NCBI RefSeq assembly: GCF_030450125.1
Contig: NZ_CP123923.1
Location: 930,001 to 994,000 of the forward strand
Reading direction: 5' to 3'
DNA from: Streptomyces sp. WP-1
Lineage (GTDB): Bacteria > Actinomycetota > Actinomycetes > Streptomycetales > Streptomycetaceae
DNA length: 64,000 nucleotides
Under the pieces are notes generated by a model, which had not been told where the DNA came from, made no database searches, and saw only the letters and a program-made list of their open reading frames with translations. The position numbers and the translations under genes were made by a program. Shown piece by piece: positions 1 to 64,000 of the stretch (the first letter of the stretch is position 1; each line of letters begins with the position of its first letter).

Positions 1-34
1 CGCCGAGAACCACCTGTCTCCTTGGAGGCTCCTG

Positions 35-772
35 ATGCAGAAGCACGACGTGGCCCGCCTCTTCACCACTCCGGTGGACTCCCCGGCCTACGCTCCCGCG
101 CGGTACCGGTTCACCGACCGTGAGTACCTCAACATCTACTACCGCACGGACCCCGAGGTACTGCGCCGCCTCGTCCCGGAGCCGCTGACGGTCACCGATC
201 CGATCGTGCGCTTCGAGATCATGCGCATGCCCGACACCACCGGGCTGGGCGACTACACGGAGGCCGGTCAGCTGATCGCCGTCGAACACGAGGGCGAGAA
301 GGGCGAGTTCAACCTCGCCATGTACGTGGACAGCGTGCCCGCGATCACCAGCGGCCGCGAGTACAGCGCGTACCCGAAGAAGTCCGGCTCCCCCGCCCTC
401 TACGTGGACTCCGACACGTTGGTCGGCACGCTCGACTACGGGACGCTGCGGGTGGCCACCGCCACCATGGGCTACAAGCACCACGCCATGGACCTGGCGG
501 AGGCGCGCGCCCAGGTGTGCTCCCCGAACTTCATGGTCAAGACGATCCCGAACTACGACGGCAGCCCGCGCGTGTGCGACCTGGTCCGCACCCGGATCAC
601 CGACATCACCGTCAAGAGCGCCCACACCGCGCCGGGGCGCCTGGAACTGTTCGCCCACGCCATGGCCCCGCTCGCGGACCTGCCCGTGCTGGAGGTCGTC
701 GGCGCCAGCCACATCCTCACCGACCTGACGCTCAGCCCGGTCGAGCCGGTCTTCGACTACCTCACCGCCTGA
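35..772 (+). CDS. Acetoacetate decarboxylase family protein
   Basis: The 245-residue protein matches the acetoacetate decarboxylase (ADC) fold in length and layout. Residues 113-116 read YPKK, and K115/K116 fall exactly where the Schiff-base lysine and its pKa-lowering neighbour sit in the clostridial enzyme, so the active site looks intact. Family members decarboxylate beta-keto acids or catalyse related lyase/aldol reactions in the cytosol. The ATG follows a TTGGAGG ribosome site at 22-28. It is the first complete gene of a plus-strand run with a dehydrogenase and a CoA-transferase, which suggests a shared route for a 3-hydroxy or 3-keto acid. The true substrate cannot be read from sequence, and the start of the operon may lie left of the window. 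Confidence 0.85.
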   Translation: MQKHDVARLFTTPVDSPAYAPARYRFTDREYLNIYYRTDPEVLRRLVPEPLTVTDPIVRFEIMRMPDTTGLGDYTEAGQLIAVEHEGEKGEFNLAMYVDSVPAITSGREYSAYPKKSGSPALYVDSDTLVGTLDYGTLRVATATMGYKHHAMDLAEARAQVCSPNFMVKTIPNYDGSPRVCDLVRTRITDITVKSAHTAPGRLELFAHAMAPLADLPVLEVVGASHILTDLTLSPVEPVFDYLTA

Positions 773-875
773 TCCGGCCGCAGCACATCGGGGCCCGACC
801 GCGCCACCACCGGCCGGGGCGACCCGTGCCCCCGCCTCGCCGGGCGCACCCACCTCTTCGAGAAAGGCCCGCGCC

Positions 876-1853
876 ATGACACCCTCCCCCGAGCCCGCTC
901 TGGAGTCCTACCGGCGTGCCGCCGTCATCGGCGGCGGCGTGATCGGCGTCTCCTGGGCCGGCCTCTTCCTCGCCCGCGGCATCGACGTCGTCGTCAACGA
1001 CCCCCGCCCCGACATCGAGGACCTCGTCCGCGCCGGCCTCGCGGAGATCACCCCCGCACTGGCCGCGCTCGGCCTGCCGACCGAGAACCTGACCGCCGGT
1101 CTCACCTTCGAGGCGGACCTCGCGACCGCCGTCGCCGACGTGGACATCGTCCAGGAGAACGGCCCCGAGCGCCTCGAACTCAAGCAGCGGATCTGGCAGA
1201 CGGTCGAAGCCGCCGCCCCCGCCCACGCGCTGCTGGCCACCTCGACCTCCAGCATCCCCGCGACCGACATCGCCGAGGCCATGCGGGCACCCGAGCGCCT
1301 GATCGTGGGCCACCCCTTCAACCCCCCGCACCTCGTGCCGCTGGTCGAGATCGTGCCCGGCGCGCGGACCGCCCCGGCCACCGTCGAACAGGCCACCGCC
1401 TTCTACACCGCGCTCGGCAAGAAGCCGCAGGTCCTGCGCAAGGAGGTGCCGGGCTTCGTCGCCAACCGCCTCCAGGCGGCCCTCTTCCGCGAGTGCGTCC
1501 ACCTCGTCGCCGAGGGCGTGGTGACGGAGCAGCAGCTCGACGACGTCGTGACCTCCTCCATCGGAATGCGCTGGGCCGTCGCGGGCCCCTACCGCACCTT
1601 CCATCTCGGCGGCGGCCCCGGCGGCCTCCCGCACTTCCTCGACCACCTCGGGCGCGGCATGGAGACGGGCCTGTGGCCGCTGCTCGGCAACCCCACCTTC
1701 GACGACGCCACCGTCGCCCTCCTCACCGAGCAGGCACGCGAGGCGTTCGGCGACCACTCCGTGGAGCAGCTCGCCGCCGACCGCGACCGCGCGCAGATCG
1801 CGCTGATGCGCGCCCTGGGCGAGACCCCGGACGCCGAGCGCGCCCGCGCCTGA
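876..1853 (+). CDS. 3-hydroxyacyl-CoA dehydrogenase family, carnitine dehydrogenase-like
   Basis: This 325-residue NAD-binding protein has a Rossmann dinucleotide motif (GGGVIG, residues 19-24), the STSS segment at about 122-126 and the HPFNPP segment with catalytic His146. These mark the 3-hydroxyacyl-CoA dehydrogenase superfamily. The size of about 320 residues, without a hydratase domain, fits the L-carnitine dehydrogenase/3-hydroxybutyryl-CoA dehydrogenase group, which oxidises a 3-hydroxy acid to a 3-keto acid. A downstream CoA-transferase and an upstream beta-keto acid decarboxylase would act on such products. The ATG is preceded by GAGAAAGG. The 103-nt gap from the ADC gene allows co-transcription. 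Carnitine as substrate is only an inference. Confidence 0.8.
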   Translation: MTPSPEPALESYRRAAVIGGGVIGVSWAGLFLARGIDVVVNDPRPDIEDLVRAGLAEITPALAALGLPTENLTAGLTFEADLATAVADVDIVQENGPERLELKQRIWQTVEAAAPAHALLATSTSSIPATDIAEAMRAPERLIVGHPFNPPHLVPLVEIVPGARTAPATVEQATAFYTALGKKPQVLRKEVPGFVANRLQAALFRECVHLVAEGVVTEQQLDDVVTSSIGMRWAVAGPYRTFHLGGGPGGLPHFLDHLGRGMETGLWPLLGNPTFDDATVALLTEQAREAFGDHSVEQLAADRDRAQIALMRALGETPDAERARA

Positions 1854-1888
1854 ACTCCCCCGCACCCGACACGAGAAGCGAAGAAGTC

Positions 1889-3376
1889 ATGGATCTCACC
1901 GGCAAGATCAAGAAGGCCATCGCCGCCCCGGCCACGGACGACGCCTTCGACGTGCACGCCGCGACGAACGAGGTGCTCGCGGGCATCGGCCTGAAGCCGG
2001 GCGACACCGGCGGCAGGATCACCTTCGAGGGCGCGGACCCGGTCGTCCCCAGCACCCTGCGCCTGGGCGCGGCCTCCGGTATCGCCCTGGTCGCCAAGTC
2101 CGCCGCCGTCGCCGCCCTGTGGAAGGACCGCACCGGGCGCGGCCAGGACATCCACATGGACCTGCGCGTCGGTCCGCACCGCCTGTGCCCCTTCTACGAC
2201 GGGAAGTGGGAGCTGATCAACGGCTACGTCGGCGGCACCCCCTCGATGCCGAACCAGGCGTTCGCCAACTCCTTCTACCGCACCGCCGACGACCGCTGGA
2301 TGATGCCGTTCAACATCTACCCCAACATCAAGGTCGCCGCGCAGCGGCTCCTCGGTGTGGGCGAGGTGCCCGAGGACGTGGCGGCCGCGATCTCCCGGTG
2401 GAACGCCCGGGACCTGGAGCAGGCCGGCGCGGAGGCCGGGTGCGTGATGCCGATGGTGCGCACGCCCGCCGAGATCCTGGAGGAGGAGCAGTACCAGCAG
2501 GTCCTCTCCGGGCTGCCGCTGGTGGAGATCACCCGTATCGGCGACAGCGACCCCGAGCCGCTGCCCGCCGACCCGACCGCGCCGTTCGACGGGGTACGCG
2601 CCCTGGGCATGGGCCACATCATCGCGGGCGCCGGAGCCGGCCGCGCCCTCGCCCTGCACGGCGCCGACGTGCTGAACCTGTGGCGGCCGTACGAGCTGGA
2701 GCACGACGTCACCTATCTGACCACCAGCGTGGGGGTGCGCTCCGCCACGGTCAGCCCGTACACGCGGGAGGGGCTGGAGCGGATCCACGAGCTGCAGTCC
2801 GGCGCCGATGTCTTCTACGCCAACCGCCGCCCGGGCTTCCTCGACTCCATCGGCCTGTCCGAGGAGGAGTCCGTCGCGCGCCGGCCCGGACTGATCCACG
2901 CCACGGTCTCGCTGAACGGCCGCAGCGGCCCCTGGAAGAACTACCTGGGCTTCGACCAGACCGCGGGCGCGCTCACCGGGCTGCTCCACCTGGAGGGCGA
3001 CGGCGACAAGCCGGCCCTGCCGCCCATCACCGTCGTCAACGACTACCTGGTCTCCTGGTTCCTGACGACCGGCATCGCCGAGGCGCTGCGCCGCCGCGCC
3101 GTGGACGGCGGCAGCTACCGCGTCCATGTCTCACTGTCCCGCGTCGCCCTGTGGATCCTGTCGATGGGCATCTTCGACGCGTCGTACGCCGAGGGGATCG
3201 CGGGCACCGGTGAGCTGCACGCCTACCCGGACCCCGAGGTCTTCACCGCCGAGACGCCGCTCGGCCACTACCAGGGCGTCACCGACCAGGTGAAGATGTC
3301 GGACACCCCCGGCGCCTACCGGCAGATCCTCGTGCCCCGCGGCTCCCAGCGGGCGGAGTGGCTGCCCTCCGTCTGA
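1889..3376 (+). CDS. CoA-transferase family III (CaiB/BaiF-like), apparently permuted
   Basis: The 495-residue product belongs to the CaiB/BaiF CoA-transferases, which move CoA between carboxylic acids. The usual first segment of the family (FDGVRALGMGHIIAGAGAGR) appears only from about residue 232. The segment that normally follows the active-site Asp (TGRGQ, then HMDLR) appears near residue 81. The catalytic Asp seems to be D356 in LGFDQTAGALTG. The halves therefore look circularly permuted relative to CaiB. The ATG at 1889 follows GAAGCGAAGAAG and sits 35 nt after the dehydrogenase stop. The gene ends just before a perfect bidirectional terminator. The family is clear; the substrate is unknown. 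Confidence 0.78.
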   Translation: MDLTGKIKKAIAAPATDDAFDVHAATNEVLAGIGLKPGDTGGRITFEGADPVVPSTLRLGAASGIALVAKSAAVAALWKDRTGRGQDIHMDLRVGPHRLCPFYDGKWELINGYVGGTPSMPNQAFANSFYRTADDRWMMPFNIYPNIKVAAQRLLGVGEVPEDVAAAISRWNARDLEQAGAEAGCVMPMVRTPAEILEEEQYQQVLSGLPLVEITRIGDSDPEPLPADPTAPFDGVRALGMGHIIAGAGAGRALALHGADVLNLWRPYELEHDVTYLTTSVGVRSATVSPYTREGLERIHELQSGADVFYANRRPGFLDSIGLSEEESVARRPGLIHATVSLNGRSGPWKNYLGFDQTAGALTGLLHLEGDGDKPALPPITVVNDYLVSWFLTTGIAEALRRRAVDGGSYRVHVSLSRVALWILSMGIFDASYAEGIAGTGELHAYPDPEVFTAETPLGHYQGVTDQVKMSDTPGAYRQILVPRGSQRAEWLPSV

Positions 3377-3395
3377 TCCGCCGCCCGAACCGTCC

Positions 3396-3459
3396 GGCTC
3401 ACCCGGACCGGAAACCCGTACCGGGGTGACCTGGTACGGGTTTCCGGTCCGGGTGAGCC
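3396..3459. terminator. Perfect 27-bp bidirectional terminator hairpin
   Basis: Positions 3396-3422 and 3433-3459 are perfect inverted complements with a 10-nt loop. The hairpin separates the convergent CoA-transferase and kinase genes. The kinase stop codon (3399-3401) and its last codons lie inside the stem. Confidence 0.85.
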
Positions 3460-5633
3460 GGGTCGAGGGTGAAGAGCTTGCCGTCGGAGGCCGCGAGAAT
3501 CAGCGCGCCCTTGTCGAACCACACCGTGGGCAGCAGCCCGCTGTCCAGTACCTCCGCGCGGGCCGGGGACTCCCACAGCAGGGTGCCGCGCGCCGTGTCG
3601 AGGGCGGCCACCCGGCCGCTCCCGCCGGCCAGATAGGCGGTACGGCCGCTCGGGTCCACCGAGACCTGGCCCGGTGTCTCCAGGGTCGTATGGGTCTGCC
3701 ACAACCTGGCCCCGGTCACCGGCGAGACGGCCGTGACCAGGCCGCTGGAGGTGGCGAAGTAGAGCGTGCCGTCGGCCAGGGTCGGGGTCCCGCCCCGGTA
3801 CCGCTCGGGCAGCGGGGTCGGCGCGCGCTCGCCGGTGTGCGGGTCGACCCGGACGATACGGGTGTAGACCTGGTCGGGGCTGTCGGGCGAGGGGTTGTCG
3901 GTCGATTCCACGAAGACCAGCCGGCCGTCCAGGGCGCCGATGAAGCTGCGCTGCTGGGCGGGGGACGCCAGGGTCCGCGCGGAGCCGTCGGCGGGGTTCA
4001 CCACGAAAAACTTCGTGGCGTGCGAGCCCTCCGCGCGGGTGAGGCACTCGACGTACGGGCGGTTCTCGGCGGCGAGGGGATAGCAGTCGTATCCGGTGGG
4101 CACGGGGAGCCGCCCGCGCACCGATCCGTCGCGCGCCGAGCGGACGGTCACCGCGCTGCCGTCACCCTCCTGCGTCATCGTCACCCCGGCGGCGTAGGCC
4201 GAGCCCAGGCTGTCGGTGCGCACCGGGTGGGACCAGAGCCGGGTGCCGCTCGCGGCGTCGAGCCCGAGGACGGCCTGCGACTGTCCGGTGCCACCCGAGC
4301 TGAGGACCGTCAACTCCACGAGCACCACGCCCTCGTACGTGCCGAGGACGTTCGTGACGTACCGGTCGGCCGTGAGCCCGGCGGGCGCGACGCCCGAGCG
4401 CCACAGGGTGCGTCCGGTGGCGGCGTCGACCCGTTCCGGGAGGAGCTGGCTGCCCGCGCAGTAGAGGGCGCCGCCGTCCGGTACGCAGGCCGGTGTCCGG
4501 CTGCCGTCGTACCCCGGTGCCTTCTTCACGCCCTTCTCGGCGTCGGCCGTCGCGGTCGTCTGCCAGGGTTTCCAGCCGGCCGGGAGCGGGGCCCAGCGTC
4601 CGGCGGCCGTGGCCGTGGTCCGCACCGTGCCGCCGCCCGGCGGGTCGAGCAGCAGGTAGCCGGTCAGGGCGGCGGCCAGCACACCGGACACGGCCAGCAG
4701 TGTCCGGCGGCCGCGCCACCGGGGACGGCGGTCGGCGGTGGTCGGGGCGCTGGTGAGGGGCGGGCTCGCGGGTCGCGCGGAGGGCGGCCGCAGTGTCATC
4801 GTCGCCGGTTCGTCCGGGGACGGCTCGGGCAGGGCCTCGGCGAACTCCAGGGCCAGTCGGTCCGGTGCGGGCCGGTCGGCGGGCTCCTTGGCCAGGCAGC
4901 GCTCCAGCACCGCGCGCACGGAGCCGGTCACGCCGTCAAGGGCGGGTTCGTCGTGGACGACCCGGTAGCCGGTCAGATAGGGGCTGTCGGCGTCGAAGGG
5001 GCCGCGCCCGGTGACGCACCACACCAGCAGCGCGCCGAGCGAGAAGACGTCCGAGGCGGGGCCGACCGTACGGGCGTCGGTGAACTGCTCCGGGGACATG
5101 AAGGGCGGGGTGCCGATCACCTGCCCGGTCTCGGTGAGGGTGTGGTGGCTCTCCACGGCGCGGGAGATGCCGAAGTCGATGACGCGGGGACCGTCCTCGG
5201 CCAGCAGGACGTTGGCCGGTTTCAGATCGCGGTGCACCACCCCGGCCCGGTGGATGTCGCGCAGCGCCTCCGCCAGGCCGAGGGCCAGCGGCCGCAACTC
5301 GGTGAGGCGCAACGGGCCTTGGTCGCGGACGCGGTCCGCGAGGGACCGGCCGCGCACGTACTGGGTGGCCATCCAGGGCGAGGCGGCCTCCGGGTCGGCG
5401 TCCACGACGGCCGCGGTGAAGGCGCCGCTCACCCGGCGGGCGGCCTCGATCTCCTGCCGGAACCGGGCCCGGAAGACGGGGTTCTGGGCGTATTCGGCGT
5501 GGACGACCTTCACGGCGACCTCGCGTCCCGACCGCGATCTGCCCCGGTAGACCCTGCCCATGCCGCCGGCGCCGAGCCGGTCGATCAGCTTGTAGCCGCC
5601 GACGGATCTCGGGTCGTCCTTGTGCAGTGGCAC
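3399..5633 (-). CDS. Membrane Ser/Thr protein kinase with PQQ-type propeller
   Basis: The 744-residue protein has an N-terminal Hanks-type kinase domain: glycine loop GAGGMG (21-26), Lys42 in VAVKVV, catalytic HRDLKPAN with D136, and DFG at 153-155. A proline-rich linker follows, then one membrane segment at about 311-329, then an external domain rich in repeats ending in W and G (for example GTRLWSH, GARLWQT, GTLLWES), typical of PQQ-like beta-propellers. It should sense an extracytoplasmic signal and phosphorylate cytosolic targets. I chose the GTG at 5633 because AGGGGAGGGG lies 6 nt upstream; an earlier ATG at 5681 lacks such a site. The last residues (GTGFRSG) are encoded by the terminator stem. 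Confidence 0.88.
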   Translation of the reverse strand: MPLHKDDPRSVGGYKLIDRLGAGGMGRVYRGRSRSGREVAVKVVHAEYAQNPVFRARFRQEIEAARRVSGAFTAAVVDADPEAASPWMATQYVRGRSLADRVRDQGPLRLTELRPLALGLAEALRDIHRAGVVHRDLKPANVLLAEDGPRVIDFGISRAVESHHTLTETGQVIGTPPFMSPEQFTDARTVGPASDVFSLGALLVWCVTGRGPFDADSPYLTGYRVVHDEPALDGVTGSVRAVLERCLAKEPADRPAPDRLALEFAEALPEPSPDEPATMTLRPPSARPASPPLTSAPTTADRRPRWRGRRTLLAVSGVLAAALTGYLLLDPPGGGTVRTTATAAGRWAPLPAGWKPWQTTATADAEKGVKKAPGYDGSRTPACVPDGGALYCAGSQLLPERVDAATGRTLWRSGVAPAGLTADRYVTNVLGTYEGVVLVELTVLSSGGTGQSQAVLGLDAASGTRLWSHPVRTDSLGSAYAAGVTMTQEGDGSAVTVRSARDGSVRGRLPVPTGYDCYPLAAENRPYVECLTRAEGSHATKFFVVNPADGSARTLASPAQQRSFIGALDGRLVFVESTDNPSPDSPDQVYTRIVRVDPHTGERAPTPLPERYRGGTPTLADGTLYFATSSGLVTAVSPVTGARLWQTHTTLETPGQVSVDPSGRTAYLAGGSGRVAALDTARGTLLWESPARAEVLDSGLLPTVWFDKGALILAASDGKLFTLDPAHPDRKPVPGHPGTGFRSG

Positions 5634-5998
5634 GCGCCCCTCCCCTGGCCTCCCGGCGGTTCCAGCCCGCAAGCAACTCAATCACACTTGAACAGGGCCC
5701 TCCCAACTCCTCGGCGTCCGGGCCGAGTCCAGGGAGCGGCGGGCTTTGCACGGCCCCGTACCCACCTGGCCGATCCGACGGGGCCGGGGCCGACACCTGG
5801 TCCAGCTCCGACGCCTGCGCCCGCGCCTGCTTCCGGCTCCGGTGGACGCTCGCCTTGAAGGCGCCGATCAGGCGGCCCTTCGGGGTGTCGTCACGTCTCC
5901 GCGCGGCCGCGCTGCGTTCCTTGGGAGGGGGCCGCGTCCCGGACGTGCCCCGTCAGCCGGACGGACCGCCCGGCTCGTGACCTCGAAAGGTGTCCCGT
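5634..5998. other. Divergent intergenic region, no gene seen
   Basis: This 365-nt stretch separates the start of the kinase gene from the SDR gene. It must hold the promoters of both. I saw no convincing coding sequence, repeat or operator; open frames here are GC-rich shadows without ribosome sites. Confidence 0.6.
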
Positions 5999-6742
5999 AT
6001 GCCCGCACAGAGTGCCGCCTCCGCGTCCCGTCCCCTGACCGCGCTGGTCACCGGGGCCACCTCCGGTATCGGCCGGGCGATCGCCAGGCGGCTGGCCGAG
6101 GACGGGCTGTCCGTCGTGGTCGTGGGCCGCAACGCCGAGCGCGGTGCCGAGGCCGTGGCGGAGATCGCCGAGGCCGGGGGCCGGGCCCGGTTCGTGGCCG
6201 CCGATCTCACCGAGCCGGACGGCGCGAGCCGGCTGGCGGCCGAGGTGGGCGAGGTGGATGTGCTGGTCAACAACGCCGGGGTCGCGCACTGGGCCCCGAC
6301 CGAGGAGATGCGGCCGGCCGACTACGACGCCATGTTCGACGGCAATGTCCGCGCGCCCTTCTTCCTGGTGGCCGCCTTCGCCCCCGCGATGGCCGCGAAG
6401 GGCTCGGGCAGTGTGATCAGCATCGGCAGCATGGCGGGCAGCCTCGGTCTGGCCAACGCGGCGGCCTACGGCGCCACCAAGGCGGCCCTGGCCTCGCTGA
6501 CGCAGAGCTGGACGGCCGAGTACAGCGCTCGGGGCGTCCGCTTCAACACCGTGGCGCCCGGCCCGGTGTACACCCGGCCGGAGGGGCGTGAACTGTTCGA
6601 CGCGCTGGGCGCGACCACCGCGATGAAGCGCGTCGCGGAGCCCTCCGAGGTCGCCGAGGTGGTCGCCTTCCTGGCCTCGCCGAAGGCCAGTTACGTCACC
6701 GGCGCCACCATCGCCGTGGACGGCGGCCGGACCGCCATCTGA
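5999..6742 (+). CDS. SDR family oxidoreductase
   Basis: The 247-residue classical short-chain dehydrogenase/reductase has the cofactor motif TGATSGIG near the N-terminus, NNAG (in [11 protein letters not shown]), a catalytic Ser in ISIGSMAG and the YxxxK motif in [10 protein letters not shown]. It ends in the usual [13 protein letters not shown] segment. Such enzymes oxidise or reduce alcohol/ketone groups with NAD(P)H; the substrate is not predictable. The ATG at 5999 has AAAGG about 8 nt upstream. A GTG 9 nt earlier is in frame but overlaps that site. It is a single-gene unit ending in a strong hairpin. Confidence 0.88.
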
Positions 6743-6769
6743 GGCGCCCCGGCTCGTGGGAGTGCCCAG

Positions 6770-6811
6770 CGGCCGTGCCCCGCGGGCGGTCTCGCCCGCG
6801 GGGCACGGCCG
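6770..6811. terminator. Perfect 18-bp bidirectional terminator hairpin
   Basis: Arms 6770-6787 and 6794-6811 are exact inverted complements around a 6-nt loop. They lie between the convergent SDR gene and the sigma-factor operon. Confidence 0.85.
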
Positions 6812-6816
6812 GGTCG

Positions 6817-7887
6817 TCAGGCGGTTCCGGACCCGTCCTCGGCCGCGGGCCGTACGCCCGCCTTGTCGACCACCGCGTGGGCGAGTTCGGCCGAGCTGAA
6901 CAGCAGGGTGCCGGCCTTCCCGTACGACGTGTCCTTCGTCAGGTAGCTGCGGGAGCCGAGGAAGGAGTAGTCCCTGGTGTCGAAGACCCACTCGGTGCGC
7001 ACGCCGTAGCGCTTGTCGTCGCGGACGATGCCGAGGCCCTGCCGGCCGATCGCGTCCCGCGCCCCCGACGACCGGTCGACGCCGGGGATCTTCGCGGCGG
7101 CCTGGTAGAGGGCGGCGGCCGTGCGGGGCGGCATCAGTCCGCCGAGCAGGCCGCCGATCTGCTCGAACACCGCCTGGTCGCGTTCCCGTCCCTCGGCCGC
7201 GGGCGTCTTGGCGTACAGGTAGGCGAGCAGCTTGTCCGGGTCGGTGGGCAGGGAGGCGAGCCAGTTGTACGTGGGCCGGCTGAGACCGGCCGGGGTGCCC
7301 TTGGTGTCCCCCAGTTCGGCGTTGATGGGCAGGGTCTCGCCGTCGGTGCGGGACAGGCCGAGTCTGTGCAGCGGGCCGGGCTGCTGGGCCATCCAGGACT
7401 CGGCGTCCTTGAGCGGGCTGACGACGGCCTTGCCGCTGGTCAGATCGGCCTCGCGGACCTTCTCCCGGGTGTAGAGGAACTGGTCGTCGCGCACGGTGAG
7501 CGTGCCGTGGTGCGCGGCGGCGTTCGAGATGCGGTGCAGCAGGGCGGCGGCGGGCCGCATGTCCGCGGCGGCGTGCCGTGCCGCCGCGTCGTCGTGGCCG
7601 CCGGTGCCGCTCAGGACGGCACCGGCGGTCCCCGCCGCGGCCAGGGCCAGCGCGGCGGCCGACGCGACGAGCGCGGGCCGCAGCGGGGGCCGGGCCCGCC
7701 GGACCGGCGCGGCGGCGGGTTCGGGGGCGGTGGATTCGGCCTGGTCGCGGTCGATGTGGCGCATGAGCAGATCCTTGTGACGAAGGTGCTGCTCGCGCGG
7801 GAGGTCCCAGTCGGCCGGGGCCGGCAGCAGACGGGCGATCTCGTCGCGGTCGTCGTGCCGCTCCGCAGAAGCGTGACGGTCGTTCAT
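6817..7887 (-). CDS. CU044_5270-like membrane protein, likely anti-sigma partner
   Basis: The 356-residue protein has a short hydrophilic N-terminus (about 1-68), one membrane segment at roughly 69-92 rich in Ala/Val/Leu, and a long extracytoplasmic domain. The layout resembles the actinobacterial CU044_5270 family, which is often encoded next to ECF sigma factors. Its ATG overlaps the sigma-factor stop as ATGA and is preceded by GGGAGGAA, so the two proteins should be made together. A role in holding or modulating the sigma factor is an inference from context; I see no clear zinc anti-sigma HxxxCxxC motif in the N-terminal part. Confidence 0.7.
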   Translation of the reverse strand: MNDRHASAERHDDRDEIARLLPAPADWDLPREQHLRHKDLLMRHIDRDQAESTAPEPAAAPVRRARPPLRPALVASAAALALAAAGTAGAVLSGTGGHDDAAARHAAADMRPAAALLHRISNAAAHHGTLTVRDDQFLYTREKVREADLTSGKAVVSPLKDAESWMAQQPGPLHRLGLSRTDGETLPINAELGDTKGTPAGLSRPTYNWLASLPTDPDKLLAYLYAKTPAAEGRERDQAVFEQIGGLLGGLMPPRTAAALYQAAAKIPGVDRSSGARDAIGRQGLGIVRDDKRYGVRTEWVFDTRDYSFLGSRSYLTKDTSYGKAGTLLFSSAELAHAVVDKAGVRPAAEDGSGTA

Positions 7888-8522
7888 GTGAGTTCCTCCC
7901 GCACGGGCAGGGCCGCGATCGCGGCCGCACTGGTTGTCTCTCCGCGGCGGACCTGCGGTTCCCGACTCCGTCCGGCGCTCTCGTCCGCGAACCGGGCGAG
8001 CTTCCTGCGGGCACGGGAGAGCCGGGAGCGCACGGTGCCGACGGCGATCCCCAGCGCTTCGGCCGTCTGCCGGTAGTCGAGTCCGGACCAGACGCACAGG
8101 GCGAGGACCTCGCGCTCCTGCCTCCGCAGTCGGCCCAGCGCCGTGTGCACGGCCCGGAGCCGGCGCGCGTCGTCGATGCGCCCGGCCGAACGGGCGGCGA
8201 AGTCCTCGACGTCCGGCGGTGGCGGCTGGCGTGCCAGGAACATCTGCCGCCGCCAGGTGCTGCGGCGCGCGTTGTCCGCCTTGTGGGTGGCGATGCCCAG
8301 CAGCCAGGGCAGCAGCGAGCCGCCGTCCTCCTGGACCCGCGCACGCGTGTGCCACGCGGTCAGAAACGTCTCTGACATGACCTCTTCGGCCGTCGACCAG
8401 TCGCCGGTCAGCCGCAGCCCGTGGTTGTAGACGGGCCGGGCGAACTCCTCGTACAGCTGGGCGAACGCCTCGCGATCCCCCTCGCGTACGCGGCGGCGGA
8501 TGTCGTTCTCTGACTTGTTCAC
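7884..8522 (-). CDS. ECF RNA polymerase sigma factor
   Basis: The 212-residue protein carries sigma region 2 (FAQLYEEFARPVYNHGLRL through WSTAEEVMSETFLTAW) and region 4 (EREVLALCVWSGLDYRQTAE, then GIAVGTVRSRLSRARRKL), with no region 1 or 3, as in ECF sigma-70 factors. It would redirect RNA polymerase to a small stress or envelope regulon. I chose the GTG at 8522 because GGAGAG lies 8 nt upstream; a GTG at 8528 is too close to that site. The gene is first in a two-gene unit with its membrane partner. I could not find a convincing autoregulated ECF promoter upstream. Confidence 0.88.
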   Translation of the reverse strand: MNKSENDIRRRVREGDREAFAQLYEEFARPVYNHGLRLTGDWSTAEEVMSETFLTAWHTRARVQEDGGSLLPWLLGIATHKADNARRSTWRRQMFLARQPPPPDVEDFAARSAGRIDDARRLRAVHTALGRLRRQEREVLALCVWSGLDYRQTAEALGIAVGTVRSRLSRARRKLARFADESAGRSREPQVRRGETTSAAAIAALPVREELT

Positions 8523-8805
8523 ACTCACTTCTCTCCGCACGACGCGGAGAGTTCCTGTGTCGTACGTCACGGCGGCGCGCCGCTCCGGGCAACCCGCCGA
8601 GGGTACGGCCTCGGGCGGGTCCGCCCTTCCGGGGGTCTCGGCGCGGGCTCCGGCCCTACCGTCCTCGGGTGGAAGAGACAAGACCCGGGTTCGGCCCGGA
8701 GTTTCTTGATCACCAACCATGACGGAGTGTCGGAGGTGAGGTGTTCGCGGATTTCACCACGGGGGCGCACGCCCGAGCGCGTGCGCTGGGCCGGGTTCCG
8801 TCCGG

Positions 8806-11088
8806 TCAGCGCGGCGCCGTGGTGTCGAAGGCCACGAAGCGGAGTTCGGAGGTGTAGCGGCGGTCCTGGTCGTCGGTGAGCCAGCTCTGTTCGGGGGTGG
8901 GGAGCATCTCGGTGAGGGTGACGGTCGCGGAGGGGTCCTTGCGGGCGAGGCGGCGCAGCGCCTTGGCGAGGATGGTGAGGTAGACGGGGCTGTCGAAGTC
9001 GACGTAGAACGGGCGGGATTCGGTCGGGGAGACGACGAAGACGTAGCGGGGCAGGCCGAGTTCGGCGCGCCATTGGCGGGCGGCCACGAAGCGGCGGGCC
9101 TCGTCCTTCTCGTCGGCGAAGGACGCGTGCGCGGCCGGCAGGCGCCAGGTCTCGCGGGCCACCACCATCCGGTCCAGGGTGACCCGAGGGGTGTGGTCGG
9201 CCCGGGGCAGGAGCTGGAAGAGGTCCATCGACAGGGTGGTCAGGACGTGCGAGAAGACGTCCAGCGCGGGGAACACGGAGCCGTCCGGGAGGCGGACGAC
9301 GAGGTCACCGTCCCGGTTCCGCACGGTCGCGTCGGCGCTGCGGATCGTCCGCGCGGGATCCGCGGTGAAGTCGGCGAGGGCCACCTGGTGGTCCTGGGGC
9401 CGTACGAGGGTGTGGCGGACCCGGGCCGACAGACGGGCGCGGTGCTCCTTGGGTATCAGGGGCATCAGACGGGGGCCGGGGTGGTCGCGGTCGGTCAGGG
9501 CGTGGAGTTCGGCGATGTCCGGGTGCTGGTAGGTGAACAGGGAGGCGCCCAACGTGTTGGACGCCATGTGGAGTTCGCCCAGGACCAGGGTGAAGTCGCC
9601 GCGCTCGATCGCCTCCGTGCCCTCGGCCGCGATCAGGACGTCCGGGCTCAGATAGCGGGCCGCCGTCCAGCCGTCGCCGCCGGACGCGAACCGCTCCCGG
9701 ACCGCCGACTCGATGTCGGCGGTCGACACGGCCACCCGGCGGGCGCCCTCCGGTACGGCCAGGATGTTCCCCCAGCGGGCGGCGAACTCCCCTTGCAGCT
9801 CGGCCGACTTGGCGCGGGCGGCGCCGTGCAGTACCGGGAGGCACGCGAACCAGAAGGAGGCGAGGTCGACCGGGCCCTCGGCGGCCAGGCGGTCGTGGAC
9901 GATCCGGATCTCCTTGCGGACGGTGGCGGCGAGTTCGGAGGTGAGCCAGGCCGCGCTGTCCATCAACAGCCTGAGCGGGTACAGGGCTTCGAGCATGCCG
10001 GGGCCGAGGCGGGCGGTGGCGGAGCGGCGGGTGTCGGAGTAGACCAGCGAGCGGCAGGGCGCGGTCGACGCGGACTTCTCCCGTACGGCGGCCGTGTCGG
10101 TGAGGTCGGTGAAGTCCTGTTCGAGGGCGGTGAGGGCCTGGACGAGGGAGTCCACGTCGGTGGCCGCCGCCACGGCGGCGCGGCCTCGTTCCAGCCGGTC
10201 CAGCGCCGCCAGGCCGCGGCGGCGGGGTCCGGGCGCGCCGACGGTCTCCAGCCAGGCGCGCAGGGCGCGGTCGGGGTGGGTGTCGGCGGGTATCTCCAGG
10301 CGCCAGACCACCCAGCGGCGGGCCACCAGGTCGGCCAGCACGGCGGGGACGTCGGTGTCCGGGAGTTCGGCGGCGATCGTCCGGGCCGGGCGGGCGCCGT
10401 CGCAGCGGGCGAGGACGGCCGCCGTCTCGGCGGGCACGGTGAGGGGGCGCCGTCCGGGGACGCGGACCCGGTCGCCGTCCAGCACGAGGAAGGGCACGCG
10501 GCGGGGGGCGGTCCACTCGCGCAGGGCGGGGTCGGCGTCCAGCGTCTTCGCGAGCGCGTCGACCCCCCAACTCGCCCAGTAGACATTGGATTTCGCGATC
10601 AGGCCGGTTCCGGGGTCCACGTCGGCCGTCCGGGTGCCGGAGTCCCAGCGGCCCCAGCCGACCGGTCCGAAGAAGCCGATGGTGTCGTTCTTCACGCAGA
10701 ACCGCTGCCAGTAGTGCGCGACCAGTTCCTCGCGCTGGCGCGGCATGCTGCTGCGGCTGTCCGCCGTCGGGGTCCAGCGCAGGAACGGGGCGATGCCGGA
10801 GGTGAGCACCGGCCGGTTCTGCCAGGCCACCGCCTCCCGGAAGGCCGGCGACCGGGCGATGTCCTGCAAGGTGTGCGCGGTCTCCACGGCCGCCTCCGTG
10901 AAGAGGCGGGCGAAGCCGGTCCACTCGGGGCCGTCGAGCGGTTCGCCGGCGCCGAACTTGTCGGCCGCCTCGGCCAGTCCGGGCGGGGCGAGGCGCAGCA
11001 CGCCGTCGGCGGGGAAGCCCGCCCCGCGCAGGGCGAACTGCTCCCACAGCCGCCAACGGCCGAGGGACGGCACGAGATCTTCGGTCAT
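8806..11088 (-). CDS. LanB-like protein 1, glutamylation domain only (PEARL-like)
   Basis: The 760-residue protein belongs to the lantibiotic dehydratase N-terminal family. Conserved blocks include WRLWEQFALRG near the start, SMPRQREELVAHYW with FCVKNDTIGFFGPVGWG, and VFVVSPTESRPFYVDFDS near the end. Full LanB enzymes are about 1000 residues, with a C-terminal elimination domain that is absent here. The size and content resemble split dehydratases or peptide aminoacyl-tRNA ligases (PEARLs), which use an aminoacyl-tRNA to modify a peptide. The gene is last of a five-gene operon with a free adenylation protein, a carrier protein and a PLP enzyme, so the acceptor may be carrier-bound rather than a ribosomal peptide (inference). 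AAGGAG precedes the ATG. Two blocks are identical in DNA to the paralogue at 14021-16345. Confidence 0.82.
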   Translation of the reverse strand: MTEDLVPSLGRWRLWEQFALRGAGFPADGVLRLAPPGLAEAADKFGAGEPLDGPEWTGFARLFTEAAVETAHTLQDIARSPAFREAVAWQNRPVLTSGIAPFLRWTPTADSRSSMPRQREELVAHYWQRFCVKNDTIGFFGPVGWGRWDSGTRTADVDPGTGLIAKSNVYWASWGVDALAKTLDADPALREWTAPRRVPFLVLDGDRVRVPGRRPLTVPAETAAVLARCDGARPARTIAAELPDTDVPAVLADLVARRWVVWRLEIPADTHPDRALRAWLETVGAPGPRRRGLAALDRLERGRAAVAAATDVDSLVQALTALEQDFTDLTDTAAVREKSASTAPCRSLVYSDTRRSATARLGPGMLEALYPLRLLMDSAAWLTSELAATVRKEIRIVHDRLAAEGPVDLASFWFACLPVLHGAARAKSAELQGEFAARWGNILAVPEGARRVAVSTADIESAVRERFASGGDGWTAARYLSPDVLIAAEGTEAIERGDFTLVLGELHMASNTLGASLFTYQHPDIAELHALTDRDHPGPRLMPLIPKEHRARLSARVRHTLVRPQDHQVALADFTADPARTIRSADATVRNRDGDLVVRLPDGSVFPALDVFSHVLTTLSMDLFQLLPRADHTPRVTLDRMVVARETWRLPAAHASFADEKDEARRFVAARQWRAELGLPRYVFVVSPTESRPFYVDFDSPVYLTILAKALRRLARKDPSATVTLTEMLPTPEQSWLTDDQDRRYTSELRFVAFDTTAPR

Positions 11089-11192
11089 GGCACGGCTCTC
11101 CTTGGCGAGCGCGGACGGACAGGGGCGACGACGGGGGACGGGACGCGTCGGGGGGAACGGGCGCGTCGGAGGGGTCGGAGGGTGGGGACGGG

Positions 11193-11465
11193 TCAGGCGG
11201 TGCCGTAGTCGGCCTCGACGACCTCGGCCAGCTCCAGCGGCGTCGGGTAGGCGAAGACCAGGGAGACCGGGACGTCGGCGCCGAGGATCTCCTGGAGGCG
11301 GCCGGTGATCTGGAACGCGGTGAGCGAGTCGCCGCCGGCCTCGTAGAAGTCGGTCTCGGCGGTGAGGTCGGGCAGGCGCAGCACGTCCCGGAAGATGTCG
11401 ACCAGCAGGTCGACGGTGACGGCGGGGGTGGCGACGGGGGCGGCGGTGGCGGCGTTCGGGGTCAT
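11193..11465 (-). CDS. Stand-alone peptidyl/acyl carrier protein
   Basis: This 90-residue protein is a free phosphopantetheine carrier. The attachment motif YEAGGDSLTAF places the modified serine at S47, followed by the usual helix 2/3 pattern and a VFAYPTPLELAEVV segment. The first 15 residues are an Ala/Pro/Thr-rich tail. It should be loaded by the adenylation protein encoded two genes upstream and activated by the nearby PPTase. GAAGGAG lies 8 nt before the ATG, and the gap from the PLP gene is 28 nt, so it is clearly in the same operon. The residue it carries is unknown. Confidence 0.9.
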   Translation of the reverse strand: MTPNAATAAPVATPAVTVDLLVDIFRDVLRLPDLTAETDFYEAGGDSLTAFQITGRLQEILGADVPVSLVFAYPTPLELAEVVEADYGTA

Positions 11466-11493
11466 GGCGTGGGCTCCTTCGTTTCCGTGCGGA

Positions 11494-12534
11494 TCAGATG
11501 TGGACGGTGCTGGTGGTGCCGGTACTGGTGCCGGTGTGGCTGTGGTGCGGGGTGTGCAGCCGGGCGGGGGTGTTGCCGCCCGAGACGATGGCCACGGCGC
11601 GTTCGCCGCGCCCGGCGCGCAGGGCGCCGGCCAGGGCGACGGCTCCGCTGGGTTCGGCGTCGACGCCGAGGCGGTGCAGCAGGGCGGTGGCGGCGAGGAT
11701 CTCCGCGTCGCCGACGGCGATCAGTTCGTCGACGCGGTTGCGGATGATGGGGTAGGGGACGGCTCCGGGGCTCTGGCCGCGCAGTCCGTCCGCGACGGTG
11801 GCGCAGGGCGGAAGGCGGACCGGGTGGCCGGCGGCCAGGGAGCGGGCGTAGCGCGGGGTGAGGGCGGGTTCGACGCCGACCACCCGGACCGGGTGGTCCG
11901 CGGCGGCCAGGCACAGGCCCGCGAGGAGTCCGCCGCCGCCGGTGGGGACGTACACCGTCTCCGTGCCGGGCGCGGCGGCCAGGAGTTCGAGGCCGACGGT
12001 GCCCTGTCCGGCGACGACCAGGGGGTGGTCGGAGGACGGGACGAGGACGGCTCCCTGCTCGGCCGCGAGGGCGCGGGCCCGTTCCTCCCGTTCCGCCACT
12101 CCCCCGCCCACCTGCACGGTCTCGGCGCCGAGCGCGCGGATGGCGGCGGCCTTCGACGGCATCGCGCCCGCCGCGAGGACGACGGTCAGCCGGATGCCGA
12201 GCGTCCGGGCGATCCGGGCGAGGGCGATGCCGTGGTTCCCGGAGGAGCCGGTGACGACCCGGTCGGCGCCGAGCGCGAGGACGGCGTTGGCGGCGCCGCG
12301 CATCTTGAACGAGCCGCCGAGCTGGAGGTGTTCGGCCTTCAGCAGCAGCCCCGTCCCGTGCGCGGCGGTCACCGGGCCGCGCAGCAGGGGGGTTTGGACG
12401 ATGTACGGCGCGATGCGGGAGGCGGCGGCCAGGAGGTCGGCCCTGCCCGGCGCCGCGGCGGCGGACACCGGCCGGACGGCGCCGGTCCAGGGTCCGGCCG
12501 TACCCGTGGCCGCCCCCACCTCCGTCGTGCTCAT
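11494..12534 (-). CDS. PLP-dependent threonine dehydratase/serine racemase-like enzyme
   Basis: The 346-residue fold-type II PLP enzyme has the Schiff-base lysine K77 in GGSFKMRGA, the substrate-carboxylate loop SSGNHG and the PLP-phosphate loop GGGGLLAG. These are typical of serine/threonine dehydratases and serine racemases. It has no C-terminal ACT regulatory domain, as in catabolic or biosynthetic-cluster versions. It could make a 2-oxo acid, a D-amino acid, or a beta-substituted amino acid for the assembly line; sequence alone does not decide. Its ATG overlaps the adenylation gene stop as ATGA, which ties it to that operon. The first 30 residues are a poorly conserved Ala/Gly/Thr-rich extension. 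Confidence 0.85.
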   Translation of the reverse strand: MSTTEVGAATGTAGPWTGAVRPVSAAAAPGRADLLAAASRIAPYIVQTPLLRGPVTAAHGTGLLLKAEHLQLGGSFKMRGAANAVLALGADRVVTGSSGNHGIALARIARTLGIRLTVVLAAGAMPSKAAAIRALGAETVQVGGGVAEREERARALAAEQGAVLVPSSDHPLVVAGQGTVGLELLAAAPGTETVYVPTGGGGLLAGLCLAAADHPVRVVGVEPALTPRYARSLAAGHPVRLPPCATVADGLRGQSPGAVPYPIIRNRVDELIAVGDAEILAATALLHRLGVDAEPSGAVALAGALRAGRGERAVAIVSGGNTPARLHTPHHSHTGTSTGTTSTVHI

Positions 12535-14021
12535 CCCAGCCTCCCGCCAGCCAGCACCCGGCGGTCGGCCTTGCCCGCACGCGTCGTCGGCAGCGCCTCA
12601 AGGCGTACGAAGCGGCGCGGCATCAGATGCGGGGGCAGGGTGCGGGCGAGGTGGCGGCGCAGGGTGGCGTCCGTCGTGTCCGACAGGGCGCCGGTGACAT
12701 GGGCGAGCAGGTGGACGCGGCCCAGGTCGTCGGTGTGCGGGGTGACGACCGCGCCGGTGACGCCGGGGTGGGAGAGCAGGGCGCCCTCGATCTCGGCGGG
12801 GTCGACGCGGTAGCCGCGGATCTTGAGCTGGCGGTCGGTGCGGCCGGTGTAGCGCAGTCCGCCGGGGCCCCAGTGGCCGAGGTCGCCGGTGCGGTAGAGG
12901 CGGGAGCCGGGCGGGCCGAGGGGGTCGGGGACGAACGCGGCGGCGGTGCGGGCGGGTTGGCCGCCGTAGCCGCGGGTCACTCCGGCGCCGCCGATGTAGA
13001 CCTCGCCGACCGTGCCGTCGGGGACCGGGGCGAGGCCGGCGTCCAGGACGCGGACGACGGTGCCCTCGCGCGGGGTGCCGACGAGGTCGGTGGTGGGGTC
13101 GGGGGCGGCGGGCACGCTGTGCCGGGTGGTGGTCATGGTGCACTCGGTGGGCCCGTACTGGTTGACGAGCCGGCCGGGTACGAGGCTCCGGCCGCCCGCG
13201 GCGAGGAAGGGCCGCAGGGATTCGCCGCTGGAGGCGACCAGTTCGACGCCCGCGAGGGGTTCGGTGAGGCCGGTCTGTCCGCCGAGGTGGGTGAGGAAGG
13301 ACGGGGTGACGCTGAGCAGCGCGGTCACCCCGTGGTCGCGGACGGTGGCGGCGAACTCCGCGGGGCGCAGCAGCCGGGCGCGCTCCACGATCACCAGCCG
13401 GGCGCCCGCCAGCAGCGGTACGAAGGTGTCCCGGATGGAGGCGTCGTAGCCGAGCGGCGCGGTCTGGAGGGCCACGGTGTCCGGGCCGAGGCCGAAGGCC
13501 CGTGCGGTGTCGCGGAGATAGGCGTCGAGGTGCGCGTGTTCGACGAGTACGGCGCTGGGTTCACCGGTGCTGCCTGAGGTGTGGCTGACGTAGGCGAGAG
13601 CCTGGGGGTCGGCGCCCGCGTCCGGGAGCGGGCCGTCCGGAGCTGTCTCCTGGTCCAACAGGAGGGTGGGCACGCCCAGGTCGAGCGCCGGAGCGAGGGT
13701 GGAGTGGGTGAGCAGCAGCCGGGCGCCGGAGCTGCGGACGAAGGCGGCCAGCCGTTCGCGGGGCTGGCTCACGTCCAGGGTGAGGAAGGCGGCGCCGCAG
13801 CGCAACACGGCGGCCATGGCGGCGACCGCGTCGGTGCCGTGCTCGACGGCCACGGCGCAGACGGTCTCGGGGCGGGCGCCGTGGGCGCGCAGCAGGCGGG
13901 CGATCTCCTCGGTCCGGGTGGCCAGCCGGGCGTACGACACCTCGCCGGCCGGGGTGCTCAGGGCGGTGCGGCCGGGGTGGCGCAGGGCGTGCGCGGCGAT
14001 GTCGTCGGCGACCGTGCGCAT
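12531..14021 (-). CDS. Stand-alone NRPS adenylation protein
   Basis: This 496-residue AMP-forming enzyme contains A-domain cores A1 to A10 (A7 in LYRTGDLG, A8 in RTDRQLKIRGYRVDPAEIE, A10 in TTRAGKADR) and no fused carrier domain. The A3 loop reads TSGSTGEPSAV, so the usual PKG lysine is replaced by Ser. By alignment to the PheA pocket I read the code D-A-R-S-V-S-Q-M-T plus the A10 Lys, which matches no code I know. It should load the free carrier protein encoded downstream. The nearby MbtH protein may support it. The start codon ATG shares one base with the stop of LanB-like 2 (TGATG), showing translational coupling. Confidence 0.88.
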   Translation of the reverse strand: MRTVADDIAAHALRHPGRTALSTPAGEVSYARLATRTEEIARLLRAHGARPETVCAVAVEHGTDAVAAMAAVLRCGAAFLTLDVSQPRERLAAFVRSSGARLLLTHSTLAPALDLGVPTLLLDQETAPDGPLPDAGADPQALAYVSHTSGSTGEPSAVLVEHAHLDAYLRDTARAFGLGPDTVALQTAPLGYDASIRDTFVPLLAGARLVIVERARLLRPAEFAATVRDHGVTALLSVTPSFLTHLGGQTGLTEPLAGVELVASSGESLRPFLAAGGRSLVPGRLVNQYGPTECTMTTTRHSVPAAPDPTTDLVGTPREGTVVRVLDAGLAPVPDGTVGEVYIGGAGVTRGYGGQPARTAAAFVPDPLGPPGSRLYRTGDLGHWGPGGLRYTGRTDRQLKIRGYRVDPAEIEGALLSHPGVTGAVVTPHTDDLGRVHLLAHVTGALSDTTDATLRRHLARTLPPHLMPRRFVRLEALPTTRAGKADRRVLAGGRLG

Positions 14022-16345
14022 CACTGCTCCCCCGCGTCGGCCACGGTCATGTCGACGGCCACGAAGCGGAGTTCGGAGGTGTAGCGGCTGCCCTCGTCGT
14101 CGGTGAGCCAGGCCTGCTCGGGAGTGGGCAGCATCTCGCTGACCTTGAGCCGGGCGCCGGGGTCCTTGCGGGCGAGCCTGCGGGCCGCCTTGGCGAGGAT
14201 GGTGAGGTAGACGGGGCTGTCGAAGTCGACGTAGAACGGCCGGGGTTCGGTCGGCGAGACCACGAACACGAACCGGGGCAGCTCGTGCCGGCGCTGCCAG
14301 TGCCGGGCCTTCACGAACCGGGCGGCCTCCGTCTTCTCGTCGGCGAAGCCCACCTCGGAGACAGGCAGTTGCCAGGTCTCGCGGGCCACGGTCATCCGGC
14401 CGAGGGTGATGCGCGGGGTGTGCTCGCCCTCGGGGCGCAGGGTGAAGCGGTCCATGACGCGCTGGGTGAGGGTGTTGGCGTAGGCGTCGAGCACGTCGTA
14501 CGCGGTGCCGTCGGGCAGGACCGCGGTGAGCCGCCCGGCCCGGTCCTCGACCCGGACGTCGGCGCTGAGCACGGTGCGCGGGCGGTGCGGGTCGCCGGTC
14601 TGGTCGACCAGGGCGACGTAGTGGTCCTGGGGCCGGTCCAGGGAGGGCCGGCTGCGGGTGGACCACTTCAGGGGCAGCTCCTTGGGCAGCATGGGCAGCA
14701 GGCGCGGGCCGGGGAAGTCGCGGGTGGTCTCGGCGAGCAGCTCGTCGCGGTCGGGGTGCTGGTGCACGAACAGGGAGGCGCCCATGGTGTTCAGCGCGCA
14801 GTGCATCTCGCCGAGGACGAGGTCCACGTCGCCGCGGGCGAGGGCGTCCTCGTCGGCGGCGACCACCAGTACGTCGGGGCTGATGTAGCGGGCGAGGGAC
14901 CAGCCGGCGCCGGGCTCGTCGAACTCGCGGCGGACCCGTTCGGCCAGCTCGGCGGTGGTCACCCGGACCCGGCGCACGCCCTCGGGCAGTTCGAGGACGC
15001 GGGCCCATCTGGCGCGCAGTTCCGCCTGGACGGCGTCGATGAGGTCGCCCGCGTCGGGGTGCGGGGAGGGCAGGGTGTGCAGCCACAGGGTGCCCAGGTC
15101 GACCTGTGCGCCGTCGGCGCTCAGCCGCTCGTACACGGTGTGCAGGCGGGCGCGGACGGCCTCGGCGAAGCGGTTGGTCATCCAGCGGGCGGCGGTCAGG
15201 CACAGCTGGAGCGGTTCGAGGTGGTCGAGCAGTGCCGCGCCGGTGGTGGCGGTGGCCGCGCGACGGGCGTCGGAGTACACCAACCCCCGGCAGGGCGCGG
15301 TGCGTTCGCCCTTGGCACGCTGGGCCTCGCTGTCGGTAAGCGCGGCGAATTCGGCCTCCAGCGCGGTGATCGCGGCGGTCAGCGCGGTGGCGTCCTCGCC
15401 GGCGGCGCGCACGGCGTCCCGGCCGCGTTCCAGTACGGCGAGGCGCTCCAACGCCCCTTCGCGCGCAGCCTGTTCGGGGACGCGCTCCAGGATCTCGCGC
15501 AGGGCGCGGTCGGGGTGGGTGGCGGCGGGCACCTCCAGCCGCCACTGCACCCAGCGGCGGGAGATCAGGTCCCGTACGACCTGGGTGACCTCGTCCTCGG
15601 GCAGGCCGAGTTCGGCGGCGACGGCGGGCAGGTGCCGGGTGCCGTCGCAGCGTTCCAGTACGGCGCGTTCGCGGTCGCCGATCTGCCGGGCGGGGCGGCC
15701 GGGCACCTGGACCGTGCCGTCGGCGCAGCGCACGAACGACACCCGGCGCGGCGGGATCCAGCGCATCAGCGCGCTGTCCGCGGCCAGGACCTTCGCCAGG
15801 GCGTCGATCGCCCAGCCGGAGAAGTACACCTCCCGGGCGGCGAGGAAGCCGTCGCCGGGGGTGACGGCGACGCCGCCCCGGTCGGCCAGGTCCCAGTGGC
15901 CCCAGCCGACCGGGCCGAAGAAGCCGATGGTGTCGTTCTTCACGCAGAACCGCTGCCAGTAGTGCGCGACCAGTTCCTCGCGCTGGCGCGGCATGCTGCT
16001 GCGGCTGTCCGCGGTCGGGGTCCAGCGCAGGAAGGGGGCGATGCCGGTGCGCAGGACGGCGGGGTTCTGCCAGGCGAGCGCGGCCTGGAAGCGGGGCCGG
16101 GCGGCGATCTCCTGGAGGTAGCGCGCGGTGTCCACGGCGGCGGTCGCGAGGTCTTCCGTGAAGGCGGCCCACTCGGGCCCGGCCAGCTCGGTGCCGGGGC
16201 CGAACTTGTCGGCGGCCTCGGCGAGTCCGGGCGGGGCGAGGCGCAGCACGCCGTCGGCGGGGAAGCCGGGGCCGCGGAGCGCGAACTGCTCCCACAGCCG
16301 CCAGCCTCCGCCCGGCAGCAGGACAGGTGCGTGCTCGTCCGACAT
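14021..16345 (-). CDS. LanB-like protein 2, glutamylation domain only (PEARL-like)
   Basis: The 774-residue paralogue of the 8806-11088 protein shares all its main blocks: WRLWEQFALRG, SMPRQREELVAHYW, KNDTIGFFGPVGWG and VFVVSPTEPRPFYVDFDS. Again there is no C-terminal elimination domain, so it cannot be a complete LanB dehydratase. It is the first gene of the five-gene minus-strand operon, with AAGGAG 7 nt before the ATG, and is coupled to the adenylation gene. Having two copies in one operon suggests two successive tRNA-dependent steps or a heterodimer (inference). A 98-bp stretch (15915-16012) is identical to 10667-10764 in the sister gene. The divergent promoter region to MbtH is 16346-16589. 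Confidence 0.82.
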   Translation of the reverse strand: MSDEHAPVLLPGGGWRLWEQFALRGPGFPADGVLRLAPPGLAEAADKFGPGTELAGPEWAAFTEDLATAAVDTARYLQEIAARPRFQAALAWQNPAVLRTGIAPFLRWTPTADSRSSMPRQREELVAHYWQRFCVKNDTIGFFGPVGWGHWDLADRGGVAVTPGDGFLAAREVYFSGWAIDALAKVLAADSALMRWIPPRRVSFVRCADGTVQVPGRPARQIGDRERAVLERCDGTRHLPAVAAELGLPEDEVTQVVRDLISRRWVQWRLEVPAATHPDRALREILERVPEQAAREGALERLAVLERGRDAVRAAGEDATALTAAITALEAEFAALTDSEAQRAKGERTAPCRGLVYSDARRAATATTGAALLDHLEPLQLCLTAARWMTNRFAEAVRARLHTVYERLSADGAQVDLGTLWLHTLPSPHPDAGDLIDAVQAELRARWARVLELPEGVRRVRVTTAELAERVRREFDEPGAGWSLARYISPDVLVVAADEDALARGDVDLVLGEMHCALNTMGASLFVHQHPDRDELLAETTRDFPGPRLLPMLPKELPLKWSTRSRPSLDRPQDHYVALVDQTGDPHRPRTVLSADVRVEDRAGRLTAVLPDGTAYDVLDAYANTLTQRVMDRFTLRPEGEHTPRITLGRMTVARETWQLPVSEVGFADEKTEAARFVKARHWQRRHELPRFVFVVSPTEPRPFYVDFDSPVYLTILAKAARRLARKDPGARLKVSEMLPTPEQAWLTDDEGSRYTSELRFVAVDMTVADAGEQ

Positions 16346-16589
16346 CGCGTGCTCCTTCCGAATGGGGTGCGCGGGCAATCGCGTGGCCCGGGGTTTCCGG
16401 GGTGCCGGGCGGCCCGCGACCGAAGAGCACGGTCCCGCGTCGGGGCGGTGGGTCACCAGGGAAGTTCCGGCAGCAACGGGTGCCACCACTGCGGCGTGTT
16501 CGTCCCTGACCGGGCGGGGCGGGGGCCGGGCACTCTTGCGTCGCCGGACCCTGATCCGCGTCCGGCCCATCACCTGCGGGAGGTTCACC

Positions 16590-16841
16590 GTGACGCAATC
16601 CGACTCCGCGAACGGCACCGGCGGCGACGAGGTCCGCCCCGGCGCCGAGGACGTGTATCTCGTGGTGCGCAACGACGAGGAGCAGTACTCGATCTGGCGG
16701 GCGGACCGCGAGCTGCCGGCCGGCTGGCACCGGGAGGGCCGCGAGGGCAGCCGGCAGGAGTGCCTGGACCACATCGACGCCGTCTGGACGGACATGCGCC
16801 CGCTGAGCCTGCGCCGCCGGCTCGCCGGGGCCGATGTCTGA
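16590..16841 (+). CDS. MbtH-like protein
   Basis: The 83-residue protein shows the MbtH signature: YSIWRADRELPAGW, then a Leu (in ECLDHIDAV) and WTDMRP near the C-terminus. MbtH proteins bind the adenylation domains of NRPSs and are often needed for their folding or activity. It is most likely a partner of the NRPS A domains at 29.7-43.3 kb and possibly of the free adenylation protein at 12531-14021. The N-terminal 15 residues are a non-conserved Gly/Ser/Asp extension. The GTG start has GGGAGG 6 nt upstream. It opens a two-gene unit with the PPTase. Confidence 0.92.
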   Translation: MTQSDSANGTGGDEVRPGAEDVYLVVRNDEEQYSIWRADRELPAGWHREGREGSRQECLDHIDAVWTDMRPLSLRRRLAGADV

Positions 16842-17745
16842 GGTCCGGCCGGCCCTGGTGCCGGCCAGGCCGGCCAACGCACCGCCGACAGCGGGCGCGC
16901 ATGACGTACCGTCAATTCGGATGTCCGCAAAAGGGGTTGGTCTACTGACGACGGCGGAGTCGGGTGACGTGCTCACGGTCCCCGGCACGTCACCGGAACC
17001 GAACGGCTCACCGCTGTCGGCCGCGCCCCCCGGCCCCCTGTGCCCCGCTCTCCTGGACCTGCCCGGCCCGCAGTACCCGCCGTACCCCGTCGGCCCCCGG
17101 CCGCTGCGCGGTCCGCTGGAGCTGTATCTGACCGAGGTCGGCAGCCAGGACGACCGGTCGCTGCTGCGCGCCCAGGAGTTGCTGGACGCGCAGGAGCGGG
17201 CGCGGGCCCGTGCGTTCCGGCGGCCCCGGGACCGGGACGCGTACGTGATCGCGCATGCCACGCTGCGCGCCCTGCTCAGCCCCCTGCTGGGTGTCCCGGC
17301 GGACGAGCTGCCGCTGACGCGGGAGCCGTGCGCGGGCTGCGGGGGCCCGCACGGGCGGCCCGCGCTGCGCACCTCGGGGGTGCACTTCTCCCTGTCGCAC
17401 AGCGGGGACCTGGTACTGGTGGCGCTCGCCGGCGCCCCGGTCGGGGTCGATGTGGAGGGCGTGGCCACCGTGGAGGCGGTGCGCAGCGCGCAGTGCGCGC
17501 TGCACGCGGCGGAGGTGGCGGAGCTGGCCCGGCTCCCGGCACACGAGCGGCAGGCGGCCTTCACCCGGACCTGGGTGCGCAAGGAGGCGTATCTCAAGGG
17601 GCTGGGGACGGGGCTGGTGCGCGATCCGGCCCTGGACCACGTCGGCACCGGACCACGGCCGGTGTCGCCGTCGCCGGACTGGAACCTGCGGGACGTGCTC
17701 GTCCCGGCGGGGTACGCGGCGGCCGTGGCGCTGCGACGGGAGTGA
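16834..17745 (+). CDS. Sfp-type 4'-phosphopantetheinyl transferase
   Basis: The protein carries the two PPTase metal/CoA motifs: VGVDVE and the later WVRKEAYLKGLGTGL block. This marks a Sfp-type enzyme that converts apo carrier proteins to the holo form. Here the likely clients are the free carrier protein and the four NRPS carrier domains. A Cys pair (CAGCGGPHG) sits mid-protein, as in many Streptomyces homologues. The ATG at 16834 overlaps the MbtH stop, giving 303 residues. The first 60 or so residues look unconserved, so the ATG at 16921 (274 residues) is possible, although it has no good ribosome site. A strong terminator follows. Confidence 0.88.
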   Translation: MSEVRPALVPARPANAPPTAGAHDVPSIRMSAKGVGLLTTAESGDVLTVPGTSPEPNGSPLSAAPPGPLCPALLDLPGPQYPPYPVGPRPLRGPLELYLTEVGSQDDRSLLRAQELLDAQERARARAFRRPRDRDAYVIAHATLRALLSPLLGVPADELPLTREPCAGCGGPHGRPALRTSGVHFSLSHSGDLVLVALAGAPVGVDVEGVATVEAVRSAQCALHAAEVAELARLPAHERQAAFTRTWVRKEAYLKGLGTGLVRDPALDHVGTGPRPVSPSPDWNLRDVLVPAGYAAAVALRRE

Positions 17746-17774
17746 GGGCGCGACGGGAGCAGCGCACGCGAAGA

Positions 17775-17808
17775 CGGCGGGGACCGGTCCGACGACCGGT
17801 CCCCGCCG
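17775..17808 (+). terminator. 15-bp terminator hairpin after PPTase gene
   Basis: Arms 17775-17789 and 17794-17808 are perfect complements with a 4-nt loop, 30 nt after the PPTase stop codon. Confidence 0.85.
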
Positions 17809-17831
17809 CGTTGTCCCCCACCTGTCTTCGC

Positions 17832-17930
17832 GGGCCCGCTCCCGCCCGTCCTGGCGGGCACACCTCTGCCCCTCTCCGTGGGCACGCCGCCGCCCCTCTC
17901 CGTGGGCACGCTCCCGCCCGTCCCCGGGGG
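17832..17930. repeat. 24-bp tandem repeat, about four copies
   Basis: Four units of exactly 24 nt (17832-17855, 17856-17879, 17880-17903, 17904-17927) abut without spacers. All start with GGGC, and the last three start with GGGCAC. Units 2 and 3 share CCCCTCTCCGT at their 3' ends; units 1 and 4 share CTCCCGCCCGTCC. A fifth unit begins at 17928 and decays. The array lies between the PPTase terminator and the peptidase E gene. Confidence 0.8.
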
Positions 17931-17986
17931 CACGCCTTCACGACTCCCCCACGTCCGGAGCACGTCCTGCGCGCTACGATCACCGC

Positions 17987-18727
17987 GTGACCGCCCCGGA
18001 ACCCACCATCGTCGCCACCTCCGGAGGACATCGCGCCGCCGCACGCACCCGGGTGCTCTTCGACGCCCTGGTCCAGCACGCGGTCGATCTCTCCGGTGTG
18101 CACGGCAGGCGACCGCGCATCCTGTACGTCGGCACCGCCATCGGGGACGCCGAGCACGTCACCGCGCGGATGTCGGAGGCGGCCCGGGTGGCGGGCTTCG
18201 ATCTGACACCCCTGCACCTGTTCCCCATGCCGAACGTCGAGGACGTCGAGGGCACGGTCCTGGACCACGACGTGGTCTGGGTGATGGGCGGCTCGGTGGC
18301 GAACCTGCTCGCCGTGTGGCGGGTGCACGGCCTGGACGCGGTCATGCGGCGGGCCTGGCGGGCGGGAGTGGTCCTCGCCGGGGTCAGCGCGGGTTCCATC
18401 TGCTGGTTCGAGGGCGGCGCGACCGACTCCTACGGGCCCGAACTGCGCCCGGTGACCGATGCGTTGGGGCTGCTGCCGTACGGCAACGGGGTGCACTACG
18501 ACTCCGACCCGGGCCGGCGCCCGCTGATCCACCGGCTGGTCGCCGACGGCACCCTGCCCACGGCGCACTGCACCGACGACGGGGTGGGCCTGGTCTACCG
18601 GGGCACCGAACTGGTCGAGGCCGTCGCGGAGTTGCCGGACAAGGCCGCGTACGTGGTGCGCCGCGAGGGCGGGCGGGCCGTGGAGGAGCGCATCACACCC
18701 CGGCTGCTGCCGGCCCCCGGGGTGTGA
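17987..18727 (+). CDS. Peptidase E-like S51 family serine peptidase
   Basis: This 246-residue protein matches the S51 dipeptidase E/cyanophycinase-like family. The nucleophile elbow reads GVSAGSICWF, with the catalytic Ser in SAG. An early glycine-rich ATSGGH strand and the VMGGSVANLLAVW segment, which aligns with the (G)GG(N)T region of the family, are also present. Peptidase E cleaves N-terminal Asp dipeptides, so it could be housekeeping or could trim a leader peptide here; the latter is only an inference from position. There is no ribosome site. A TACGAT -10-like box (17975-17980) ends 6 nt before the GTG, so the mRNA is probably leaderless. The gene is convergent with the LuxR pair. Confidence 0.82.
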   Translation: MTAPEPTIVATSGGHRAAARTRVLFDALVQHAVDLSGVHGRRPRILYVGTAIGDAEHVTARMSEAARVAGFDLTPLHLFPMPNVEDVEGTVLDHDVVWVMGGSVANLLAVWRVHGLDAVMRRAWRAGVVLAGVSAGSICWFEGGATDSYGPELRPVTDALGLLPYGNGVHYDSDPGRRPLIHRLVADGTLPTAHCTDDGVGLVYRGTELVEAVAELPDKAAYVVRREGGRAVEERITPRLLPAPGV

Positions 18728-18752
18728 CCCCCGGGTCGCTGGCCGCCGCATC

Positions 18753-19373
18753 TCAGATCAGTCCGTGGCGCACCGCGCGCGCCACCGCGTGGGCCCGGTT
18801 GCGGGCGCCGAGCCGGGCCATGATCTCGTAGACGACGTTCTTCACGGTGTGCTCGGAGCAGTGCAGCAACTGCGCGATGCCCGCGTTGCCGTGGCCCTCC
18901 GCCATGAGCCGCAGCACGGACATCTGGCGGCTCGTCAAGGACGGTGGCCGGTCCTCGTGCGCGGGGTGGCCGCCGGGTCCCGGGCCGGTGGTCAGCAGGT
19001 GGGACAGCTCCGGGTAGGGGATGCTCGGGTGCGGCGCCCCGGCGCGGCGGACGGCCGCCGTGAGGCTCTCCTCGGTGAGGTCCGCCCGGCGCAGCACGAC
19101 GGCTCCGGCGCGCAGGGCCTGGAGCAGCCCGGCGCGGCCCACCGTGTCGCACACCAGCAGCAGCGGCCCGGGCAACCGGGTGGCGCGCAGGGCCCGTTCG
19201 GCGTCGTCGGTGACGACGACGGTGACGGTCCCGGGCTGCCCGTGGCCGATCGCGCAGTCGAGTCCGGCGCGGCGGGCGAGTTCGCGTACCCGGTCCGCGT
19301 GCCGTGACGGCTGGACGCGCAGGGGCAGGATCGTGGTCACTCCGCCGGGTGCGGCGGTCAGGGTGGCGGTCAC
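18753..19373 (-). CDS. LuxR-family regulator B of a coupled pair
   Basis: The 206-residue protein has a C-terminal LuxR helix-turn-helix (LTSRQMSVLRLMAEGHGNAG, then SEHTVKNVVYEIMARLGARN). Its N-terminal half of about 130 residues resembles a worn receiver domain without the usual acidic phospho-acceptor pocket. It is therefore likely an atypical, phosphorylation-independent regulator, probably acting on the surrounding biosynthetic genes. Its GTG overlaps the upstream regulator stop as GTGA, so the two are made in a fixed ratio and may form a heterodimer (inference). Confidence 0.82.
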   Translation of the reverse strand: MTATLTAAPGGVTTILPLRVQPSRHADRVRELARRAGLDCAIGHGQPGTVTVVVTDDAERALRATRLPGPLLLVCDTVGRAGLLQALRAGAVVLRRADLTEESLTAAVRRAGAPHPSIPYPELSHLLTTGPGPGGHPAHEDRPPSLTSRQMSVLRLMAEGHGNAGIAQLLHCSEHTVKNVVYEIMARLGARNRAHAVARAVRHGLI

Positions 19374-19972
19374 AGCAGGCCCGCTCTCAGTGCGTAGGCG
19401 ACGGCGTGGGCGCGGTTGCGCAGTCGGAACCGCTGGGTGATGTCGTGCACGACGGTGGTCACGGTGCGGGGCGAGTAGGCGAGTTGCTGGGCGATCTCCG
19501 CCGTCTCGTGCCCGTCGGCGACCAGGCGCAGTACCGAGCGTTCGCGGTCGGAGAGCGATCCGCCGGCCCAGCCGCGCTCGGCGCCCTCGGGCCGGTCGAG
19601 GACCTGTTCGAGCAGGTCGGTGGGGACGGTGCAGTCGTCCTGGGCGGCGGCCAGCACCGCGTGGGCCAGGCGGGACGCGTCCGCCTCGCGGCGCAGCAGC
19701 AGGCCCCGGGCGCCGGCGGCGAGGGCGTGCAGGGCGTCTCCGGAGGCGAGCGCGCCGGCCACCAGGACGACGGCGGGACGCGTCAGGTGGGCGCGGGTGG
19801 TGCGCACCATGTCGAGTTCGGCCGGGCCGAGCCGGTCCACGGTGAGCACGGCGACCCGGGCGTTGGCGGGCTCGCACACGGTGAGCTGCGGGCAGGCGAG
19901 CAGGGTACTGCGGGTGCCGGCCTCCAGGACCGGGTCGAGGGCGACCACACCGACGGGTACGGGGACTCCCAT
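19370..19972 (-). CDS. LuxR-family regulator A of a coupled pair
   Basis: The 200-residue protein has a C-terminal LuxR helix-turn-helix (LSDRERSVLRLVADGHETAE, then SPRTVTTVVHDITQRFRLRN) and a degenerate receiver-like N-terminal half. It resembles its downstream neighbour in size and in the RNRAHAV..A.R.GL tail, so the pair probably arose by duplication. AAGGAG lies 6 nt before the ATG. It sits between the peptidase E gene and the LanM-like operon and reads away from the repeat-rich region upstream of lanM, which may carry its operator. Its targets cannot be read from sequence. Confidence 0.82.
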   Translation of the reverse strand: MGVPVPVGVVALDPVLEAGTRSTLLACPQLTVCEPANARVAVLTVDRLGPAELDMVRTTRAHLTRPAVVLVAGALASGDALHALAAGARGLLLRREADASRLAHAVLAAAQDDCTVPTDLLEQVLDRPEGAERGWAGGSLSDRERSVLRLVADGHETAEIAQQLAYSPRTVTTVVHDITQRFRLRNRAHAVAYALRAGLL

Positions 19973-20573
19973 CTTCTGCTCCTTGCAAGGTCGTTCGCCC
20001 GGTGGTGAGCACCGCGGGCGGCCTGTGGGGTACGACGCTCACCCTGCCGCCGTCACCCGGGGGCGGGCATCGGTAGTCGGTCCCCACCTTTCCGGTGCGG
20101 GGCCCCCGCAGGGCGGTGGGGGCGGTACCCGTAAGGGCGTGCGCCGCTTCCCCTGGGCATGTGCGCAGCCTCCCCCAGGGGCGTGCGCGGCGTCCCGTAA
20201 GGACCTGCGTGGCCTCCCTTAAGGGGGTACGCGGCCCCCTTAGGGGCGTGCGCGGCCTCCCCTAGGGACACGGGCGTCCCCCGTAGGGGCATGTACGGCA
20301 CACGTCCGGGGGCCGATGCCCACGTGGGGGCCCACCCGCCCCGCGTGAGCGCGCCTATGGGTAGTGCACCGTACGGGGTGGCGCCCGCAGGGGCATGGGG
20401 AGCGCCCCTGGGGGCGTATGGGGGACGGCCGTAGGGGACATGGGTAGTACGGCGCCGACCTGCGGTTTCCCCATCACCCCGGGCGCCCGCACCCACCCGT
20501 GGGAAGGGCCCGGGGAGAATATGGGGGCTACTTCCCCATGTGGGGGTCGGCCCCCGTCTGGGACCTTCTTCAT
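19973..20573. other. 600-nt repeat-rich divergent control region
   Basis: This gene-free stretch lies between regulator A (minus) and the LanM-like gene (plus). It contains the 22-bp tandem array at 20128-20301 and then looser copies of the same CCCNNAGGGGC-type motif to about 20450. I found no credible gene in it: the open frames change phase with the 22-nt period. The promoters for both flanking genes must be here, but no clear -35/-10 pair stands out. Confidence 0.6.
20128..20301. repeat. 22-bp tandem array of CCCNTANGGGC-type units
   Basis: Eight imperfect units of 21-22 nt abut: 20128, 20150, 20172, 20194, 20216, 20238, 20259 and 20280. Each starts with a short near-palindrome such as CCCGTAAGGG, CCCTTAAGGG or CCCCTAGGG, and most then continue GCGTGCGCGGC or a variant. 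The period equals about two helical turns, so the palindromes face the same side of the DNA. Degenerate copies (CCCGCAGGGGC, CCCCTGGGGGC, CCGTAGGGGAC) continue to about 20450. Confidence 0.8.
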
Positions 20574-23500
20574 GTGACTGAGACCGCCAGCCTCCCGACT
20601 CCCCGGAGCGCCGGCCTGCCGCTCGCCTGGTGGGCCCCGGCGCTTTCCCTCGCGGAGCGCCTCGCCGCCCCCGGCCGACCGGCCGCGCCCGCCGACCTTG
20701 ACGCCCCCGCCCGCGCCCCCTGGGCCGCCGGGGACGCGGACGGCTTCGCGCTGCGGCTGGCGCACCTCGGGGTGGACGACGCCACGGCGGCGGCCCTCGC
20801 GGCGGAGCCCGCCGAGCGGCTCGCCGCCCGCGCCGCCGAGCCCGGCTGGGTCCGGTACGTGGAGGCGGCCCTGGACGCCGCCCCCGAGTACCGCGTGGAG
20901 CCGGCCACGGACGGGACGGGTGCCGAGGCCTTCGCCCCCGTCGTACGACCGCTCGTCGCCCCGGCCGCCGCCCGCCTCGCCGAGCTGCTGCCGGGCATGG
21001 CCGCCACCGAACGGAGCGTGTGGCAGGCCGAGTTCGGCACCTGGCTGACCTCGCAGCTGGTGCGGCTGGCCGCCCGCACCCTCGTACGGGAACTCGCCGG
21101 GGCCCGGCGCGCCGGGCGCCTCGCGGGAGCGACCTCCCGGGAGCGGTTCGCCTCCTTCGTCGCCGGCGCGGGCGCCCGGCGGGGGCTCGGCGAGCTGTTC
21201 GCCGCCTACCCGGTGCTGGCCCGGATGCTCGGACAGACCGCCCTGGACGCCCTGGACGCGGCGGCCGAACTGGCCGCCCGCTTCCAGGCCGACCGGGACG
21301 ACCTGGTCGCCGTCCTCCTCGACGGCCGCGAGCCGGGCGCCCTCACCCGCGTCGAACTCGGGCTCGGCGACGCCCACCAGGGCAACCGGTCGGTGGCCGT
21401 CCTGCGCTTCGCCGACGGGGCCCGCGTGGTGTACAAGCCGCGCCCGCTCGGGCAGCACGCCCTGCTGGACGAGCTGGCGGCCTGGATGGACACCAAGGTG
21501 CCCGACCTCCCGCTGCGCACCGCCCGCACCCTGCGCCGGGAGGGTTACGGCTGGCTGGAGTTCGTGTCCCACCGCTGGTGCCGCTCGGTGACCGAGACCG
21601 ACGCCTTCTACCGCCGCCAGGGCGTGCTGCTCGCGCTGCTCTACGCGGTGGACGGCGCCGACATGCACTACGAGAACGTCATCGCCTGCGGCGACCAGCC
21701 GGTCCTGGTGGACGCCGAGACACTGCTGCACACCGGGCTCGGGCAGGCCATGACGGCCGGCGCCGACCCGGCGGCGGAGGCCCTGCACACCTCCGTGCAC
21801 CGCACCTGCCTGCTGCCCCACCTGCTGATCGGCGAGCACGGCGCGCTGGACATCTCCGCGCTCGGCCGCTCCACCGACGGCACCTTCCCCAGCGAGGGCC
21901 TGCACTGGGCGGACAGCGGCCTGGACACCATGCGCGCCGTACGGGGGCCGCTGCTCAGCCCCGCCGCGCAGAACCAGCCGCTGCCCGACGGCCGCCCGCT
22001 GGACGGCGCCGACCACCGGGCCGCCCTGCTCGACGGCTTCCGCACGGCGTACGCGGCCATCGCGGCGCACGGCGGCGAACTGACCGGCGAGGACGGCCCG
22101 TTGGCGACGGGGGCCGACAGCCCGGCGCGGCTGATCGCCCGCGCCACCCGGCTGTACGCGACCCTGCTGGAGGAGTCCACGCATCCGGCGCTCCTCGGTG
22201 ACGCGCTCGCCCGGGACGGGGTGTTCGCCGTGCTGTGGACCGAGTCCGAGCACGATGGGGCGCGCTCGTTGCTCATCGAGCACGAGACGGCCGACCTGTG
22301 GCGCGGCGACGTCCCCCTGTTCACCCATCGGCCGTCCGGAACAGGGGTCCGGACGGCCGACGGGACCTGGCTGGAGGATGTGCTGCCGGAGGCGAGCCTG
22401 GCCGCGGTGCGCAAGAAGATCGCACGGATGGACGAGATCGACTGCCGCGACCAGGAGTGGATCGTCTCGGCGGCCCTGGCCGCCCGGGGCGCCTGCGACC
22501 CGGCGGACCGGCCGAGGTCGGCGCTCGCGGTCGCGCCCGTCCCGGCCGTCGTGCCCGACGCCTCCCGGCTGCTGGCCGCGGTGTGCGGGATCGCCGACGA
22601 CATCGCCGCCCGTGCGGTACGCGACGGCGGGCGCGCCAACTGGCTCGGTCTGGAAAGGGTTTCGGGCCCGCACTGGGCGGTCCTGCCGATGGGCGCCGGG
22701 CTGGCGCAGGGCTACTGCGGGGTCGCGCTCTTCCTCGCCCACACCGGCGCGCTGACCGGCGCCGACCGGTACACCGCGCTGGCCCGGGAGGCGGTACGGC
22801 CGCTGCCCGCGCTGCTCAAGGCCCTGGCCGCCGACCCCGAGCTGGGCGCGGCGGCGGGCCCCGGCGCCTACGACGGTCTCGGCGGTATCTGCTACGCCCT
22901 GGTCCGGCTGTCGGCGCTGCTGGGCGAGGAGTTGGCGCAGTGCCTGCCGGACGCGCTCACCGCGCTCGCCCACGCGGCGGCCGGGTGTACGGAACCCGGG
23001 CTGGCCGGGGGTACGGCAGGGGCGCTGGCCGCCGCCGTCGCCGTGCACGAGGCGGCCGGGACCCCGGGCGCGCTGGAGCTGGCGGACGCCCTGGCGGACC
23101 TGCTGTGCCAGGCGGGCCCCGTCGAGGACGCCGGTTTCGCGGACGGCGCCGCCGGGATCGGCTGGGCGCTGCTGCGGTACGCCGCCGCCCGCCCGGAGCG
23201 GTCCGCGGCGCATGCGAGCGCGGGCCGGGACCTGCTCCACGGCGCGGCCCGGCGAGCGGGGGACGCGGACACGGATCCGTCGTGGACGCGGGGGCTCGCC
23301 GGCACGGCGGCCGCCGCCTCGGCCCTCGCCGAACTCCCCGCCTCCCTGGCCGAGTTCTCGGCCCGGCTGCGGGACGCCGGGGTCGGTCCCGACCTCAGCC
23401 TCGGTCAGGGTGCCCTCGGCACGCTGGACGCCCTCACGGCCCTGGCCGGGCGGGGCGACACCCCGGCCGCCGAAGCCCTGACCCTGCGCACCGGCCAGGC

Positions 23501-23672
23501 ACTCGCGTTCGTCGAGGCGCAGGGCCACCGCTGCGCCACCCCCGACCACGTTCCCTCCCCCGGACTGCTGACCGGCCTCTCCGGCATCGGCTACGGACTG
23601 CTCCGCCTGGCCCACCCCGACACCGTGCCCTCCGTCCTGCTCCTGGGACACCCCGGCCGGTACGGCAACTGA
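20574..23672 (+). CDS. LanM-like enzyme with intact dehydratase and degenerate cyclase
   Basis: The 1032-residue protein has class II lanthipeptide synthetase architecture. The dehydratase half (about 190-640) keeps GLGDAHQG (D266, H268), YKPRPL (K288), GADMHYEN (D363, H365, N368) and VDAET (D380, E382), so Ser/Thr phosphorylation and elimination should work. The LanC-like half (about 665-1032) keeps the fold (SPGLLTGLSGIGYGLLRLA) but has lost the zinc and acid/base residues: the expected AHG is AQG (Q712), WCxG is WTRG (T905), and CHG is GQG (G944, Q945). It should dehydrate but not make lanthionine rings. The start is uncertain: I chose the GTG at 20574, but an in-frame ATG at 20538 is possible and neither has a strong ribosome site. 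The precursor-like gene follows 68 nt downstream. Confidence 0.85.
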   Translation: MTETASLPTPRSAGLPLAWWAPALSLAERLAAPGRPAAPADLDAPARAPWAAGDADGFALRLAHLGVDDATAAALAAEPAERLAARAAEPGWVRYVEAALDAAPEYRVEPATDGTGAEAFAPVVRPLVAPAAARLAELLPGMAATERSVWQAEFGTWLTSQLVRLAARTLVRELAGARRAGRLAGATSRERFASFVAGAGARRGLGELFAAYPVLARMLGQTALDALDAAAELAARFQADRDDLVAVLLDGREPGALTRVELGLGDAHQGNRSVAVLRFADGARVVYKPRPLGQHALLDELAAWMDTKVPDLPLRTARTLRREGYGWLEFVSHRWCRSVTETDAFYRRQGVLLALLYAVDGADMHYENVIACGDQPVLVDAETLLHTGLGQAMTAGADPAAEALHTSVHRTCLLPHLLIGEHGALDISALGRSTDGTFPSEGLHWADSGLDTMRAVRGPLLSPAAQNQPLPDGRPLDGADHRAALLDGFRTAYAAIAAHGGELTGEDGPLATGADSPARLIARATRLYATLLEESTHPALLGDALARDGVFAVLWTESEHDGARSLLIEHETADLWRGDVPLFTHRPSGTGVRTADGTWLEDVLPEASLAAVRKKIARMDEIDCRDQEWIVSAALAARGACDPADRPRSALAVAPVPAVVPDASRLLAAVCGIADDIAARAVRDGGRANWLGLERVSGPHWAVLPMGAGLAQGYCGVALFLAHTGALTGADRYTALAREAVRPLPALLKALAADPELGAAAGPGAYDGLGGICYALVRLSALLGEELAQCLPDALTALAHAAAGCTEPGLAGGTAGALAAAVAVHEAAGTPGALELADALADLLCQAGPVEDAGFADGAAGIGWALLRYAAARPERSAAHASAGRDLLHGAARRAGDADTDPSWTRGLAGTAAAASALAELPASLAEFSARLRDAGVGPDLSLGQGALGTLDALTALAGRGDTPAAEALTLRTGQALAFVEAQGHRCATPDHVPSPGLLTGLSGIGYGLLRLAHPDTVPSVLLLGHPGRYGN

Positions 23673-23740
23673 CCACACCGCTCGTCTCCGCCTCCGCCCC
23701 CGCGCCCACCCGCGCGGGACCACTTGAAGGGGATCACCTC

Positions 23741-23959
23741 ATGGACAAGAACTTCGCCGCCTCCGCCGCCACCGCCGCCGACGCCACGGAGACCGCCGCC
23801 GAGATCGCCGCCGACGAGCAGGACGCGGCCGGTGGCATCACCCTCAAGGGCCGCAACCGCGCCTGCGCCCGCGCCCGGGTGCTGGCCGGAATGGTCCTCA
23901 CCAGCGGCCTTGTCATCACGCTGAGCACCATGGACACCTCGGTCTCCGCCCCCCGGTAG
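23741..23959 (+). CDS. LanA-like precursor peptide, one Cys
   Basis: This 72-residue peptide follows the LanM-like gene, with GAAGGGGATC about 8 nt before its ATG. Residues 1-32 are Ala/Asp/Glu-rich and end in AAGG (31-32), like a class II leader with a double-Gly cleavage site. The putative 40-residue core has one cysteine (C42), a basic stretch (KGRNRACARAR), a hydrophobic run at about 47-61 and a Ser/Thr-rich tail with T60, S62, T63, T66, S67 and S69. A single Cys allows at most one thioether ring, which fits the degenerate cyclase. I do not recognise the core. No dedicated LanT or LanP protease is encoded next to it. A terminator hairpin follows. Confidence 0.7.
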   Translation: MDKNFAASAATAADATETAAEIAADEQDAAGGITLKGRNRACARARVLAGMVLTSGLVITLSTMDTSVSAPR

Positions 23960-23986
23960 GCGACCGCCGGCTGCCACAGGCGTGAT

Positions 23987-24015
23987 GGCGCGGACCCGTC
24001 TTGCGGGTCCGCGCC
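23987..24015 (+). terminator. 12-bp terminator hairpin after precursor gene
   Basis: Arms 23987-23998 and 24004-24015 are perfect complements around TCTTG, 27 nt after the precursor stop. Confidence 0.82.
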
Positions 24016-24095
24016 GCCGTGTGCCCAAGCGGAGCGGTACGGTCCGGGCGGCCGATCTGCCACAGGTGCCGATATTCCGATTATCATCAGCGTTC

Positions 24096-27011
24096 ATGCG
24101 TTCCCATGCGCCTTCCCTGGTCGGGCGGGGTCCCCAGCTCCACCTCCTCGAACGTGCGCTGAGCGGCGCTCAACAGGGACGCGGCGGTGTGGTCTTCCTG
24201 GTCGGCGAGGCCGGGGTCGGCAAGTCGCGGCTCGCGGCCGAGGTGGTCGGCGGCGCGCTCGACGCCGGTATGCGGGTACTGCGCGGCCGCAGCAGCACCA
24301 CGGGCCCGGCGGTGCCGTTCCGGCCATTGACCGAGGCGCTGATGTCCCTGTTCCGGGGCGGCGAGTCCATGGACGACCTGGCTCTGGGCCCGTACCGGCC
24401 GGTGCTCGGACGGCTGATTCCCGACTGGGACACCGGCGAGCGCGAGAGCAGCTCCATGGTCATCCTGGGCGAGGCGGTGCTGCGGCTGCTGATCGCGGCC
24501 GGGCGCGGCCAGGGCCAGCTGCTGCTCCTGGAGGACCTGCACGACGCCGACCCCGAGACGCTCGGCGTCCTCGAATACCTCGTGGACAACCTGGAGTACA
24601 CGCCCGTCCTGCTCCTCGCCACCGTGCGCACCGACTTCAGCGACGCCCTGGACCTGGCCCAGTCGGCGCGCCGCCGCGGCGCCGCCACCCTGCTGGAGAT
24701 CCCGCCGCTGACCCGGGGGCAGGCGGACGAGATGGTCGCGGCCCAACTGGGCGTGGCCGACCCGCGGGAGGTGCCGGAGACGGTGCTCCAGCGGCTGTGG
24801 GAGGACAGTTCCGGCAGCCCGTACCTGGTCGAGGAACTGCTCCAGACCATGATCGGGGCGGGCACCCTGGTGCAGGGCCAGGACGGCTGGCGGGCGATCG
24901 GGGATCTGCGCAGCGATGTCTCCTCCACGCTGGCGCGGGACATCCTGCGCCGTATCGACCGGCTGGGCGCGCAGGGCCTGACCCTGCTGTCGGCGGCCGC
25001 CGTGCTCGGCCGCCGCTTCCCGCTGACCGTGCTCCAGCGGATGAGCGGCGTGGACGACCGCGCGCTGCTCAGCCATCTGCACGCGGGCGTCGCGGCCCGG
25101 CTGGTGATCCCCGACGAACCGGCCCCCGACTGGTACTCCTTCCGCCACTCGCTGACCGTGGAGGCCCTGTTCACCCAGATGACACCCGGCCAGCGCGCCG
25201 ATCTCGCGCGCCGGGGCGCGGAGGCGGTCGAGGAGCTGCACCCCGAACTGGGCGGCGACTGGTGCGCGTTGGCCGCGGGGCTGCGCGGCGAGGCCGGGGA
25301 CCAGGGCGCGGCCGGGCTGCTGTTCGCGGACGCGGGCGGCCGGGCTCTTTCGGCCGGTGCGCTGGGCTCCGCCGTGACCCTGCTCAGCCGCGCCGAGAAC
25401 CTGCTGGCCGAGGCCGGGGACGCGCAGGGGCGGGCCGCGGTCCTGGAGAACCTGCTGCCCGCGCTCGCCGAGGCCGGCGACTTCGCCCGCGCCTTCGAAC
25501 TCGCCGAGGATCTCCACCTGTTGGGCGGCTCCGGGCTCAGCCCCGTCCGGCTCGCCACGCTGCACGCCCGGCTGGCCAAGGTCGCCCACACGGCGGGGCG
25601 GTGGAGCGACGGCAACCGGCAGGTGGCCCGCGCCCGTGAGGTGCTGGCGGCCTCGCCGGACGAGACGACCGCCGCCACCGTCGATGTGACGGCCGCCTAC
25701 CTGGCCCTCGACACACCGGGCCCCGACCGCACCCAGCACGCGGAGAAGCTGGCCCGCGCGGCCGCCGACACCGCCGAACGCCACGGGCTGCCCGTGGTGG
25801 CCTGCCAGGCACAGGAGTTGCTCGCCACCGTGGCCCGCGAGCGGGACCCGGAGGAGTCCGAGGCGATGCTCCGCCAGGCCCTCGCCACCGCCGAACGCCA
25901 CCGGCTGCCCCTGCAACGGATGTACGCGGCCACCCGGCTCGGCGGCAACGCCTGGCTCGCCGAGGGCGACACCACGGGCCTGCTGGCGGCGCGCGAGGAG
26001 GCGCTGCGGCTCGGCTCGGTCAACATCGTGCACACCGTCGACGGCATCCTCGTACTCGACGCCGTGCTGCGGGGCGACGACGACACCGCCCGCGCGACGG
26101 CCGCCGAGTGCCTGGCCGTCGTACGACGGCTGCGGCTCGCGCCCGCCGTGCGGTACGTCCTGATGGCGCAGGCCGTCCTGGCGGCGCACCACGCCGACCG
26201 TGCCGGGATGGAGGCGGCGCTGGCCGCGTTCGCGCAGTGGGACGGGGCCGGTTCGCAGGAGGAGCCGCTGAGCCACGGGCTGGCCCGGGCGTTCTGTGCG
26301 CTGCTGGAGGAGGACCGGGAGCTGGCCCGGGAGGATCTGGGCACGGTGCTGGCGCTGGAGGCGGACAACCCCTCGACCTACCATCTCAGCGGCACCCACG
26401 GCATGGTGCTGCTGCTGGACGTGCTCGCCGGGCGCGCGGACCGCACCCGGCACGCGGAGATCACCGCCACCGCGATGGCCCGGATGCGCTGGAACCGGCA
26501 CTTCGTGCTGCTCACGGAGGCCGTGCTGCTGGGCCGGGAGGGCGCGGGGGCCGAGGCGGCGCGCGCGGTCGAGGCGGCGCGGGCGGTGGCGGAGCCGTAT
26601 CCGCTGGCCCGGCATCTCGGGCTGCGGCTGATCGCGGACGCGGCGCAGCAGGACGGCTGGGGCGATCCGGTCAGCTGGCTGCGGCAGGCGGAGCACTACT
26701 TCCACGAGCGGGACGTCCCGGCCGTCGCGGGTGCCTGCCGGGCGGGGCTGCGCCGGCTCGGCGCCCCCGTGCGCCAGCACCGCACCGGGAGCAGCGGTAT
26801 CCCGGACCAGCTGCGCGCCCAGGGCGTCACGGTCCGGGAGTTCGAGGTGTTCCGGCTGCTCGCGGAGCGGCTGTCCAACAAGGACATCGCCGACCGGCTG
26901 TTCATATCCCCCCGTACGGCGGAGAAGCACATCGCCAGTCTGATCACGAAGACGGGGGCGGCCAACCGCGCGGATCTGTGCGCGCGTTCGGCCGCCCTGC
27001 GCGATTCCTAG
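24096..27011 (+). CDS. LAL-type LuxR regulator with AAA ATPase domain
   Basis: The 971-residue protein begins with an ATPase module: LVGRGPQL, Walker A GEAGVGKS and Walker B LLLLEDLHDAD. A long helical, TPR-like middle region follows. It ends in a LuxR helix-turn-helix (VTVREFEVFRLLAERLSNKD, then ISPRTAEKHIASLI). This is the LAL (large ATP-binding LuxR) class, frequent pathway activators in Streptomyces biosynthetic clusters. It probably controls the LanM or NRPS operons, or both. The ATG at 24096 lacks a ribosome site; a TATCAT box just upstream suggests a leaderless transcript. Its stop codon lies in an inverted repeat shared with the convergent MFS gene. Confidence 0.9.
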   Translation: MRSHAPSLVGRGPQLHLLERALSGAQQGRGGVVFLVGEAGVGKSRLAAEVVGGALDAGMRVLRGRSSTTGPAVPFRPLTEALMSLFRGGESMDDLALGPYRPVLGRLIPDWDTGERESSSMVILGEAVLRLLIAAGRGQGQLLLLEDLHDADPETLGVLEYLVDNLEYTPVLLLATVRTDFSDALDLAQSARRRGAATLLEIPPLTRGQADEMVAAQLGVADPREVPETVLQRLWEDSSGSPYLVEELLQTMIGAGTLVQGQDGWRAIGDLRSDVSSTLARDILRRIDRLGAQGLTLLSAAAVLGRRFPLTVLQRMSGVDDRALLSHLHAGVAARLVIPDEPAPDWYSFRHSLTVEALFTQMTPGQRADLARRGAEAVEELHPELGGDWCALAAGLRGEAGDQGAAGLLFADAGGRALSAGALGSAVTLLSRAENLLAEAGDAQGRAAVLENLLPALAEAGDFARAFELAEDLHLLGGSGLSPVRLATLHARLAKVAHTAGRWSDGNRQVARAREVLAASPDETTAATVDVTAAYLALDTPGPDRTQHAEKLARAAADTAERHGLPVVACQAQELLATVARERDPEESEAMLRQALATAERHRLPLQRMYAATRLGGNAWLAEGDTTGLLAAREEALRLGSVNIVHTVDGILVLDAVLRGDDDTARATAAECLAVVRRLRLAPAVRYVLMAQAVLAAHHADRAGMEAALAAFAQWDGAGSQEEPLSHGLARAFCALLEEDRELAREDLGTVLALEADNPSTYHLSGTHGMVLLLDVLAGRADRTRHAEITATAMARMRWNRHFVLLTEAVLLGREGAGAEAARAVEAARAVAEPYPLARHLGLRLIADAAQQDGWGDPVSWLRQAEHYFHERDVPAVAGACRAGLRRLGAPVRQHRTGSSGIPDQLRAQGVTVREFEVFRLLAERLSNKDIADRLFISPRTAEKHIASLITKTGAANRADLCARSAALRDS

Positions 27012-27033
27012 GGCCTGTTCCGAGGGGGCCCTA
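27009..27033. terminator. Short inverted repeat formed by two stop codons
   Basis: TAGGGCC (27009-27015) and GGCCCTA (27027-27033) are complementary with an 11-nt loop. The TAG stop of the LAL regulator and the TAG stop of the convergent MFS gene form the outer part of the stem. It is likely a weak bidirectional terminator. Confidence 0.5.
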
Positions 27034-28302
27034 ACGCATCTCGCGCACCGCCCGGGAGCCGAGCACCGCGAGCCCGGTGAGGGCGAGCACCGCCGCGACC
27101 ACCCCGAACAGCGCGAGGGTGCTGGTGCGGGCCAGCGCGCCGCACACGATGAGGGAGAGCGGGGCGGCGGCGTAGCCGAGGACCATGTCGACGGAGATGA
27201 CCCGGCTGAGCACGTCCTGGGGGATGTTGCGCTGGATCCAGCTCAGCCCGAACACCCCCTGGAAGCCGATGGCGAAGCCCATGGCCAGCACGGTCACGAC
27301 GACCGCCGGGGTGCTGTGCACCAGCCCCAGGACCGCCATCCCGGCGCCCAGCCAGCCGGCCAGCGCGGCCACCAGCAGACCGACCCGGGGCCGGCCGCCC
27401 ATCGCGCCGCCCGCCAGCGTGCCGAGCATCGCGCCGCCCGCGAGGGACCCGTTGAGCACGCCCAGGGTGGCCGAGCCGCCACGCAGCACCTGCTCGGCGA
27501 GGGTGGCGAAACCGACCGTGAAGGGCCCGGCGTAGCAGAAGTTGACGGCGGTGTCGAGGACGACGACGGTGCGCAGCCGCGGGTCGCGCAGGGTGAAGAC
27601 GACGCCCTCGCGGATGCGGGCGCCGAGGGACGGCGGACGCTCAACCCCCTTGTCGCTCAGGGCCTTTGACTCCACCTTCGGCGCGGCGGCCGGGCGGGGC
27701 CGGGTGGCGATCAGGGACACGCACCAGCCGCACAGCGCGAAACAGACGGCGTCGACCACGAACGCGACCGGCGCCCGGGTCAGCGCGATGACCACACCGC
27801 CGACCGCCGGGCCGACGACGGCCGCGGTGCGCGAACCGGCGCCGAGCAGCGCGTTGGCCGGGGTGAGCAGGTCCTTGTCCACCACCGAGGGCAGGATCGA
27901 CACCCGGGCGGGCTGGAAGAAGGCGTCCACCGCGCCGAACGCGGCGGCCGCCGCGCACAGCATCCAGACCGTCAAGTGCCCGCCGAGCCCGGCCAGTCCG
28001 ACCCCGGCCATCAGGACGGCGCGGGTCCAGCTGGAGGCGATCATCAGGGTGCGGGTGGACCAGGAGTCGCTGAGGGTGCCGCCGACCAGGGTGAGCAGGG
28101 CGCGGGGTACGGCCTGGAAGGCGAGGACGTAGCCGAGGGTCAGGGTGGAACCGGTCAGGCCGAGGGTGATCCAGGAGAACGCGACGACGCTGAAGCCGTC
28201 GCCGAGCAGGGACAACGACTGTCCCAGCCACAGGAGTTGGAAGGGCCGCTGCCGGGCGGGTGCCCACAGCCGGGGACCGGCGCCGGCGAGGGTGGTGGCC
28301 AT
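27031..28302 (-). CDS. MFS exporter
   Basis: The 423-residue membrane protein has about 12 predicted helices split by a basic cytosolic loop near 205-235 (RPRPAAAPK, then ERPPSLGARIREG). The first half holds the motif GTLSDSWSTRTLM, equivalent to the MFS A motif GxLaDrxxrr. It resembles the MFS_3/enterobactin-exporter-like group, common as product exporters and self-resistance genes in NRPS clusters. GAAAGG lies 8 nt before the ATG. It is the last gene of the minus-strand NRPS operon, 40 nt after the P450, and most likely exports the cluster product. Confidence 0.88.
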   Translation of the reverse strand: MATTLAGAGPRLWAPARQRPFQLLWLGQSLSLLGDGFSVVAFSWITLGLTGSTLTLGYVLAFQAVPRALLTLVGGTLSDSWSTRTLMIASSWTRAVLMAGVGLAGLGGHLTVWMLCAAAAAFGAVDAFFQPARVSILPSVVDKDLLTPANALLGAGSRTAAVVGPAVGGVVIALTRAPVAFVVDAVCFALCGWCVSLIATRPRPAAAPKVESKALSDKGVERPPSLGARIREGVVFTLRDPRLRTVVVLDTAVNFCYAGPFTVGFATLAEQVLRGGSATLGVLNGSLAGGAMLGTLAGGAMGGRPRVGLLVAALAGWLGAGMAVLGLVHSTPAVVVTVLAMGFAIGFQGVFGLSWIQRNIPQDVLSRVISVDMVLGYAAAPLSLIVCGALARTSTLALFGVVAAVLALTGLAVLGSRAVREMR

Positions 28303-28342
28303 GATGTGCCTTTCGGGGGTGCGGACGCGTGCGGCGGTCCGG

Positions 28343-29685
28343 TCAGTAGCGGACGGGCAGCGCGGTGAGGCTGCGGTTGAGGAGGGACGGCTGCCAGGTG
28401 AGCGCCCCCGGGTCGGTCAGGGTCAGGCCCGGGTGGTCGCGGACCAGCGTCTCCACGGCGGCGACGGCGACCAGCCGGGCCAGCGCCGCGCCGATGCAGA
28501 AGTGGGCGCCGAAGCCGAAGCCGAGGTGGGTGGCGCCGGTGCGGCGGACGTCGAACCGGCCGGGGTCGGGGAAGCGGGCCGGGTCCCGGTTGGCGGCGGC
28601 GGTCACCAGGAAGATCCGGTCGCCCGCCCGCAGGGTGCGGCCGTCCAGCTCCAGGTCCGAGACGGCGGCGCGGATCGACATCTTGGACGGCCCGTCCAGG
28701 CGCAGTGCCTCCTCCACCGCGCCCTGCGCCAGCGCGGGATCCTCGCGTACGGCGGCGAGTTGACCGGGCCGGGTGTGCAGGGCGAGGACGGTGTTGGCGA
28801 TGAGGTTGCTGGTGGTCTCCCCACCGGCGAACGCCATCTGGGTGAGCATCCCGACGAACTCCTCCTCGGTGACCGAGTCCCCCACCCGGCCCTCCTTCAG
28901 CACCTGGCTGATCAGGTCGTCGGCGGGTTCGGCGCGGCGCCGGGCGACCAGCCCCGCGAGGTAGTCCTCCAGGCTCACCAGCGCCTGGAGGGAGGCCCGG
29001 TACTCGCTCTCCTCCTGGGCGGTGCCGAGCACGAGGTCGGCGACGCGGGCGTTCCAGTACCAGAAGGCGGCCGCGTCGGTGCGCGGGATGCCGAGCCAGC
29101 GGGCGAACACCAGCGCGGGCAGCGGCTTGGCCACGTCCGCCATCAGGTCGCCGGTGCGGCCCGGGACGGCCTTGCAGGCGAGGACGGCCCGGGTGGCCTT
29201 CTCGGTGAAGGTCCGGTAGCGGGCCACCGCCCGTGCGGCGAACGCCTCCTGGAAGACCTGGCGCAGCCTGCGGTGCTGCGGCGGGTCGTTGAACACCATC
29301 CAGCGGGACAGGATCCCGAACGCCCGCTCCGCGTCCTCCCGGGCGCCCTGCGGTACGGCGTCCATCAGGGGCCGTACCCGGTCGGCCGTGACGGCCGGGT
29401 CGCGCAGGCAGCGCATCACCTGGTCGTAGCCGGTGACGAGCCAGGCGTGGTGCATCGGGCTCCAGTGCACGGGGGCGTGCGCGCGGAGGGCGTCGAGGTG
29501 GCCGTAGGGGTCGGCGATCATGTCCGGGGACAGGAGGTAGCGCTCGGTGAACGCCGTCGCGGGGGCGGTCGCCCTACCCGTAGGGGTCGCCGTATCCGTA
29601 GGGGCCGCGTTACCCGTAGGGGCCGCGTTACCCGTAGGGGCCGCCGTACCCGTAGGGACCGCCGTACTCATCGGGGTCGCCGTGG

Positions 29686-29689
<4 letters not shown>
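28343..29689 (-). CDS. Cytochrome P450 with repeat-encoded N-terminal extension
   Basis: This 448-residue P450 has the I-helix oxygen motif AGGETT (288-293), the ExxR pair EALR (327-330) and the heme loop [10 protein letters not shown] with cysteine ligand C398. It lacks a membrane anchor, as expected for a bacterial class I enzyme that needs ferredoxin partners; none is encoded nearby. Its ATG overlaps the NRPS stop as ATGA, so it probably oxidises an NRPS-bound residue or the released peptide. The first 45 residues are unusual: a Pro/Thr/Gly/Asn/Ala tract (PTGNAA repeats) encoded by six 18-bp tandem units. I take this as a flexible tail with no clear role. Confidence 0.9.
29575..29682. repeat. 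18-bp tandem repeat inside P450 gene, six copies
   Basis: Six 18-nt units start at 29575, 29593, 29611, 29629, 29647 and 29665. The plus-strand consensus is TACCCGTAGGGGCCGCGT. Translated on the minus strand they give six-residue steps of the type PTGNAA. The core CCGTAGGGGC also occurs in the 22-bp array at 20128-20301. Confidence 0.85.
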
Positions 29690-36951
<7,262 letters not shown>

Positions 36952-37006
36952 GAGGGCACTCCGATCTGAACTCATGGGGAGGAAGCGGGTGTCGGGCGGG
37001 AGGCCC

Positions 37007-40000
37007 TCAGAAATCGGCGGTGAGGGAGAGGTCGATCTCGTCGTCGCTCATCTGCGAGATCAGTTCCAGCAGCCGGCTCTCCACCTCGGCGGCGAGACGC
37101 CCCACCGTGGGATGCTCGAACAGGTCCCTGACCTGGAGCGGGCAGTCGAACGCGGTGCGCAGTCTGGAGGCGACGGCGACGGCGCGCAGGGAGTGGCCGC
37201 CCAGGGCGAAGAAGTCGTCGTGGACGCCGACCCGGGGCAGATCGAGCACTTCGCACCAGATCTGTGCGACGACCGTCTCGGCCGGGCTGCGGGGCGCCAC
37301 GAAGGCCGCCGACTCGGGCGCCGCGGGCTCGGGCAGGGCGGCGGTGTCCAGCTTGCCCTGCACCGTCAGCGGCAGCGCGTCGAGCAGGACGAACGCCGAC
37401 GGCACCAGATAGTGCGCCAGTTGGGCCCGGCAGTGTGTCTGGAGGATCTCCTCCGACAGGCCGTCGCCGACGACGTAGCCCACCAGGGCGGCCTCGCCGC
37501 GCAGGGTGCGGACGACGACCGCCGCGCCCCGCACCCCGGGGTGGCGGCGCAGCACCGCCTCGGCCTCCTTGGGCTCGACGCGGAACCCGCGGATCTTCAC
37601 CTGGTCGTCGTTGCGGCCGAGGAACTCCAGTTCCCCGGAGGGCAGTCGGCGTACGACGTCCCCGGTGCGGTAGAGCCGTCCGCCGAGCGCCCCGAACGGG
37701 TCGGGCTCGAACCGCTCGGCGGTCAGCGCCGGCCGCCCCAGATACCCTCGGGCCAACTCGCGTCCTCCCACGAGAAGTTCGCCCGGCACGCCCTCGGGTA
37801 CGAGTTCGCCCAGCGCGTCGACCACGTAGGTACGGCGCCCGCCCAGGGGCCGGCCGATCGGTACCCGGCCGTCGCGGGCGCCGTCGACGGTGTGGGCGGT
37901 GGCCGAGATCACCGACTCGGTGGGCCCGTAGGTGTTGAGGACGGGCACGTGGGGCAGGTGTGCGAACCACCGCTCCAGCGGGTCGGCGGGCAGCGCCTCT
38001 CCCCCGGTCACCAGCAGCCGCAGCGAGGCGAGCCGCGGGGCGAGCCGGTCCAGGTGGGAGACCAGCTCCGCCCAGTAGGACGGGGTGAGTTCCATGACGG
38101 TGATCCGCTCGGCCGCGACCCGGGCGGCCAGTTCCTCCGGCGCCCAGATCTCGTCCGGGCGCACGATCACCGTGGCGCCGGTGCTCAGCGCGGGCAGGAT
38201 CTGCTCCAGCGAGGCGTCGAACGACGTGGACGCGAAGGTGAGCACCCGGTCCTCGGCCCTGAGCGCGAACCGCCGGCGGGCGGTGGCCACATGGGCGTCC
38301 AGGGCGTGGTGCTCGACCCCGACGGCCTTGGGGCGGCCGGTGGAGCCGGAGGTGAAGATGACATAGGCGAGGTCGCCCGGGTCGGGGGTGTGCGCCGGTC
38401 CGTCGGGCAGCGGTCGTACGTCCTCGACGGCTACGGCCCCCACCCCGAGCGCGGTGACCTTCTCACCGGTGTGCGCGTCGGCGACCACGTGCCGTACCCC
38501 GGCCTCCTGGAGCATGTACCGGAGCCGGTCCTCGGGCAGCAGGGCGTCGAGCGGGACGTAGACACCGCCCGCCCGCCAGACGGCGAGCATCGCGGCCACG
38601 GACCAGACGCCACGCCCGACACACACGCCGACGGGGTCACCGGGGGCCACTCCCCGGGCGGTGAGGGTGGCGGCCAACCCGCCTGTCAAGCGGTCCAGTT
38701 GGGCGTAGTCGAGACCGGCACCCTCGCACACCACGGCAGGGTCCTCGGGGCGGCCTGCCACCCGGAACGCCGGTGCGGGCGGCACCTCGCGTCCCGCCGT
38801 GGCCACCAGCAGGTCGCGCTCCCCGGCGGAGAGCAGCGGGGCCGCGTCGACCCGGGTGCCGGGGTCGGCGAGGAGGGCCTCCAGCAGGCGTCCGACATGG
38901 CGGGCGAACCGGGTGGCGGTGGCCGGCTCGAACAGGTCGGCGGCGTACTCGACGTTGAGGGCGAACCCGCCGGGGCGCACCACGAAAGTGGCCGTCAGGT
39001 CGAACTTGGCCGATCCCCAGGGCAGTTGGAAGTCGCCGGTGTCGAGCCCCGGCAGTCCGGCGCCGCCGGTGGAGGCGTCCTGGACGTCCACCATCACCTG
39101 GAACAGGGGGTTGCGGGACAGATCGCGCGCGGGGCGCAGCCGCTCCACGACCCGCTCGAACGGCACCTCCTGGTGGTCGAAGGCGCCGAGCACCACCTCG
39201 CGCACCCGGTCCACGAGCCCGGCGAAGGTGGGCCGCCCGGACAGGTCCGTGCGCAGCACCACGGTGTTGACGAAGAAGCCGACCAGCGGCTCCAGTTCGA
39301 GCCGGCCGCGCCCGGCGACGGGTGTGCCCACGGGCACGTCGGTCTGCCCGGACCAGCGGGCCAGCACGGCCTGGGCGGCGGCCAGCAGCACCATGAAGCG
39401 GGTCGCGCCGCGCTCCCGGGCGAAGGCGTCCACCCGGTGCACCAGCTCGGCGGGCAGATCGATCTCGACGGCGCCGCCCCGCCCGGTGAACGCGGCCGGC
39501 CGGGGCCGGTCGGTGGGCAGCTCCAGGGCGGGCGTCCGCGCCAGCACCTCTTCCCAGTAGGCGAGTTGGGGTTCCAGCGCGCCGCTCTCGGCACGTTCGC
39601 GCTGCCAGACGGCGAAGTCGCCGTACTGGACGGGCAACGGCGGAAGGTGCGCCTCCCGTCCCGCCCGCCGGGCGGTGTAGTGGTGGGCCAGCTCGTCCAG
39701 CAGGACGCCCTTGGACCAGCCGTCGGTGACGGCGTGGTGCAGGGCGAGCAGGACCACATGGTCGTCGTCGGCCAGCTCCCACACCCCGGCCCGCAGCAGC
39801 GGCGGCCGGGCGAGGTCGAAGCGGCGGGTGGCGAGGGCCTCGGCCCGCTGCCGTACGGCGTCGAGGCGGGAGTCCTCGTCGGGCCCGTCCGGCGCCGCCT
39901 CCCAGACCAGGGGCACGCCCACCGGGTCGCACACCTGCTGCACGGGACGGCCGTCGGACTCGATCAGCGCCGTGCGCAGCACCTCGTGCCGGGCCACCAG

Positions 40001-43000
40001 ATCATCCAACGCCTGCTGCCAGGAGGCGTGTTCGAGGCCGCCGCGGACCCGCCAGCAGTACCACAGCAGATAGGAGTCGCCGCGGTCGGAGGTGCGGTCG
40101 AGGAACCACAGGCGCTCCTGCGCGAAGGACAGCGGCAGCGGGCGGGCACGGTCGACGGGCACCACCTCGGTGCTGCCGCAGGCGCGGGCGCCGGCCACGC
40201 GCGGCGCGAAATCGCGCACGGTCGGGTGCTCGAACACGGTGCGCAGCTCGATGTCCCGGCCGAGCCGCCCGGCGATCCGGGAGACCGCCATGGTGGCGAG
40301 CAGGGAGTGGCCGCCCAGGTCGAAGAAGCTGTCGTCGATGCCGATCCGCTCCAGGCCCAGCACATCGGCCCACACCTCGGCGACGATCCGCTCGGTCTCG
40401 TCGCGGGGCGCGGTGAACGCGGCGTCGTCGCCTGGGCCGCCGCGGTCGGGGTCGGGCAGGGCGCCGCGGTCGAGCTTGCCGGAGACGCCGACCGGGAGGG
40501 CGTCCAGGGCGACGAAGTCGGAGGGGACGGCGTAGTGCGGCAGATAGCGGGCGCACCAGGCCCGCAGCTCCGCCCTCCCGGGCGCGGCGGGTGCGTCCGG
40601 GGCGGGTACGACATAGCCGGTCAGGGCCTGTCCGGTGGCGCGGTCGGGCCGGACGGCGGCCGCGGCGACCAGCGGGCAGGCCCGCAACACGGCCTCCACC
40701 TCGCCGAGTTCGACCCGGAAGCCCCGGATCTTGACCTGGTCGTCGCGGCGGCCGACGAACTCCAGCTCCCCCTGGGGCGTCCAGCGCACGAGGTCGCCGG
40801 TGCGGTAGAGGCGGCCACCGGGCGGACCGTACGGGTCGGGCACGAAGCGGTCGGCGGTCAGCGCGGGCCGGTTGAGGTAGCCGCGCGCCAACTCGGTCCC
40901 TCCGATGAGGAGTTCACCGGAGACGCCGACCGGTACCTGCTCGTCGTCCGTGTCCACCACGTACACGCGGCGGTCGCCGAGCGGGCGGCCGATGGGCACG
41001 CTGTCGGCGGGCGGTTCCCCGGCGTCGTAGGTGGTGGCGGTGACGGTGGTCTCGGTGGGCCCGTAGGCGTTGCAGACCCGCACCCAGGGCACGGCGGCCC
41101 GCCACACGGCCAGGGTGTCGGCCGGTACCGCCTCGCCGCCGAGGACCAGCAGCCGCAGCGGGGCGAGGGCGGCGGCCAGCCTGCGGTCGAGGGAGAGGGC
41201 CAGTTCGGACCAGTAGGTGGGCGGCACGTTGACCACGGTCAGCTCGTGCCGCTGGACGATCTCCGGGACCTGGGTGGGCAGCCAGGGCTCCTCGGGCCGC
41301 ATGACGACGGTGGCACCGGAGGTCAGGGCGGGCAGCACCTGGTCCAGGGAGGCGTCGAAGGAGAAGGAGGCGAAGGCCAGCACCCGGTCGGCGGCGGTGA
41401 TGCCGAGGCGCTGCCGTGCGGCGGCCACGTGCGAGGCGAGCGCGGCGTGTTCGACGCCGACCGCCTTGGGGCGTCCGGTGGACCCGGAGGTGAAGATGAC
41501 GTGGGCGAGCTGGCGGGGGTCGGGCCGGTGGCGGGGCCCGTCCGCGTCCGGGGTGACGGCGGTGACGTCGACGGCGACGGGCGCGAGCGGGGCGGCGGCG
41601 GTGGCCGTCGCCGGTGCGGTGACGACGCAGGCGAGCCGGGCCTCCTCGGCCATGAACGCGAGCCGCTGCGCGGGCAGTTCGGGGTCGAGCGGCACGTACA
41701 CACCGCCGGCCCGCCAGATCCCCTCGATGGCGGCGACCGACCACAGGCCGCGACGCAGGACGACCCCCACCGGGCTGCCCGCGCCGACCCCGGCGGCCCG
41801 CAGCGCGGCGGCGAGTCCGCCGGACATGGCGTCGAGTTCCGCGTACGTGGCGCTGTCGTCGCCGCAGCGCAGCGCGAGCGCCTCGGGCCGTCCGGCGAAG
41901 GCGACCGGTTGCGCGGGCGTCGCGGGCCGGTCGGGCGCGTGGTGCCATTCGCTCCTGGGCCGCGCCGGCGCACCGGGCCCGGCGGGCAGGGCGCGCGCCA
42001 ACTCGTGGACAGGGGTGGTGGGTTCGGCGATGACGGCCCGCAGCAGGGCGGTGTACGCGTTCGCGAAGGCGCGCATCGTGGCGACGTCGAACAGGGCGGT
42101 GGCGTACTGGAGGATGGCCGCGATGCTGCCGTCCGTGCGCAGGGTCAGGTCCAGGAAGACGTCCAGCGGGGTCTCGGTCAGCGGCGGCTCGACGAGCGCC
42201 ACCTCCAGGTCCGCCATCCGCACCGGCCGGATCGGGGAGTTGAGCAGGGTGAACGACGCCTGGGCGAGCGGGTGCCGGGACAGGTCCCGGGAGCCGCCGA
42301 GCGCGCCGACCACCAGGTCGAAGGGCGCCTCGGCATGCGACAGATCGGCCGGCACCCGCCGCCGTACCCGCTCCAGCAGGGTGTCGAAGCCGGGCCGCCC
42401 GGACAGGTCCGCGCGCAGGACGACGGTGTTCACCAGCGGGCCGATCAGCTCGGCGGCGCCGCGCTGGGCCCGGTCGGCGAGCGTGCTGCACACGGCGACG
42501 TCGGTACGGCCCGACCAGTGGCCGAGCAGCGCCTGGTAGGCGGTGAGCAGCACCATGTACCGGGTGACGCGCCGGGACCGGGCCAACTTGTCCACGGCGG
42601 CGACGAGTTCGGCGGGCAGATCGAAGCGGACGACATCACCGGAACCGTCCCAGACCCGGGGCCGGGGCCGGTCGGTGGGCAGCTCCAGCGGGGTCAGCCC
42701 GGTCAGCCGCTCCCGCCAGTGCCCGAGCAGCCGCTCAAGCCGGGCGCCGGAGAGCCGTTCGGCCTGCGCGCGGGCGAGTTCGGCGTACTGCACGGCGGGC
42801 GGCTCGACCTCCTCGCCCCGGTATCCGGCGGCCAGTTCCTCCAGCAGCACCCCCCAGGACCACCCGTCCACGGCGATGTGGTGGACCTCGACCAGCAGCA
42901 GGTGCTCGTCCTCGGCGACCCGGGCGAGGGTGGCGCGCACCGGGTGCTCCTCGGCGAGGTCGACGGGGCGGCCCAGGCAGCGGGCGTACAGATCGGCGGG

Positions 43001-43300
43001 GCCGTCCGCGGTGACCCGGCGCAGCGTGAACCCGGCGGGCGCGTCCACGACCGGCACCGGCTCCCCGTCCACGGCGGTGAACCGGGTCCGCAGCACCTCG
43101 TGCCGGGCCACGATCCGGCCCAACGACCGCTCCAGCCGGTCGGCGTCGAGCCGTCCCCGCAGCCGCAGCACCAACGGCAGCATCGATCCGCTGGAGGACC
43201 CCGCCAACTGGTCCATGAACCACAGCCGGCGCTGCGCGAAGGACACCGTCCGGGCGTCCACGTCGTTCGGCGCCCCCGCAGGGGCCGGGCCTGTAGTCAC
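37007..43300 (-). CDS. NRPS, two modules (C-A-T-C-A-T)
   Basis: The 2097-residue synthetase has C1 (HHIAVDG, 140-146), A1 (about 480-960), carrier 1 (DLGGHSLL near 1000), C2 (about 1060-1490, HHAVTDG near 1193), A2 (about 1525-2000) and carrier 2 (ALGGHSLRA near 2035), with no thioesterase. A1 reads D-A-D-N-V-G-A-V-T and A2 reads D-A-E-E-V-G-T-I-S. Neither is a code I know, but the extra acidic residues suggest polar or basic side chains, especially for A2. Starting with a C domain, the protein must take an acyl or aminoacyl group from elsewhere, possibly the stand-alone A/carrier pair. The GTG has GGGAGG 5 nt upstream. It is first in an operon with the second NRPS, P450 and MFS genes. Confidence 0.92.
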
Positions 43301-43446
43301 TGTCGCCTCCCAGCCGTCTTTTCCCAGCAGCCTGCCGCCACGGCCCGCCCCACCCCAGGGAAGAAGACGCAGCGGTGTGAGCAGAGTCGGCTGCGGTTCT
43401 GGGGGGCGGGGCGGATCCGGGCCGCCGGGTGGCCGGGACGGCCGGC

Positions 43447-44343
43447 TCAGTGGCGTCTGGCCTTGCCGATGCCTTCGGCGACCGCCGGCTTGTCGAGATA
43501 ACGGTGGACGTCATGGGCGCTGAGCCTGCCGTTGTCGACCCGGACGTCGGTGACCCCGACCGCCAGATGCGACAGGCCCCTGCCCTTGTTCACCGGATCG
43601 TTGACCGCGTACAGGTTGGTCCACTCCACACCGGCGGGAACGGACAGCGGGGTACCGGCCGTGTGGACGCCCTTCCGCACCGCGAGCCAGCCCAGCGGTG
43701 ATCCGCAGGTGATCAGCGATGCCACCCCGGGTCCGCCGTCCGCCGCGGGCGGAACCTCGCCGCGGGTGAGCATGTCGTAGAACACGACAGTGCCCAGCGA
43801 GTGTGCGATGACCATCCGGGCGCCCGTGGTGACCAGTGCCTCCCGGATCACGGCGCGGACCGCGGCCGCCGTTCCCTCATGACGCAGGTAGCCGTGGGCT
43901 TCGCGGACCAGCCACAGCAGACGGTCGGTCACCCCCTTGCCCGCCACCCGGTCCACGGCCTCAGCCCGCCTGAGGATCCGCGGCGTGAGCCGCCCCGCCC
44001 CCAGAGTCCGGCCGGCCATCGGGGAATCCTGCTCCTGCGCCGCCGCGGACGGCGCGTAGGCGGCCAGCGCCTCCAGGATGAATGCCTCTTCCTCCTCGTC
44101 CACGGGCTCGTCGCCGGCCGCGCGGGCGGCGTCCGGGCCCAGCCGCATGTACCGGGTGGCCGTCTTCGGATACACGCCTTGGTACGAGGGGACGGTGAGA
44201 CCGACCGGACCGGCCACGGGGGCGAGTCCCGAGCAGGCCAGCGCGTCGTCCACCGACTCCTGCCAGCTCCTGCTCAGTGCCTCCGTCGTGGCCGAAGCCC
44301 CCTGCCGGATGCCGTGCACTCCGACGATCTGCAGTGCCCCCAT
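43447..44343 (-). CDS. Alpha/beta hydrolase, lipase/PGAP1-like
   Basis: The 298-residue protein begins with a beta strand and HG motif (VGVHGIRQG) and has the nucleophile elbow IAHSLGT with S182. A likely acid (D249 in YAVNDP) and histidine (H277 in LSAHD) complete a catalytic triad. This resembles lipase/PGAP1-like esterases of the alpha/beta hydrolase fold. There is no signal peptide. GAGGAGGGGG precedes the ATG. It is divergent from the caspase-STAND gene with about 130 nt between starts, and such hydrolases do occur as effectors in bacterial conflict systems, so the pair may work together (inference). It could also be an unrelated esterase. Confidence 0.72.
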   Translation of the reverse strand: MGALQIVGVHGIRQGASATTEALSRSWQESVDDALACSGLAPVAGPVGLTVPSYQGVYPKTATRYMRLGPDAARAAGDEPVDEEEEAFILEALAAYAPSAAAQEQDSPMAGRTLGAGRLTPRILRRAEAVDRVAGKGVTDRLLWLVREAHGYLRHEGTAAAVRAVIREALVTTGARMVIAHSLGTVVFYDMLTRGEVPPAADGGPGVASLITCGSPLGWLAVRKGVHTAGTPLSVPAGVEWTNLYAVNDPVNKGRGLSHLAVGVTDVRVDNGRLSAHDVHRYLDKPAVAEGIGKARRH

Positions 44344-44474
44344 CGTTCCCCCTCCTCGTTCGCCGCCGGGGCCCCGGCCCCGGGCCCGATCGTAGACGCG
44401 GGCGACACGCCGTCCGCTCCGGATAGGCTGACCCGGCCGTGCGCCGCACCTCGCGCACGGAGCAGGGGAGAGCT

Positions 44475-47400
44475 GTGGACGCGCATGAGCTGGCGGGGAT
44501 CGTCCGGCGGCGACTGATCGTGGTCGCGTTGGACGGTTACAAGGACAGTCCCCCGGGGTTCGACGAGGCCATCGACGCCCAGGTCGCGCGGATCACGGGA
44601 TGGCTGGCGGACCCGGACATCGAGGACGCCCGCCGCTTCGAGGTGACCCGGGCACCGTCGGTGCGTACGGTCGGCGAATTGCGTGACTTTCTGCGCACGG
44701 AGAATCTGGCCGCGGCCAAGTACCGGGAAGCCGTCGTCGTCTACATCACCGGCCACGGCATGCGCCGGGTCGCGCCCCGCCACTTCCTGACGCTCGCCGA
44801 GACGGATCCGAATCGCCTGTTCGCCACGGCCTTCCCGACGAGCGAACTCATCACCGCGGTGCTCGACAGCTGGTCCGAGCACGTGCTTGTCCTCGTCGAC
44901 TCCTGCTTCTCCGGCACCCTGCGCACGGAGCTGACCAGCCTGCTCGAAGCGCTCTCCACGGAGCGCCACGGGTTCGACGGAGCGGCCGTGGTCACCGCCG
45001 GCAATCACGAGGAGCAGCCGCTGGTCGGTTCGTTCACCGAGCGCGTGGCGCTGGCGTGCGAGCGCATGCGCGACGAGACGGCCGGGTACACCGCCCCGTA
45101 TCTCTCCTTCCAGGAGTGGGAGCAGCTCCTGGACGAGGTCGGATGGGACAACCGGGGCGTCGAGAAGGATTTGGTCCGTGCCGAGTGGATCGTTCCGCAT
45201 TCGCGCAGGCGGGTCCCCAGTGCCTGTCTGCCCAATCCCCGGTACCGGGCACCCGTCGGCACAGCCCGTCCGGCACTGCGCCAACTGGCCCTGACGCGGT
45301 CCGCGGACATCGGCACGAACCCCAGTGCCCTGGACGAGTTCTGGCTGGAGCGTGCTTCGGGGCGGGCGGCCGCCGACGACCCGGGCTGGTACTTCAGCGG
45401 CCGGGCCGAGCTGATGGGCCGGCTGGCCGGTTTCCTGCGCACGGGCAAGGGTGTCCTCGTCGTCACGGGCGCGGCCGGTTCCGGCAAGTCCGCCCTCCTG
45501 GCCCGTCTGGTGACCCTCTCCGACCCCGGGTTCGCCGCGGATCCGTCGTACACGGCCATGGTGGCGGAGATTCCCGAACGGCTGCGGCCGGCTCTCGGAG
45601 CGGTGGACGTCGCGGTGCTGGCCCGCAACAAGTCCGCGGGGGCGGTCGTCCAGGATCTCGTCACCAACCTCGGCCCCGGAAGCGGGGATCCGTCGCCCGG
45701 GCCGGTCGCGGAGCTGCCGCTGCCGGCCCTGCTGCGGCAGGTGCGGGACCGCGGCGACGCCGCCGGGAATCCGGTCACCGTGGTCATCGACGCGCTGGAC
45801 GAGGCAAGTGACCCCCTCGCCGTCCTCAACGACGTCATCCTGCCGCTCGCCCGCCTCCGGAGTCCGGACGGGGCCCGTCTGGTCCGTCTCCTCCTCGGTG
45901 TCCGCAGTTCCCCCGACGTGGCCTACGCGTCGGGCGGGTCCCTGCTCGACGAGCGCGCGGATCACATGCTGCTGCGGCTGACCGAGGCGCTGGAGGACGA
46001 GGGTCTGCCGCCGGAGGTGCTGCGCAGTGACGGTCCCGACTGCGCCGGCGACATCGCGGCCTACGCCGCAACCCTGCTGCTGGCACCGGCCGACAGCCCC
46101 TACCGCGGTGCGCCGGAGGCAGCCGCCGAAGCCGCCACGATCATCGCGGACGCGGTCGCGCCGTCCTTCCTGGACGCCCGGATCGCCGCCGACCAGCTGA
46201 GACGGGCCGAGACCCGCCAGGACATGGCCGAGGACGGGTGGCTGGAACGTCTCGCCGACGGGACCACCGGGCTGCTCCGTGAGGATGTCACGGCCGTTTC
46301 TCTGCACACCGGCGTCCCGGACACCCTTCTGGTCGCCGCCCTGCGCGCGACGGCGTTCGCGCCCGGCGCCGGTCTTCCCTGGGCGGATGTCTGGCCGGCC
46401 GTCACGGCCGCCCTGGCCGGGCCCGTCGACGCACACGGAGACGGTCGCGGTCACGGCACCGAAGCCGTCGGCCACGCCCTGCGGACCCTCCGCCACAGCC
46501 GTCTCACCGGCTACCTGGCCATCGCCGAGGAGGACGCCCGAACGGTCTACCGTCCGGTCCACCAGCGGCTGAGCGACCTCCTGCTCGCGAACCATGAGCT
46601 GCTGCTGCCGCAGCCGTCGGTCCTGCCCGGTCCTTCACGGCATGTGCCGACCCGGGCGGAGCTGCTCACCGCGGCCCACGCCTCGATCGCCGCCGAGCTG
46701 GCCGGCCTGGTCCGGCGGTCCCCGGCACGGCACCTACACCCGTACATCCGCAGGCATTTCCTCCACCACGCGGCCACCGGGGAGATGCTGAACGATGCCG
46801 ACGTACCGCTGGACCTGCTGGCCCAGGAAACCTCCGGCACGCTGAGGTCCCGCCTCGGGCTGCCGCTTCCGGCGGAGGACCCGCGGCGCCGGATGCTCAC
46901 GGCGGCGGCGGTGGTCGAGCCCTACCTCGACGAGACGGTGGACGCGGCTTCGCGCCTGGGCAGCATCGCCTTCCAGCGGGGCGTACGTGGCGAGCCGTGG
47001 GAGGCGCCGGCAGGGCTGCCGGCCACCCTGGCCTGGGGCCGGTGGTCGGCGCGCGTGAACGTTCTCGCGCCGACGAGAGGGGAGACGAGAAGCCTGCACG
47101 TCCTGCCCACGCTGGACGGGCGGGCACTGATCGCGGTGTTGTCGGAGGCCGGGGCCGTGCGGATCTGGGACGCCGCGACCGGCCGCCTGGTGTCCGAGCT
47201 CGGTGACAACCAGTCCCCCGTCCGTGGCCTGTGCACCATCCAGGCGACCGGGGGCCGGACGTTCCTCGTCACCTGGCACCGCAGGGGCGTCACCCTGCAC
47301 GACCCCGGCTCTGGCCAGCCCATCACCGCCCTCTCCCTGCCGGCCGTCAGCGACGTGCACGTCCTGGAGGACGGCGCCGCGCGCTGGAAGCTGTTCGTCA

Positions 47401-48959
47401 TCACGGCGCGGAGCGCCTTCGTGTGGCGGCCGAACGCTCACGGCGTCGACGAGGGCCATATCGTCGAGGCCGAGGGTTTTCCCGGGACGGGCGCCGTGTT
47501 CAGGCACTCCACGTCGGCCGTGGTGCGTCGGGCGAGCGGACACGCGCTCGTGGCTTTCCCCACGCCGGAGGGCATCCGCCTCTGGGACCCGTTCTCGGGC
47601 CTGACCCCGCATCCGCCGTTCGGGGGCGACCGGGCGCACGTGTCCGTAGCCGTTCCCAGACCCGAGAAGGACGACCTTCTCATCGTCATACAGAGGGGGG
47701 CACCTCTCCGATGGCTGCTCTGGGACCCCTTCCGGGGTGAACCCGCTCCGTACCCCGCGCTTCCGGGTCGTCCCCGGCTGACGCTGCCCGGTGGCAGGGC
47801 GGTGGCTTACACCCGGGTCAACCGCATCGTCGTGCGGGACATCAGCAGCGGCCGGGAGAACTCCTTCGACGGCGACCTCCCGTCCATCGATGCCCTCGCC
47901 GTCCTGGACGACCCGAACGGCCGGCGCGTCGTCTCCGCCGGTCCCCAGGGGATCAGGCTGTGGCAACTCGGCCTCCGGACGGCGCTGAACGGGGGCGACC
48001 TGATGCAGACGCTGTACCGAGCGCCCCTCGGGCCGCCCAGGCGCGGGGAGGCGTGGCCGCTGTGCAGGACGCGATGCCCGGGTCTCGACGGAGCCGGCGA
48101 TGTCCTCGTGGTCGGCACCGTCGTCGGACTGGAAGTCTACGACGCCCTGACGGGGCGGCTGGTGAAGCAGGTGGACACCGGGCGCGTCAGGGTGGTCGAG
48201 CCGGTCCCGTCGCCTCCCGGCAGCGCGTACATCGTGGTCGAGGACCGCGGCCAGTGGTCGGTCTGGGACCTGGTGTCCGGCACGGAGGTGCATCCCGCGC
48301 AGGCGACCGGCCCGGCCGCCGGACGGTCCTGCGTCGTCACGACGGCGGCCGGCGTGCCGATGCTCGTCCGGCTGGAGGGCCGAGGGGACCTCAGCTCCGT
48401 GGTGTGGGATGTGGCCGGCGGCGCCGAGACCACCGCCCTGCCCAGGCCGGCCACCGAGCAGCCGCGGTTCCTCGTGTCCCTTCCCGCGCGGGACTCGGGC
48501 ACCACCCTGATCGCCGTGGTGGGCATGGCCGGCATCGATCTCGTGGACCTGTTCTCCGGTCGCGTCGTCACCACGCTCAGCCAGCCCGCCCATCGCCGGT
48601 CGCTGTTCCGGCACGCGTGCGCTCTCCGCTGCCACCGCAGGGTATTGCTGGTCGCGACCACATCGGCCGAGATCTTCGTCTGGGACACGGTCGACGGCTC
48701 CCTCCTCGCCCGCTGGAGAGTTTCCGACACCCTGGCTCTGGCCGCGCTGCCCCTGCCGGACGGCCGGGCCCTGATCGCCACCGCGAGCCCGAGCGGTGTC
48801 CGCCTCTGGGACCCGCTGACCGGCGAACTCCGCCACACCCTCCTCACCGGCGCCCCGGTCCACGCACTGGCCGTCGGCACCGGTGCGCCGGGCCCCGCGC
48901 TGCACGTCCTCGGCCCGGCGGGGCTGGCAACGCTCCTGGTGGACGAGCGGCTGCTCTGA
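44475..48959 (+). CDS. Caspase-like protease/STAND NTPase/propeller protein
   Basis: This 1494-residue protein joins three parts. Residues 1-230 form a C14 caspase-like protease with the His/Cys dyad H94 (YITGHGMR) and C144 (LVDSCFSG). Residues 310-660 form a P-loop NTPase of STAND/NACHT type, with Walker A GAAGSGKS at about 332-339 and Walker B VVIDALDEA at about 436-444. A helical region follows, and from about 880 to the end there are WD40-like repeats (VRIWDAATGRL, IRLWQL, VFVWDTVDGSL-type units). The layout matches bacterial NLR-like sensors in which propeller binding triggers NTPase assembly and protease activation. I chose the GTG at 44475 (GGGGAG 4 nt upstream); a GTG at 44439 is also in frame. 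It is a candidate antiphage or programmed-death gene. Confidence 0.85.
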   Translation: MDAHELAGIVRRRLIVVALDGYKDSPPGFDEAIDAQVARITGWLADPDIEDARRFEVTRAPSVRTVGELRDFLRTENLAAAKYREAVVVYITGHGMRRVAPRHFLTLAETDPNRLFATAFPTSELITAVLDSWSEHVLVLVDSCFSGTLRTELTSLLEALSTERHGFDGAAVVTAGNHEEQPLVGSFTERVALACERMRDETAGYTAPYLSFQEWEQLLDEVGWDNRGVEKDLVRAEWIVPHSRRRVPSACLPNPRYRAPVGTARPALRQLALTRSADIGTNPSALDEFWLERASGRAAADDPGWYFSGRAELMGRLAGFLRTGKGVLVVTGAAGSGKSALLARLVTLSDPGFAADPSYTAMVAEIPERLRPALGAVDVAVLARNKSAGAVVQDLVTNLGPGSGDPSPGPVAELPLPALLRQVRDRGDAAGNPVTVVIDALDEASDPLAVLNDVILPLARLRSPDGARLVRLLLGVRSSPDVAYASGGSLLDERADHMLLRLTEALEDEGLPPEVLRSDGPDCAGDIAAYAATLLLAPADSPYRGAPEAAAEAATIIADAVAPSFLDARIAADQLRRAETRQDMAEDGWLERLADGTTGLLREDVTAVSLHTGVPDTLLVAALRATAFAPGAGLPWADVWPAVTAALAGPVDAHGDGRGHGTEAVGHALRTLRHSRLTGYLAIAEEDARTVYRPVHQRLSDLLLANHELLLPQPSVLPGPSRHVPTRAELLTAAHASIAAELAGLVRRSPARHLHPYIRRHFLHHAATGEMLNDADVPLDLLAQETSGTLRSRLGLPLPAEDPRRRMLTAAAVVEPYLDETVDAASRLGSIAFQRGVRGEPWEAPAGLPATLAWGRWSARVNVLAPTRGETRSLHVLPTLDGRALIAVLSEAGAVRIWDAATGRLVSELGDNQSPVRGLCTIQATGGRTFLVTWHRRGVTLHDPGSGQPITALSLPAVSDVHVLEDGAARWKLFVITARSAFVWRPNAHGVDEGHIVEAEGFPGTGAVFRHSTSAVVRRASGHALVAFPTPEGIRLWDPFSGLTPHPPFGGDRAHVSVAVPRPEKDDLLIVIQRGAPLRWLLWDPFRGEPAPYPALPGRPRLTLPGGRAVAYTRVNRIVVRDISSGRENSFDGDLPSIDALAVLDDPNGRRVVSAGPQGIRLWQLGLRTALNGGDLMQTLYRAPLGPPRRGEAWPLCRTRCPGLDGAGDVLVVGTVVGLEVYDALTGRLVKQVDTGRVRVVEPVPSPPGSAYIVVEDRGQWSVWDLVSGTEVHPAQATGPAAGRSCVVTTAAGVPMLVRLEGRGDLSSVVWDVAGGAETTALPRPATEQPRFLVSLPARDSGTTLIAVVGMAGIDLVDLFSGRVVTTLSQPAHRRSLFRHACALRCHRRVLLVATTSAEIFVWDTVDGSLLARWRVSDTLALAALPLPDGRALIATASPSGVRLWDPLTGELRHTLLTGAPVHALAVGTGAPGPALHVLGPAGLATLLVDERLL

Positions 48960-48965
48960 CTGAGG

Positions 48966-48996
48966 GCCGCGCCGTACCGGCCCCTCACGGCGCGGC
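48966..48996. terminator. 9-bp hairpin between convergent genes
   Basis: GCCGCGCCG (48966-48974) pairs with CGGCGCGGC (48988-48996) across a 13-nt loop, between the caspase-STAND gene and the convergent GntR-TetR regulator. Confidence 0.55.
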
Positions 48997-49006
48997 GCGA
49001 CCGTGA

Positions 49007-49963
49007 TCAGTCCTGGTCGACCATCGCCGCCATCCCGTCCAGCAGCCGTTGCAGCCCGAACTCGAAGAGTGCGTCCAGGTCGAGGTCGTAGCCCGCCGCG
49101 GCGAGGCGGGAGAGGGTGGGGAAGCGGCCGGTGGACAGGATGTCGAGGAGTTCGGGTGCCCGGGTGTCCATCCACTGTTCGCTGTCGAGGCCGCTGTACG
49201 CCTCGGCCTCCCGTTCCGACTCCAGGTTCACGGCGATGCCGCGGGCGTAGTTGAGCAGCATCAGGTGCGCGGTGAAGGCGGTGTGCAGGTCCAGGCCGCG
49301 GGAGTGCAGGACGGAGAGCATCCACTCGCTGTACGGCAGCGCCGAGGTCACCATCTGGGGGCGGGTCACCGACAGGGCCGGCGCGAGCCACGGGTGGCGG
49401 CGGAACTGGTCCCACAGCCGCCGGGCCGCCAGCTCGATCGCCGCGCGCCAGTCCCGCGGCGGGTCGGCGGGCAGCGGGTGCCGGGCGATGACCGTGTCCA
49501 TCATCCGCGTCAGCAGGTCGTCCTTGTCGGTGACGTGCCGGTACAACGACATGGTGGCCACGCCGAGTTCGGCGGCCACCCGGCGCATCGAGACCGCCGC
49601 CAGCCCCTCCGCGTCGGCGACCGCGACCGCGGCCGTGACGATCCGGTCGAGGGTGAGCGCCGACGGGGAAGGGGGCGCCTCGGAGGGTCGGCCGCCCTGG
49701 CGGGTGGCGGTGGCGGGGCGAGGGGGCCGCGCCGGGCGGGCCGGGGGTGTCACGACCGTGCCGACGCCGGGTACCGCGTGGACCAGACCCTCGCGGCGCA
49801 GTTCGGTCAGCACCTTGGTGGCCGTCGCCATGGCAACCCCCCACTGACGGGTGATCTCCCGGGTGGAGGGCACTCGCTCCCCCGGCGCCAGTTCGCCCGT
49901 CTCGATCCGCCGCCGCAACTCGCCGACGATCTGCCCGGAGCGCGACACCGCCTGACCGCTCAT
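49007..49963 (-). CDS. GntR-TetR hybrid repressor
   Basis: The 318-residue protein has two DNA-binding modules. Residues 1-75 form a GntR winged helix (VGELRRRIETGELAPGERVP, then EITRQWGVAMATATKVLTEL). After a Pro/Arg-rich linker comes a TetR helix-turn-helix (AAELGVATMSLYRHV) with a tetracycline-repressor-like C-terminal ligand domain. This double-domain layout is known in actinobacteria and usually controls a divergent enzyme or exporter gene. The ATG at 49963 is best placed (GGAGG 6 nt upstream); an ATG at 49969 touches that site. Two inverted copies of an operator-like palindrome lie between it and the FAD monooxygenase gene, so it probably represses both. Confidence 0.85.
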   Translation of the reverse strand: MSGQAVSRSGQIVGELRRRIETGELAPGERVPSTREITRQWGVAMATATKVLTELRREGLVHAVPGVGTVVTPPARPARPPRPATATRQGGRPSEAPPSPSALTLDRIVTAAVAVADAEGLAAVSMRRVAAELGVATMSLYRHVTDKDDLLTRMMDTVIARHPLPADPPRDWRAAIELAARRLWDQFRRHPWLAPALSVTRPQMVTSALPYSEWMLSVLHSRGLDLHTAFTAHLMLLNYARGIAVNLESEREAEAYSGLDSEQWMDTRAPELLDILSTGRFPTLSRLAAAGYDLDLDALFEFGLQRLLDGMAAMVDQD

Positions 49964-49970
49964 CGACATC

Positions 49971-49986
49971 CTCCGCACTAGTGCAC
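49971..49986. promoter_or_regulatory. Operator copy 1 (GCACTAGTGC palindrome)
   Basis: CTCCGCACTAGTGCAC contains the perfect 10-bp palindrome GCACTAGTGC at 49975-49984, immediately upstream of the repressor start. The whole 16-mer recurs exactly inverted at 50053-50068. Binding here would block the repressor gene's own ribosome site and promoter. Confidence 0.7.
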
Positions 49987-50052
49987 TGAAGGGAGCCATC
50001 GTAAGCCCGCGACACCGGGGGATTCGCCGGTACGACTCCTTCCGGCACCCAC

Positions 50053-50068
50053 GTGCACTAGTGCGGAG
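50053..50068. promoter_or_regulatory. Operator copy 2 (inverted)
   Basis: GTGCACTAGTGCGGAG is the exact reverse complement of copy 1. It lies about 37 nt upstream of the likely -35 box of the FAD monooxygenase gene, 70 nt (centre to centre 80) from copy 1. Confidence 0.7.
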
Positions 50069-50104
50069 CACTACAGATTCCCCATCCAGCAGGCATTTTC
50101 GCGC

Positions 50105-50134
50105 TTGCGCACTACCTTGCGTACGGCGTACATT
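50105..50134 (+). promoter_or_regulatory. Probable leaderless promoter of FAD monooxygenase
   Basis: TTGCGC (50105-50110) and TACATT (50129-50134) are spaced by 18 nt. The ATG at 50141 lies 6 nt after the -10 box and has no ribosome site, so transcription probably starts at the start codon. Confidence 0.5.
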
Positions 50135-50140
50135 CGCGGC

Positions 50141-51394
50141 ATGACCGACAACGAGATACTCATCTGCGGCGCCGGCATCGCGGGGCCCGCGCTGGCGTAC
50201 TGGCTACGCGAGGGGGGCTTCACGGTCACGGTCGTGGAGCGGGCGGCGGCGCCCCGGCCGGGCGGGCAGACCGTGGATCTGCGCGGCGCCGGCCGTACCG
50301 TGATCGAGCGGATGGGCCTGATGGACCGGGCGCGGGCGGAGAGCGTGGACCAGCGCGGACTGGCCCTCGTCGACGCCTCGGGGCGCATCACCGCCGCCCT
50401 GCCGGCCGACAGCTTCGGCGGCGAGGGGATCGTCTCCGAGATCGAGATCCTCCGGGGCGACCTCGCCCGGCTGCTGTACGAGGCGAGCCTGCCCGGCACG
50501 GAGTACCTGTTCGACGACACGGTCACCGCGCTGGAGCAGGACGCGGACGGGGTCACGGTCACCTTCGAGCGGGCCGCGCCGCGCCGGTTCGGGATGGTCG
50601 TCGGCGCGGACGGACCGCACTCCGTGGTGCGCGCGCTGGCCTTCGGACCGGAGCGGGAGTTCGTCCGCCCGCTCGGCCTCTACACCGCCTGGTTCACCGC
50701 CACCGACGACCTGGACCTCGACGGCTGGTACATGATGCACAACGCGCCGCCCGGTCTGGTCGCCTCCGCCCGGCCAGGGCGGCTGCCCGGTGAGATCAAG
50801 GCGGGCCTCAGCTTCCGCTCGGCGCCCCTCGCCCACGACCGCCGGGACATCGCCGCCCAACACGAGCTGCTGGCCCGGCGTTTCGCCCGCGTCGGCTGGC
50901 AGGCCCCGCGGCTGCTGCGGGCGATGCGCACCGCCCCGGACTTCTTCCTCGACTCCATGGGCCAGGTCCGCCTGGACGGCTGGTCGCGGGGCCGGGTCGC
51001 GCTGCTGGGCGACGCCGGGTACTGCGCGACCCCGCTGACCGGCCTCGGCACCAGTCTCGCCCTGGTCGGCGCGTACGTACTGGCCGGTGAGCTGGCCACG
51101 GCCGGCGGCGACCACCGGTCCGCGCTGCGCCGTTACGACGAGGTCATGCGCCCGTACGTCGGCCAGGCACAGCAGCTTCCACCGGGCGGCGCCGCCGGAT
51201 ACGCGCCCTCGGGCCGCCTCGGCATCCGGCTGCGGGACCTCTCCATGCGGCGGATGACCCACTGGCCGATGCGGAACGTGCTCGCGGCGCAATTCGCCAA
51301 GGCCGGGAACATCGAACTGCCCGACTACGGGAGGGGGTTCACAACTCCCGGGGCGGCTCCAGGAGTTCGGGGTCTGATCCGGGGGTGGCGGTGA
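50141..51394 (+). CDS. FAD-dependent monooxygenase
   Basis: The 417-residue flavoprotein has the N-terminal GxGxxG FAD motif (ICGAGIAGPALAYWL), the middle DG motif (VVGADGPHSVVR) and the GD motif (RVALLGDAGYCATPLTG). These define the class A aromatic hydroxylase/PHBH fold. TetX-like and rifampicin-type members of this group inactivate drugs. The proximity of a repressor with a tetracycline-repressor-like ligand domain suggests substrate-inducible detoxification, but this is inference. The 3' end overlaps the convergent reductase gene by 56 bp. Confidence 0.88.
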   Translation: MTDNEILICGAGIAGPALAYWLREGGFTVTVVERAAAPRPGGQTVDLRGAGRTVIERMGLMDRARAESVDQRGLALVDASGRITAALPADSFGGEGIVSEIEILRGDLARLLYEASLPGTEYLFDDTVTALEQDADGVTVTFERAAPRRFGMVVGADGPHSVVRALAFGPEREFVRPLGLYTAWFTATDDLDLDGWYMMHNAPPGLVASARPGRLPGEIKAGLSFRSAPLAHDRRDIAAQHELLARRFARVGWQAPRLLRAMRTAPDFFLDSMGQVRLDGWSRGRVALLGDAGYCATPLTGLGTSLALVGAYVLAGELATAGGDHRSALRRYDEVMRPYVGQAQQLPPGGAAGYAPSGRLGIRLRDLSMRRMTHWPMRNVLAAQFAKAGNIELPDYGRGFTTPGAAPGVRGLIRGWR

Positions 51395-52205
51395 GGAATG
51401 CGCGGGCTCCGCGCACCTGGGTACGCAGGGCGCTTCTGGTACGACGGCTGTCCAGGCGGACGTCCAGGGCTCCGGGGACGCCCGAGTCCGCCCGGCGGCC
51501 GGCGGGCACGGTGGCGGGGTCCAGTCCGTCCCGGCGGGCGATCAGCAGCCCGAGTTCGTATCGGCTGAGGGCGTCGGGCCCGGCGACATGGCGGACGCCG
51601 GAGTGCTCCGAGAAGGCGAGTTCCAGCAACGCGCGGGCGAGGTCCGCGACATGGACGGGGCAGCGGACGTCATCGGTGAACAGCGCCCCGTCACGGCGGC
51701 CGGCGGCCAGCTCGCGCACGAGCCGCTCATGGGGCGAGCCGCCGTCGCCGATGATCAGCGAGGTGCGTACGACGACGGCCGCCGGGACCAGCACACGGAT
51801 CGCGGTCTCGGCGGCGGCCTTCGCGGCGCCGTAGGGCGTGACCGGATCCGGGAGCGCGGATTCGTCGTAGTGCACCCGGCCGCCGGAGAACACGGCGTCG
51901 CTCGACACATGGACCAGCCGCGCGTCCAGGCGTCGCGCGGCCACCGCGACCCGGACGGCGCCCTCGGCCGTCGTCGCCCAGTCGGCCGCCCGGGAGGCGG
52001 TGTTGATCACGGTGGTCGGCCGCAACCGGTCCATGGCGGAGGCGAGTTGTTCCGGGCGCCGGATGTCCAGCGGCAGCCGGTCGGCCCCCGCGAGAGAGCC
52101 CGGGCGGGTGCCGTACGTCGCGGTGACGGCGTGTCCGGCCGCCACCGCCCGCCGGACCAGTTCCCCGCCGAGGAAGCCGCTGCCGCCGATGATGAGGAGG
52201 GTCAT
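51339..52205 (-). CDS. dTDP-4-dehydrorhamnose reductase-like NAD(P) protein
   Basis: The 288-residue extended SDR has the cofactor loop GGSGFLGGELV, the SSDAVFSGG segment typical of RmlD-like proteins, and a TPYGAAKAAAE motif (YxxxK) for catalysis. RmlD reduces dTDP-4-keto-rhamnose; related proteins include MAT2B-like regulators. No other deoxysugar gene is nearby, so a sugar role is unsupported, and a general NAD(P)-dependent epimerase/reductase call is safer. It ends inside the convergent monooxygenase gene (51339-51394 shared). Confidence 0.78.
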   Translation of the reverse strand: MTLLIIGGSGFLGGELVRRAVAAGHAVTATYGTRPGSLAGADRLPLDIRRPEQLASAMDRLRPTTVINTASRAADWATTAEGAVRVAVAARRLDARLVHVSSDAVFSGGRVHYDESALPDPVTPYGAAKAAAETAIRVLVPAAVVVRTSLIIGDGGSPHERLVRELAAGRRDGALFTDDVRCPVHVADLARALLELAFSEHSGVRHVAGPDALSRYELGLLIARRDGLDPATVPAGRRADSGVPGALDVRLDSRRTRSALRTQVRGARAFLTATPGSDPELLEPPREL

Positions 52206-52279
52206 GGTGCGCCAGGGTATGCCTTGCCCGAAGTCCGCGAGCGAGACCGAGAGCGACGCCGAGAGGGAGGCCGAGGCGG

Positions 52280-52747
52280 ATGACCACCAGGCCGCACGGG
52301 GAGCACGACGAACACGACGAGCACGACGAACCGGGTCCGCAGGAGGAGCCGGTGATCCGGCTGCACCGCTGGGACGCCGACTGGCCGGACGACGACCCGC
52401 ACGCCAACTTCAAGTCGGACGTCGTCCGTTACGGCCGGCTCGATCCGCTCGCCACCCTGCGGGGCATGGCCGAGAACCTGGACATCCCCCGGTCGGCGCC
52501 CTCGCCCGCCATGTGCCGGCGCGCTGGGCGACCGGCGGCAGTGGGGGCTGCTGGAGGTGGGGCCGGTGATGGTGCACCGGCTGTGGGAGCCGGTCGCCGA
52601 GGCGGAGCGGCGGACAGCGACAGCGAGCGGCTGCGGGCGTACCACCGGCTGCGGCGGATGATCGCCTGGCTCAGACCGCCACTGGACGAACCGCGCGTCT
52701 ATCCGGCCCGGTTCGAGGACGGTCCGGACGACACGACGCCCCGGTGA
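52280..52747 (+). pseudogene. Small conserved actinobacterial protein (DUF6027-like), frame-disrupted
   Basis: An open frame of 155 codons runs through, but only its two ends look like real protein: residues 25-72 (IRLHRWDADWPDDDPHANFK, then the LATLRGMAENLDIP region) and from about 110 ([20 protein letters not shown]). The middle is Ala/Gly-rich nonsense in this frame. The missing middle is visible in the two other frames: ALARHVPARWATGGSGG in one, and WGLLEVGPVMVHRLWEPVAE (52542 on) in the next. Three -1 shifts within about 110 bp therefore break and then restore the frame. This is either a decaying gene or a cluster of base-call errors. I recall the family as DUF6027-like with moderate certainty. 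A 9-bp repeat encodes HDEHDEHDE at the N-terminus. Confidence 0.6.
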
Positions 52748-52826
52748 ACTGCTAGAACCATGGTGGCGGCCCCCGGTTCCGACGGGCCGCGCGCCCGTAG
52801 TACCCCCGCTCGATCAGGAGTTCCCC

Positions 52827-53312
52827 GTGCCCGCACCGGACGTCGACACCCTCACCAGCCGCGAACGCTCCGCCAAGCCGCCCGTCCCCCACGCCGCGCT
52901 CGGCGTCGGCGCGATCGTCCTGGGCGAGCAGGGCATCCTCCTCGGCCGGCACCGGCGCGGCACCCTCGAACTCCCGGGCGGCACCGTGGAGCCCGGGGAG
53001 TCCCTGGAGGAGACCGCCGTACGCGAACTCGCCGAGGAGACCGGGCTGATCGTACGCACCGGGGACGTCAGGCTCCTGGGCACGCTGGTCGACCATGTCG
53101 AGGACGTCGTACGCGTCACCGTCGGCGCCCTCGTCACCGCGTGGCGGGGCGAACCGGCCACCCAGCCGGACGAGCGGGTCGGCGACTGGGCCTGGTACCC
53201 CCTGGACGGGCTGCCCGACGGCCTGTTCGTGTGCAGCGCGCAGATCCTCACCGCGTGGCGCCCCGAACTCCCCATCACGCACACCCCGGCGCACTTCACC
53301 CCGTACGCCTAG
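52827..53312 (+). CDS. Nudix hydrolase
   Basis: The 161-residue protein carries a complete Nudix box: [20 protein letters not shown] followed by ETGL, matching GX5EX7REUXEEXGU with all catalytic glutamates. Such enzymes hydrolyse nucleoside diphosphate derivatives linked to another group, for example oxidised nucleotides; the substrate is unknown. The GTG start has CAGGAG 6 nt upstream. It is a monocistronic gene, convergent with htpG. Confidence 0.88.
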
Positions 53313-53392
53313 GGGCCTCGCAAGGCGAGGAGGCGAGGGCGAGCGCCGAGCATGGACAGGCGCGGCGGTCGCCCTCTCTCCCCCGTACGTCC

Positions 53393-55294
53393 CTACAGCG
53401 CCTTCTCCATCCGCTCCGCCATCAGCTTCACGAAGCGGGCGGGCTCCTTCGGCTGGCCGCCCTCCGCCAGGACCGCGAGGCCGTACAACAGCTCGGCGGT
53501 CTCGGCGAGTTCGGTGCCGTCGCCGTGCTCGCCGTACGCCTCGTTGAGGCCCTTGACCAGGGCGTGGCCGGGGTTGAGTTCGAGGATGCGCTTGGCCCGG
53601 GGGACCTCCTGGCCCATGGCGCGGTACATGTTCTCCAGGGCCGGGGTGAGCTCGTGCGCGTCGGAGACGACGCAGGCCGGGGAGACGGTGAGCCGGGAGG
53701 ACAGCCGCACCTCCTTGATGTCGTCCTCCAGCCGCTTGCCCATCCACTCCAGCAGACCGGCGTACGCCTCGTTCCGCTTCTCCCGCTCGTCGTCGGCGCC
53801 CTCGTCCTCGCTCTTCGCGTCGAGGTCGAACTCGCCCTTGGCGACGGAGCGCAGCTTCTTGCCCTCGTACTCGCCGACCGCGTCCACCCACACCTCGTCC
53901 ACGGCGTCGGTGAGCAGCAGCACCTCGATGCCCCGGTCGCGGAACGCCTCCATGTGCGGGGAGTTCTCGATGGCCTGGCGGGACTCGCCGGTCAGGTAGT
54001 AGATGTCGTCCTGGCCGTCCTTCATCCGCTCCACGTACTGCTTCAGCGTGGTCGGCTCGCTCTCGTGGCGCGTGCTCGCGAACGAGGACACGGCGAGGAG
54101 GGCCTCGCGGTTCTCCGCGTCGGTGACCAGGCCCTCCTTGAGGACGGTGCCGAACTCCCGCCAGAACGTGGCGTAGCGGTCCGACTCCTCGCCCATCAGG
54201 TCCTTGACGGTGGAGAGGACCTTCTTGGTCAGCCGGCGCCGCATCATCTCGATGTGGCGGTCCTGCTGGAGGATCTCGCGGGAGACGTTGAGCGTGAGGT
54301 CGGCCGCGTCGACGACGCCCTTGACGAAGCGGAGGTACGGCGGGAGCAGCGCCTCGCAGTCGTCCATGATGAACACGCGCTTGACGTAGAGCTGTACGCC
54401 CCGCCGGAAGTCCCGGGTGAACAGGTCGTGGGGAGCGTGCGCGGGCAGGAAGAGCAGCGCCTGGTACTCGAAGGTGCCCTCCGCCTGGAGCCGGATGGTC
54501 TCCAGCGGGTCGCGCCAGTCGTGGCCGATGTGCTTGTACAGCTCGTGGTACTCGTCCTCGGACACCTGGTCGCGGGGCCGCGCCCACAGCGCCTTCATGG
54601 AGTTGAGGGTCTCGGGCGCCGGCTCCTCGCCGTCGGCCGGGGCCTCGGTCACCATCCTGATCGGCCAGGTGATGAAGTCCGAGTACCGCTTGACGATCTC
54701 CCTGATCTTCCAGGGGGAGGCGTAGTCGTGGAGCTGGTTCTCCGGGTCGGCCGGCTTGAGGTGCAGGGTGACCGAGGTGCCCTGCGGCGCGTCCTCGACG
54801 GTGGTCAGGGTGTACGTCCCCTCGCCGCGCGAGGTCCAGCGGGTGCCCTGGCTCTCACCGGCCCGCCGGGTCACCAGGGTCACCTCGTCGGCCACCATGA
54901 AGCCGGAGTAGAAGCCCACGCCGAACTGGCCGATGAGCCCCTCCTCACCGGCCGCGTCCTTGGACTCGCGCAGCTCGCGCAGGAACTCGGCGGTGCCGGA
55001 GTTGGCGATGGTGCCGATGAGCTGGCCGACCTCGTCGTACGACATACCGATGCCGTTGTCCCGCACGGTGAGCGTGCGGGCGTCGCTGTCGATGTCCAAC
55101 TCGATGTGCAGGTCGGACACCTCGACGTCGAGCGCGTCGTCCCGCAGCTTCTCCAGGCGCAGCTTGTCCAGCGCGTCGGAGGCGTTGGAGACGAGCTCGC
55201 GCAGAAAGACGTCCTTGTTCGAGTACACGGAGTGGATCATCAGCTGGAGCAGCTGACGGGCCTCCACCTGAAACTCAAACGTCTGCGTCGACAT
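53393..55294 (-). CDS. htpG: Hsp90-family molecular chaperone HtpG
   Basis: The 633-residue protein is a full-length bacterial Hsp90. The N-terminal ATPase domain shows [23 protein letters not shown], and the [13 protein letters not shown] lid/glycine-rich motif. The middle domain has the catalytic-loop region ([20 protein letters not shown]) and the C-terminal dimerisation domain follows. It folds or protects client proteins in the cytosol under stress. There is no C-terminal MEEVD, as expected for bacteria. GAGGT lies about 11 nt before the ATG. Confidence 0.96.
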
Positions 55295-55375
55295 GTTCGC
55301 GGATACCTCACAGGTCCTGTCGTCCGAACTGGGCGTCAGCCACTGTAAAACACCATGTCGGAGCGGGGGGCCACA

Positions 55376-55750
55376 TCAGGCCCAGAGGGACTGGGCGAGG
55401 GCGGCGCCCATGAAGGCGGCACCGAGTCCGGCGACGATGCTCGCGACGACGTTGGCGGCGGCGAAGAAGCGCGCCCCGTCCTCGGCGAGCCGCAGCGTCT
55501 CGTAGGAGAAGGTGGAGTACGTGGTCAGCGCCCCGCACAGCCCGGTGCCGATCAGCAGCTGGAAGTCCGAGGACACCCCGCCCGCGACGACCGCCCCGGT
55601 GATCAGGCCGAGGACCAGGCTGCCGACGACATTGACGGTGAAGGTGCCCCAGGGGAAGACGGTGTCGTGTCTGGACTGCACGGTACGGTCGGTCAGGTAG
55701 CGCAGGGGTGCGCCGACGACGGCTCCGGCGATGACCAGCAGCCAGTTCAC
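55376..55750 (-). CDS. crcB: Fluoride exporter CrcB/Fluc, subunit 1
   Basis: The 124-residue, four-helix protein has the Fluc signature: [20 protein letters not shown] (with the channel Asn), and [15 protein letters not shown]. Fluc channels are dual-topology dimers that export F-. Its GTG overlaps the DUF190 gene stop as GTGA, making it the last of a three-gene coupled operon. The presence of a second, longer crcB suggests a heterodimer with opposite orientations. Confidence 0.93.
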
Positions 55751-56097
55751 GAACTCTCCTTCTCGTCATGCCCGCCCGGGCACACGATCTCGCAGGGGTC
55801 GACGGTCACGAGGCCCTCGGTGACCAGCTCGTCGAGCTGGGGCAGGAAGGCCCGGACGCGTTGCTCGGTGTCGACGATGACCACGGCCACCGGCAGGTCC
55901 TCGCTGAGGGACAGCAGCCGGCTGGTGTGGATCAGGGAGGTCGCCCCGAATCCCTCCACGCCCCGGAACACGCTGGCGCCGGCCAGCCCGGCCCGGTGCG
56001 CGCGGTGCACGATCTCGGCGAAGAGGGGTTTGTGGTGCCACATGTCGTCCTCGCCGATGAGGACCGTGAGCCGGGCGCCGGGAACGGTCGTTGTCAT
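55747..56097 (-). CDS. DUF190 domain protein
   Basis: The 116-residue protein has the DUF190 pattern: [20 protein letters not shown] near the start, [15 protein letters not shown] in the middle and [14 protein letters not shown]. It is a small PII-like fold protein often encoded with CrcB. Its function is unproven; a regulatory or structural partner of the fluoride channel is inferred from the gene order. Both ends overlap the neighbouring crcB genes (ATGA and GTGA). A C-terminal [11 protein letters not shown] segment adds two Cys and a His. Confidence 0.88.
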
Positions 56098-56582
56098 GAT
56101 GCTCTCCACTCGATGACGCGCCGGGTGAGGTGCGCGGTGGTCCAGACGGCCGCGAGGGCGCCGAGGGCGGTCGCGACGAGGTCGAGCAGGCCGGTGGCGG
56201 CCCGGCCCGTGTCGGTCAGGCGCTCGATGTCCACGGTGTAGGTGGAGAAGGTGGTGAACCCGCCGAGCACGCCGGTGCCGAAGAAGGGTCTGACCAGGCG
56301 GTGCCCGGCGCCGATGTCGGTGATGACGACCATGAAGGCGCCGATGACGGCGCAGCCGCCGACGTTCACCCAGAACGTGGTCCACGGGAAGGCGCCGGTC
56401 GCGGTCGGCCACAGCAGCGCGGTGGCGTAGCGGGCGCAGGCTCCGAGGGCGCCGCCGACGGCGATGGCGGCGAGGACCGGGCCCTGGGTGCGCCAGGGCA
56501 GGCCCCGGCGGGCCGGGGCGCGCCGCTCGATGCCGCGTTCACCGCGTTCGGTGGATGCGTTCAGGGCGGTCCGCTCTGCCAC
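56094..56582 (-). CDS. crcB: Fluoride exporter CrcB/Fluc, subunit 2
   Basis: The 162-residue homologue has [27 protein letters not shown] and [15 protein letters not shown], the conserved Fluc blocks, in four membrane helices. It carries an N-terminal hydrophilic tail of about 35 residues that is missing in subunit 1. I chose the GTG at 56582 because GGAGG lies 5 nt upstream. It opens the crcB-DUF190-crcB operon. I looked for a fluoride riboswitch upstream and found no convincing match. Confidence 0.92.
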
Positions 56583-56899
56583 ATGGGCCTCCTCGCACAG
56601 GGCACCGGGCATGCCGGGGCGCGCTTCGTCATAAGGAGGGACCATTGGCGGCGACATTGCCGCGGTTGGGTACGGCGGGACCCACCACCGTGCGGGGACC
56701 GAGGTCGCGCCGCCCGACCAGGATAGCGCGAAGCGGGTACCGCCTGATGACGGGCCCGGCATCCGAGACGGCCGCCCGTGGCGGCGAGCCGCCCCGGGTT
56801 CCGCCGACGGCGACGGCGTCCTGGGGCTCGCCCCGCCCTCGGCGCGCCTCCGCACCCGGACGGCCGCCTGGAGAAGAACGACGCCCCGGACCACGGTGA
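56583..56899. other. Intergenic region upstream of crcB, no gene seen
   Basis: This 317-nt region separates the crcB operon from the truncated oxidoreductase remnant. It should hold the crcB promoter. Open frames here have poor codon structure. No complete fluoride riboswitch or missing 5' part of the oxidoreductase could be recognised. Confidence 0.5.
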
Positions 56900-57661
56900 T
56901 TGCCGGAGGCCGGTGCGCTGCTCATCATGTTCGGCGACCCCTGGATGCCGCTGACGGCGGCGGCCCTGGCGACCTCCCGTATCCGCCGGGGCACGCTGCT
57001 GACGCCGGTGCCCCGGCACCGTCCGCAGCAACTGGCCCGGCAGGTCCCCACGTCGGACCAGGTGAGCGGCGGCCGGGTGATCTCCGGGGCGGGTCTGGGC
57101 GGGCCGGTCGGGGACGAGTGCGGGAGCTTCGGCGACACCGCCGCGCCGCGCGAGCCGGCCGGGCGGCTGGACGAGGGCCTGGAGCTGCTGACCCGCTTCT
57201 GGTCCGGCGAGCCGGTGGACCATCAGGGCCCCCACCACACGGCCCGGGACGTGACCCTGCTGCCCGCCACCGTCCAGCGGCCCCACCCGCCCGTCTGGAT
57301 CGGCGGGTTCTGGCCGCGCCGCGCGCCCATGCGCCGCGCGCCCATGCGCCGGGCGGCGCGCCGGGACGGCTCCGCGCCTCTGTTCGAGACCGCCCGCCAT
57401 GGGCAGGCCCCCGGTCCGGCCGAGGTGTGCGAGCTGGTCGCCTACGTGCGTGAGCACCGTACGGCCGAGGGCGGTCACCCCTTCGAGATCGTCCTCGGCG
57501 GCCCCACCCCGGCCGACCCCGCCGGGGCCCGGGACGTACTCGGACCGCTGCGGGACGCGGGCGCCACCTGGTGGGACGAGCGGCAGCTCCCCGAGGGCCC
57601 CGATCCGGACCGGCTGGAGCCGGTGCCGCGGCGGGTGGAGGCGGGACCGCCGACGCTCTGA
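56900..57661 (+). pseudogene. LLM-class flavin-dependent oxidoreductase, 5'-truncated
   Basis: The reading frame encodes about 250 residues of a luciferase-like (F420 or FMN-dependent) monooxygenase. It begins abruptly with GDPWMPLTAAALATSRIRRG, which is normally around residue 50-60 of the family. It continues through GTLLTPVPRHRPQQLARQV, SGGRVISGAGLG and PPVWIGGFWP to a normal-looking C-terminus (TWWDER). The first two strands and helices are missing and I could not find them in any frame upstream. No ribosome site precedes the open frame. A 15-bp direct repeat makes RRAPMRRAPMRR in the middle. I read it as a decayed gene; a short functional form is unlikely. Confidence 0.6.
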
Positions 57662-57715
57662 CACCCTCGACGACATCGACATATGCACATAATCCCCGGC
57701 GAAGCGAATAGCCGA

Positions 57716-57733
57716 ATTGCGAAAGTTTGCAAT
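57716..57733. promoter_or_regulatory. Operator-like dyad upstream of arsR gene
   Basis: ATTGCGAAAGTTTGCAAT is an 18-bp near-palindrome with 7 of 9 positions matching. It lies in an AT-rich island about 50 nt before the ArsR start. Imperfect dyads of this size are typical ArsR-family operators. It probably mediates autoregulation of arsR-sulP. Confidence 0.55.
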
Positions 57734-57783
57734 TGGTTAGATGCTATGTTCGTTGTATTCGCCGCGAGGGAAGTCGAGGAGTC

Positions 57784-58125
57784 GTGTCGGTTCCGCTGTA
57801 CCAGGCGAAGGCCGAGTTCTTCCGGATGCTCGGCCACCCCGTACGGATACGGGTGCTGGAGCTGCTCCAGGACGGGCCGCGCCCGGTCCGCGAGCTGCTC
57901 GCCGCCATAGAGGTGGAGCCCTCCAGCCTCTCCCAGCAGCTGGCGGTGCTGCGCCGCTCGGGGATCGTCACCTCCACCCGCGAGGGCTCGACGGTCGTCT
58001 ACCAGCTGTCCGGCGGTGATGTGGCCGACCTGATGCGGGCCGCCCGCCGGATCCTCTCCGAGATGCTCACCGGGCAGCACGAACTGCTCACCGAACTGCG
58101 GGAAGCCGAGGTCGCCGCCCGATGA
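57784..58125 (+). CDS. ArsR-family transcriptional regulator
   Basis: The 113-residue winged-helix protein begins YQAKAEFFRMLGHPVRIRVL and has the recognition helix SSLSQQLAVLRRSGIV and a wing TREGSTVVYQLS. No cysteine-rich metal site is visible, so it may sense something other than a metal. It is coupled to the SulP gene (ATGA overlap) and most likely controls it from the dyad at 57716-57733. The GTG at 57784 has GGAG very close (2 nt), which is short spacing; a TTG at 57727 is possible but would add unconserved residues. Confidence 0.88.
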   Translation: MSVPLYQAKAEFFRMLGHPVRIRVLELLQDGPRPVRELLAAIEVEPSSLSQQLAVLRRSGIVTSTREGSTVVYQLSGGDVADLMRAARRILSEMLTGQHELLTELREAEVAAR

Positions 58126-59855
58126 GCACCGCCCTCACCCGGGGCGTGCGGGCCGTACGCGCCCGGATCACCGCCCTGCTGCCCGGGCGCGCCGACCTCG
58201 TCGCGGTACGACGTGATCCGCGCCGGGACCTGCTCGCGGGCCTCACCGTCGCGATCGTCGCGCTCCCCCTCGCCCTCGGCTTCGGCGTCTCCTCCGGGCT
58301 CGGCGCCGAGGCGGGCCTGGCCACCGCGGTGATCGCGGGCGCGGTCGCGGCCGTGTTCGGCGGCTCGAACCTCCAGGTGTCGGGGCCGACCGGCGCCATG
58401 ACCGTCGTCCTGGTGCCGATCGTGGGCCGGTACGGGCCCACCGGTGTGCTGACCGTCGGCCTGATGGCGGGTGTCCTGCTGATCGTGCTGGCCGCGCTGC
58501 GCGCCGGGAAGTACATGCGGTACGTGCCCGCGCCCGTGGTGGAGGGCTTCACCCTCGGCATCGCCTGTGTGATCGGGCTCCAGCAGGTGCCGAACGCGCT
58601 CGGTGTGCCCGTGCCCGAGGGCGACAAGGTGCTGGTGGTGACCTGGCGGGCGGTCGAGGAGTTCGCGAAGGCACCGAACTGGACCGCCGTGGGGCTCGCG
58701 CTCGCCGTGGCCGCGGTGATGCTGCTCGGCGCCCGCTGGCGGCCCACGGTCCCCTTCTCCATCCTCGCCGTGATCGCCGCGACCGTCGTCGCCCAGCTCG
58801 CCCACCTGGACGCGGCCAAGCCGATCGGCGACCTGCCGGCCGGGCTGCCCGCGCCCTCCCTCGCCTTCCTCCACCTCGGTGACCTGGGCTCCCTGGTGAC
58901 GCCCGCCGTGGCCGTGGCCGCGCTGGCCGCGCTGGAGTCCCTCCTGTCGGCGTCGGTCGCGGACGGCATGACCGTCGGGCAGAAGCACGACCCGGACCGC
59001 GAGCTGTTCGGTCAGGGCCTGGCCAACATCGCCGCCCCGCTGTTCGGCGGCGTACCGGCCACCGGCGCGATCGCGCGCACGGCGGTCAACGTACGGACCG
59101 GAGCCGGTTCCCGCACCGCCGCGTTCACCCACGCCGTGGTCCTCGCGGTGATCGTCTTCGCCGCCGCGCCGCTGGTCGCGAGGATCCCGCTGGCCGCCCT
59201 CGCGGGGGTCCTGCTGGCCACCGCGGTGCGCATGGTCGAGGTCGGCTCGCTGAGGGCCATGGCCAGGGCGACCCGGTCGGACGCGGTGACACTCGTCCTG
59301 ACCGCCGTCGGCACCCTCGCCCTGGACCTGGTCCACGCCGTGATCATCGGGCTCGCCGTGGCCGGTGCCCTGGCGCTGCGGGCCGTGGCCCGGCAGGCCC
59401 GCCTCGACCGGGTGCCGCTGGACCGGGGCGACCACAGCGCGGAGGAGCACGCGCTGCTCGCCGAGCACATCGTGGCGTACCGGCTCGACGGGCCGCTGTT
59501 CTTCGCGGGCGCGCACCGCTTCCTGCTGGAGCTGACCGAGGTCGCCGACGTCCGGGTGGTGATCCTGCGGATGTCGCGGGTGTCGACCATCGACGCCACC
59601 GGCGCCCTGGTGCTGAAGGACGCGGTGGAGAAGCTGCGCCGGCGCGGCATCGTCGTCCTGGCCTCCGGCATACGGCCCGGGCAGCTGCGCGTCCTCGACT
59701 CGGTCGGCGCGCTGGAGCTGCTGCGGCCCGACGGCCGGGACTACGCCACCACCCCCGAGGCGATCCGGGCGGCACGCGGGTGTCTGGAGGGCGTCGTGCC
59801 CGCGCTGCCCGCGCAGCGGACCGCCCCGGCGCCCCGTGCGGAAGCCGCCCGGTGA
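58122..59855 (+). CDS. SulP-family anion transporter with STAS domain
   Basis: The 577-residue membrane protein has the SLC26/SulP layout. An N-terminal segment leads into about 12-14 helices, with the conserved blocks LAGLTVAIVALPLALGFGVS, NLQVSGPTGAMTVVL and ATGAIARTAVNVRTGA. A C-terminal cytosolic STAS domain follows (about 445-560: RLDGPLFFAGAHRF, then VDTSRVSTIDATGALVLKD-like segment). SulP proteins move sulfate, bicarbonate or similar anions. The ArsR partner suggests induction by an ion or thiol signal. The gene is translationally coupled to arsR. Confidence 0.92.
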   Translation: MSTALTRGVRAVRARITALLPGRADLVAVRRDPRRDLLAGLTVAIVALPLALGFGVSSGLGAEAGLATAVIAGAVAAVFGGSNLQVSGPTGAMTVVLVPIVGRYGPTGVLTVGLMAGVLLIVLAALRAGKYMRYVPAPVVEGFTLGIACVIGLQQVPNALGVPVPEGDKVLVVTWRAVEEFAKAPNWTAVGLALAVAAVMLLGARWRPTVPFSILAVIAATVVAQLAHLDAAKPIGDLPAGLPAPSLAFLHLGDLGSLVTPAVAVAALAALESLLSASVADGMTVGQKHDPDRELFGQGLANIAAPLFGGVPATGAIARTAVNVRTGAGSRTAAFTHAVVLAVIVFAAAPLVARIPLAALAGVLLATAVRMVEVGSLRAMARATRSDAVTLVLTAVGTLALDLVHAVIIGLAVAGALALRAVARQARLDRVPLDRGDHSAEEHALLAEHIVAYRLDGPLFFAGAHRFLLELTEVADVRVVILRMSRVSTIDATGALVLKDAVEKLRRRGIVVLASGIRPGQLRVLDSVGALELLRPDGRDYATTPEAIRAARGCLEGVVPALPAQRTAPAPRAEAAR

Positions 59856-59904
59856 ACGGGACGGCCCGCGCGGCAGACCATTACCGAGGCCCGACGGAGC
59901 GATG

Positions 59905-60324
59905 ATGTCCCAGGCCCTTCAGGCCCTTCCCCACCGCCATGTGCTCACCCTGCCCGCCGTCCCCACGGCGGTGCGGGTCGCGCGGCAGACCGCCGAGGAG
60001 GCCCTCGTGGAATGGGGCATCGGGCTGCGCCACCGCGTCGTGGACCCGGCGCTGCTGATCCTCAGCGAGCTGGTCACCAACAGCGTCCGGCACGCGGCCC
60101 AGGTCTCCCCCGAGGTCACCGTCATCTACGCGGCGGCCCGCGACTGCTTCGCCTTCGCCGTGCACGACCGCCACCCCCACCAGCCGCAGCTGCTCACCGC
60201 GTTCACCCGGCCGGGGGGCCTGGCCACCGTGATGGAGCTGGTCCTCGGCCTGGGCGGCACCGCGGTGGTCCGCGCGGACGCCGACGGCGCGGGCAAGAGC
60301 ATCTGGATCACCCTGCCTCTCTAG
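59905..60324 (+). CDS. HATPase-domain anti-sigma/regulatory protein
   Basis: The 139-residue protein is a single GHKL ATPase domain. The N box reads ILSELVTNSVRHAA, and a short later region (GGLATVMELVLGLGG) corresponds to the G1/G2 area. This is the RsbW/SpoIIAB-like class abundant in Streptomyces, which binds sigma factors or STAS-domain antagonists. A STAS-like protein is encoded next, so the two may form a partner pair. Two adjacent ATGs exist (59902, 59905); GGAG spacing favours the second. Confidence 0.85.
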   Translation: MSQALQALPHRHVLTLPAVPTAVRVARQTAEEALVEWGIGLRHRVVDPALLILSELVTNSVRHAAQVSPEVTVIYAAARDCFAFAVHDRHPHQPQLLTAFTRPGGLATVMELVLGLGGTAVVRADADGAGKSIWITLPL

Positions 60325-60384
60325 AACCACCAGGTCTACAACCACCAGGTCCGGAACCACCGGGTCTGGAACCACCGGGCCCGC
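60325..60384. repeat. 15-bp tandem repeat, four copies
   Basis: Four 15-nt units (60325, 60340, 60355, 60370) all begin AACCACC and continue AGGTC or GGGTC/GGGCC. They start directly after the TAG stop of the HATPase gene and lie in the spacer before the STAS-like gene. No coding role was seen. Confidence 0.8.
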
Positions 60385-60428
60385 TCCCCCACACCCCGCC
60401 TCCCCCACACCAAGGAAGCCACCCCCGC

Positions 60429-60827
60429 ATGACCATCGACTGGCGCTACACCATCGAGCAGGACCTCGGCGTCCTCTCCGTCGCCGGCTGCCTCGGCCCG
60501 GACGCCGTGCGCCGCTTCAACGGCGCCATCGGCTGGGCCGTGGCGCGCGGCACCGGGCCGGTCGTGCTCGACCTGACCGCGCTGCGCAACTGGTCCACGG
60601 AGGGCCAGGTGGCCATCACCGAGGCCGCCCGGCTGCTCGCCGCCCGCGGCCGGGGCGTGGAGCTGGCCGCGATACCCGCCGACGGCTCGCTCGTCCCGGC
60701 GGGCGAGGGGCCCGACATCCCGGTCCACTGCGATCTGGCCGCGGCGCTCGCCGCGCACGGCCGGGGCCCGGGGACGCAGGGCGACGACCGCCAGGAGTGG
60801 CGGACGGACGGCTGGCCCGCCTCCTGA
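60429..60827 (+). CDS. STAS-like anti-sigma antagonist protein
   Basis: The 132-residue protein resembles a STAS fold: an N-terminal strand pair (YTIEQDLGVLSVAGCLG), a helix starting VRRFNGAIG, a central strand (GPVVLDLTALRNWSTEGQVA) and a following helix with alternating hydrophobics. The usual phosphorylatable Ser/Thr region reads NWSTEGQ, with S/T residues at the right place. It could counter the HATPase protein encoded upstream, releasing a sigma factor or other target. The ATG has AAGGA about 12 nt upstream, a weak site. Confidence 0.7.
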   Translation: MTIDWRYTIEQDLGVLSVAGCLGPDAVRRFNGAIGWAVARGTGPVVLDLTALRNWSTEGQVAITEAARLLAARGRGVELAAIPADGSLVPAGEGPDIPVHCDLAAALAAHGRGPGTQGDDRQEWRTDGWPAS

Positions 60828-60903
60828 CCTGCTCACGACCCCCTCACGATCCCCTTCTCGACCCACAGCTCGACCCCTGCTCAGCCGACCGCGAAAGAGT
60901 TCC

Positions 60904-61251
60904 ATGAGCGACAACCTCCCCGCCTGCCCCGCCTGTTCGGGCACGTTCACCTACGAGATGGGCGCGCTGCTCGTCTGCCCCGAGTGCGGCCACGAATGGT
61001 CGGCTTCCTCGGACACCGCCGCCGAGGAGGGCCGGGTCATCCGGGACTCGGTCGGCAATGCGCTCACCGACGGCGACACCGTGACCGTGGTCAAGGCACT
61101 GAAGGTCAAGGGCAGCCCGTCCGGTATCAAGGCGGGCACGAAGGTGCGCAACATCCGGCTGGTGGACGGGGTCGACGGCCATGACATCGACTGCAGGATC
61201 GACGGTTTCGGCGCGATGCAGCTGAAGTCCGGTGTGGTCAAGAAGGCCTGA
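60904..61251 (+). CDS. yjdM: YjdM/PhnA-family zinc-ribbon protein
   Basis: The 115-residue protein has an N-terminal zinc ribbon (CPACSGTFTYEMGALLVCPECG, two CxxC pairs described here in short) and a C-terminal SH3-like barrel (VRNIRLVDGVDGHDIDCRID). This matches YjdM, once named PhnA. Its cellular role is not established, and it is not the phosphonoacetate hydrolase also called PhnA. The gene stands alone between the STAS-like gene and the complex I-like operon. Confidence 0.9.
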   Translation: MSDNLPACPACSGTFTYEMGALLVCPECGHEWSASSDTAAEEGRVIRDSVGNALTDGDTVTVVKALKVKGSPSGIKAGTKVRNIRLVDGVDGHDIDCRIDGFGAMQLKSGVVKKA

Positions 61252-61451
61252 ACCGGGAGCTGCTCAGCGAGCGTGAGCACACGCTCGGACGGCCCGACGG
61301 CCTGCTCCCGGTCTGCTTCACCCGACGGAACCCCCATACAGCGGCAAAGACTGCTGAAATCAGGCAAAACGCCGGGAAAGGCGCGTAACTCAGGCCACTG
61401 CTCCCCCTGTTGGGCCCCGCGAAAGCCCTCACCAGCAGTCGGGAGAGGTTC

Positions 61452-61934
61452 ATGGGCCTGTTGCGCAAGATCCGGACCACCGGGCGGGTCGCGGAACCCG
61501 CCCCGCCCCGCCCGGACGGGCAACCACTGGAGAAAGCGCGGCTGTTGGGCGGCTCGGCGCAGGTGCGCTGCGTGGACGCGGGCTCCTGCAACGGCTGCGA
61601 GATCGAGATCGCCGCCGCGTTCAACCCGGTGTACGACGCCGAGCGCTACGGCGCCCGCCTGGTGGCCTCGCCCCGGCACGCGGACGTCGCCCTGGTGACC
61701 GGGCCCGTGACCCGGAACATGGCGGAGCCGCTGCGCCGCACGGTGGCCGCGATGGCCGAGCCCCGGCTGGTGGTCGCGGTGGGCGACTGCGCCCTCGACT
61801 GCGGGGAGTTCGCCGGCGGGTACGGCGTCGAGGGCGCGGTCGGTGACGTCGTACCGGTGGATCTGGCGGTGCCCGGGTGCCCACCGGAGCCCGCGGCGAT
61901 CGTGGCCGCGCTGCGCCGGGTGACCGGCCGGTGA
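61452..61934 (+). CDS. NuoB/HycG-like iron-sulfur subunit
   Basis: The 160-residue protein has the four cysteines of the NuoB/HycG [4Fe-4S] (N2) site: SCNGCE near residue 40, GDCALDC near 115 and PGCPPEP near 140. It belongs to the small-subunit family of complex I and of hydrogenase-4/formate hydrogenlyase-type complexes. Being followed by a large antiporter-like subunit and an NuoH-like start points to the hydrogenase-4-like (Hyf) type rather than standard nuo order. GGGAGAGG lies 4 nt before the ATG. No hydrogenase large subunit is inside the window. Confidence 0.85.
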   Translation: MGLLRKIRTTGRVAEPAPPRPDGQPLEKARLLGGSAQVRCVDAGSCNGCEIEIAAAFNPVYDAERYGARLVASPRHADVALVTGPVTRNMAEPLRRTVAAMAEPRLVVAVGDCALDCGEFAGGYGVEGAVGDVVPVDLAVPGCPPEPAAIVAALRRVTGR

Positions 61935-63964
61935 ACGTGATCCCTGCCGCCCTGACGACGGCCACCGCGCTGGGCTGCGCGGGCGCGCCGGCGGCGCTCG
62001 TCCTGCCGTACCGGGCACGGATCGTGGCCGTCGGTGTGCTGACCGCCGGGGCCGGGGTGGGTGGTGCGGTGGCGGGCGTGGCCACGCTCGGCGGCGCCCG
62101 CTGGGCGGCCGTGCTGCCCGGACTGCTGCCGCTGGCCGGGACGCGGGTGGCGGTGGACGCGCTCGGGGGGCTGTTCATGGCGGTGGCGGGCACGGTCGTG
62201 GCCGCCGTCGGGGTGTACGGCATCGGGTACGCGTCCGGGCACGGCCCGCGCGGGGTCGGCTCGCGGACCGCGCAGGCGGTGCTGCCGCTGTTCGCGCTGA
62301 CCCTCGTCCTCGTCCCGGTGGCGGCCTCGGTGTCGACGTTCCTGGCGCTGTGGGAACTGATGGCGCTGGCCTCCCTGTCGCTGGTGCTCACCGAGCACGC
62401 CGAGCGGCGGACGGTGCGGCAGGCCGGCCTCTGGTACGCGGTGCTGACCCATCTCGGACTCGTCCTGCTGCTCGCCGGGTTCGCGCTGTTCGCGGCCGGG
62501 GCGCACGGGGAGACCTTCACCGCGCTGCGCACCGGCGCCCACCTCCTCTCCCCCGCCGCCCGCTCAGTGGTCTTCGTGCTGGTGACGGCGGCGTTCGCGT
62601 CGAAGGCGGGCGCGGTGCCACTGCACGCCTGGCTGCCCAGGGCGCACCCCGAAGCGCCCAGCCCCGTCTCGGCGTTGATGAGTGCCGCCATGGTCAACCT
62701 CGGCGTGTACGGCCTCGTGCGCACCGGCCTCGATCTGCTGGGCGGCGGCCCCGCCTGGTGGTGGCTCGTGCTGCTGGCCCTCGGTGGCCTGAGTGCCGTG
62801 CACGGCATCCTCCAGGCCGCGATGGCCGCCGATCTCAAGCGGCTGCTGGCGTACTCGACCAGCGAGAACATGGGGCTCGTCCTCGTCGGGGTGGGCGCGT
62901 GCGGGCTGTTCGCGGCCGGCGGGGAGCGTCCGCTGGCCGCGCTGGCGCTCGCCGCGGCGCTGCTGCACCTCGTCAACCACGCCGCTTTCAAGGCCCTGTT
63001 GTTCTGCGCGGCCGGGTCCGTGCTGCGGGCCACGGGGCTGCGGGACCTGGACCGGCTGGGCGGGCTGCGCCCCCGGATGCCCGTGACGACCGCCTTCTTC
63101 GCGCTGGCCGCGCTCGGCGCCGTGGCGCTGCCGCCCGGCAACGGGTTCATCGGCGAGTGGCTGCTGCTCCAGTCCCTGATCCATGGCATGAGGGTGCCCG
63201 GGGTCGCGGTCGCCGTCGTACTGCCGCTGTCGGTGGCGCTGATCGCGCTGTCGGCCGGGATCGCCGCCGCCGTGTTCGTGAAGGCGCTCGGGGTCGGTTT
63301 CTTCGCCCGGCCGCGCGACGCGCGGGCCGCCGCGGCACGTGAGGCACCGCCGCCGATGCTCGCCGGGATGGCCCTGCTCGCGGCGGCCACGGTGGCGCTC
63401 GCGGTGGTGCCGGGGCTGCTCGGTGACGGCCTCGACCGGGTGGTGGGCACGGTCGGGCTGCCCGGCGCGGGCGCGCTGACCGGCGGCGGTCTGCGGGTGC
63501 GGCTGACCGGGATCTCCGCCTCGCTCTCCCCGCTGTGGGTGGCGGCCGCCCTCACCGCGGCGCTCGCGCTCGCCACCGGGCTGCCCCGCCGCTACGGCCG
63601 TCGCGGGCGCCGCACGGGCGCCCGGCTGTGGGACTGCGGGGGCGGGGCGCCGACGCCGCGCATGGCGTACACGGCGACCTCGTTCGCCGAGCCGTTGCAG
63701 CGGGTCTTCGACGGGGTGCTCGCCCCGGAGCAGGAGGTGTCCGTCACCTCGGTGCACGGCTCGGCGTATCTGGTGGAGCGGGTGCGGTTCCGGCGCCGGG
63801 TGCCCGACCGGATCGAACACCGGTTGTACGAGCCGGTGTTGCGGGCGCTGGACCGGACCGGCCGGGCGGCGCGGCGGCTCGCGGGCGGCCGGGTGCATGT
63901 GTATCTCGGCTACGGCTTCGCGGGTCTCGTGGTCCTGCTCTCGGCGCTGGTGGTGGGCTGGTGA
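61931..63964 (+). CDS. HyfB/NuoL-like proton-translocating membrane subunit
   Basis: The 677-residue integral membrane protein has about 14-16 helices and the antiporter-module motifs (LWELMALASLSLVL; SKAGAVPLHAWLPRAHPEAP; ADLKRLLAYSTSENMGLVLVG; LLHLVNHAAFKALLFCAAG). These match HyfB/hydrogenase-4 component B and NuoL/M/N, with conserved Lys and Glu residues in the helices for proton transfer. The GTG start overlaps the NuoB-like stop as GTGA. It supports ion pumping in a membrane complex whose remaining subunits lie outside the window. Confidence 0.88.
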   Translation: MNVIPAALTTATALGCAGAPAALVLPYRARIVAVGVLTAGAGVGGAVAGVATLGGARWAAVLPGLLPLAGTRVAVDALGGLFMAVAGTVVAAVGVYGIGYASGHGPRGVGSRTAQAVLPLFALTLVLVPVAASVSTFLALWELMALASLSLVLTEHAERRTVRQAGLWYAVLTHLGLVLLLAGFALFAAGAHGETFTALRTGAHLLSPAARSVVFVLVTAAFASKAGAVPLHAWLPRAHPEAPSPVSALMSAAMVNLGVYGLVRTGLDLLGGGPAWWWLVLLALGGLSAVHGILQAAMAADLKRLLAYSTSENMGLVLVGVGACGLFAAGGERPLAALALAAALLHLVNHAAFKALLFCAAGSVLRATGLRDLDRLGGLRPRMPVTTAFFALAALGAVALPPGNGFIGEWLLLQSLIHGMRVPGVAVAVVLPLSVALIALSAGIAAAVFVKALGVGFFARPRDARAAAAREAPPPMLAGMALLAAATVALAVVPGLLGDGLDRVVGTVGLPGAGALTGGGLRVRLTGISASLSPLWVAAALTAALALATGLPRRYGRRGRRTGARLWDCGGGAPTPRMAYTATSFAEPLQRVFDGVLAPEQEVSVTSVHGSAYLVERVRFRRRVPDRIEHRLYEPVLRALDRTGRAARRLAGGRVHVYLGYGFAGLVVLLSALVVGW

Positions 63965-64000
63965 GGAACGCGATCGGGTACACGGCCGTGGTCGGCCAGG
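63961..64000 (+). CDS. Start of HyfC/NuoH-like subunit (partial)
   Basis: A GTG at 63961 overlaps the HyfB-like stop (GTGA) and opens a frame reading VRNAIGYTAVVGQ to the window edge. Position and coupling suggest the NuoH/HyfC-like membrane subunit, but only 13 residues are visible. Confidence 0.45.
   Translation, partial: MRNAIGYTAVVGQ

Follow-up and report, generated by a model that had tools for sequence, protein, structure and literature searches.

Class II lanthipeptide synthetases (LanM), such as CylM and LicM2, are recognised by the kinase and elimination residues of a DUF4135 dehydratase and, in the cyclase half, by a Cys-Cys-His zinc site with a catalytic His; class II lanthipeptides have core Cys together with Ser/Thr for (Me)Lan formation. 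Several described systems depart from this scheme. According to the accessible part of PMC10676384, CcaM makes dehydroamino acids without lanthionine and requires its cyclase-like domain for dehydration. Class III enzymes are described in excerpts of PMC10604976 as cyclising without zinc ligands, and excerpts of PMC7268733 report clusters with a LanM and a LanKC in which the LanM-associated precursors are without Cys. The survey of PMC11251773, in its accessible parts, counts 47 peptides beside 'D-Unk' synthetases, in which DUF4135 is combined with a cyclase lacking a defined triad; its predicted peptides with a single Cys number 179.

We analysed a stretch of 64,000 nucleotides from Streptomyces sp. 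WP-1, referred to as the window, in which a LanM gene forms a trio with a precursor gene, LanA, and a regulator gene, LAL. The features of the LanM are:

20574..23672, + strand: LanM, GTG start, 1032 aa, no internal stops
21207..22328, + strand: DUF4135 dehydratase domain, residues 212-585
22689..23642, + strand: LanC-like domain (LANC_like), residues 706-1023, fold positions retained
22707-22709, + strand: Q712, in a separate motif
23142..23144, + strand: D857, in the catalytic-His column by alignment (GFADGAAGI, against GFSHGLTGI in LicM2)
23286..23288, + strand: T905, in the column of the first zinc Cys
23403..23408, + strand: G944-Q945, in the columns of the zinc Cys-His pair

The protein matches the LanM family TIGR03897 with 626 bits (cut-off 304), and its dehydratase has both kinase and elimination residues. 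All of D266, H268, K288, D363, H365, N368 and E382, which a preliminary description of this DNA had listed as intact, were found, and each is conserved without change in 120-121 of the 121 proteins aligned, the one exception being a gap. CylM D364 corresponds to D380 rather than E382; neither residue varies across a 23-row alignment, nor do R519 and T525, the counterparts of CylM R506 and T512. The AlphaFold model of the LanM is only fair (pLDDT 72.6) and was relied on for the fold alone.

The LanC-like half has neither the zinc site nor the catalytic His. Profile alignment places T905 on CylM C875 and G944/Q945 on C911/H912, in agreement with the zinc-ligand replacements that had been proposed. 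The broader claim that four cyclase residues are replaced also stands, as residue 857 is Asp, but Q712 had been mistaken for the substitute of the catalytic His: it belongs to the first Gly motif, at a position where the ordinary LanMs examined have S, T, Q or D.

A base error as the cause of the missing ligands was ruled out, since the search for homologues with like substitutions, suggested at the outset, returned relatives at 85-93% identity with the same loss of the triad; at 40-48% identity, LanMs carry WCxG and LCHG there, and sister LanMs have Cys-Cys-His intact at the same columns. The triad is absent from all 53 readable Streptomyces-group relatives and occurs in 0 of 121 aligned proteins of the zinc-less group. 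The tree places a single zinc loss on the branch (SH-aLRT 99), with a Cys-Cys-His-bearing locus, L079, as sister (support 100). Judged by the LanC positions that are near-invariant in zinc LanMs (n=43), both ligand Cys columns are vacated in the zinc-less rows and column 945 mostly so (His in 11/26), and the fold positions are unchanged in 20 or more of the 26 rows, with the exception of position 988 (Gly to Ala in 14). Of the 23 zinc-bearing relatives read, 15 have another residue in place of the catalytic His and 8 retain it as well; for most of these 8, any precursor seen has a Cys-poor core. One syntenic family therefore spans zinc-bearing sisters, His-replaced members and full losses, with Cys-poor substrates throughout, and documents what would be a transition from lanthionine synthetase to dehydratase. 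That the loss is common to the whole clade was a point absent from the preliminary description.

The substrate candidate lies downstream of the LanM:

23741..23959, + strand: LanA precursor, 72 aa; 304 database relatives, no Pfam family
23822..23845, + strand: leader motif DAAGGITL, corresponding to [HD]PxGxIxL of the relatives; L35 invariant, G31 nearly so
23864..23866, + strand: C42, the sole Cys, in a conserved leader helix (NRAC-ARARVLAG)
23891..23956, + strand: predicted core, residues 51-72, after VLAG; 22 aa, 8 Ser/Thr, no Cys; boundary set by analogy

The predicted core reads MVLTSGLVITLSTMDTSVSAPR. The best 120 of the 304 relatives are unnamed or annotated 'hypothetical protein'. A one-Cys precursor beside the LanM had been reported correctly, whereas its 'GG-type leader end' is better read as a PAG-x-I-x-L leader motif. 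C42 is kept in 57 of 57 LanA copies, a count whose constancy partly reflects the setting of the register, because rows were anchored on the Cys; it covers precursors up to E 1e-8 and leaves out L002, L005 (the window itself), L006 and L025 (whose peptide is that of L050). Without the Cys anchor, the RN..C motif was found in all of the best 120 of 304 relatives. The column also has Cys in the zinc-bearing sister L079 and Gly, Ala, Thr or Trp in all the other outgroup rows aligned. Its presence in the 57 copies and in L079 suggests that C42 does something. Since this only Cys falls in the conserved leader, the predicted core is left without Cys, unlike that of a class II lanthipeptide.

The predicted core is nearly invariant among the relatives found; DTSVSxP forms the C-terminal end in 120/120 of the best 120 of 304, a uniformity that is an upper bound. 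Cys-poor cores extend to the LAL-linked precursors of zinc-bearing outgroup LanMs, with no core Cys in 14/20 and one in 6/20. A Fisher test against ordinary LanM precursors, 13/13 of which had at least two core Cys, was left unused, as a two-Cys filter had made the selection circular; from the ordinary LanM loci L122 and L123 no precursor was obtained. Mining tools that demand a core Cys would discard this predicted family of linear Dha/Dhb peptides.

The third gene of the trio is constant across the loci and had gone unmentioned in the preliminary description:

24096..27011, + strand: LAL regulator, 971 aa from a conserved MRSHAP start; AAA_16/STAND ATPase, TPR-like superhelix, LuxR HTH

It has the N-terminal ATPase, helical-repeat middle and C-terminal LuxR HTH of a LAL. 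The middle is TPR-like in the structure model only, with all TPR families below the Pfam cut-off; the model resembles a STAND-TPR protein and MalT. The gene is present in 65 of 70 loci, four of the five exceptions being contig ends, and in 7 of 9 further loci, the remaining two again being contig ends. In the control, 13 of 14 ordinary LanM loci are without a LAL-like gene, an absence that covers one side at L117 and L118, which reach only ~0.4-0.5 kb past the LanM.

We read the trio as a regulatory cassette in which a dehydration-only LanM would produce a linear Dha/Dhb peptide that serves as the LAL signal, and assign this a probability of about 0.5. The reading rests on the genes, the residue losses, conservation, synteny and the predicted architecture of the regulator. 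That the LanM is dehydration-only is supported by comparison within its family; zinc-ligand mutants of lacticin 481 synthetase reportedly retain dehydration. We infer that the LanM dehydrates the LanA core: it would read the leader ([HD]PxGxIxL...R...LAG) and convert core Ser/Thr to Dha/Dhb via phosphorylation and elimination. The product probably contains no thioether ring, given that the predicted core has no Cys and that both the zinc ligands and the His are missing from the LanC domain, which may persist as a scaffold that binds the peptide or assists dehydration. The linear dehydroamino acid-rich peptide proposed in the preliminary description is thus still the best reading, on stronger ground than was then given, with the sole Cys in the conserved leader. 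A protease would then remove the leader, although within the minimal trio neither an exporter nor a protease was identified, and the linear dehydrated peptide would act as ligand for the adjacent STAND-TPR-LuxR regulator. That the LAL senses the peptide is plausible, at somewhat short of even odds. The LAL may in turn control neighbouring clusters, which in the window would be the NRPS operon at 29686-43300; if the peptide is its ligand, it offers a direct handle to activate silent NRPS clusters in Streptomyces.

Alternatively, the product could be a secreted bioactive linear dehydrated peptide, electrophilic or membrane-active, with the LAL as a mere pathway activator. LALs are commonly activators of clusters, and regulators are frequent in RiPP clusters whose product is not sensed. 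The core combines a hydrophobic stretch with its 8 Ser/Thr, and NRPS genes and an MFS pump adjoin the trio. We nevertheless consider this unlikely, as the near-invariance of the LanA core sets it apart from most antibiotics, and no lanthipeptide exporter was recognised in the gene lists of the outgroup loci L081, L082 and L093, of which a minority of genes was scanned.

The LanC domain might instead close a ring between C42 and a dehydrated residue as a metal-independent or His-liganded cyclase. ThurKC, according to excerpts of PMC10604976, cyclises with Ser, Phe and Asp in place of the zinc ligands and Asp in place of the His; the window enzyme likewise has Asp at 857, and C42 is constant. 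Among the 121 zinc-less proteins, 37 have His at column 857 and 34 at column 945; across the three ligand columns, two or three His occur in 24 of the 121, of which 3 read HHH. Some members, though not the window's enzyme, may therefore have an altered metal site. However, the four cyclase positions show 8-11 different letters each among the 121 proteins, with no fixed replacement, and in 8 of 9 outgroup rows the leader residue aligned with C42 is something other than Cys. In 9 of the best 120 of 304 precursors no Ser/Thr occurs in the ten residues before the Cys, so that a ring would have to run opposite to the usual Ser/Thr-to-Cys direction. Ring closure at C42 is thus quite unlikely.

It seems improbable that the peptide ends up in an NRPS-RiPP hybrid, coupled to the neighbouring NRPS product or matured together with it. 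NRPS-1 adjoins the trio in 38/70 loci, one sub-clade has LanB-like, PCP, A-domain and PLP-enzyme genes nearby, and the outgroup locus L101 has stand-alone A-domain genes a short distance away. Yet the same core is found beside a different NRPS in 9/70 loci and without any NRPS at L094 and in 19 kb of L078, and tblastn with the window NRPS gave no match in the outgroup loci L081, L092 and L093 and only 24-28% AMP-binding-type matches in the Kibdelosporangium-type loci.

A relic LanM in decay, or one serving as a non-catalytic scaffold, is very improbable. In zinc-less pairs the LanC domain does evolve faster than the dehydratase, with median ratios of 1.34-1.74 across distance bins compared with 0.61-1.28 in zinc pairs, but the catalytic residues of the dehydratase are kept and its dN/dS is 0.14-0.31 in the 9 closest relatives tested (LanC 0.29-0.43 in 9 relatives with LanC identity of at least 72%); this purifying selection rejects plain decay.

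A cyclase acting in trans, which would fit the earlier suggestion of a peptide cyclised by another enzyme, is scarcely credible: the genome does encode a zinc-type LanC with WCYG and LCHG motifs, but ~2.9 Mb away, genome searches found no second LanC or YcaO in the window, and the predicted core offers no Cys.

Extended beyond the window, the cassette reading becomes that of a widespread actinobacterial signalling module, a RiPP counterpart of quorum sensing by RRNPP systems, in which a dehydrated linear peptide would be the ligand of a STAND-TPR-LuxR receptor. The module would have been built into two or more unrelated NRPS clusters, with the cyclase half decaying stepwise once a ring was unneeded. 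We put this forward tentatively.

We recognised no description of the LanM-LanA-LAL set in the open-licence literature, which is not proof of absence. With CylM and LicM2, the window LanM shares the fold and the dehydratase residues; it differs in having neither zinc ligands nor catalytic His and in the Cys-free predicted core. The dehydrazole (carnazolamide) enzymes LanMbC/CcaM likewise fuse DUF4135 to a LanC-type domain without zinc ligands, as far as the accessible part of PMC10676384 goes. The LanMbC domain is of class III type. CcaM acts on YcaO-made azoles and needs no leader, in contrast to the conserved leader motif here; the window domain, unlike LanMbC/CcaM, lost its zinc inside a lineage with zinc-bearing sisters. 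Dehydrazole identity was rejected, the nearest YcaO lying ~420 kb past the window.

The passage of PMC7268733 on LanM+LanKC clusters is silent on zinc loss and on a LAL partner. LanKC genes do occur near the trio in five outgroup loci (L102, L131, L132, L133, L138), with zinc-bearing LanMs and Cys-free cores; none is near the window trio, and the RamC-like gene of this genome lies at 7.55 Mb. In the accessible survey parts of PMC11251773, neither such a family nor its division into leader and core, its regulator partner or the loss event is described. CA_C0082 of Clostridium acetobutylicum is, in the excerpts of PMC10301443, a LanM-like protein that is linked to peptide (Agr) quorum sensing and lacks the zinc motifs, but it is also without dehydratase residues, in a family of 670-728 aa, whereas the dehydratase of the window LanM is complete.

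RRNPP peptides are not known to carry modifications. As in RRNPP systems, the LanA-LAL pair sets a small peptide gene beside a TPR-type DNA-binding protein, where sensing would be the shared function, and the predicted architecture of the LAL is held in common with MalT-like STAND regulators; in contrast to RRNPP, the set in the window includes a LanM.

The trio under study comprises three genes:

20574-23672, plus strand: LanM, 1032 residues, in which DUF4135 (dehydratase) scores 384 bits and LANC_like 75 bits
23741-23959, plus strand: LanA, a precursor peptide of 72 residues
24096-27011, plus strand: LAL, a STAND-TPR-LuxR regulator

The genome is a single contig of 7.62 Mb, and the window's nearest relatives among those found are Streptomyces. 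The dehydratase residues named in the preliminary description are indeed intact, being identical in 120-121 of the 121 aligned proteins (matches listed). Residues D252, H254, K274, D347, H349, N352, D364, R506 and T512, named for CylM in PMC4550811, correspond to D266, H268, K288, D363, H365, N368, D380, R519 and T525, all invariant in an alignment of 23 sequences. In the LanC-like half, T905, G944 and Q945 align with CylM C875, C911 and H912. Three zinc ligands are thus replaced, as had been described, but Q712 was mis-mapped as the catalytic His; the column of that residue is 857, which is occupied by Asp.

Loss of the Cys-Cys-His (CCH) triad is real and clade-wide in the Streptomyces/Streptacidiphilus group. 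A database search scored 7992 candidates, of which 831 passed 1e-10; none of the best 120 of these 831 has the full triad in the aligned columns, C905 occurring in two and C944 in one. Among 70 genome loci of LanM relatives (L-numbers), five of which have a cut or fragmented LanM (L055, L073, L076, L096, L100), the triad is absent from 53 readable members of the group, which speaks against a base error, and CCH is present in 11 relatives outside it. In a tree of the dehydratase only (a quick method with 48 chosen rows and long branches among the distant ones), the zinc-less group forms one branch (99) with the zinc-bearing L079 as sister (100), and the triad changes twice in total, the second, independent loss being that of L098. 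This locus belongs to Metabacillus crassostreae; its zinc-less LanM (about 9787-12781) has T, K and D at the ligand columns and lies behind a two-Cys precursor that is present in three identical copies; unlike in the Streptomyces case, the Cys are kept. Of 61 genomes sampled from the genus, 14 have a match to the window's LanM at E <= 1e-100, three at 77% identity or more (the window included) and the other 11 at 42-52%. Far from the window, its genome also encodes a zinc-motif LanC and a RamC-like LanKC-type gene (L108, 6718-8008; L109, 5322-7883).

Judged from the alignments, the LanC domain of the zinc-less group is not rotting, because fold columns are kept while ligand columns are emptied. 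Among 43 LanC columns that hardly vary in zinc LanMs, both Cys ligand columns are emptied, and that of the ligand His largely is; fold positions retain their residue in 20 or more of the 26 zinc-less rows, the exception being 988, where 14 have Ala for Gly. For nine relatives with at least 72% LanC identity, dN/dS was 0.29-0.43 in LanC and 0.14-0.31 in the dehydratase; for nine farther relatives the values, which are less reliable, were 0.34-0.64 and 0.33-0.75. The rate of LanC evolution relative to the dehydratase is higher in zinc-less pairs, with medians of 1.34-1.74 against 0.61-1.28 for zinc pairs, which are few in the close bins.

The replacements are not uniform, which speaks against a clean story of zinc loss. 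Each of the four former cyclase columns holds 8-11 different letters in the 121 aligned proteins (matches listed, as for the following counts); His persists at 857 in 37 and at 945 in 34, and 24 carry more than one His at the three ligand columns, three of these with HHH plus His at 857. At least two His occur at these columns in nine of the 54 non-CCH genome rows, with HHH in L064. Such members make a modified metal site conceivable within a side branch of the zinc-less clade, though not in the window's T-G-Q enzyme. The HHH of L064 and of relatives of the type of database protein P0084 is possibly a different metal site.

Relatives of LanA were found at 54 further loci, giving 57 copies with that of the window, and 304 in the protein database, the best 120 of which are unnamed or "hypothetical protein"; a Pfam search gave no family. 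Alignment with precursors of zinc-bearing relatives (the outgroup) indicates that the GG, previously taken for a GG-type leader end, is instead part of a leader motif, [HD]PxGxIxL, which the ordinary LanM precursors examined share in the form SPAGPL. Conserved R44, L48 and "LAG" follow, and since the C-terminal tail that varies among the outgroup peptides starts past LAG, C42, the only Cys of LanA, is assigned to the leader helix. Its position holds Cys also in L079; elsewhere in the outgroup (eight rows) it is Gly, Ala, Thr or Trp. The predicted core, 22 residues long, contains eight Ser/Thr and lacks Cys. All 57 copies keep T66, V68 and S69, and 55 keep S67; DTSVSxP is present in all of the best 120 of 304 database relatives, nine of which have no Ser/Thr within ten residues ahead of Cys. 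L045, L046, L062, L076 and L096 have a minus-strand copy downstream of LAL with a different N-terminus and the same core, L062 and L096 having both copies.

The outgroup precursors were chosen on leader motif and position, with no Cys criterion. In 20 (L079, L081, L082, L084, L085, L087, L092, L093, L097, L101-L103, L105-L107, L131-L133, L136, L138), which are not independent (L102/L131 and L132/L133/L138, for example, are close kin), there is no Cys after the leader in 14, one in six (L085, whose peptide is doubtful, L092, L093, L105, L107, L136) and two in none. No precursor was recognised at L083, L099, L135 and L137; L134 and L079 most likely represent one contig. Recurring tails are DLPWTTFTVPM, DLPYTTFTVPL and IDVPYTTGTITVC. 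In contrast to these LAL-linked peptides, the precursor beside the zinc LanM of L104 has four Cys, and no LAL was found there within 5.4 kb after LanM. Of 23 zinc-bearing LanMs, 15 already have another residue (R, E, N, F, D or T) in place of the catalytic His, which suggests that ring formation was of little importance before the zinc site was lost; Kibdelosporangium-type enzymes and L012 keep the His. In L082, L084, L087 and L097, the dehydratase parts are 91-95% identical (four pairs compared), and the peptides share the leader with strongly different tails, as expected of specificity types.

A LAL regulator lies directly past LanM or its peptide at 65 of 70 loci. The other five are L055, L071, L073 and L100, where the contig stops at LanM or close to it, and L098, an unrelated Bacillus-type locus. 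Of nine further loci, seven have LAL (one convergent); L134 and L137 end too early. No LAL-like gene was found at 13 of 14 ordinary LanM loci, two of the 13 having short flanks; L115 has one, 29% identical and 2.1 kb off. The window's LAL carries AAA_16 and GerE, with no TPR family above its Pfam cut-off. Its model (pLDDT 86) contains 27 helices in the stretch of residues 364-887; among its structural matches, with low overall TM-scores, are 6mfv (rank 1), a STAND protein that has a TPR sensor, and MalT (8bob, rank 11).

Because the peptide sequence is kept while neighbour genes change, the trio resembles a module, in the simplest reading a regulatory one. Its Streptomyces neighbours include the NRPS operon at 29686-43300 (NRPS-1, 38 of 70 loci), a P450 (38) and an MFS pump (39), short contigs included. 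At nine loci a different NRPS (NRPS-2; mutually at least 79% alike, about 34-46% like NRPS-1) adjoins the same Streptomyces peptide core. No NRPS was found in 23 kb at L094 or in 19 kb at L078, and no NRPS-like match at outgroup loci L081, L092 and L093; Kibdelosporangium-type loci gave NRPS-like matches of 24-28% only, and L101 has stand-alone A-domain genes. At L102, L131, L132, L133 and L138, a LanKC (RamC-type) gene lies a few kb from the zinc-bearing trio.

NRPS-1 consists of two genes that each encode two domains of every type (condensation, A and carrier), the first gene also encoding a thioesterase; they adjoin the P450 and the MFS pump and are syntenic with the trio at 38 of 70 loci. 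Upstream of the trio, the window carries genes for two LanB-like proteins, for a PCP and an A domain that each stand alone, and for a PLP enzyme and a PPTase (8806-11465, 11494-14106, 14021-16348, 16834-17745). Of this set, LanB-like and PPTase genes are present at 22 of 70 loci, the PLP enzyme at 19 and the PCP at 18, flanks being mostly too short for a second LanB. This set may represent a hidden tRNA- or carrier-dependent amino acid transfer. A Peptidase S51 gene (17990-18727; 34 of 70 loci, immediately preceding LanM at several NRPS-2 loci) is a candidate processing enzyme for LanA. Two short adjacent LuxR-type genes (18753-19972) occur at 43 and 45 of 70 loci.

The enzyme, its residue losses, the conservation of leader and core, and the synteny are established. 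In the mechanism we propose, LanM would phosphorylate the core Ser/Thr of LanA and then eliminate the phosphate, no ring would form, and the linear dehydrated product would be sensed by LAL. A search of open-licence literature did not find the LAL-linked family, its leader/core logic, a single loss with zinc-bearing sisters, or the module behaviour. Several single parts have precedents in three papers, which lowers their novelty. CcaM, a zinc-ligand-free LanM-type enzyme that only dehydrates, is a precedent for the window's LanM: carnazolamide, made with it, contains eight dehydroamino acids but lacks lanthionine, and dehydration by CcaM depends on the cyclase-like domain of the enzyme (PMC10676384). 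Cys-less precursors next to LanMs of LanM-LanKC clusters are noted in PMC7268733, probably covering the L102-type relatives, and PMC11251773 lists single-Cys peptides as well as DUF4135 synthetases in which no triad is defined. Class III ThurKC (PMC10604976) indicates that zinc loss alone is no proof of lost cyclisation; the Cys-free predicted core is the stronger argument against a ring.
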